A DNA stretch of 64,000 bases, taken from assembly GCF_040807025.1 (NCBI RefSeq), contig NC_090952.1, positions 1,674,001 through 1,738,000 on the forward strand, written 5' to 3'. This DNA comes from Struthio camelus (Eukaryota > Chordata > Aves > Struthioniformes > Struthionidae). The position numbers and the translations under genes were made by a program. The notes under the pieces are model-generated. The model had not been told where the DNA came from. It searched no databases and saw only the letters and a program-made list of their open reading frames with translations. Positions 1 through 64,000 of this stretch are shown here, one piece after another; the stretch's first letter is position 1; the number at the start of each line of letters is the position of its first letter.

Positions 1-955
1 AAACAACCTTTCAATATCTTCAGGAAAGGAGACTCCACTACCTCTCTGGGCAACCTGTTCCAGGGCTCTGTCACCCTCGCAGCAAAGAAGTTCTTCCTCA
101 TCTTCAGACAGAACTTCCTACGCTTCAGTTTGTGCCCATTGCCTCTCGTCCTGTCTCTGGGCACCACTGAGAAGAGTCTGGCCCCATCCTCTTGACATCC
201 TCCCTTCAGACACTTATCCACACTGATCAGATCCCTCCCCCCTCCCCCCCCGAAGTCTTCTCTTCTCCAGACTGAACATGCCCACCTCTCTCAGCCTTTC
301 CTCATAGGAGAGATGCTCCAGTCCCCTCATCATCTTTGTAGCCCTCCACTGGTCTCACTCCAGGAGTGCCATGTCTCTCTTGTACTGGGGAGCCCAGAAC
401 TGGACACAGTACCCTAGATGTGGCCTCCCCAGGACTGAGGAGAGGGGCAGGATCACCTCCCTCCACCTGCTGGCAACACTCTGCCTCATGCACCCCAGCA
501 TACCATGGGCCTTCTTGGCCACAAGGGCACACTGCTGGCTCATGGTTAACTTGTTGTCCACCAGCACTCCCAGGTCCTTCTCAGCAGAGCTACTTTCCAG
601 CAGGTCAACCCCCAGCCTGTACTGGTGCATGGGGTTATTTCTTCCTAGATGCAAGTCTCTGCACTTGCCTTTGTTGAACTTCAGGAGGTTCCTCTCTGCC
701 CAGCTCTCCAGCCTGTCCAGGTCCCTCAGAATGGCAGCACAGTCTTTTGGTGTTTCAGCCACTCGCCCCAGTTTAGTATCATCAGCAAACTTGCTGAGGG
801 TGCACTCTGTCCTATCATCCAGGTCATTAATGAAGAAGCTGAAGAAGAATGGACCCAGTATTGACCCCTGGGGGACACTGCTAGTTAGTGGCCTCCAATT
901 AGACTTTGCACCATTGATTAACAACCCTCTGAGCTCTGCCATTTCTGGTCATCTT
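1..955 (-). mobile_element. CR1 LINE, 3' part of ORF2 (reverse transcriptase), cut by left edge
   Basis: Read on the minus strand, 942 to 355 is one open frame of about 195 codons that matches the C-terminal part of the CR1 reverse transcriptase. It contains the SVPQGSILGP motif, the catalytic FADDTKL box, and the later LESWAERNLLKFNKGKC and CVQFWAPQYKRDM motifs typical of the family. Below 355 the similarity continues in other frames through the ORF end and towards the 3' UTR, which lies off the window. The 5' end, near 955, is truncated, as is usual for CR1. The long uninterrupted frame suggests a fairly young copy compared with the other CR1 pieces here. The family assignment is firm; the subfamily is not determined. 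Confidence 0.93.
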
Positions 956-3900
956 TGACATCCTGCCAGCATGTCAATAGTCCTTATTTTAAGGGCCACA
1001 GTACTCAAAAGAACAGAATGCCTTGAGTCACTTTGCTTCTGCATCAATAGATCAGATTTACAAATAAGTTAGGTTTACTTAAGGCCAAATCTAGATAGAT
1101 TTACTTAATTTAATATGGATCAAAGATATAAAAACAGGACAGTTAAGACCGTAGGTACCTCTGAGATCCTATTTGCTTGTTTTTATCTCGGGCAGTTCCC
1201 ACCTCTATTCTCCTACAGTAACTTCTACTCCATGCTAAAATCTCCCACTTTAGGGGGACTGCTGCCTCTTCCCTTTCTCCCTCAGCAGTGAGAAGAGGGT
1301 AGTGAGCAAAAATGATATATTTTTTTTTATATGTAGTTAGCACAGCTCAATACTAAGAAACCACAGCAGACTTGGTTTCATACCAAAAATTTGCTGTAAA
1401 TAGACTCTGATAGTAGGCTACATGTACACTTTAGACAGAGCTGTCCATCTTATCAATAGCCATTATCCACCTTAAGAGTTGAGTTACCCACAGAATTTTG
1501 GCAAATACTAATGTAACGTCACATTTTCCTTGACATTTCCCTCGTCAGGATCCTCCCTAGAAGACCTGGTACTTCTAGTCCTCACCTTTAACATCTCTAC
1601 GTATTTAAGATCTCTGCATATTAAGATCTCTCTACAAAGGCCCATAAATATCAGACTAAGGTTTCGAAAACAAAAGTAACTTTTTGAATTTTCACTAGCT
1701 ACAAAACATTTTGAAATATCAAAATACTCCAAACATTCCTCAGAAATTCTTTTCCTGCTCAGAGATGGTTTTTGCACCTCCTGAAGGCTTTGAGTTGTGT
1801 TCCCCTCGCCCTGCAGAACATTCACATCTTTACAGAGGATAAGGTACTTCAGTACTGGGTCTGAGCTTCACAAGAAATGTCCAACAGTGTGTTTACCACA
1901 TGCCTAAGAAAAAGCAACAGTTAAAGATTACCAGTGAGGAGAAATATGACAAAGCAGAGCAAAAAGTTGCAAGCAGGAAAGCAAATGTTCACTGGTGTGG
2001 GGGCTGCTACATTACCTCACAGCTCTGCCACCAATATCCAAGCACTTAAATGAAACACATGGCTAAAGTTCGGACATCTAGGTTCACAAAGTCTGAAGAG
2101 GTGAGCAGTTATTTCAGAGAAGAAAAGCAACTTACTTAGTGCAAAAATTTCTTGCAGCTACCTAGGCTGTCAGTTAAAAAAAGGTTGCAGAGGGAAACCA
2201 AGCTGCTCTAAAGGATACAAGCACTGCATGTAACAAAAAAGGCAAGTTTCAGAAAACTGAGAAAGTGAAGGAGTAGAAGGAAGAAATTCAATAGTAGTGC
2301 CAACAGCATAAATGTGGCCCTGACAGATTTATATAACTCGGTAACTGTCGTGTTCAGACTGCCTTTCTTCCTGAAATAGCTTCTTAGGAATTTAATTCCT
2401 GACATCCTCCAGTCTGACTGACCGAAGTTGTAATTACCTTTTCCTGAAGCTTACAAGGCCAGATCAAAGGTTTTTCGTCTCGGGAATCCTCCTGGAGTTA
2501 CTCAAGTAAAAATCTGAAAGCTACCTCAGATGCCCGAACCAGGAACAAGTAAAGTGTCAGCACAAGTTACCAAGAAATAATCCAAATCCATTAACCCATA
2601 AACCAATTACCCATAAACCCATTATATCTCTAAATTTCAGTTTTCTGCACAGTCAAACTTACATACGTGGGCCTGCACCCAGCTCTGAACATCTAAGCAT
2701 TCCCAAAACCAAGATTCCCAAATTCTCAAATCAAGATGGAACAGCATCCAGCCTCCACGGCGTTGGATAGGCCTGAAGTTGCACACCACAAGCACACTAA
2801 GACAGAGTCCAGATGACAGCACAGCCACTAGGGTGGCATTCAGTTCAGGACAAGATGTCTACATTTAGGAGCCCATATGTAAATAATTATCGACACATGA
2901 GACATCCACCACTCCATTACTGATGGGCAGAGCTCTGATCAACCCAGCAGAACTTACAAATCAATTTAGGCTCACCCTAGAATAAAGAGCTACTGAATAA
3001 TGAGCTGAATTGTGCCCTAAACATTAATGATTGGACTGACTAGATCTCCTTTGAACATAAGGTGTGTTTTGATATTAGGTATCTAAATCGATATTTGCAC
3101 ACTCAAAAAAACAAAGTTTAAATGCCAAATCTTGAACCAAACACCAGTCCTGCTTCCAAGACTATTTGGCCATCTTTTACGGACTACAGTGCTTCAAGTG
3201 CTTCCACTGAGGAGGAGACCTCCTCAGTGGTTTCTTCAACATCCCCAAGAGGGTGTTCAAGTCCTCATCATTTACTTCCTAGCAGGCAAGGATCAGGTGA
3301 GTCAAATCTCACTCGTCCTGTCAAGGCACATCACTATGTAACCAAGGACAGAGGTTTAGCTGAATCAGAGAGGAACCAGGCATGGTTCCCCAGCATGGAC
3401 AACAGAAAAACGTGGATTTCACTCTCTGTTCCCATCCTCACTCCTGTGAGCACCCTAACTAGTAGACTACTAGGCTACAGCTTTAGGCTTCTGCAAAAGC
3501 TTGGGTGCCTAACTTCCATTTACCAGCATCACCCTACTACAGCCAATGAGCCATTAAAGTGGTTACAAGGTCTCTCTGAATGATCTTATTTGTCAGGTCC
3601 CGGAAATCAGAAGATGCATGGGAAAACTCAGTTATGAAACAATGGAAGAAAACACTACAGAGGAACATGGCCTGTTGATGTATGACTGATACAGTGAAAA
3701 TGAAGAAAGAAATCATTTTTTTGACACAGAGAGGCATATAAATGAGATAGCTTTAAAGAAATATGCACAGTGCACAGTTTGGGTTGTAAAAGGACATGTC
3801 TGAGGAAACACTGCTTGGAGCTTTTCTTAAGACCACAGTTGAGCATTTCTGAGGAGGAATAAAATAAAATGGATATTACTGAAGCCCAATTGTATGTCTT

Positions 3901-4380
3901 ACAAATTAGGAGGCAAAAATTGTCTGTTCCACCTTAGTTAGGGGGCAGAGGGAGGCAGCCACCACAGTTTGGAGTTAGCCCCCATTCAGACGTAGGCAGG
4001 GGGAGGCTTTAATGGACAATTCACTAAACAGGGCAGGACTGGGGGATCTCTAGGGGGTATCCTGAAACAGAGCAAAAAGGCAAACAGATTCTTAAACTTC
4101 CAACCATTATACGCAGGAAGAAAAGCTTATTATGCAGATTTGAACCAAATAGGATTGCTGAAGTAAAACTGCTTTGCAATTCCAATGTATATCCTACCTC
4201 AAGGTATCAAACCCATTTCAGGATAATGCTGGGCTAAATCACCTTTTAGATAATTGACATCCACAGAGCAGTGGTGACCAAAATGCAGTGATGGTCAACG
4301 AATTGCATTTAGGTGCCAGTAGAATGTGGTCCCAAACCTTCATGGCTCTCTAAAACCGTCTGCTTCTCCAAACTAAAGGT

Positions 4381-4425
4381 AATTAGAAAAAAAAATTTTT
4401 TTCTAATTTTTTAGAAAAATTAGGG
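4381..4425. repeat. A/T palindromes, overlapping hairpin arms
   Basis: AATTAG followed by nine A is mirrored by seven T and CTAATT (4381-4408). The CTAATT arm then pairs a second time with AAAATTAG just downstream (to about 4422). Three arms can therefore form two alternative hairpins. It may be only a by-product of A/T slippage. Confidence 0.6.
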
Positions 4426-7400
4426 GAGGGGGGGAGCAGATCAGAAAAACTATTGGAGTATCAAAGATGACAACCGTGCTGTCTCAATGTACTGAGGGGC
4501 TGAGACGCGGTAAAACATCATTTATACCAAATCATTCTCTAGGCATACTGAAAGCTGGAGGCAGCGTCATGATTTCTATTCTAGAGGATTCCACTTCCAA
4601 GAACTTGTTAATAAATATGGTTGTTGCATACAGGTGTAAATAGACAGGAGAGCAGATACAGAGAGCCTAAAAGGAGCTGTTCTCTTAGCTACTCAAAGGT
4701 GAGAACACAGGAAGAAGGCAAACACACGAGTACTACTCAGCTGGCAACAACATTAGTCATGTCCAACTATGCAAGATGCCTACAACACTGTTTCTTAAAT
4801 ACCCCAAAGTCAAAATATCACTGAGGTCACGAGGGCTCAGGAAAACTAATTATGAATGCAGTAGGTTAAAAATAGAGAGGCCGTGCATGGCAAAGAAATA
4901 GCAAGAACAGGAAAGCAGCGATTGTAAGATTTACCTCTGTTATCAAGCTGATCTAAGAGGCAATATTAAACTCACTTCATACACGAGGGCAGAGGGAAGA
5001 ACGTGAAGCAAACAGCAAGCCAGCCAGGTACCACTAATGCCTGTCCATGTCAGGGCAGGTATTGTGGTCTGGCTGTAGAAGACAACAACATACCACACAA
5101 GCACTCAGCATGGACCAACCAGAAGATGAGAGAGAAGAGAGAAAATACAAGAACGAAGCACCCTCCTTCCCGGTAAAAAGCAGAAGCAGCAGCTAGAATC
5201 AGAAGCCATAGCCCTAACAAATAACCAGAGCAAGAGGAAAGGAGGTGCCCGGGACAGCAAGGAGAAGTTTTGCCAATGGCAGTGGGGTGGAAATGTCTCT
5301 AGCCGCTGAAACCTTTTAGGAATATGGTCTTGAGGTGCAGTACCTATCTATCACAGGCAATATAACATATTAATCTCCTTATAAAATGATATAAACCTAG
5401 CTTAGAGAGTAGAGTGCCCCTCTGTGAAGGGCAGATGAAGAACTCACATGAATTGCCCAAGGGTGGCTGTAGCATAAATCACAGTTCAGGGGTTTCTTTG
5501 AAGTCAGGTGAAGTCCAGCGATATCAGCAACTATCTAAAGGCTGAGGACATGTTCAGAAATGCATTTGAAGTGATACTGAGCTGATTAGCAAGGTCCACG
5601 CAATAGCTGAGAGAGATGCGGGCACAACCCAGCAAAAGCACCATAAAGACAACTGGAGACACTGCAATCCTGGGACAACGGACCACAAACTTGCTCCAGC
5701 CACTTCATGAATATTCCACTTCCAAAATATTTATTATTTATGGACTCTCCATTAAGCGTAATCCGACATACTCTCTAACTGATGCAACAGTTGACCCCTA
5801 GACATGAATGTAGCAGCATTTTTGTGCTGGTATCAGATTAATGCTCAGCTGTGACCACACAGTGCATGATTAAGGCACTAGTGCTAGGAACCCAGACCCA
5901 GATTCACTGTGTTATCAAGCCATGGCTTAGGCTGTGCTATTGTAATTTTTTTGTGGAGCCGCATCAAGATCAGATCAGAGTTAAAAATCTTCATTTTGCT
6001 CCCATTGGAGGGGTTGACTTTTTTCTTTTTTTTTTTAAATTCAAACTCAAACCATATAACAGTCATGCCTTACCAAACAATCCCAGAATAGCTACATCAG
6101 TACAACGAGGGGACAACAATATGAAGAAAAGCTAAAATTATTATAGTTCTCATAGGTTTCCAGAACAAGAGATTAACTTTCCTATAGCCTTTGCCCCAAC
6201 CAATACGTCAGAGACAAATGATGCACTTTCTGAGATAGTGCAGAGATAGCAAATATACCTCTCAATGCAGGAATTCACAGGAAGGAAAGATTTAAGGAGC
6301 TAAAATGCTATTGTTTCAGTACAAGCCTGAAAACATACCAAACTGGGTGAAGAGAGAAGGAATATTAGCACCCTGGCTGAAAAAAAACTCATTCCCATTT
6401 ATTGCTTTTTTCTCCTAAATCTGTCATTTCCCCAACACAAGAATTGTTTTAGAGCGACTCTTCTCATTGCATGTACTCTTTTATTGTTCCTAGACATCTT
6501 TAAAAGGTAAAAAAAAAAAAAAATAGGATTTTCTTGCTTTTAAAGCTAACCCTTCGCATCTACAACTTAATCACTACATGCAAAGCACATGTTGCAAGTG
6601 CTTTGGAAGAGAAGCATGCTATTATCTTTGAACAGACTCAGACTAGATTTCCTTAAGTCACAAATATTCAGAAGTTACAGAAACTGCAAGCTGATGAGAT
6701 CATTAACTGCAACTTTTTTTTCTTTCTTTGCAGGCACAGGCTAAAACTAAACTAGCTCTTTCACAAACTAGAAACAAAAATGAATTTATTTTCTGTGTAG
6801 TGTTGTTTAGGATCAACACTAGAGAGGATGCAGTTAACCCACCCATGATAGACCCTGGTAAGTCCTCCAAATAAGGACTTTGAGTATTCTAAGAGCTACT
6901 TTCCCCTGCATTGTTTCAGGCCCTGTGAGCAGAGGAAGGTAGGAGCTGCTGCCATACACAGCAGCCAGTTACTGAGAGTGTGCTCGGTCTATATAAACAG
7001 TTTCTGTGGAGACATCTATCTCATGACACACCTCTGGGCCTCCATGTGAGCAGCTATGATTGGCAGTAATTCCCTATATACAGGTGTCTTCTATTCCCAA
7101 GAGCCTAGGGAGAGCCAGCACAAAGGCACTCACCAGCCATCAGCTGGAAGCTGGCTGGGTCCAAGTGACTCAGGGTAGGCAGCCTGATCACCACCTGTAA
7201 TTGTCTGGGGCCTCCCAAGAAGGCAGCAGCTACCATCCACAGGTCCCTCCTCCTTGGGCATGTACAGCATATCCAATACTGAGAAGCATGACATCTCGGG
7301 AAAACTTTGTTCTCACTTCTCCAAGATGGAGAAGGAGTAATTGCCTGCTTTTTAATACTACTCTTTTCTCTTGGTGGTCAACTGAGGTAGTATCTAAAAA

Positions 7401-8675
7401 AAACAGTAGTACTAAAAAGTGGGCTCTTTGCCCACCATTGTCCTTCAGTTTGGAGTTTGCTCCAAGAATAAATCAAGCCACAGAAAAGATTTCCAATGCA
7501 AGTTGGAGTACATTTTTCAGTAGCTCAAATACTAGAATTGGGTGTTATTAAATCCCTCATTATGTCCACTTTCCACCCTATAGTTGATAAATGCCATAGA
7601 CAGCAACCACTTTCAGCATGGATTGCCTCTGTTATACCACTTCTCTGAACTGCCATTCAGCTTTAGCTTTCAATCCATATCCCACAGGATAGAGTGAACA
7701 TGCAGAGAAGAAAGCTGAAGTTGCAAAAAAAATTCCTCTCCTGAGCACAAAGAAGGATATTGAAAGCTGGAAGAATCAACCAATACAGCCATGCGGACAG
7801 TCCACAGCACAAGCACTTTTCCTCTGCTCTGACCTTAACAAAGCACACTTGGCTATTTTGAGGCGGTCGAGTGGGGAAGCAAGGGACCAGCACAGGAACG
7901 GGCTTCAGAGTTATACTGAAGCTTTCTGGAGAGCCAGCTGGGAAAAGCAGAAATAAGCAGAGCCAGTAAATTGCAGTGAAGTGCCATGCAGAAGCTAAGG
8001 GAGAACAAAACAGGGCTTTTGCTGAATGTCAGACTGTCATCAGCAATTTGAGAACACCACATATGGCATGGGCTTTAGCACACCCTTCACCTCCAGGCAT
8101 AACCAGTCTCTCCAGGGATTTTCAGAAGAAGATATTTTTAGAAGCAAAGTATCAGGAGCTGCCACAATACAGTGACTAAAACCAATCAACTGGACTAGAA
8201 GATGCCTTAATTCCTCATTAGAAAAACGGATTGAGGAAAAGGCGATGCTTAAAGATAAGTAGGAAATAACTATCAGTAAGTCTTCCTCAAACAGCAGCAT
8301 CAGGAACAGCAGTAGGTTTCTATAGGTGGTCTTTACTTCTGGAAGTAGATGCCGAGTTGCACTATTCACATTTTGAGGCATATGGCAGTCTCCCGCTGGT
8401 ACTAAATATCATTAATATTGCACAGACCTGCCTATCAATTTAGGCAGACATTGATTTGGCTCTGTGCTGATACTATGTATGGCTGTAGCTTTCATAGCAC
8501 AGGTTTAGAAAGGGCCTGAATAGAGACAGGAAAGATCTGAACGTTCCAGGCATAAATCAAGGAAAGTATCTATCCTTATTGTGTCCTGTGCCAGGGCCTT
8601 GACAATACTTTGTTTTCCAACTATAAGCTCCCGCTAACAGAACTTTACCATTTAGCTTTATCTACGTTAAAGATC

Positions 8676-8696
8676 GGGGGGGGGGGGGGGGGGGGG
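8676..8696 (+). repeat. (G)21 homopolymer
   Basis: Twenty-one consecutive G on the plus strand, flanked by A/T-rich sequence. It is able in principle to form a G-quadruplex. Its length is likely to be polymorphic or affected by sequencing error. Confidence 0.9.
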
Positions 8697-9735
8697 ATTC
8701 AACATATTTTTAATTGAAAAGCTTTTTTTTATAAGAATAATCTATTAATTCTTATATTATAAAATATGAACTAAACCTTTCAAAACAGCTTTCCCTCTCC
8801 TTGCAAAATCAAGGAACTGACTGCTAGAGATATCACCACCAATAAGACTTCCCTGACACTCTAAAAATTCCCAGGTGATTGCTGTGTGCTCTATGCAAAG
8901 CCATGCTGTTGCCTGGGACAAGCGCACACTGTAAAGAAATGCCAGCATGCAACTCTCTTCCACCAAGGGTTTCCGGGCTGTGGCTTTCCACACGCACAGT
9001 AAAGCGGGCCACAAAAGCAAGCTGCTTGCAAGCAGCCTCGCGCTGCAGTCCGCCAGCTCTCAAGCCGCGACAGGGTGACACAGTGCTGCTTGAAACGCAG
9101 CAACAGTGGAATAAAAACAAACAAACGAAAAAAACTTTGGGAAGAGGAAGACAGCCGCCCTCTGCTACCTCCTCTCCGTTTAGTAAACGGGGGAACCTGC
9201 CAAAACAGATTTTACGGCAACAAAAGTCAACCCCGCAAGTATTTCCTCACAGGACAACGAGCAGCGTAGTAGACACGCACGGGGAAGAGCGGCACCGGAC
9301 ACGCCGGCGCGGCTACAAACCAGCGGCGGCAACTCGGGCTAAGGCGGCGGCAGGGTCCCGGTCCCGGCCCCAGTCCCGGCCCCCACCCGCCGCCGCCGGC
9401 CCGTTCCCGGCGCTGTGAGAGGCCCGCGGCTGGGAGGCGCCGCGCAGGGAGGCGCTCAGTACCCACGAAACGCTGCGGGATAAAACCGAGGCCGAGCCCG
9501 GGACACCGCCGGCGCCCCCGCTCGCCGCAGCCCGGCCGCCAGGCAGCCTCGGGGCGTCGGCGGGCACCGGCCAGGCCCCCTCCCCCGTCCTCTGCGGGCT
9601 CAGAGTCGCCCCCTTCCCTCCGCCGGCCGCCGCCCCCGGGGCTCTCGAACGGATCCGGCCTGGGCGCCGCGCCGCGCGGAGCCGCCGCTACAGGACGCAG
9701 CGAGCTGCACAACAGCCCCCCCGCCCCCAACTCAC

Positions 9736-9772
9736 CGCCTGAGCCGCCACCGCGGCCTCCCTCGGCGAACAT
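9736..9772 (-). CDS. possible first coding exon of a leftward gene (unidentified)
   Basis: Within the CpG island an ATG at 9772 opens a short Gly-rich frame reading MFAEGGRGGGSG, and a perfect GTGAGT donor follows at 9735, giving a 37-nt exon that ends in phase 1. I do not recognise the peptide. The low-complexity glycine content means the ATG could equally lie in a 5' UTR exon using the same donor. No continuation exon was found in the remaining 9.7 kb to the left, so the gene body would lie outside the window or in a large intron. Confidence 0.3.
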
Positions 9773-9893
9773 CCGCGCGCCGGCGCCCAGCGGCCCCACC
9801 GCGCCCGCCCCCGCGCCCCCCCGGCACCGCCCATTGGCTTCCGTGTCGCTAGGGGGCGGGGCCCTGCGCGCACAGGACGCCGGGACGCTAGTT

Positions 9894-9913
9894 CCCCCCC
9901 CCCCCCCCCCCCC
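9894..9913 (+). repeat. (C)20 homopolymer in CpG island
   Basis: Twenty consecutive C (G on the minus strand), just upstream of the putative leftward start. It is a candidate minus-strand G-quadruplex in a promoter. Assembly length may be unreliable. Confidence 0.85.
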
Positions 9914-10079
9914 GCGCCGGGGGTGGGGTATGGAGGTCCTCAGGCGCTCGGGCTGTGTGTGGCGGCCGCGGTGTCCCCTCGGTGTGTCCCATCCGCGCCC
10001 GCCGCCCGGAGCCCCCCTCTGTGCCTCGCGGGGTGGGCAGAGGAGCCGGGGTCACCCCTGCAGGGGTCGCTCCCCCGCA

Positions 10080-12986
10080 CTCCCTCGCCCTGGGACCCGG
10101 GCCCAGCCTGCCCTCATACCTAGCTGCCGGTGCTCAGGGAAGGCCCCGGCCCTCGCTGCGCCTCGATCCCCCTTCCCGACCCAGCCCGCCTGCCCTGGCC
10201 CCCTTCGTGGTCCCGTGGGCATCTTAAGCCCATCCAGGGTCGCTGCTGGGCCTCATCTCTGCCGTGGTTCCTCTGCCATCTCTTGTAAGAGCTATAGGTA
10301 CCTGAGCTCTTCCTTACCCTGAGCGGAGAACTGCATTCCTGCTGTGCCTGTGCTATCAGATGGATGGAGAAAGAGCCTTCTCCCAGGAGCTGGAGAGCAG
10401 AGTTGAAAGCCCCCAGAAGGACCCAAACCATCACCAGAAGGATGAATGCAAGAGGGACTGGTGCCAATGTGTATCAGGAGACCCTGGCTGCTAATGGGCT
10501 GGCACAGCATGGTAGGAGAGCACGTCAGTGCACATGCATGCTGATGTCCATGTCCACCAGCCTTGGGCAGGACCCCTGCTGCAGTGCCAACCCGCCCTGC
10601 ATTACCAGGAACACCAACCAGAGCTGGCAGAAATGTGATTTATTCAGCTGATATGACACCAAGTAGCAGAAGCACTCGACCATCTTCTCCTGTCCTGTCA
10701 TGGCTTCAGGGCAGGAATAATCCTGTCTGCTCCCTCCTCCATGGCCTTGGACTTGCCACTGCCTTCCAGGCATGCTCCTGTAGCCTCTGGGTGCTGGGGT
10801 GATGCACAGTGCTAGGTACCAGTGGAGTCACTGCATGGCTGGTGCGACAGTGGCACAGTGGGGGGACAGACGCTCTCCAGGACAAGAGATGAAAGCAGAC
10901 GTAGTCTTGCACAGGGGGCAGGAATGGCTGCTGGTCCTTGCTATCCCAGCAGGATCTAGAAGTACCAAGCTCTGACTACCCCCATCTGCAATCTGCATGC
11001 ACCAGCTCCCAGCCTATGGCATGGAGAGAGGAGACAGAGCATCTCCTAGTCAGCACCAGTGTGCGGGATGCTCAGCGAGGGATGGATCCTCCACCGCAAG
11101 GAGATGTTCCGTTTTCAGCAGGAGTGTGTCCTCTGGCAGCACGCGAGCTGGGCAGGAGTGTTTTCTTCCCCATCCAGGTCACTGCCTCGGGTCTCTGCAG
11201 CATTTCTGGCAGGGAGATGCTGGGAGATCAGGGAGGCTGCCTGAGCTGTGATCCCCACTGCAGATGGGGAAACCATGCTGGCTACCTGTCTACACAACCC
11301 AGGGTACTGATCCTGTCCTCACACTTCAGACCTTCACTCTCATGTGGCCCTGTGCCTAGGCACAAGCACTGCCGCTGGCTGAGCCTGCTTTGGGGTTATG
11401 TGCTGCAACACAGCAGCAGAGGCAGCAATCAGCAAGCACAGGAAGCAGCAATGCTTGCAAAGCATCCCTCTTCCCACTTGGATACCTGCATGCAACACCG
11501 TTTGCGTGATGCATTTTGCAGGGAGGCAGAGGACAACTTTGGCATTATTAGACAGTCAAGGAAGATGGGTCAACTTTGCAAAGCCACAGCTGGTGGAGCC
11601 CTGGGCTTCACCAAGAACAGGCAGCAAACACGTCATACAGACAGATGATGCACTAATCCCCAGAACTGACTCAGACTAGATCCACCTACGAGGTATCAGT
11701 TCACCCACGGGGCCAGGTCTGCTTTGTGTAGGCCCTATCTCAAGCTCATCATCACGAGGTACAGCCAGGAACGGATCTGCCACGTAGTATTCAGTTTCAG
11801 GTCCTTCCCAGGCAAAGAGGTGAGTGCCATGAAGTGCCTTGTTTTTGTAGGGTGTTTTTTTTTGTTTCTTCCTCTGGGATGAGGAAGGCCTCAGGACCGA
11901 GGCAGGTTCTGGCTGCCGGCTGGATATAGCCCTGAGCCTTCATATCTACCAGTGGGGCAAATGATGGAGGTGGAGAACTGCTATTTTGTGCATAGCACCC
12001 TCATTTTCAGATTAGGATGAGTTCTTATCTAAGAAGCCTATTTCAAGGGAAGTTTTCTTGCCACGTGAATTAAATGGACGTGATTTTACAAAAAGCAATT
12101 AAAAGTCACCATAGCCTTTGGCAGGGTCAGTGGTCTGAACATTACTGCAGTGTGATGGGATGTGCTTAAGTGCTGTGTGCTGCATGCTGCCATCAGATGA
12201 GTCAGTGTGTAGGGTCTCTCTCAGGCCCGAAATCCAGCCCTATAGCCCCAGTGGGACACAGCAGCTCTTCTGCACAGCTTTCCCCAGCTCTGAGGCAACC
12301 ATTCCTTTTTCTCCTCCGGTTCAGCTCAGTACTCAGCCAGTCAATCGTTAACTTGCTTTACAACCCAAACCAGCCAGCAACAGTGCAGCCTGTGCTGGCC
12401 CACAGCTCTCCCAGGTGTGCAGCAGGCTGCAGGATTGTCAGTTTGCTTTAGGTAGTGCAATGATTGGGAGTGCTCGTGGTGCAGGACAGATTTAGGATGT
12501 GCACACATCTCCCAGCCTCCAGACTCTGCCCACCTGGGTGCTGCACCTGGCCAAGGGGCTGAAGACAAAGGAGCTGATGCTGAGAGAGGAGCCCTGTCCA
12601 GGCACCTGGGGCTTGTGGTCCAGAGTGCTGGCACCACAGGCAGATGGGAGGGCAGAGGAGGATTCCATCCCTGGACGGGAGAAGCCAGACAGGGATGGAC
12701 AAGTGATCATAGCCCTTGGAGCCAAGCACCAAGGATTTGGTACCAGCAGACGCCGAAGCCAATGTGTGCCCCAGGCACCTGCAGTTTGGGGTGCCTTCGA
12801 GCTGGTGCCAAATGGACCATGCTGTAGCTCCATGGGGCTACAGGCAAGCTTGAATTTGGCCACGCCAATGTCTGGGAATTAGCATCCAAAACCTGGCCCA
12901 CCCTGTCTGGGAGCCCCTCCCATCTGGCAGGCCCAAGTTTGTGATTGTGATGGAGGAGATGAGCTAGAAAGCTGCTCCTTACCACG
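10080..12986. other. intergenic, GC-moderate, no gene supported
   Basis: Several overlapping open frames exist on both strands, but none begins with a good ATG, shows a domain, or has splice continuity. They look like chance openings in G+C-rich DNA. This stretch would hold the 3' flank of GPR119. No AATAAA on the minus strand was seen close to its stop codon, so the 3' end of that transcript is undefined. Confidence 0.5.
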
Positions 12987-13973
12987 TCAGTCCTGGAGCC
13001 GCAAGCAGGACACGGTGGGGAGGGACTTAGTGCTTCTGCTGGGGAAACCGGAGCCATTCCCCAGGCGAAGGAGGACTCTCCTCTTCACACTGGCAGCCAG
13101 CTGGGAGAGCTGCAGCCGCACGTCCTTCTGCCAGTAGGAGTAGAGCAGGGGATTCAGGAGGGAATTACCCAGTCCCAGCAGCCAGAGGTAGTTCTCAATG
13201 ACTTTGTAGGGGAAGCACTCCAGGCACATGGTCTGCACGATGCTGGCGATAAAGAACGGCAACCAGGACAGCGTGAAGCACCCAGTGAGCACAGCCACAG
13301 TGCGCATGGCTTTCATGTCATTAGTGGCGCGGGATGGGGGGCAGCTCCCTGCCAGCCCTGCGTGCTCCACCTCCCGAATGTGCTGCACATGCATGGCTGC
13401 AATTTTCAGCATGTCGCAGTAGAGGTATATGAAAAGAAAGAGTTCTGGGAAGAAGCCGATGCAAAAGACAGTGAGCATGTATCTTGGCTGGAAGACTCCG
13501 AAGAAGGAGCACTTGTCAATGGTGGAGGTGGAGGTCTGCTGAAGGCTTGGGGCGAGGACTGGGAGGAAGCCAATGATGGCAGCAAGCAGCCAGAGTCCCA
13601 CCAAGCGCACTCCAACCCGCAGGCCCGTCATCAGCCGGAAGTAATGGAAAGGCTGCCTGATGGCCAAGTGCCTGTCAAAGGCCACCAGCGTCAGGGACAG
13701 GATGGAGGCAGCAGAGGAGGAAGTCACGAAAGCCATTCTCAGAACACAGAAGGTCTGGGTGGGATAAAAGGGCGGGGAAAACTCATCCATGACCAGACCC
13801 ACAACTGTGAAGCCTACCATGGAGTCTGCGACAGCCAGGTTAAGGACAAAGTAGAGCCCATTGCAGCTGCTCTTCTGGATGAGACGAAGGAGGGCAACGG
13901 CCACCAGTGCGTTGGCAGTGATGATGAGCGAGGCCAGCACAGCAAGGATGAGTCCGAAGGCTGAGGTGGCCAT
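12987..13973 (-). CDS. GPR119: GPR119, lipid-amide-sensing class A GPCR
   Basis: Single-exon gene of 328 codons (human about 335). The protein is a class A receptor with seven hydrophobic helices. TM1 lies about residues 6-28, TM2 40-62 with the conserved D50, TM3 76-98, TM4 118-140, TM5 162-186, TM6 222-246 and TM7 262-285 with NPLLY at 274-278. C76 and C155 form the expected TM3-ECL2 disulfide pair. The stretches FVTSSSAAS, CDMLKIAAMH and LLGLGNSLLNPLLYSYWQK closely match mammalian GPR119. In mammals the receptor binds oleoylethanolamide and lysophospholipids, couples to Gs, and promotes incretin and insulin release. The usual DRY at the TM3 end reads DRH (100-102) here. The start at 13973 is chosen because MATSAFGLILAVLAS aligns with the human start MESSFSFGVILAVLAS. 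It lies on the same strand as SLC25A14, 5.4 kb downstream of it. Confidence 0.96.
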   Translation of the reverse strand: MATSAFGLILAVLASLIITANALVAVALLRLIQKSSCNGLYFVLNLAVADSMVGFTVVGLVMDEFSPPFYPTQTFCVLRMAFVTSSSAASILSLTLVAFDRHLAIRQPFHYFRLMTGLRVGVRLVGLWLLAAIIGFLPVLAPSLQQTSTSTIDKCSFFGVFQPRYMLTVFCIGFFPELFLFIYLYCDMLKIAAMHVQHIREVEHAGLAGSCPPSRATNDMKAMRTVAVLTGCFTLSWLPFFIASIVQTMCLECFPYKVIENYLWLLGLGNSLLNPLLYSYWQKDVRLQLSQLAASVKRRVLLRLGNGSGFPSRSTKSLPTVSCLRLQD

Positions 13974-16900
13974 GGCTGTCCCCTACACGGCACAGCCCGA
14001 GGACGGTGTGGCTCTTATGTGGTTCTAAGGCATCCCTTGCTCAGGGCCTTCCAGCTCACACAGCTCAGTTCCCAGGTGATGGGGGGCAGCAAGCGTGGTC
14101 CTTCACTCTCCAGGCAGCGCAGCGAAATCCCTGGGTGCAGCAGTGTCTCCTTCAGGCCAGGAAGTCAGGGAGCAGAGCTCTACTCTGCAGCTGCCTGCCA
14201 GAAAGGACTGGTGCGCTCCCAGTGCCTGCTGTGCCCACGGAGGTCCCTCCCCTCAAGCTACGTTTCCAGACAACCCTGGAGCAGGGAGGGGAGCAGTAAG
14301 CACCTGGACAGGAAGCCTGCGCAAGGCTGTGCCAAGGCTGCTCTCCTCCCAAACATCCTGTTCGTGCTCCCACAGCTCCCTACCCTGACAGCATCCCGGC
14401 AGCCCCTGTACACGCAGCTTCAGCATCTCCCACCTTGGGACCACCACCATCAGCCTCTCCAGCATCTCCCTCAGTGTGGCCATTGAGACCAGCTCAAAGG
14501 CTGCAGCACACGCGGGCACTAGGAACATGCTCCGATCACTCCTTGTCCGGTGAGGCTGCTGCGATGGCACACGGGGAGCTGGTCATCCCCAGCCACGCAC
14601 TGAGCACTTGGGCAGGGTTAACACCCTGCTTTTGACACAGGTGATGATAAAAGAGGGGAACAAGCAAAGAGAGCACCAAATGTACAGCCCCACTAGGATG
14701 CATAGGTGGCTCATAGGGCCTCTGCAGGGTTGCTGCCAGACCCAGGGCAGTCTTTTCCTATAGGGACCAAGGAAACCACACTAATCCTTTGAAACAGAGT
14801 GCCGCAAACCACCGCTTCTGCCTCACGAGCTGGAAAGATTCAAGCTGCCAGGAAACAGGGAAGATTCAGGCCTTGGTCTGTCAAATAGTAACCTGGAAAG
14901 AGCAGGCTGCCAGGGAGAGGCTGAGAGCAGGGCCAAGGGCAGGACGCAGACAAGGGGAACAACACAGCTCCAGGGCTGGTCAAGGACAGGACATGGCCAA
15001 AGGGAAGAGTGCAGACCCTGCAGCGGGGAGTGAAGATGCAGCAGAAATACAAAGCGCGGCCACTGTAAGCAGAGCCGCACACCAGGGAAGGCCCTTAGGA
15101 ACGCACTAGGTCTGCACAAACTAGGAACAGGATGGCACCGGTACTTGGAGCTGGCCTGCTCCCCCCACCAGGCTCAGCCATGGACCACAAGGAGTCTCCC
15201 ACAAGGAGGCATTTGAGCAACCTCAATCCTGACAGGCAAGAGGGCCCAGCTCCCATGGGATGGAGGTGGGTGGGAGACTAGATGGAGAGAGGAGAAACGG
15301 CAGGAGAGCTAGGGAAGAAAGCAAAAATGCAAACTAGAGGTACTGCCTCTCCATAAGTGCATCCTTGCCCTGTCCAATATGCAGCGTCATAGTAGCCACA
15401 GTAGCTTGTGGAGACAGGGGCAGGCCTACTCCACAGGGCCTTCTCCACCCCCCTCGGCCAGAACTGAACGGGCGTTTTCGCAGCACACAGCACAAAATCT
15501 CTACTGCTAGGAGACCACAGCAGGTTCAGTAGCCATTACTGGCAGTGCTTCCTTCTCTTCACATCACTTGGTATGTTTACTTCATGATACCCCTCTGGTA
15601 GCTCACTGCTGCCATCATTCCCCATTACAACCCTGAATACTTTGTATCATGACATTTATTAGAGCCAGACAGGCATTTTCCTTTTATCCAGCATCAGCCT
15701 AGCTTCTTTCACGGCTTTAATAAAGGACTTGATCAAAAGCCTTTTGGAAATCCAGACAAAACAGATCAACTCCACCTTCCTGGTCCACATGCTTGCCGAC
15801 TCTTTCAGAAACCTCCCAGAAGATTTGAAGCCTAAATTCCTCCTCCTCCCTCAGCTGTTGGCTCTTCCAGCACATATCATAGTCATTTGGGTCTTGAGTC
15901 TTCATTATAGTTTCTACCAGTGTGGCACAGACAGCAGCTGTAGTTTGCTGAAACCTCCCAAAACCTTTTTTTAAACCCTGCCCGCGTTTGTGATGCTTTC
16001 CGTTCCCTAATGTGAGGGGAACTTTAAATGAGAGGCTACAAACAAGAGCTCTGGCCATTTCAGCCTGAGGTTCCGTGACAATTTGGGGTCACCCCAGCCC
16101 AGCCCTTTGCTTGTGTTCAATTAATAGCCTGTCCCCTAACCTCTTCTCCCAACGTTTTAGCTGGAGACGGACTTCCCCGCTGCCCTATCCAAAGTCTGCA
16201 ACAGAGGAATCACTCTGAGCTCTTCCAAGTGAAAACTGACAACGTTCAGCTTTTCTACTATGGTCTTCACTTTTTCTAGCGCTTCTTTTTTTATATTTTA
16301 TATACTTGATTATCTGCCAGTGCCAGAGACACTCTCCTGGCAGGCGTCTCCATTCTATGTGAAAAAGCACCTAATATTATATTTAATGTACCAGGGACCA
16401 TGCATATTTCTACTTTCAACATTCATGCAGGTGTTCAACTTTTTTCCAGGATGCCTTTCATACCACCTCCACACCAGAGTTAAACTGTTAAGCCCTTGTG
16501 TGTGCATGTGGTGAGCAGACAGGTCTTTTCTAGTGTCCATTTTGGATGAGACATATTTACCCTGAGACACTAACCCTCTAATTTTGGTTTATCCTATAAA
16601 CCTCTCAAGTAGAATGAAGCTGTTTAATTCATTTTTCTGAAATTAAATAGTAACACAGGAGGGTTTTCTACAAGACAGTTGCATCTCAATACAAAACTTT
16701 GCCCCCCCTCCCCAGGCAGCTTGCTCAGCCCTTGGTTTAAAAACAACACTCCATTTACCTTTTAATTCAAATCTCATACGCAGCAGTATGAAAGCCATAT
16801 TGGCACACCTTGGTGGAAAAAATGCCACAGTGCACAAGCACGTGGCACACTACAAGATGGCACAGCCACTGAAGGCAGCACAAGGGTAATGCCTGCAAGG

Positions 16901-18915
16901 CATTAACACATCCCACCCCACTGACTGTGGGGCAGCTCTGGCCCTGGAGAGCTCATACACCTCCACTTCCTAGGGCAGTAATAGGATATGCATCAACACA
17001 CATTTAACAGACTTGGGTACATGGACTGCTCAGTTAGACTCTCACACATTACTTAGCATGGTTAAGAAAAGCTTAAAAAAAAAAAGCAAGACATAAGCCT
17101 GAACAAATAAGACAAACATGTTTAGGGAATGCTTCTAGGAAGGATTTCTTGAGGTGATGAACCTCCTTAGAAAATGCAAGATCTATAACAGTGTCATCCC
17201 CTTGCACAAGCAGTTACAACTGAGATTTATATATATATATTTTTTAACATCTATCAAAATACTAATTTTTCACCACCTGAGAAACCCAAAGTGACTCAGT
17301 TTTTCTCCCCTGCCAGAGCTGCAAAGGCAAGATGCTTTCTGCATGAAGGGGTTTATGACCATCTTCAGAAAACACCTGGTGCTGTGCCTAAGGTCCACAA
17401 TGCAAGGCAGCGCTCACAGGCAGCCTCTGCCTCACTGTCACATCCGGAGAGATTGCCACCATCAGCAGTGGTACATTTACTCACAGTTACTATTGACAAA
17501 GCAAGGCAGAGTGACACGAGGCAACATTTATGACAGCCAATTCAATCAACAGCTCAGATAAGCAATGTCTCCAGGAGCTGGGGACCACTCAGACAAGCGG
17601 AAGGAGCATCTCCAAAGCCGTCTGTGGGGGGCTGATCCAACAGGAGGAGAACTGAGGAGAAGAGTCTCTCTTCAGCACTTTCTGGCTAAGAAATGCAAAC
17701 AGCGACATGGCCATGGGGATATTCTTTACGCATTTCTGAGGAGCTCATTACACTGGTCTAAAGAACGTGGACAGGATAACAACTGCAAATACCGAAGAGC
17801 TGTTGGAGGATCATGCCAAAAAATTACAACAGCAGCAACATCCCATGGAGCTGCAGAGGATACTGTTTCAAAGCTTAAGTTACAGAAGCACTGAAGAAAG
17901 CCCAAAGAATTTAACAGTTAAAATAAGTTTCTGATATCACTTTTGTATGGATGAATACAAATCATTTATTTCATTTTTGATATTTAGAAATCCTCTTCAA
18001 GAGTAAAGCTAGGGGAGCACATGAACCTTGTCCGCTTTCTTTAATCCACTGCTTCCAGTTTCTGGTAGCTTTTAAGTAGGGTTTAACTCTGAAAATAATC
18101 CTCCCAGCCTGGTGAACTCTGGTCCTTTCTTAATACCTCTGTTTACTGCAAGATCTACAAGCAATTTTTTCCTTCTTTCTATTCCTTCTGTCCCTACATA
18201 GTTTATTGGAGTCATCTTCCTTCTGAATTTGTACCTTACATTCAGTTAATACAATACAAAGATGCCTTTGCAAAACCAAAAAAAACAATTCTCTTATTTG
18301 TCAGGGCTGAATGTGGTTGACTGTCCCTTGTTCAATTTGCATGGATAGAATCACAGCTTACAGCACTCCCAGATAGAAAGCACTGCTGTATGTCACATGG
18401 GACCTTCATCGAAACTAAACCTGTCTCATAAAGGGGGAAGGGAATAGGAACATAAAGACTGTTTGCTTTCACACCCATATGTATTTAAAAGAACAGAAAA
18501 TGACCATAAATATCTTGCTTGCTGTTCTGCTTACCACTGGCCATGCTAGAGCCACTATTTGAAAGTGATGGGACGTCTAATTTCACTTTTAAATTGCTCC
18601 ACATTGCTTTAAAAATAACATAAGTAAATCATGTAAGGCAAACTGAGGTTTTGCAAAACTGAGCTGACAGTACAGCACCATAATTTTTTAACACTAACAA
18701 TGAACCTGTGTTTTAGAAATATTTCTGTTATAATGAATCTTTGACCTATTTTACAAAAATTGCTAGAAAAAAGTATGCTTGGAAAAAAAAGGTATGTATT
18801 GTGCTGAAAAAATTGCTTCCATTCCCTTCAAGGGCAGACACACCATGTGCTCTGGGAAATACACCTGCAGTAAATCTGCACAAACACAAACTCATGCCAT
18901 CCAGTCAATAAATAA
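13974..18915. other. intergenic between GPR119 and SLC25A14
   Basis: No coding exon was recognised here. The first kilobase, G+C-moderate, should contain the GPR119 promoter or 5' UTR, but no clear TATA or CpG island stands out. An old LINE fragment sits near 15.72 kb. The rest is A/T-rich with short poly(A) runs. An open frame at 17565-17894 (plus) has no recognisable domain. Confidence 0.5.
15717..15815 (-). mobile_element. ancient CR1/L3-like LINE reverse transcriptase fragment
   Basis: On the minus strand the sequence translates to VDLFCLDFQKAFDQV. This is the conserved LDFxKAFD block of CR1/L3-clade reverse transcriptase (the usual form is like VDLVYLDFSKAFDTV). The nucleotide similarity on either side is degraded, so this is an old, short remnant. 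The boundaries are approximate. Confidence 0.65.
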
Positions 18916-18921
18916 TTTAAT
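18916..18921 (-). terminator. candidate poly(A) signal of SLC25A14 (ATTAAA)
   Basis: An ATTAAA hexamer on the minus strand lies about 415 nt beyond the SLC25A14 stop codon, followed by T/G-rich sequence further down the minus strand. No canonical AATAAA was seen nearer. This is a candidate only. Confidence 0.35.
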
Positions 18922-19334
18922 GAGGTTACATGTCTGCAGGAAAACATGACTGCACTCCTTCCAGCCTCAACCCACAGGCACGGCAGAGAAATGCACATGA
19001 GCCAAACAACAAACCACAGCTGCATCCAAAGGCCACTAGAATGCACAGATCTTCACAGAAGATACCGCTTCAGGCCCAGACACTTGTACAGTTAATACTT
19101 GTCTCTGTGTCAAAAAAAAAAAAAAAAAAAAAACATGCAGCGTCTGCCTTCAACCTCCCAGTTTCACTTCAGCCAGAACATGCTCCAGGGACCATGCAAT
19201 TTGGGGGAGATGAGGGTCCGGACCCACTTGTACCAAAACATCAGAACACAGGGATGGTGAAATGAATAGGAAGGCAGCAGCAACACTCTCTGCTGCAAGT
19301 CTTGAGGACGGTCCTCATGGAATGAAGCCAGGTC

Positions 19335-22300
19335 TCAGAACGGAAGTCGCTTCAACTGCTCATAGGTGATAAAAAACTGACAGAAATGTCAAGAATCTGT
19401 CTCAAATACATTGGGCATCTGTACTGGGCCTTCCCACATGGCCAGGCCACACCAGTGACCAGAGGCAAGACAGGGAAAGCATCAGTGCAGTCTGGCTGAA
19501 GGCCAAGACAGGGAAGCCCCCTCTTCTAGGCCACATAAAGTGACCTGAACAGATGGAAGAGGGAGCTGTGGGAGGAGAGCTACCAGGAGAGGGAAGAGAC
19601 TGACCCACAAACAAGCAGGCCCAGGCCTGCCTAGACCATTGAGGAAGAGAGGTAGCTTCAGCCTAGGCACGTACTTTTTAAGACGTGACTTATTTTAAAT
19701 AAATTATATACATATTTTCAGAGGGCAAGAAGGAGCCAGTGCAGCAACACAGCAACACTAATCCTGCAGAGCAGGCCAGCACCCATCTCAGAGCAGAAGA
19801 ACGTTCCCCAGGCTTCCTCCCAAAACAGAAGCCAGTCCAGAAACTGCTGCACCTCCAGGAGCTCAGGCCAAAGGGAGAGTCTCAAGCCAAGCGTTTGAGA
19901 GCACACACTTTACAAGAGATTCCAGTGCTCCTGCACTGGAAGTCCCTGCGCTGGCCACCCACAGAGCTGGCTGTTAGAAACAGCAGTCACAACCAGTGGC
20001 ATTTTTCAGGCACTTGAACCAGCTACAGCCACATCACAGCCTGTGTCTGTGCAGGCAGCACAGGGTGTTCACTTTGGACTGCTGCAGGAAGGACACAGCC
20101 TATAGGGTGATGAGCAAAGGTGCCCCGTCAGGGAGTCTGCTCTGAACTTGCCTTACGGCTTGGTCTTCCCATGCCTCCCCACACTCCTGACCTCCCAGCA
20201 ACACTCTGAAGGATACAATGATGTTCCAGGGACCAAGTCGAAGCCAGTTGGGCCAGAAACCTTTATAGAGTGCAAAGAAGCCCTCGCTCTTCCATGTCTG
20301 GGAGGAGAGAAGAGACAGATCAATTATGAGACACCCCTCCAGGCATAGTCAGATATTGCAGACAGTAGGAAGTCAAGGGAAGAGCTCTGCTGCAGGAACA
20401 CCAACAGTAGTAAGGGGTCAAGCCTATGCTTTGGGGATGAAATCAATGTGACACGCATGGTAAACACCATTCACAGAGTACAACATCCTTAACACAAAAC
20501 AGTTCCACATCCCCTGGCGTGCTATGCAGCGAGATCACTTCAGGTCCCTGTTCTGCCCATCTCCTCAGTGCCATGTGTAACATAACGGACCTTAAAGCTG
20601 CTGAAGCAAGCAGATAGGCCACTGGAAATAATGTTAGGGTACCTCTCCAACGCATCAGGTTGGGCAAAGTGTCATTTGCAGACTAAGAACCTAACCAAAC
20701 CACATCACTAAAAGTTTTCTCCCATAAGATGAGGTTGAAAGGATGCTCAAGCTGATGGTGAACTCGGACTTAGGAAAGTGGTTCGAGGCCCTTCTCTGGT
20801 TTGTCTGAAACATGCATGCGCTGTGGTCGTTGAACCTAATTGCTAAGATCAGTGGTACATGTTGCTGGCAGCTGGCCAGCCTCCTAAAGACAGGGATTTG
20901 CCCACCTCTGTCACTTCCTTACCTTCACAAGACCATCCAGAGTGCCTTTATAGAGCTCCACACTGCCTACTATTGCCCGCTGGTTCATCATCCGTGTCCG
21001 TACCACGTCCACAGGGTTGGAGGCAATGGCCCCGGCCAGCCCACACGCAAAGCTGGAACTATATACACCAAAACATCAGAGAGGAGCAGCTCTGAACATG
21101 GCCATTTGGGCTCAGGATGGGAGACAGGCCTCAACACAAGCATAGAGAGCATCCCTCACTGAATTTTATGAAAAGCATTTAGTAAGAAACTTAGAACTGC
21201 GCTGTCTGTTTCTATCCAGAAACGGGCAGAGGAAGGACATGCACCACTGTGAGACTCCAGGAAGCTCTCAGAGAAGGGAAACGCTCAGCTTTGCCTGATC
21301 AAGATCTTTGCCAGAGCTCACTGCTGGGTCTCCAGAGGAGCAGCCTGCAGACTGGCAGGGGGTTCTCAGTGCAGACAAGGTGACACAGACCTGAAGGCGG
21401 CCTTTTGGATGTACACATCCTTCTCACCAGAGCAAACATTGCTTCAGGGCAGGAGAAGAGACCAAAGGCAGCAAGAGGGAGCATGAAGCTGCTACTCTCC
21501 TCCCTGTGTATATGATCTAGTGTTTGTCACCTTCAGCCCATAACAGGCAAACCCAGCTGATGTACTGCAGCACCTCCAGCTAAAGTGTCTGCCAGAAGAA
21601 TTATAGGAAAGTGTACATGAAAAAGGTCTTTGGAAGGTCTCTAACCCAACCCCTGCTCAGAGCAAGGCTGATTTCAAAGCTAGGTCAGATTGCTCAGGGC
21701 CTTGTCCAGGTCAGTTCTGAAAAGTCCTCTCACAGAACTCTTACAGCAGTGGCTGCAAACTGAAAGCCTCTGTAGAGATGACCTAGGAGCAGCTCTTTCA
21801 ACTGATGCTACAGTTAGTCACCCAGCTGGCAGTCCTGCTGCTCACATCTCCCTGACTTGGTCATACCAGGGCACAGATGTGGAGCAACAGTGGCTGGGAC
21901 CAGCATTTCTGTAACATCAGCGAGCTGAAATCACAGTTTTACTTCACCAGTTTTCTGCCAGGTGCCTTCTCCAGGGAGGTCTCCCTGGGGATGCTTGCTG
22001 GACATTTTGAGCTGCTCCGGTTGACACAGCACATTCCTTGGAAGTACCAGGCCTATTCTCTGTAGTGCCACAGTGCTTGCTCTTTAATCAGAAACCAGCC
22101 CAAGGTTTCATCACAAATCCCACCTTCCTCCCCTGCCAAACACTTGCTTCCCAACCCCTGCTAAGCTTGAAGAGTGCAGCGGCTGTGGCAAATACTCACA
22201 TGAAGTGGGCAAAGATTGTATCACCCATCAGGCCCGACAGAATTAAGTGTTTCTTGGTGATGTCGTAGACTGGCAGTTCCACTCCAACCACAATAGCAGC

Positions 22301-25300
22301 TCTCTGGGCTGTCGGAACAACACCCTGTAGAGCACAAACATCACTCACGAGTGCAAACCACTGCCTGGGGACCTGCAGCTAGCATAGCATCTCTCCCCAG
22401 GTCCCTCTCAAGGGCCTTTTGCTGACAATCTCCTTTGCATCCTCCTGGCCCTGTATTGCTCCTGCAAGCTTCTCAGTTACAGCAGCTCACCATCTCCCCA
22501 CTTTACTGCAAAGCTAAAGAGGACTCCTCCACCCTGGCAGTGTTAATCCACCTAGATTAACCATATGGTGCTACTCTCCCCCCAGCCAACAGCATACAGA
22601 AATCAGGCTTCAATCCACTAGTCTTCCCCTTCTGAACAGTACCCACTGATTTCAGCACCAGAGAAGATTAACCCAAGAGCAAAGGCAGCAGCTACCTAGG
22701 GAGCCACCTGGGGCTCCAGGTCACCCTTGCTCCACAAGAGCAGCCAGATTCTGCTTTGCTAAGGCTTGTGATTTGGGAGTTCTTCATGTACCGCTAGCGT
22801 TGCTGCTGGCAGGACATTGACCTGGGATTTGGCAATACAGCTGAGAAGAACAAGCATGAGCTCAAGTAAGAAGAGCCAGCTATGCTGTGTCCAAGAAATG
22901 TCCCAGCAAACTCCACCATCAGGAATGAGATAAAAAGGGTGCAAATTTAATTGGGCAGCAGGACAAGAAGAACACAGTAGCAATGCCAAGTTGGACCCAT
23001 GGCACAGCAACTGTAGCACCATCTGAGTAATTCAGGGAAACCCACATTGTAATGGGAGAGTTCTCCAGTCACTGGAATTAGGAGCAACTCTTCATTTCAG
23101 CCAGATCATGAGACAGCCCACCAGGACTGTCTCATCACACAAAACCAAAGCAACTGTAAGAACTAAAACTACTTTCTTCCTGTTCCCATCCTGCTGAGCT
23201 ACTGCAGCATCCGACAGTCTCCTTTTGGGTTCCTCTCTTAACGCAATCCTGGCACAGCCAGTTCAAACATCAGGTCATCCCCACAAGATAACTGCCCAAA
23301 CTGGCAAGATGTCAGGATAGCACAAACAGCTTTGCCTCAACATGAGGGAAAACTGGACTTCAGAGATGCTCTACCTAATGGTTGTGCGAGACCAGAGAGC
23401 AGCCAGATTAGCTTGATCACTGGAAACCACCTTGAGACTGACATGTCTGTGCACTGCATCCTGCCTGCAGTACACATCAGCAACACAGATGGTTGCATTT
23501 TTTTTTCCTGTTCTCGCCTTCCCTCTTGCATGACTTTGTCTAGAGAGTAGGAATAATCTCAGAGTAACCACTAAGTCAAAACCAGCAGTGGATTGACCCC
23601 TTCTCCTCCTTCCCTCCTCTTCCCATCCAGTTTATTGCAACACCTGTTTTCCTGTAAAGGACTTCCCTGACCATGAGAGAGAAATAGGACTGTTGCTTGT
23701 AGAAAAGCACTCTGATTTTGGAATTCCTGTACTTGAACTCACTCTTAGACAGGTAGCTGGGTACCTCAGTGCATAAAGACTTTCATATTGCAAGGACCAA
23801 GTGAGGTTCCTTAACACAAAGCCAAAGAACTGACTGACTCCCAAGATATGCCAGGCTGAGCATCCTTCCCAGAGCAGAGCACAAGGAGGATCCAGCCCAG
23901 GAATGCTTGTCCAAGCCCTAATGCTGATCTGTTCAAGGGATACTTATCTATTTGAAACTTTAGGCACACCAGCTTCCGTCCTGGGAAACAGGCTTGCCTG
24001 GCCAAGCACTGGTGTTGCTGCAGCACAGACCTAAGCACACGTTTCACACACATGTTTCTGTTCGGCCAGCGACCAGAACCAGAAATTTGTTACTACCATT
24101 GGGCCACCGTACTCTGCAAATCCAGCACCAGGGCCCAGAGACACGAGATGAGGAGCAGCAAACAAGTTGAGGAAGCTGTTCATTCTGCTACTAGAGAGAA
24201 GGTTTCCAGCAACTCACCCTCCAGAGGCCTCGGGTACCCTCCTGCTGGTAGATATCGATGAAGCTGCCAATCATGCCACCCTGGAATAAACTGCCTTGAG
24301 CCTGCATTCGAATCTGCAACAGAAGTGAGAGTCAGCGGGATGCCATCGGGGCCTCACCAAGAGGACAAAGTTACCAGCTCAGTGGACCTCCTGGTAGAAG
24401 GGAGCATCTCAGAGCAAACAGGCTACCCACGTGCCCTTTCACTGGAAACCGAGTGTCAGGTGATTACAGCAGGCAAGGAGCAGGGGCTGTGGCAGGGTGG
24501 AAGTGCAGTGCAAAACTCAGATAATGCAGAGAAGCAACAGGCAAGACCTTTCCACTCTGAAGGCAGTCCCAGAAGGCAGATGTACACAGGGAAAAGCGTA
24601 GGAAAGTTCTCCAAACTCCCTCTGCTCAAAGCAGAGTTTTCTTGACCCCAGTGGCCCAGCGGTAGGGAACGCAGGGGATCCAGCAGTTCCCACTGAACTC
24701 TGGTCACTCCATGTAACAGGTAGGACTGACCTTTATCAGCCAAACTAAGCACAGTGGCTGCAGGGAAAGGAGCTGAGGTCTGCTGAATGCCTAGCTACCA
24801 CATCGTTCACTTTACTCATTTTTAAGATAACACAACCTCCATACCTCCTCACCATAAACGGTTTCCTGATCTTTAAGAGCTGCATTTTTTTAAAATGCTT
24901 CCTGCTCTGGACTTCTGCTGTCATTCATAAGAAGCCCAAATTAACAGAACTAATACAGCAGCGGCTCGGAGAGCATTTCACTGCAGCTGGAAGAGACACA
25001 CCTTCATTGGAAAGCAGCAGCTTCAACATGGCAAAACATAGCTGGCAGAGAGCTGTCTCTGGCCACATAAATGTCTTACCTTCAGCACATCTGTTGGATT
25101 GGCAAGTGCAGAGGAGATCACCCCTGAAACCACTCCACAGATCACATTGATGAGCAACGTTTCATCTGCAATCAAGAAGAGAAGGTCAGATCCTAAAGAT
25201 CTTAAGAGAAGATGCAGAGACCATACTGAACAAGCAAGAAGCTCCAGGAAGAATAGAAAAGTTCAGCTCCCAAATCACATGGTGAAGTTGCATGAGCAGA

Positions 25301-27562
25301 GACTGACCAACTACCTTCAGCTGTTGGCAGATCTAACCCCATACCTGCCTCAGCTGCCAGAGGCTTCTGGCAGCAGCAGCTGAAACACTCAGCAACATAC
25401 TTTCAGAGAGAAGCAGATCTGACCGATGAGTCTAGCTGATTGGGCAAGGAAAAGATTGCTATAGAGGAAAATTTTCAACAGTTACCTGGGATTTCAGTGT
25501 TCCCTGATTGTGGTGGAGACAGGCCAAGATAGAGGGAGAACAGAGAGGGACAACTAAATGCTTCTTGAGGTAACCTAACACCACAAAGTTTTGTTCTGGA
25601 GCCCCAGCTGGCTGCACTCAGAATATGCAGCCACCTTGAGAAAACAGAGAGCAGGAGACCCAGGCAAAAATTAGAAAGTTAGATGCAATTAGTTCCAGGT
25701 GGGAAGGAGGGAGGAGTCTCCAAGACTTCCAGGCCCGGTATTAGAGGGATGGTTATGTTGGAAAAAGGCATGGCCCTTGGCTGGTACTGACCACAGCACT
25801 TCCCAGAGGAGACCAGGCCACTGGCTGCCCCAGGCCTGTAGGGAGACAAACATTCAGACAACAGTACTCACAACTGGAAATGCAGCAGCAGCAAGCCGGG
25901 AAGAGATGTGCAGCCCAGTGTACGAACCACAGAACCAAGCGCAGAGAGAGATGTTACTCAAAAAGTAGAGCAACCCCAGGAAAAAGCCTTACTGTGCTGT
26001 ACTGGTCCTCTCACTGGCCTGCTGAACGGCCCGAGCCTCCCTCATATCCCTTTCCCAGGCCGTAACATCACTACAACATTCACTCGTGTCAGAGCAAGGG
26101 ATTAAACCTTATCTGTGCATCCAGTGCTCGGTGGTTCCTTCAGTGAAGACATATCAGACTCCTAGCGTCCTGCTATCTAGATAGGAGTGACAGAGGCTCT
26201 CATTACCAGAGGCATACAGGTCAAGAGTGTTCACAGTATCCTATCCTATGGGGCTGGAGCAAAACCGAAAGAGTTGTACACTATAATTTCTATGCAAACC
26301 AGAGGTGCTGCGAGGGTATCAAGGACTCAAAGGCTCCAGCAGAGATCTGGCAAAGCTCTGCCACTGAAGCTTTCAATCCAAGTAACACAGGGAAGTCCAG
26401 GGAATACAACTGGGACACGTTGTTTTTCCCGAGGCTAATCGGCAAGAAGAGATGAGCCTGAGCTGACAATAGCTTTTTTGGCTCCGATATTGCAAAATAC
26501 AAATAAAGGCTGGTGAAAGGAAAGATTGGTTTAGAAGGGGAGGGCTTGCCTAGGGGTTGTTTCTGCACCTGTGGATAGTGCCAAGCACAGCAAGATCCTC
26601 TGTCGAAACCTATCCCCGCTATTATTACACAAACAAAAAGGCATAGTGGGAAGCGGAAAAAACGCTCCATTTCTTGGGGAATCTGTGCCTGGGAAGGGCA
26701 AAGAAGGGAATGAGCAAAAACATACAGAATGGAGAGCACAAGGTTTCACGGTGCCCCTCCTGTGCGATGTGTCCATGCTGACACATTTACTAACACTGAC
26801 CTTCCAAGCGATCTACAAACAGCCGCTTCAAACTCTGGTAAATGCCAATCTTTATGGTGCCGTAAGATGCCTGTCTCAGCAACGCAGGGGCAATCCTGAG
26901 TGGGTGAACAAATGAAATCCAGTTGAACCCTGCCACCCTGGTGGCCTCCCTTGCAGGTCCAGCACAAGTCGCTCCCCATCAGCCACCAAACCGCAAGAGG
27001 CAGAGCTCGCGCCACTTGTGCCACCGTAACAGCTCAAGCACCCCCAAGAAGCACGGCTCTCGCTCTCTCAGGCGTCCAGGACCGCAAGCTCCGCTTCCCC
27101 AGCAACCTTTCAGCCGGCCCCGGCGCACACAGCCGGCCCCCAGGCAGCCCTCAGCCTCACCATGCAGATCCTTGCACCCTGCCCCAGGGAAGCCCCCAGC
27201 CCCCGCAGGCGCCCCGGCCCCTCCAGCCTGCTACACCCGCCGGGAAGGGCGGGCGGGCGGGGGCCGGGCCCAGCGCTTACCCCGAGTAGAGGGCGCGGCC
27301 ACCCTCCTCGCGGCAGATGCGGAACAGCGCGTGGAACATGCCGCGGTACCGCACCTCGCGGAACCGCGCATCGGCGCTCTGGCCCTGCACCTGCAGGCGC
27401 GTCTTGGTGAGGTCCACGGGGAAGGTGCCTGCGGGGAGAGAGGCCGTCAGCACCGGGCGGGCCCCGCGCCGCCGCCGCCGCCCGCGCCGCCGCCTCACCG
27501 AACTCGGCCACGATGGAGGCAAGCCCGCCGTACACGAAGGGTTTCCAGCTCAGCGCGGACAT
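19335..27562 (-). CDS. SLC25A14: SLC25A14 (UCP5/BMCP1), mitochondrial carrier, nine coding exons
   Basis: Inner-mitochondrial-membrane carrier of the SLC25 family. Coding exons in transcript order: 27562-27499, 27428-27281, 26895-26801, 25165-25080, 24313-24218, 22324-22200, 21058-20923, 20297-20217, 19376-19335. All junctions are GT-AG and phases join exactly, giving 290 residues. The three carrier signatures are visible: PVDLTKTR near residue 25, PTDVLKIR and PVDVVRTR, so the tripartite six-helix fold is complete. Residues such as [15 protein letters not shown] and [12 protein letters not shown] fit SLC25A14 better than its paralogue SLC25A30, and the location agrees. The protein starts at MSALSWKPF, like the shorter mammalian form. 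The frame stays open upstream of this ATG inside the CpG island (to about 27757), so an N-terminal extension cannot be excluded. The transported substrate in vivo is unsettled; the mammalian protein is called an uncoupling-like anion carrier. The introns (1-3 kb) hold no other gene, only a CR1 fragment near 21.65 kb. Confidence 0.96.
21622..21740 (-). mobile_element. CR1 LINE 3'-end fragment in SLC25A14 intron
   Basis: The stretch around GGAAGGTCTCTAACCCAACC, followed by CTGCTCAGAGCAAGG, matches the 3' UTR end of CR1 read on the minus strand. Similar wording occurs at 43.86 kb in the clearer copy. Similarity fades after about 21740, so length and age are uncertain. Confidence 0.6.
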
Positions 27563-27800
27563 GGCATGACGGAGCGGGCGCCGGCAGCGCGGCGCACCAA
27601 GCCGGGACAGCTGCCTCGGCGCGGCGCGCCCCGCCCCCGCCCCGCCGGAACCGGAACCGGAACCGCTCGCGCAGCCACCGCCCCCCCGTGACGCGCGGCT
27701 CGGCCGCCCGCGCTTCGTCTCCGCCCGCTGCGTTGGAGCAGCGCGGCCGGCGGGCAACCCGGCACCGCCTCTGCGCGCTCAGCGGGCACCGGCTTTTCCA
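27100..27800 (-). promoter_or_regulatory. CpG-island promoter of SLC25A14
   Basis: Dense CpG sequence surrounds the first coding exon (27499-27562) and most of exon 2 and intron 1. No TATA box is visible, as expected for a housekeeping CpG promoter. A repeated GGAACC motif lies at about 27645-27665, upstream of the start codon. Confidence 0.75.
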
Positions 27801-28528
27801 CGAGGCGGGTGGCACTTCTTTCCCAGCTCTATCTGGAAACCCGACCTGTAACCGCCTTCCCACTGCTCAGCCAGGGGGAAGCTGTAGCTCGGGGCAGCAG
27901 CCGCTGCACTTCACCCAGCAGCGGATTCAATACTGCTTCACTTTCAAGATCTTCAAAGCAAGCTTAAATGCAGCAAGTCAAGAATGGCATTCTTACAATT
28001 AAACTAGATAATTGTACGCCTAGGTAAGCATCCCAGGCACTCAAGGTAAAGTGACACAACAGGTTATCTCCTCCCCCCCCCATTGCCAATTCCAGAGGTT
28101 TGGATAGCAGTCTGCCCCTTGATTCCACCCCCCCAATCCCCTTCCCCCCCCCAACCCCCATTGAAGTTCTCCATTTTCAGCCTTCATGCTTCAGTCTTGT
28201 CCAGCATCTTCCAGTCAAGGGCTCTAGCAAGCTTGGTGGGTGAAGCACTTATCTTGCCCTTGAGGCATTACAGCTAGATGACCATTTGAAACCATATTTC
28301 CTCTCTATGGGAATTTTGAGACATATTTTCATATAGCAAGGTGCCTGTAGCAACCAGGTATGGCTAAAAAACATCCATTCCTATGTTGCCATATATCCCC
28401 AAATTTGATATCAATTACCTTTGGTCTTCAGGTCCAGTCAGCCTGAACACAGTATAAGAAGTAAAAGTATACCTTTATCAGTTACCAGGACAGTTCTCAC
28501 AGTTCTATTTTTCAGTTAATAGATCAAC
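27800..28528. other. short intergenic gap between RBMX2 3' end and SLC25A14 promoter
   Basis: Less than 1 kb separates the RBMX2 poly(A) signal from the SLC25A14 CpG island. The gap contains C-rich runs (about 28072-28082 and 28126-28158) and no coding sequence. The two genes are transcribed in the same direction. Confidence 0.6.
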
Positions 28529-28534
28529 TTTATT
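28529..28534 (-). terminator. poly(A) signal of RBMX2 (AATAAA)
   Basis: Canonical AATAAA on the minus strand, about 600 nt after the RBMX2 stop codon. This implies a 3' UTR of roughly 620 nt. Confidence 0.65.
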
Positions 28535-28710
28535 AAGGGACATTTAAAAAACAATAAATAGCCCTGATTCAACAGTGCATCCCTTGGGATTCATCACAGA
28601 AGCTGGCAGATACACAGGATGGGCTCAGGAGACAAACCCAGCATGTGTAAGGCCTACAAGATTCCCACCAGTTTCTCACTGCAGCGAGAAATGAGAAAGT
28701 GAGTGTAACT

Positions 28711-28728
28711 GGGGGGGGGGGAGGGGGG
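28711..28728 (-). repeat. C-rich tract in RBMX2 3' UTR
   Basis: The plus strand shows two G runs split by one A, so the RBMX2 messenger would carry a C-rich tract here. It resembles a poly(C)-binding protein site, but no function is shown. Confidence 0.45.
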
Positions 28729-29130
28729 CCAAGGGGAATGGAAAACAGTCTCGCCCAGACTGCTGACACTGGGCAGCTTAGGGAACAAACAATAGCAGCC
28801 CTGTGATCTGTTTTCATGGTGCAGTGAAGTGGCTCGACACATCTACATGCCTGCCAGGCCATCCACCATTAATGCTGCAAGATGCCACAGCACAGAAGGG
28901 CTGAACAAGATGACAACAAAATTCACATCTCAGTCTGCAGCAGAAACAAGGAGATCCTTGTCCGAGAGCTGGAAGAGAAACAAAGCTAAGAACTAGTGGA
29001 GACTAGCAGTCTGCTGGTGGCGTCCTCACAGATGCATCAGGAGGCTTTGCGTAGACTTTGGGCTAGGTTCAGGGAACACATGCCTCTTGGTCGGAGGAGC
29101 CATAGCCCCAGGTACTGCTCACCCAACAGC

Positions 29131-32100
29131 TTAGCGGCGGCTGGAATCCCTCGTGGTACTTGGCTCTCTGTGCCTGGAATGGGGCTCTCGGGCACTGCTC
29201 TCCCGACGGTCCCTGGATCTGGTTCCCTCGAGACACTCTTCTCGTCTGCTGCTGTGACCTTCACCCTTTCTGCCAGTCTCCCCTCTCTCTTTCCTGTTTT
29301 GTCCCCTCTGTTCCTGGCAGCTTTTTTCCCCTCTTCTCTCCGAAGCTCTCTGGTGCCTCTGCTCTTCCTCATCCCGCTGCGTCCTGCTCCCATATTTCCT
29401 CTCAGACCCGTTCCAAGACTGCTGACTCACGCTGGCATACCGGTCATAGGCAGGATCCTCTTTCTCCTTTTTAATCTTGATTCTTGGATGTGACTCCTCT
29501 GCGGACGCAGCCCTCTTCACAGCATGCAGGCTCTGCTTTTGCCGTTCTTGCCCGCTTTTCTCTTTATCTGAAATACAGGTTCATCTTTAGGGAGCAATAG
29601 CCCTGCAAGCATTAGCTCAGCTCCTCAAGCTATGCCACTTAACACGACAGCGTTTTTTGAACACCCTCCCATCTTTAGATAAGGTCAATGATTTTCCCCT
29701 CCCCTCCCAAGTTTCACAGCCTCCTAACGGCCCAGAGAGATCCTATTCCACTTTCAGCCCTAGCACTTTTCTCCTCCAGATGGAACCATCCCACTTTCTT
29801 CTTTCACAATTGCCACATTGCATTTTTCCCAGCTAAGCTGTCCTGGCACATTTTAACATGGCTCAGCCCATCAACCACTTTCCTTCAATTCTCTTTTCTC
29901 AATAACAGACATGCAACACTAAGAACGTCCTTAACAACTCTGTGGAAATGTCCTTCTCTGGACTCAATGCTTCTTTTCCTTCTTCACTCTCCTTTGCCTT
30001 TCTCATTTTTGCACATCTCCTCAGCTCTCTGGAGCAACATCTAGTCCCCACCTTAGTTTTCTTCCATATTTTCTTTTCTCCAGCCCACTTCTTGCAAACT
30101 AGGACTCTAGCCTGACCATCCCATGCCAAGGCACCCACCCCACATCCACATCAATGCAACACTACTGAACCTGCTGCAAATAGCTAACAGGGAGCCTGTC
30201 ACAGATACTGCCCAGGTGCTGGAGGGAAGAGTCCTCCACATGGCTGGTTACATGTCATAAGCACTAGCCAATTCCAGAATGACTACCACCTCCCCACCCA
30301 CCCCAACACCACCATGCCAAACCAGCTCATCCTGGGAGCTGTGACCCCATTTCAGTTAGGTACCACTCGGAAGGAGCTAACAAACAAATCTAAAGAGGTT
30401 CTGCTACAAGCCACTGCTTCTAGCACTCTGCAGGCCTTGATGTGCATTACTTTTCAAGACCTCTGCTACGAGGTTGGATAAAAACCATAATGCTTTCTAA
30501 AAAAAGCATCAATCTGATCATATAGGCTAACCCTTTACTTGGCACATTCATTTAGTAAACCCAAGCTGAACAAAACTATTTCCTTAACAAAAACAGATGT
30601 TTTCTGAAAGATATACAGCAGCAGACCTTGTTGTGTCCCCTGACAATAGGGAATATTTAAGCATTGAATTGGTTTAACTTATGCTATATTTTTAAGTCTA
30701 CCTTGGATTGAGATTTTTATGTCCAGAAACCAAAGCCAACTAAGTCTGCTCTTTTTATTCTCTACACAATTTAATTATGTTTTGCAGGCCACACAAGGGT
30801 CATGCAATGCTCCTGCAGCACCTCAATCTTAAAATCAGGAAGCAGCTATTCTAAGACTAAGTAGTGCCTTTCCTTTCCCTACCCCAAACAGCATTGCCGC
30901 TCCCTGGAGTAATGCTACAGCCTGGCAGCCAGTTTCTTTCTTCCAGGAAAAAAGTACTATTATTACCTGCAAGATACAGCTCTGAGAGGATGGGAGTAAA
31001 AGACTAAATACAGACAATCAGATACCACTCAGGAGATCACAAATTACAACCTGGACTTTAGGACTGAGGCCCTTTTCAAGCACACATCTGCCCCTCCTTC
31101 TCCCACTGATGCTGTTTCCCTGAGCTGAAGGCACTAGCAAGACAGAGGGATTCATGCAGACATTCCCAACTGGGGTAAGGACTCTGACAGAAATACACTT
31201 AACCTTTCTGCTTTTTTACTGGCACGTTATCATCTTCTGACAACGAATCAGATGAAGTATGAGGTGGCGTTTTAACTCCACAGCCCTTTTCACGGAGGGC
31301 TTTGGTGACATCATCTAAATCATCAGTGTCTTTGGGGGGGCGATAGCTAGCCACATGGTCCACTCGAATTGTCCTTCCTTTTATCTACAAGAAGGAGTCA
31401 CATCGTTAGCACAGCCACAGGCAAGCTTCCCAAGCAACACGGGATACCAGTGACCCACACTGCTGGGGCTGCTGTTTGACACGACATGACATGTCATACC
31501 ACAAGCCTCTTTAGCTAGAAGGACTGTGTCTCGCTCTGCTTCACTGACCTTGATTCCATTAAAGTTGTCAACAGCCAGAATAGTGCTTCTCTGGTCTTCA
31601 TAACAAAGAAAGCAGAAGCCTTTAGACTTTCCAGTCTTCTTGTCCCGCACCAGATTAATGTTCACAACCTCTCCATACCTGAAACGCATGATTAGCGGCC
31701 AAAACCACTGCGGAGAACGCACAGAGGGCCTCGGGGCCTGCAGGAGGGCAGGCAGCAGAGGCAGAGCACCTCCCATTCCGCAGGGTCCCAGCGTACCTCC
31801 ACCACAAGCAGGCCCTGAAGGGTAGCAAAGGCAGCGCCACTTACTGTGAGAACACGCAGATGACGTCCCCTTCGGTCAGCTCGTAGGGCAGCCCGCCTGT
31901 GGAGGAGAGGCGTGCGGCGGCGGCGGCACGGAGCACGGCAGCCGCCGGGAGGGGCCGCGCCCCGGGCGCTGTCGGAACCCCTCCCGCCTGAAGGGGGCGC
32001 GCGCGCGCGCGGCAGGCCCCGCGCCCCCCGAGCCGGGCGGCGGCGCCCCGCGCCCCCCCTAGCCGTGCCGTGCCGTGCCGTGCCGTGGCCGCACGTACCG

Positions 32101-32318
32101 ACGAAGACCCAGGCGCTGTCCTTGTACTCGGCGTGCCACGACACCGCCTCCTGCACGCCCAGCTCCGCCTCCCGCGCGTTCAGCTCGTTGATCAGCTTCA
32201 CCTTCGTCAGTGGGCTGGGGGCGACGGGCACCATTAGCACCGAGGGAAGGGGGTCTTCTTTCCCCGCCTCCCGCCCCCCCCCGGCACTCCCCACGCGCTC
32301 CCCGCAAACCTACTTCAT
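29131..32318 (-). CDS. RBMX2: RBMX2, RRM splicing factor of the RES complex, six coding exons
   Basis: Orthologue of yeast Ist3/Snu17. With BUD13 and SNIP1 it forms the RES (retention and splicing) complex on activated spliceosomes in the nucleus. Coding exons in order: 32318-32314 (only ATGAA), 32214-32099, 31896-31845, 31678-31549, 31384-31204, 29567-29131. All junctions are GT-AG with exact phase, giving 306 residues (human about 322). The N-terminus [14 protein letters not shown] matches human. A single RRM spans about 36-114, with RNP2 VFVGGL (38-43) and RNP1 KGFCFLCY (77-84). The DSDSLSEDD-like acidic region and KKQK basic patch follow, then a long low-complexity Arg/Glu/Ser-rich tail encoded by the last exon, ending SSRR. 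The tail is the least conserved part, and its charged repeats read open in several frames. The first coding exon carries only five coding bases, so the ATG is defined mainly by the human match. Confidence 0.95.
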
Positions 32319-32430
32319 GGTGACAGCGCCGTACGCTGCGCCTGCGCCCCGGCCTCCGCGCATGCGCGTCGCGCAGCCGTGCACAGCCCCGCCCCCTGCC
32401 CGCCGCGCATGCGCCGCGCGAAGCACCACC
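31850..32430 (-). promoter_or_regulatory. CpG-island promoter of RBMX2
   Basis: CpG-dense sequence spans exons 1-3 and the region just upstream of the start codon at 32318. It begins immediately next to the RAB33A poly(A) signal (32449-32454). The promoter must therefore lie within about 130 bp of the upstream gene's cleavage site. Confidence 0.7.
32062..32086. repeat. (GCCGT)5 microsatellite in RBMX2 intron 2
   Basis: Five perfect 5-bp units, starting just inside the intron after the donor of the second coding exon. It is probably length-variable. Confidence 0.85.
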
Positions 32431-32448
32431 AATTGCAGCCACACAGAC

Positions 32449-32454
32449 TTTATT
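32449..32454 (-). terminator. poly(A) signal of RAB33A (AATAAA)
   Basis: Canonical AATAAA on the minus strand, about 62 nt after the RAB33A stop codon. The 3' UTR would be only about 80-90 nt. The next gene's start codon (RBMX2, 32318) lies about 130 bp further. Confidence 0.75.
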
Positions 32455-32515
32455 GGGTAACAGTGACACAGGGCGGCGGCGGCGGCCCCGCTCCCGGCCC
32501 TCTGGGCCGGCTCGC

Positions 32516-35397
32516 TCAGCACGGGCAGGAGTTTTTACCGTTGGCGTCCTGCGTGAGCTCCAGTTTCTGCACCTTGCCCTGCTGCCTTTCCATGTCTCGG
32601 TAGAGCAGCGACTTCTGGGCCTTCAGCCGGCAGGCCAGGCACATGAAAATGGATTCCACGTTCTGGCTCTCCTTAGGGTCCTTGGCTGAGGTCTCAAACA
32701 GCAGCATGTTGTGAGCGTCAGCGAATTTCAGGGCCATGCTGGATGGCACTTGGATCAGTTCCTTTAAGTCACACTTGTTCCCAACAAGCACCTTGGGCAC
32801 GAGGGGAGGCACCGCGTGCCCGTTGCACTCCTCAATCCACATCTTGAGGTTGGTGAAGGACGTCATCTTAGTGACGTCGTAGACGAAGACGACGGCATGA
32901 ACGTTGCGGTAGTAATGTTCTACCATGCTCTTCCGAAACCTCTCCTGGCCAGCCGTGTCCCACACTTGCACCTAGAAAGCAAAGCATAGGGTTCTTGAGG
33001 CAGACGAGGGAAGCTTACGGGAGCACCAAGTGCCTACCCCTAAAACCAGGGCATGCTGCCTCAGGAGCTGGTTGGTTTTGATGAACTACAGCGGGAAGAT
33101 GCAGGAGACACCTACATCTTACTAGACAAGGATTGCTAGATGAGTTACATAAGCGTCTGGGCATGTGTCCACAGCGCCCAAGACTGTATATGGCAGTGCC
33201 TATGCCCCAAAGCTTGTGTAATTCAACCAGCAATCCCAGCTCGTTTAATAAGAGAGATCATGTCAGCACTTTCATTCACCTTCAGCATTCACGGACAAGT
33301 GCGAGACTCCACCGCGCATCCCATTTCCAGCCACTGCAGCTGAGTCCAGCACAGTCAAGAGAATTAGCCGCACGCTTTTGGTCCTTGTGCTCTGAGCGAG
33401 AAACGTCGCTGCCTGATGGCTGGGTCTTGGTGACTTTCAAACGCCTTGTCAGGCATCCCTCCTAGAGCACTCCGCTGCCAGACCACTCCCTGCCTCTCAT
33501 CCTCTTCCTCATGCACTTGACCAGCATTCCCACCACAGAAACGAACTGCACAAAATACTTCTCATTTCAGAAACATTCTTGCACCAGATTAGGACATTGG
33601 TCTGCCTAATCCTATGCCATAAAAGAGAACCTCAACAATTACACAGTGGTAGGTATAGAGGAGGCAGAGCAAAGAGACTGGTCTCCCTGCTGGTCCTCAC
33701 AGGTAATGCCGTGAAGCCTGGAACTGGTCATTTCTAACAAAAGCCTGTGGTAAACCCAACACCACCCCTACACCTTACCAAGGCAGCACCTGCCCCAGAG
33801 TCCTTCAGAGGGGAAAAATGCTGGCAAAAAAGAGCTGCTGCTCATTCACCAATTCCATGCCAATCCATCCCAGGCCGTTTGATTTGGGTAGAGCAGGAGA
33901 GAGAGATGGATGTCTCCCACCTCTCACCTCTCCTCTTGGACTTCCCGGTTACACATGCTCCCAGGGGAAGGCCAGGTTGCTGTCCTACCCTCCAATCCTG
34001 CCTGCTGTAGCGCAAATAATATCAAAAGGTAGCAAGCTTGGCACTGTTCTCAAGCTAGCGGCAGTAAGAAGGGCTTCATGCCAGCCTGTGCTACAGCTTA
34101 CAACAACACATATATGTGGTGTTGGATGGAGCTGGGGAAAGCATGGGGGAAATTAATAACTCTTCTTAAAAAAAAAAAAAAAGTATTTCATGGACAGTTT
34201 AAAGGCACAATTAAAATTCCAGTTCTAGTTCTCACTGTGATTAGTCCCTCAACTTTTGATCATCCATCTGTTAGCAAAGTAGCAATATTTGTTTCTTCAA
34301 GCAGTCTGTCTTACACCCAGACTGCTGGTGGTACTGATCCACGTAATCGGGCAGGCCAAGATCAGCTGCAAACTGTGCTTCTCAAGTTGTTTCTTAGCAG
34401 CTGCTGTTGAGCTGCAGATCTACTCTGACACATCGATCAGAGCTCTTCAGGTCTGAGCTAATTAATTTCTTACAGTTGTTACACTGGTCTACACACAGCA
34501 AATCAGTTCTATTCTAGGTCAGCGAAAATCACATCCTTGTAGTGCTTGCTAACACCAGCCTGGAACAGTAACATCACAGGTGTCAAGCCCACTGAAGTCA
34601 GCCAGTGTAAATTCCCGGCCCCCCAGCACAGCCACCACCAGCCTCCAGCAGTCTGCTCCCCGAAAGCATACACATTTCTGCATACAGCTCCTTCCTCTGG
34701 CGCCCCTGGAGCGTTGCCCCTCGCGCTGTCCTGTGGTCCGCCTCCTGGAGCTGGAGGCACTCCTGACACTTTGGAGATCCATCTGTGTTGGATATCGGAA
34801 CAACAGGACACTAGCAATGTTTCACTCCGCGCTATTGTTCCAGACTCCCTGCAGACTCCAGCAAACAGCGTTTGAACAGCGCCGGTGGAGCCGCGACACG
34901 TTCGGAGGGTGTCTGCAGGGCGAGAACGAAACATCCTCCCGCGGCCCGGGGCTGAGGGCTGCATCTGGAAGGGAGAGGCGGCTGGCTGCCGTCCCAGGGG
35001 CCAACGTGCGGCCTCGCCGCGGCCGGGGTCGCCCCTCGGCGCTGCGGCGCCCGCTGCGCGCCGCCCGCACCCCCGCGGCCCCGGCCGCCTCGCCACGGCC
35101 CGCGCGGAGCGGCCGCCCCCGGCCCGCCCCCGCCGCCGCCGCCGCCGCCGAGCCGGCCGCGCGCCCGCCGCCCACCTTGATGCGCTCCCCCTCGATCTCC
35201 ACCGTTTTCTCTCGGAAGTCCACGCCGATGGTGGCCTCGGTCTTCTCGGGGAAGGTGCCCCCGCAGAAGCGGAAGGTCAGGCAGGTCTTGCCCACGTTGG
35301 AGTCCCCGATCACGATGATCTTGAAGATACGTGTCTGCACGTAGGGCTCCAGTGAGGACTCGGGGCCCGGCGGCCGCCCGCCGCCGCCCGCCGCCAT
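32516..35397 (-). CDS. RAB33A: RAB33A, Golgi/vesicle small GTPase, two coding exons
   Basis: Rab GTPase of 225 residues (human 237). In mammals it acts on Golgi-derived and dense-core or axonal vesicles and binds ATG16L1. Exon 1 is 35397-35176 and exon 2 is 32971-32516, joined in phase 0 across a 2.2 kb GT-AG intron. The P-loop GDSNVGKT lies at 31-38, switch I around TIGVDF, DTAGQE at 78-83, NKCD at 139-142, and ETSAK near 167-171. The C-terminus NSCPC ends in the CXC geranylgeranylation motif. The N-terminal leader, [15 protein letters not shown], is shorter and more Gly/Pro-rich than the human leader, and [15 protein letters not shown] then aligns closely. The ATG at 35397 is chosen because the upstream in-frame extension begins with GTG and the next ATG upstream (35415) is out of frame and stops at once. 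Confidence 0.96.
32972..35175 (-). other. RAB33A: RAB33A intron
   Basis: Single 2.2 kb intron with a GTGGGC donor at 35175 and a TTTCTAG acceptor at 32972. The first 300 bp belong to the CpG island. The rest is ordinary sequence with a short poly(A) run near 34.17 kb. No other gene was seen. Confidence 0.8.
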
Positions 35398-35560
35398 CCC
35401 GCGCCGCCGCCTCACCGCCTCATGGGGCAGCGCCGCGCCGCGCCGCGCCGCGCCGCGCCGCGCACAAAGGCTGCGGCTGCGGCTGCGGCTGCGGCGGGCG
35501 GAGCGGGATCAGGTGGTCGGTGCACACGGAGAGCGGCGGGCCCGCCCCGCCAACCGGCAC
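34870..35560 (-). promoter_or_regulatory. CpG-island promoter of RAB33A with CGCCG repeat in the 5' leader
   Basis: A CpG island covers the first exon and its flanks. Just upstream of the ATG lies a (CGCCG)6 microsatellite (35431-35463), then four GGCTGC hexamers (about 35469-35494). The island grades into the GC-rich minisatellite beginning near 35570. Confidence 0.75.
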
Positions 35561-35569
35561 CCGCACCGG

Positions 35570-36235
35570 CCCCGGCCCCGGCCCCGGCTCCAACCCCAGC
35601 CCGCCCGCGCACCCGCCCCGGCTCCAACCCCAGCCCGCAAACGGGCACCCGCACCAGCCCGCCCTGCAAACGGGCACCCGCACCAGCCCACCCCGCCATC
35701 GGGCACCCGCACCCGCACCAGCCCGCAAACGGGCACCCACACCAGCACCCGCACCAGCCCACCCCGCCATCGGGCACCCGCACCAGCCCGCCCGCGCACC
35801 CACCCCGGCACCAGCCCACCCCGCCATCGGGCACCCGCCCCGGCCCCAGCCCGCAAACGGGCACCCGCACCAGCACCCGCACCAGCCCACCCCGCCATCG
35901 GGCACCCGCACCAGCACCAGCCCACCTCGCCATCGGGCACCCGCCCCGGCCCCAGCCCGCAAACGGGCACCCGCACCAGCACCCACACCAGCCCACCCCG
36001 CCATCGGGCACCCGCACCAGCCCGCCCGCGCACCCGCCCCAGCACCAGCCCACCCCACCATCGGGCACCCGCCCCGGCACCACCCCACCATCGGGCACCC
36101 GCCCCGGCACCACCCCGCCATCGGGCACCCGCACCAGCACCAGCCCGCCCTGCCATCGGGCACCCGCCCTGGCACCAGCCCACAAACAGGCACCTGCACC
36201 AGCACCCACACCAGCCCGCCCAGCGCACCTGCACC
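35570..36235. repeat. GC-rich minisatellite upstream of RAB33A
   Basis: Imperfect tandem array of roughly 24-36 bp units. The units are built from a core like CATCGGGCACCCGCACCAG or CGCAAACGGGCACCCGCAC, joined by CAGCCCACCCCGC spacers. The array starts with CCGGCCCCGGCCCC blocks and loses CpGs towards its right end. The repetition keeps frames open on both strands (Pro/Ala/His-rich on one, Gly/Ala/Cys-rich on the other), which should not be taken for protein. Strong G-quadruplex and hairpin potential is expected. Confidence 0.9.
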
Positions 36236-36264
36236 ACCGGCTGTTTCCACCAACCCTTGCGCTG

Positions 36265-38015
36265 TGGAGACCTGGCTGTGTCACACCAGCATGGGCACAG
36301 AGGCATGGTCAGTGTCACACCTGTCAGGACACTGAGACACAGTGAGTGTCACCCCATCGTGGGCACAGAGGCATGGCTGGCATCACACCAACGTGAGCAC
36401 AGAAACAAACTGCTGTCACACCAATGCAGGCACAAAGACACAGCCAGTGTCACACCACCATGGGCACAGATACACGTTATGTCACACCAGCATGGGCACA
36501 GAGACATGGTTGGTGTAACACCTGTCAGGGCACAGAGACACAGCCGGTGTCATACTAACATAGGCATAGAGACACTGTTGGTGTCAAATATTGCTACAGA
36601 GACACAACCATTGTCCTACTTGTCAGGGCAGGGACACACAGCCAGTGTCACACCAAATTGAGCACAGAGACACAGCTGGTATCAAACCTGACAGGGCATG
36701 GAGACACACCAATACGGCCACAGAGGCTCAGCCAGTGTCACTCCAACAAGGGCAAAGAGATGCGGTCATTGCCACACCAATATAGGCACAGAGAGATGGC
36801 CAGTGTTGCACCTGTCAGGGCATAGAGACATAGCCAGTGTCACACCAACACAGACACAGAGACAATGTTGGTGTCACATGAATATCACCACAGAGACATG
36901 GCCATTGTCCCACCTGTCAGGGCATGAAGATACAGCTGGTGTCACAACAATATGGGCACAGAGAAGCAGTCAGTGTCACACCAATGTGTCTCCAGGTCGT
37001 GAAAGATGTGACACCGACTGAGTCTCTGTGCCTGTGTTGGTGTGACACCAGCTGTATCTCTGTGCTCATGCTGGTATGACCCCAGCCAAGTCTCTGTGCC
37101 CATTTTGTTGTGACAATGGCTGTGTCATGGTGCTGATGTTGGTGTGACATTGGCTGTGTCTCTGGGCCAATATGTTTGTAATATTGGCCATATCTTTGTG
37201 CATGTGTTGCTGTGACAGCAGCTATGTCTCTGTGCCCATACTGGTGTGACAACAGCCTTGTCTCTGTTCCTTGACAGGCGTGGCACCGGCTGTCTCTCTG
37301 TGCCAATGTTGGTGTGACATCAGTTGTGTCCCTGTGCCCAAGTTAGTGTGACACAGGCTGTGTCTCTGTGCCTACATTGGTGTGACACCAGCCATGTCTC
37401 TGTGTCCCTGTTGGTGTGACACCGGCTCTGTATCTGTGCCCATATTGGCCAAGTCTCTGTGACGGAGTTGGTGTGACAGCAGCTGTGACCCCATGCCTCT
37501 GTTGTTGTGATACCAGCCATGTCTCTGTTCCCACTTTGTTGTGACACCAGCTGTGTCTCCATGTCCTGATAGGTGTTGCACCGACTGTGTCTCTGTGCAC
37601 ACGTTGGTGTGACACAGGTGGTGCCTCTGCACCCCGACAAGTGAAAAACAGCTGGTGTCATGCCACTATTGGCACAGAGACACAGCAAGTGTCTCATCAG
37701 CATGGGCATGCAAAGCCAGTGTCACTTCAAGTCAGGGCACAGCTACTCTCACACCAACATGGGCATAGAGGCACAGCTGGTGTAACACCAGCATGGGCAG
37801 AGAGCAACGGTCAGTGTGATACCTGTCAGGACATAGAGACATAGTTGGTGTCACAATAGTAGCGGAACAGAGACACAGCCATGTCCTACCAACATGGGCA
37901 CAGAGACACAGCTGGTGTCATACCAACGTAGGGCACAGAGACATGGCCAATGTCACACCTGTCAGGGCACGGAGACACAGCCAGTGTCACACCAACGTGG
38001 GCACAGAGTCACGGC
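36265..38015. repeat. 34-bp-unit minisatellite with two orientation switches
   Basis: Tandem array of about fifty units of near 34 bp. The plus consensus is close to TGTCACACCAACATGGGC followed by ACAGAGACACAGCCAG. From about 36265 to 37005 the units read forward. From about 37010 to 37625 they are reverse-complemented (GGTGTGACA and CTGTGTCTCTGTGCCC). From about 37640 to 38015 they are forward again. Two unit types alternate irregularly: one has CCAACATGGGCAC and the other has CCTGTCAGGGCAC. This hints at a higher-order structure. Unit length is not a multiple of three and no protein is encoded. Confidence 0.92.
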
Positions 38016-41000
38016 AGGCGTCACTTTCAGGTGGGGTGGCAGACACCCAGCCTGGTGACCGTTTGCTTGGTCCCAAATCCTAGCTTCCCATAGGGCAGCA
38101 GCACTGAGGAGCGAGAGCAGGGCACAGCAGCTTGCCTTCAGTCGCAGGAAGACCACGGCTAACCTTTCTTGGAAAGGGGAGCGCTGTGCTTCCACAGGAC
38201 AAGGCAAATCCCTCACACAGGGACCCTAGGCAGGACAGACTGCCTGGCTCCTCATGCCTTCACAGCCTCTGCCTTGGGAGCCCTGCAGCACACCGGAGAG
38301 GTGAGAGCAGCACGACACACCTGTGGACCACCTCCCCTGGGCAGGCCAGGGACCGGCAGGGCAGGCAAGCAGTGACAGAGGTGAGAGAGGGCTGAGGGAG
38401 ACCAGTTTAAGGGTAGTGCTGGGAACTGGGAGGCAGAATAACCCACATGCTTGGGGGCTCATCACTGCCCAGGCAATGGCTTATGATGCCAGAAAGACCC
38501 TCCTTATACATGGCTTGGCTGCCCCTAGCAGTGATGCTGCTGCCTTTGGGTTGCGGGATGCTTGGAGGATGACATGTGTCCTGATCAGCGTGCAGAAGGG
38601 GGCCTCAGGCAGCCTGAAGCAGCTTGCATGGATGCTCTGGCCCAGGTAGAGCCATGTACCTTGGGGCTGGTGAGGAGATGTGCAGAGAGGGAGTCCCATG
38701 GCTGCTATGCTGCAGCTCCTCCTACAGAGAAGCTGAGCTCCCAGCCCTTCTCCCTGGCTCTCCCAGGGGTACGATAGAGCTCCTAGCTGCTGTCAGCTTT
38801 GGAAATGCCAAGGAATGGGCTGAGGTCTTGCTTATCCCTATGATTGTGGATGGAGCAGGACAACAGGTCTTCTGCAAACCTCCACCTGTGCTGGGATCCA
38901 TGCACAGGAAGTGGGTGCACTGAGCTTTACAGCCTGAAAAGTACACAGGAGGTGAAAAGTACACAGGAGGAAGGGATGGTTAGGGACAACAGTGAGGGGT
39001 ATCAAGCAAACTGAGTGGGGCACAGCAGAAAGAGGGGTACCACTACCAGAAGGGGAGGTGAAGGAACTCCAGAGCCTGGCTTTCTTCTCAAAGCTAATAT
39101 GAAATAGAGTGGGTGGTGCACTACGGCGCGGAAAGGGAAGGGTAAAATTTTGCAAAGGCAGTAAAAGGGAGAAGTAACCCTTTGCTGTGTCTGCAGAGGC
39201 CTACAGTGCTCCAAGATGGGGCTGCTCCTGCTGCCTTGATTACACAGCCCTGGCAGCTCCAAAAGAGATCATAGCGCCCTTAAATTGGCCCCTGATACAA
39301 CAAGGCCCCTGCAGTGCAGACACTTGATGGGAAATCAAGGAGCCAAAGGCTGGGAAGGATTTGCCAGAGGTCCCCAGGTCATCAGGACATCAGAGGAAAT
39401 CAGCAGCCTTGTTCCAGCATCACTGAAATGAAACCAAGAGGGTGCACAAAACCCCACAGGAAGCAGAAAAGACTTATAAAGAAGAGCGGGCCTGAAACGC
39501 GTAGATTCTCCCCTCCTTCCAAGCTTGCTCTTGTTCACAGATTTAGCTGAGTTAAGACTACCCTTTCTAACCTCTGTACCACACCGCCTCACAGATTGGG
39601 TTCTCTCCCCTGTAAAGAGCAGGGCCACACAGAAGAAGAGATCAACCACCCTTGTGAGGGCTCATGCCTACAGCAGCTGATCTGAGGGTTTGGTCCATAA
39701 AGGAAGATCAGCCAATAGAGCCAACAGATCCACCTGGACTATGTCCCAGAGACGTCATCAGGAGAGCATCAGTGACTACCCCCCTTGCCCTGTTTCAGCC
39801 AAAAACCTCTAGAGCAGTCAAGGTGACACGAGGACATCAGCTGCAGAGCTGCTGCTCACTTCTCTCCCTGCAGGCGTACAGACAGTCAGCACCGAGAGGG
39901 CCCAAGGAAAAAGCCTTTGAGGGGCCATTTGATCCTCTTATAGGGAATCAACCCCAATGCCTCAGCAACTCCTCTTGGGAAACCCTCACCAAAGTTCTGC
40001 AAGTGCCACCATCATTCTCTGCATGGGAGCTGCATCAAATAATTTTTTTTTCTGGATCAAGCAATCCCATTTGCCCAGAGCGTTATGGTCTTTTTGAATG
40101 GAAGGCTTGTTTCTAGCTGTCAGGAATAACCCAGGTACAATCTTTACCCCTCCACAAACCTGGACGCCCCTCTCCAGTGGGAATTCTGACATCCACGCCA
40201 TCCACACCCCACTTGTCTGCCCTCACGTAGCCTGACTGCCCTGTGAGGCACGACTCCCAGCACTATACTGCTGGCCAAGATGCCCACACCCAGCCACTGG
40301 CCGAGCACTCTGCCACACAGCACTGCTGCTGCCTAGCAGGAAAGCTCGCATAGTTCTGATCCTCAGCAATTCTTCTCCCCTTGCTCTGACCTTACATCAG
40401 TTCCAGGCCCTTCACTCTAGCTTTTCTGCCCCATGCTGATTCAGATTGCTGCTGCTGCTGTCCCAGATCTCCTGTTTTTTTCCATGTCACTCAATGTGGA
40501 AAGATTCCTGGAACAAGCCAGTTGGGGAGCTGCTGTCTCTGGAAGAGATGGCTGAGGGAACTGGCTTCCACATTCATGCTCAAATGCGCTTAGCAGAGTA
40601 CCTGACATGGTCCTCAGCTCAGAAAAGACAAAGTAAAGGGGCCAGGAGGGAAGATATGGTTAGGTAGGCAAGAGGGCTCCCTCCTGGTGCCTCCAGGACA
40701 CATAGAAAGAGTTCCCTATTTTAAGGGGATAAATATTTGCCTCAAGTCCTTTTAATGTCCTTTAAAAAACAGCAGGAAAAAAAGAATAGCAATATTTATG
40801 CCCTGGCTGCATCTTCAGTTTTCTCTGTTACCACCTAAGCTGTCCCTCCAAGGGGCCAGAGAAGCCTTCCTAGCACTCGGCCCAGCTCACGCAATTGACC
40901 TACCCAATGGTGTCTGCTTCTGAAGTCAGGCAGAGACCTACACCAATTTCCCAGGCAGGACAGCAAACCCCTGCTCAATGCTTTTAAAGTGCATCCACTT

Positions 41001-41086
41001 TACACCATCACCAAGAGATGGGAAGAGCTTATTAAAAAAACCCCATACTTCACAAAGACAATATTTTCAGGGACTTCACAGAGACT
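38016..41086. other. intergenic between minisatellite and MARS2 3' end
   Basis: About 3 kb with no supported gene. Short open frames lack domains and splice continuity. A local duplication of GTACACAGGAGG is seen near 38941-38970. No transposon was identified with confidence. Confidence 0.5.
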
Positions 41087-41092
41087 TTTATT
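41087..41092 (-). terminator. poly(A) signal of MARS2 (AATAAA)
   Basis: Canonical AATAAA on the minus strand, only 22 nt beyond the MARS2 stop codon (ending at 41115). This predicts a 3' UTR of about 40-50 nt. Confidence 0.7.
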
Positions 41093-41114
41093 TACGGAAG
41101 CTATTTGTCAGAGA

Positions 41115-44100
41115 CTAGAGCCTCTTGTTTTTCATCTGAGACTGTCTCGACTTCTCCAGTCTGTGAAATAAGATGCCAGTGTCAGGTCCAAGCTGTCTCC
41201 CTTCAAAGGGACAAGGCTTCCCATTGTAGCGTGGCAGAAACGTCAAACTTGAGAGACTTCTCTCCTCTGGCTCAACAGCCAGCCTGGAAAGCAACTTGTC
41301 TGCAATGTTTGGGATCACAGGCTGCAGGAGAATCCCATAGACCCGCAGGCATTCCAGCGTAACATGGATGATGGTGTCAAGCCAGAGCTTCTCCGCAGGG
41401 TCTTTCTGTTCCAGTTTCCAGGGTCTGTGTCTCTGGAAGAAGCCGTTGGTCTCCCTTACGCATAGGGCAATACATTCTAAAGCCTTGTAGATCTGGAAAC
41501 CTTCAAAATAACTGGTCACCCGCAGAGGTAAGGAAGCCACAGATGCCACCAGCTCATAGTCTTCAGCTGAAGCCTTACCCAAGGCTTGTGTCCTATCATA
41601 ATCTGAAATCTTCGGAAAACAAGACTCTGAGAAATAAGGGTAAGTGTTGCTAGGGTTAATGCTGAGGGCTGTTGAACGATTCAGAAGTCCCCCAAGCGCA
41701 TCTGCCAGTTCTGAATTCACTAGCTTAACAACCTTCTCATCATAATAGTCACAATCCCGCTCAGGCACGCCTTGCCTTAGCAGGAAGTACCGAAAACCAT
41801 CTACTGTATACTGTCCAAAACAAGAAACAGGGTCAATCACGTTGCCCAGGCTTTTGGACATCTTCTTCCCTTGGACAGTCCAGTGGGAATGCACGTAGAT
41901 CCGCTCAGGGGGGGCCAGCCCAGCTGCCATCAACAGGGCTGGCCAGTAGACAGCATGAAACTTGAGGATATCCTTGCCCACAACATGGTGTGCAGCAGGC
42001 CACCACTCACTGTGTGTCTCAGGGTAACCTACAACACTCAGATAGTTCACCAAGGCATCCACCCATACATAAATAGTTTGCGTTGAGTCACTGGGGACAG
42101 GGATACCCCACTGTAACCGGCTTCTCTCACGAGAGACGGACAAGTCTGGCAAGTCCTCTTCCAGCCAGTGGAGCACTTGCTGATAGAAAGGAACAGGGGA
42201 AATGACATGTGGGTTGTCCCGGAGCCACTTCTGCAGTGGCTCCTGGAATTCAGAGAGCCTGAACATGTAATTCTCCTCTTTGGTCCAGTGTACCTGAGAA
42301 CACAGGAGAGAAAAAAATTACAGCCCAGATGAACAATTTTATAGTTTGCACAAAGCACTTCTCCAATGGAGCTTGTCACATGCTGCATTTGCATTCGGGT
42401 GTGCTCCCCAACACACGTGGAGTCCCTGGTGTCTTTCTACGACTATCGGGAACCTCCTCTCCCCCCTGGGTTCCCAGGGGCAACATGTAAAGATTTACGG
42501 ACTCACAATGGCTCAGCGTTCTGGATCCTTGGGCCCCCAGGGCAGGAATACCTTTCTATATGCCAGACTCATCTGCCATCAGGCAAGAATTACAGAGACA
42601 AGAATACACTTCCTTAAAGACATGGCCTTGTAACAATGGTACAAAATATTAAAAAGACAAAATGACAACAGCCATTGTTAATTACTGGCTTACTAAAGAA
42701 CCTAGTGGGTGCCTTAGCTTCTCTCCTAGCTGCTGCCTCTCTCTTTTCCCCCAGTTTAAGCTTCAGTGCATCTTAGCTGCTAACCTTGATAGGCCATACT
42801 GCTAAAAACAGATTTACAGTCACGTAAAAGTACTGATAGTACTTCTTGACACTTTTAAGTTCATTAAGTGACACATCTAGCGAAACAATGAAAACTTTGC
42901 AGGTAGATAAGGTATGACTGACCTGTGTAAAGGCACTCCAGATCTATGACTAGAACAGGAATTCTTGTCTTTCAAAGTTAAGTAAGGCTCCAAAATAAGA
43001 AAGCAGAGGTTTGGGCATAATGCAGGGCAGAGTTTCAGTTTCTAGCACCGAACCCAACAACTTCTGACTGAGCCAGAAAGTGCATCACTCATTAAAAGCA
43101 ATAAAGAACCTACCACATCTCAAAGCAAGATGACCTAAGGAATAATTAGTCTCTGTGCTATGAGACCACACTTCATAGCATAGTTGAATTTGCCTTATTT
43201 CAGCTAATAGCTTTTACTGCCTTTGCTTGCCAAATTAAAAGGTCATCCCAAAAGAAATACCCTTCCCTACACAAAAGGCATCAAAATGTTTTTTTCCTAA
43301 GTTCTTTATAATTTTTCATAATCTTTCTGATTTCTGGATAACATAGCTCAGCACTCTGTCCAGAAGTAACACTGCATACAGAGGTGATGCCATGCCCTCT
43401 GTTGAATATTCCTTTTTTAAACAAGCCAGTGATCCTTTTGGTCATAACTCAGGACACAAGAGCCAACTTGGCAAACTGGGAACTGCAGTCCTTTCTTCCA
43501 AAAGGCTGACCAAGTCTGGTGCTTTGCTCTGAAGAACCCTTCCTCACATCACCTGCCAAGTGTTAAGAGCAGTTAGCCAACTGCAGAAAAGATGCGGCTG
43601 AAGAGCAGTAGAAAGCATTTCGGTGGGAAGAGGAGAAGAGTTTATAAATAGGCTATCTCCTGAGAACAGGTAAGTTAGAGACTGCAGTATACAGAGAGAC
43701 TGGGAAAGGGCAGGGTAATTATAACAACCTGTAAATCCAGTGTCTGTTTGAGGTTTGTCTGTGAACAGTTAGTGGAATATTCTCCCTGCAGGGAAATCTG
43801 TGTGTCATCCCTCTGGACCTTCAAACAGCCCTGATCTCAGGAGTATAGACTAATTCAGGTTGGAAGGCACTTTTGGAAGTCTCTAGTCCAACCTCTTGCT
43901 CAAAGCAAGGTCAGCTATAGGGTCAGATCAGGTTATTCCGGGCTTTATCCATCAGATCTTGAAAAGCTCCAAGGATAGAGACCACACAGCCTCCCTGGGC
44001 AGCCTGTTTGACTGCCTGGCTGTCCTCATGTGGAAACAGCTTCTCCTTAAATCCAGTCTGAATCTCTCTTTTTTCAACTTAAGCCCATTCTCTCTTGTCC

Positions 44101-47100
44101 TCCCGCCACGCACCACTGGAAGAACTTTGTTCCATTTTCTTTATGACCTCCTCACAGATATTGGGGAGCTTCTCTCATCAGGCCCTCCCAAAGCCCTATC
44201 TTCTCCAGGCTGAACAAGCCCAGCTCCCTCAGCCTCTCCTCACAGGGCAAGTGTTCCAGCCTCCTGACCATCTTTTTGGCCTCCCCAAACTTGTTCCAGT
44301 TTGTTTTCCCTGTCCTGGGGGACCCCAAACTCGATGCAACATCTAAATGTGGTCTAACAAGGGCTGAGTAGAGGGGGATTCCTATAGCCCAGGATAATCC
44401 TGTTGGCTGCCTTTGTTTCCAGGACACATTGCTGGTTCATGTTCAGCTTACTGTTTACCAAAACCTCCAGGGCCTTTTCAGCAGAGCTGTTCCCTGGCCA
44501 GTCAGTCCCCAGCTCCTCATCAGAAAGAGAATCACTGCAGCCCCACATGCACCAACTGTCTCTAGGCTGGACCTGAGCAATGAACAACACGCATAAATGC
44601 AGTTCCTCTCCTAGTAAATACAGGAGAGCACAGTTCCTGGTCCAGCATTAGGACTTCCCAAAAGAGGGCATCTTTTCACTGTATAGATAAATTAAAGTAC
44701 CACCATACACCAGAATGAACCTTTCACAGGCAGTCCATAGAACCAGAGCAGTGGGGGTGGGAAGGGCCCTCCATATTGCATACTCGCAGCAGGGCTGTTG
44801 CCAGCACCAGGCCAGAGTGGCTGGGGCTTATCCCATTAGAGGCAAGGAATCCCCAAAGATGGAGCCCCCCCACCTCTCTGGGGAGCAGTCCCAGGGCCAC
44901 GCCAGTATTCTGGAGCAGGAGCTTTTCCTAATGCCCAATCTGATGCCCACTGCACAGCTTGTGGCTTGACCCCTTCGCCTAGCACCTCTGAGAAGCATTG
45001 GGCTTTGTGGTCTTTGTAACTGCCTTGCAAGTAGTTGTAGGCTGCTATTAAATCATCCCTTCACCTCCTCTGCCAAATTCAACCAGCCCAGCTCCCTCTA
45101 CCTCTTGTAGGACTGGGCTCCCTACTCCCTGACCACCTTGGGAGCCCCCTGCTGGCCCCTCTCCAGCTTGTCTGCATGATAAATGACACACACACAAACA
45201 GGGTGAAGAGAGAGGGTAATTTCCTGCAAAACAGTCTCTGGTATCTCAGTGGGTTCAAGGAAGATCTGAAGAACATCATTCAAAGGTGAGCTACACATTT
45301 TCATCCCCAGGCTCTATCTGATAGCAAAAGTCTGAGACTCAGAGGTATCAGTTTTATGATATGTTGTATTCTCCCAATTTTGTCCACACATTCCTCAGGC
45401 AACAAATTACCTGTATCCTTCTTTCTGGTTGGAGATAAACACCTACCATCTCTTCCTCCCCCCCCCACCCCACCCTGTAAAATCTTCTCAATATCATAAA
45501 CACTGCCATTCCTCTTCGACAGCCTGACACGCAGCTAAGGCAGGTGATTGTTCGCAGTGTATGTTTGACTTTGAGGTCTACTGCCTCTAATTTAGACCAA
45601 AAAAAAATTGCCTAAGAACTCATCTTTTTCCCCAGCTACATTAGGTGCTCTATCAAGAGACAATATTTGCTCCTCCATATGTGAGCCAACACTCCTGTGC
45701 TCCAGTTTAGTACAAGTATCACAGGAGGAGAATAATCTCTGCTTAGCTCTGAAGCGTGACTATCTGCAACTGCTGGATTAAATCACTTAACTCCTAACTC
45801 ACTATAAAAAGATCTGCAGTGGCAGAGACTGCAGGTCAGGTACCACATACCTGGCTGCATTGCTGCACAATCACCAGACCAGGCTATAGACTGATGACAT
45901 TATAGTGTTTTACTTAAGGCCAACAACCATGCAACAGGATACGGCTGAGGTAAAGTGTCTGGTGGCCGAGCCAAATTGCCTCACAAACTAGATCTGAAAC
46001 TCTGCACACCTAAAAAATAGCTGAGTTATAAACAATTATCTTAACCCAAGGACCACCTTTTTCCTGCTCTGCAGCTAACTTTTCTCATCACTGCTTTAAA
46101 ACACTGTTTCTAGGCCAATGGCCTGTGAAATCCAGTGGCAGAGAGCCCTCTCTATGTGATATGGCTGCAGTTTCTGTTATTTGGTGTCTTTGGGATTCCT
46201 TTGGCAGCTCTCCCTTATATAAGAGGTAAACAGCTACAGAGAAGAGCCATGTTTTGAAGTACGGGCAAGCCTCAGCTGATGTGAATTACAAAGCCTATAG
46301 GAAACATTCAACACCCTCAAAACCCGCTAGGACAAAGTAACAGACAGGTACCCAGTGTACTTGGGATTGCCTAAACTTAACATGGAAAGTGCAGGTACTA
46401 TTACCTGATGGCCAGTCTCCAAAGACACCTTGCACATGCGTCCCTGGGCGTCCCTGTGGTCAACAAGCTGGCTCTCGGGCAGGAAGCACTCCTCCGAGGT
46501 GCAGTACCAGCCCTGATATGACCCTTTGTAGAGTGCCCCGCAGTCCCGGAGGGCAGCCCAGAAATGCTGCACGGCTCGCTGGTGGCGGGGCTCACTGGTG
46601 CGGATGAAGTCTGTGAAGGAGATGGCTGCCTGGGTCAAGGCCTGGCGGAACAGCCCCGACACCTGGGCACAAAGCTGCAGGGGTGACATCGCTGCTGCAG
46701 CCGCGGCCTGCTGGATCTTCAGCCCGTGCTCATCAGTCCCTGAAACGCCGAAGTGCCACAGCAGTCAGAGGGGAGGAGAGGCAGGGCCTGGCCTTCCCCT
46801 GCCCTGCTGGGGACACAGCCTGGGACCCGGGGGAGCTGCACAGCCCTGCAGGCGCGTGGAAAAGCCCCAGGGACACGGGGGACGGCGGGCAGCCGGGCAG
46901 GAGACCCGAGACATGGGCAGAGCACCCGGGGAGCCGGGGCAGCCACAGGGGATGAGCCCCGGGACACAGGGCAGCCCCCGAAGCCTGGGGGGGCCCCGGG
47001 GACGGGCACTGGCGAGAGCCACGGCCGAGCCCCGGGGAAGCCTCGGCGGGCGCGGCCCCGGCGCCGGGCTCAGCGCCTGGCAGGCCTCGCTCACCCGTGG

Positions 47101-47314
47101 AGAGGCGGCCCAGAGCGGCGCCGCGGAGGCGGCGATGGCGGTGCAGCGCGTCCGCCAGCAGGGCGGAGTAGAGGTGGCCGATATGCGGCGGCCCATTGGC
47201 GTAGAAGATGGGCGTGGAGAGCAGCACGCGGCGGCCCGACCCGCCGGACCCGGCGGCGGCGGCGGCGGCGGCAAGACGCATCCCCGGCGCGAGACGGCGC
47301 GGCGGCCGCAGCAT
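41115..47314 (-). CDS. MARS2: MARS2, mitochondrial methionyl-tRNA synthetase, three exons
   Basis: Class I aminoacyl-tRNA synthetase that charges mitochondrial tRNA-Met in the matrix. Exons: 47314-47095, 46739-46405, 42293-41115. Junctions are GT-AG and phases join exactly, giving 577 residues (human about 593). The Arg/Ala-rich N-terminus (about 1-30) is a plausible mitochondrial presequence. The HIGH motif is intact at 44-47 (PPHIGHLYS), and KMSKS at 329-333 ([10 protein letters not shown]). [14 protein letters not shown] spans the first junction and [14 protein letters not shown] opens exon 3. The C-terminal anticodon-binding helical domain is complete. The whole sequence aligns collinearly with human MARS2. 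Mammalian MARS2 is a single-exon gene at an unrelated locus, so the two introns and the position beside AIFM1 are the unusual features. Intron 2 (42294-46404) contains two CR1 copies and no other gene. Confidence 0.96.
43847..44590 (-). mobile_element. CR1 LINE, 5'-truncated, in MARS2 intron 2
   Basis: Minus-strand CR1 copy of about 740 bp. The 3' end lies near 43.85 kb (CAGGTTGGAAGGCACTTTTG, then TCCAACCTCTTGCTCAAAGC). The translated part shows [16 protein letters not shown] and [20 protein letters not shown], the CR1 ORF2 C-terminal signature. It is more decayed than the copy at the left edge and carries frame breaks, so it is older. Confidence 0.88.
44735..45180 (-). mobile_element. older CR1-like fragment in MARS2 intron 2
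   Basis: Phrases such as CAACCAGCCCAGCTCCCTCT near 45.08 kb and GACCACCTTGGGAGCCCCCT near 45.13 kb match the CR1 3' ORF/UTR region in the same orientation as the neighbouring copy. It is diverged and may be a second insertion or a displaced piece of another subfamily. The boundaries are approximate. Confidence 0.6.
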
Positions 47315-47491
47315 GGCGGCCAGACCATAGAGGCGAGCGGCGCAGAGCGGCCGCCTCGGAAGGCGGGGCGGGAAGGGGTGCGCCAGAGGAGGCCAATGGG
47401 AGCAAGGCGGCGGGCGCTGGCGCGTGCGCCGTGCGGGCGGCGGGGTCGAGCCGGGCCGGCCCGGGGCAAGCGGCGCGAGGTGACTGGCGAC

Positions 47492-64000
<16,509 letters not shown>

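Follow-up and report, generated by a model that had tools for sequence, protein, structure and literature searches.

The window, by which we mean the whole stretch of 64 kb of ostrich DNA that was analysed, carries MARS2 on the minus strand between AIFM1 and RAB33A. Exon structure, protein identity and neighbouring genes were read from the window itself. MARS2 is made up of three coding exons, all on the minus strand. Exon 1 (47095..47314, 220 bp) begins with the start codon at 47314-47312 and encodes the N-terminal leader and the HIGH motif. Exon 2 (46405..46739, 335 bp) follows, and exon 3 (41115..42293, 1179 bp including the stop codon at 41117-41115) contains the KMSKS motif. Between them lie intron 1 (46740..47094, 355 bp, GTGAGC...TTTCAG, phase 1), which splits the Gly codon of STG|TDEHG, and intron 2 (42294..46404, 4111 bp, GTAATA...TCTCAG, phase 0), placed at GHQ|VHW with a CAG|G junction context. 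Neither intron length is a multiple of three. Reading through from exon 2 into intron 2 leads to a stop at the 26th codon, while read-through from exon 1 into intron 1 is free of stops, yet the length of the intron shifts exon 2 out of frame. An AATAAA polyadenylation signal (41087..41092, minus strand) is found only 22 bases beyond the stop codon, which suggests a very short 3' UTR. Using tblastn with the MARS2 protein, a single copy was found in the whole 64-kb window. MARS2 is a complete and intact three-exon gene, with splicing as predicted from the DNA. The original prediction had described three exons with clean GT-AG junctions, an intact pair of HIGH and KMSKS motifs and a head-to-head position relative to AIFM1, and all three were borne out: both introns of the spliced model are GT-AG, both motifs are present in the translation, and 177 bp separate the start codons of the two genes, which lie on opposite strands.

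A repeat search between 41000 and 48000 gave 11 families of direct repeats with two short copies each. Furthermore, positions 44421-44488 in intron 2 share 76% identity over 68 bp with positions 524-591, which are part of a reverse-transcriptase fragment at 358-948 on the minus strand (Pfam RVT_1, 1e-9), presumably a CR1-like element. Together with the genes present, this element gives the window the look of bird DNA. Neither an Rfam scan at gathering thresholds nor a tRNA scan with bacterial settings gave a match.

The spliced product comprises 577 amino acids. Against Pfam it matched tRNA-synt_1g (3.1e-105) and Anticodon_3 (2.3e-06), and the predicted protein carries the catalytic domain of a class I methionyl-tRNA synthetase with HIGH and KMSKS. 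Compared by BLASTP with a human MARS2 sequence, 356 of 565 aligned positions were identical (63%, 747 bits), and the alignment to this protein, the sole reference against which the intron positions were set, is gap-free across both exon junctions. The cytoplasmic methionyl-tRNA synthetase chain 5gl7 reached 99 bits by phmmer, a score that is only roughly comparable to BLASTP bits. By these scores the deduced bird protein is nearer to human MARS2 than to the cytoplasmic enzyme. MARS2 is the nuclear-encoded enzyme that charges mitochondrial tRNA-Met, and the N-terminus of the ostrich product, a putative import leader, is rich in arginine. Searching genome contigs with exon 3 yielded one relative with 33% identity on a bacterial contig; a scan of viral contigs gave none.

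The start codons of MARS2 and AIFM1 enclose a spacer of 177 bp (47315..47491) with a G+C content of 0.80 and a CpG observed/expected ratio of 1.09. Within this very GC-rich DNA, consensus matches predict two GC boxes (47366 and 47435), a CCAAT box (47393) and an NRF1-like site, GCGCGTGCGC, at 47420. CpG observed/expected was at least 0.74 in all five 200-base steps of 47000-47999. Along MARS2 the ratio is 1.23 in exon 1 and drops to 0.47 and 0.31 in exons 2 and 3. The pair fits the geometry of a bidirectional promoter, with genes head to head, less than 1 kb apart and in a single CpG island, and due to this arrangement MARS2 and AIFM1 probably share one divergent promoter.

On the other side of the spacer, AIFM1 (47492..62643, plus strand) starts with a first exon at 47492-47582, and its pieces were traced up to 62643 with human AIFM1 as the query. 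For the exon near 62500-62643, a PDB search gave 21 AIFM1 sequences (5.6e-30 to 2e-29); the C-terminal part was looked for within the 64-kb window and was not found. Two candidates for the second exon were observed on the plus strand, at 49636-49698 and 51195-51271, reminiscent of the mutually exclusive exons 2a and 2b of mammalian AIFM1. The candidate at 51195-51271 is bordered by AG and GTAAGA, and its phase fits exon 1, though taken alone it reached just E = 1.9. The candidate at 49636-49698 is the better match (58%, E = 1e-4) with a GTAAGT donor, and none of the five AGs in the 60 bases upstream fits the phase. It may be decayed, or may be joined to another first exon.

Beyond MARS2, the next gene is RAB33A on the minus strand, with coding pieces at 35361-35173 and 32971-32519 that show 90% and 93% identity to the human protein; their closest PDB chains are Rab-33B. 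Two minisatellite fields lie upstream of it (35596-38012). One is a GC-rich array whose overlapping units measure about 29 to 234 bp (35596-36229); the other consists of arrays of a 34-bp unit whose consensus was found in both orientations (36278-38012). An RRM gene at 31384-31875 (RRM_1, 3.2e-10) reads as RBMX2. SLC25A14 runs from 27562 down to 20217 in eight pieces with 78 to 91% identity to its human counterpart. A 331-residue receptor of the rhodopsin family at 12990-13982 is presumably GPR119. In a GC-rich segment at 9227-10322 both strands carry long open frames; the segment is possibly the promoter and first exon of a neighbouring gene. A partial ENOX2 query gave no match in the whole window at E 0.01. 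In human, AIFM1, RAB33A, SLC25A14, GPR119 and RBMX2 are neighbours at Xq26, so that MARS2 of the ostrich occupies the slot between AIFM1 and RAB33A, which is without MARS2 in human. In the window the RBMX2-like gene is found between RAB33A and SLC25A14 (20217-35361). In human, RBMX2 is on the far side of GPR119, and the gene between RAB33A and SLC25A14 is ZNF280C; the difference perhaps reflects a local rearrangement.

The structure and location of the human gene and the linkage in chicken and lizard were taken from publications. Human MARS2 is described as "single exon" and "intronless" at 2q33.1 (PMC3308940), in agreement with what had been claimed for it. By this published statement it is without both bird introns. 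An intron of a noncoding transcript harbours the human gene, a CpG island covers much of its coding sequence, and the gene spans 3,528 bp with 593 codons (PMC3308940). From the latter two values about half of human MARS2 is untranslated, in contrast to the bird gene with its AATAAA shortly after the stop codon. The promoter setting of the human gene also seems to differ, as its CpG island extends over coding sequence, whereas the CpG ratio of the bird gene drops after exon 1. The loci differ as well, 2q33.1 in human (PMC3308940) versus the AIFM1-RAB33A interval here. In lacertids mars2 is specific to the Z chromosome and is named as an exception, its orthologues being on GGA4p and HSA2; this linkage is chromosome-wide, and the same Z also carries chicken-17 genes (PMC6534595). 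A "single exon" MARS2 amplicon of the chameleon (PMC4659627) was considered as a sign of an intronless lizard gene and rejected, since single-exon products are defined there by both primers lying within one predicted exon.

Considering all these data, we regard it as likely that the split MARS2 is ancestral and that the mammalian gene is a retrogene which replaced it. The lacertid Z-specific mars2, together with the position on chicken 4p versus human chromosome 2, indicates that the split gene is probably the older form (PMC6534595). The ancestral amniote would have possessed an intron-containing MARS2 that shared one CpG island with AIFM1 in a head-to-head arrangement. Later, on the way to mammals, its spliced mRNA would have been reverse-transcribed and inserted at the present-day 2q33, where the copy would have acquired a promoter. 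The parent between AIFM1 and RAB33A would then have disappeared, which would make human MARS2 an "orphan" retrogene. We infer the direction of the change, the mechanism of retroposition and the loss of the mammalian parent, and the direction was judged among amniotes only (bird, lizard, human). A relocation at the DNA level followed by later intron loss would leave the same picture as retroposition.

Was the move driven by the X? The original prediction had read it as X export, with a mitochondrial gene relocated to an autosome. This proposal is a special case of the retrogene origin, in which the retroposition was driven by selection against keeping such a gene on the therian X, and we consider it doubtful. 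The neighbours of the parent are X-linked in therians, and retrogenes leaving the X are an established pattern (PMC8793726); nevertheless, a published test speaks against such export as a general force, with no excess of mitochondrial genes moving off the X (PMC4350183). Between chicken and human, three mitochondrial genes left X-syntenic regions, one to HSA3 and two to HSA2, versus four expected, and between platypus and human none left the X versus two expected (PMC4350183). The two genes gone to HSA2 may well include MARS2. The platypus figure, which comes from only 575 orthologues placeable on large scaffolds and may not include MARS2, hints that MARS2 moved before the monotreme split, and so before the therian X (PMC4350183). 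Hence the move may be earlier than the origin of that chromosome. Of the inference made at the outset, the greater age of the split gene and a likely retrogene origin in mammals stood (lacertid Z, GGA4p versus HSA2; PMC6534595), whereas the X export found no support (PMC4350183).

Two further scenarios dispense with a mammalian retrogene. In one, MARS2 was ancestrally at a 2q33-like site, where the human gene has HSPD1, RFTN2 and BOLL as neighbours, and moved at the DNA level to AIFM1 in the sauropsid ancestor, while mammals separately lost the introns. The purely amniote evidence on direction leaves room for it, but it requires a relocation in one lineage plus a double intron loss in the other, and it is weaker because a single retroposition accounts for both differences of the human gene; we regard it as improbable. 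Two intron gains within one short gene are rare. An ancestrally intronless MARS2 with both introns gained in sauropsids or birds, a scenario for which one may invoke the junction context of intron 2 (usual for gained introns, and for old ones too) and the chameleon amplicon, of little weight as outlined above, is very improbable, since it demands two such gains, leaves the change of chromosome unexplained, and has to face a fly MARS2 orthologue with at least one intron (PMC3308940).

Retroposition in the mammalian lineage is the reading we favour. For the complete picture we are somewhat more reserved, though still inclined to accept it: an ancestral split MARS2 and AIFM1 on a bidirectional promoter, two mitochondrial genes co-regulated, a pair broken in mammals by retroposition, perhaps before there was an X, with AIFM1 left on its own and MARS2, now an orphan retrogene, placed under a new promoter. 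In human, MARS2 is mutated in the ataxia ARSAL. If the picture is true, a disease gene has passed wholly to a reverse-transcribed copy, and the promoter, UTRs and regulation of mammalian MARS2 differ from those of other vertebrates, which affects how far findings on its regulation in birds or fish apply to the human gene. MARS2 would also offer a datable case for asking if X linkage itself is what makes retrogenes leave that chromosome, and the AIFM1-RAB33A interval would be the precise place for a mammalian relic of MARS2.

Both the intronlessness of human MARS2 (PMC3308940) and the mismatch between GGA4p and HSA2 (PMC6534595) are already in print. The original prediction knew of no such description of MARS2, and this held for the combined reading: in the literature searched, no account was found which joins the two observations as an orphan retrogene. 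It did not hold for the observations themselves, which were published separately. In the passages of PMC3308940, PMC4659627, PMC4700957 and PMC6534595 the origin of human MARS2 is undiscussed. We are aware of the fact that MARS2 may already be among the 25 human "orphan" retrogenes of Ciomborowska et al. 2013, obtained by a comparison of worm, chicken and human genes (described in PMC5408686). MARS2 would resemble these genes as a retrogene that replaces a lost parent (PMC5408686) and differs from them in that its direction of change is read within amniotes alone. Bird and human MARS2 belong to the same protein family and have the same catalytic motifs, but the human gene is one exon at 2q33.1, and the bird gene has three coding exons beside AIFM1. 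The therian out-of-X retrogenes are similar in that the parental locus belongs to a block that later became part of the therian X and the copy is autosomal. Typical out-of-X retrogenes retain their parent on the X, whereas the parent of MARS2 is presumably lost and its move may precede the X.
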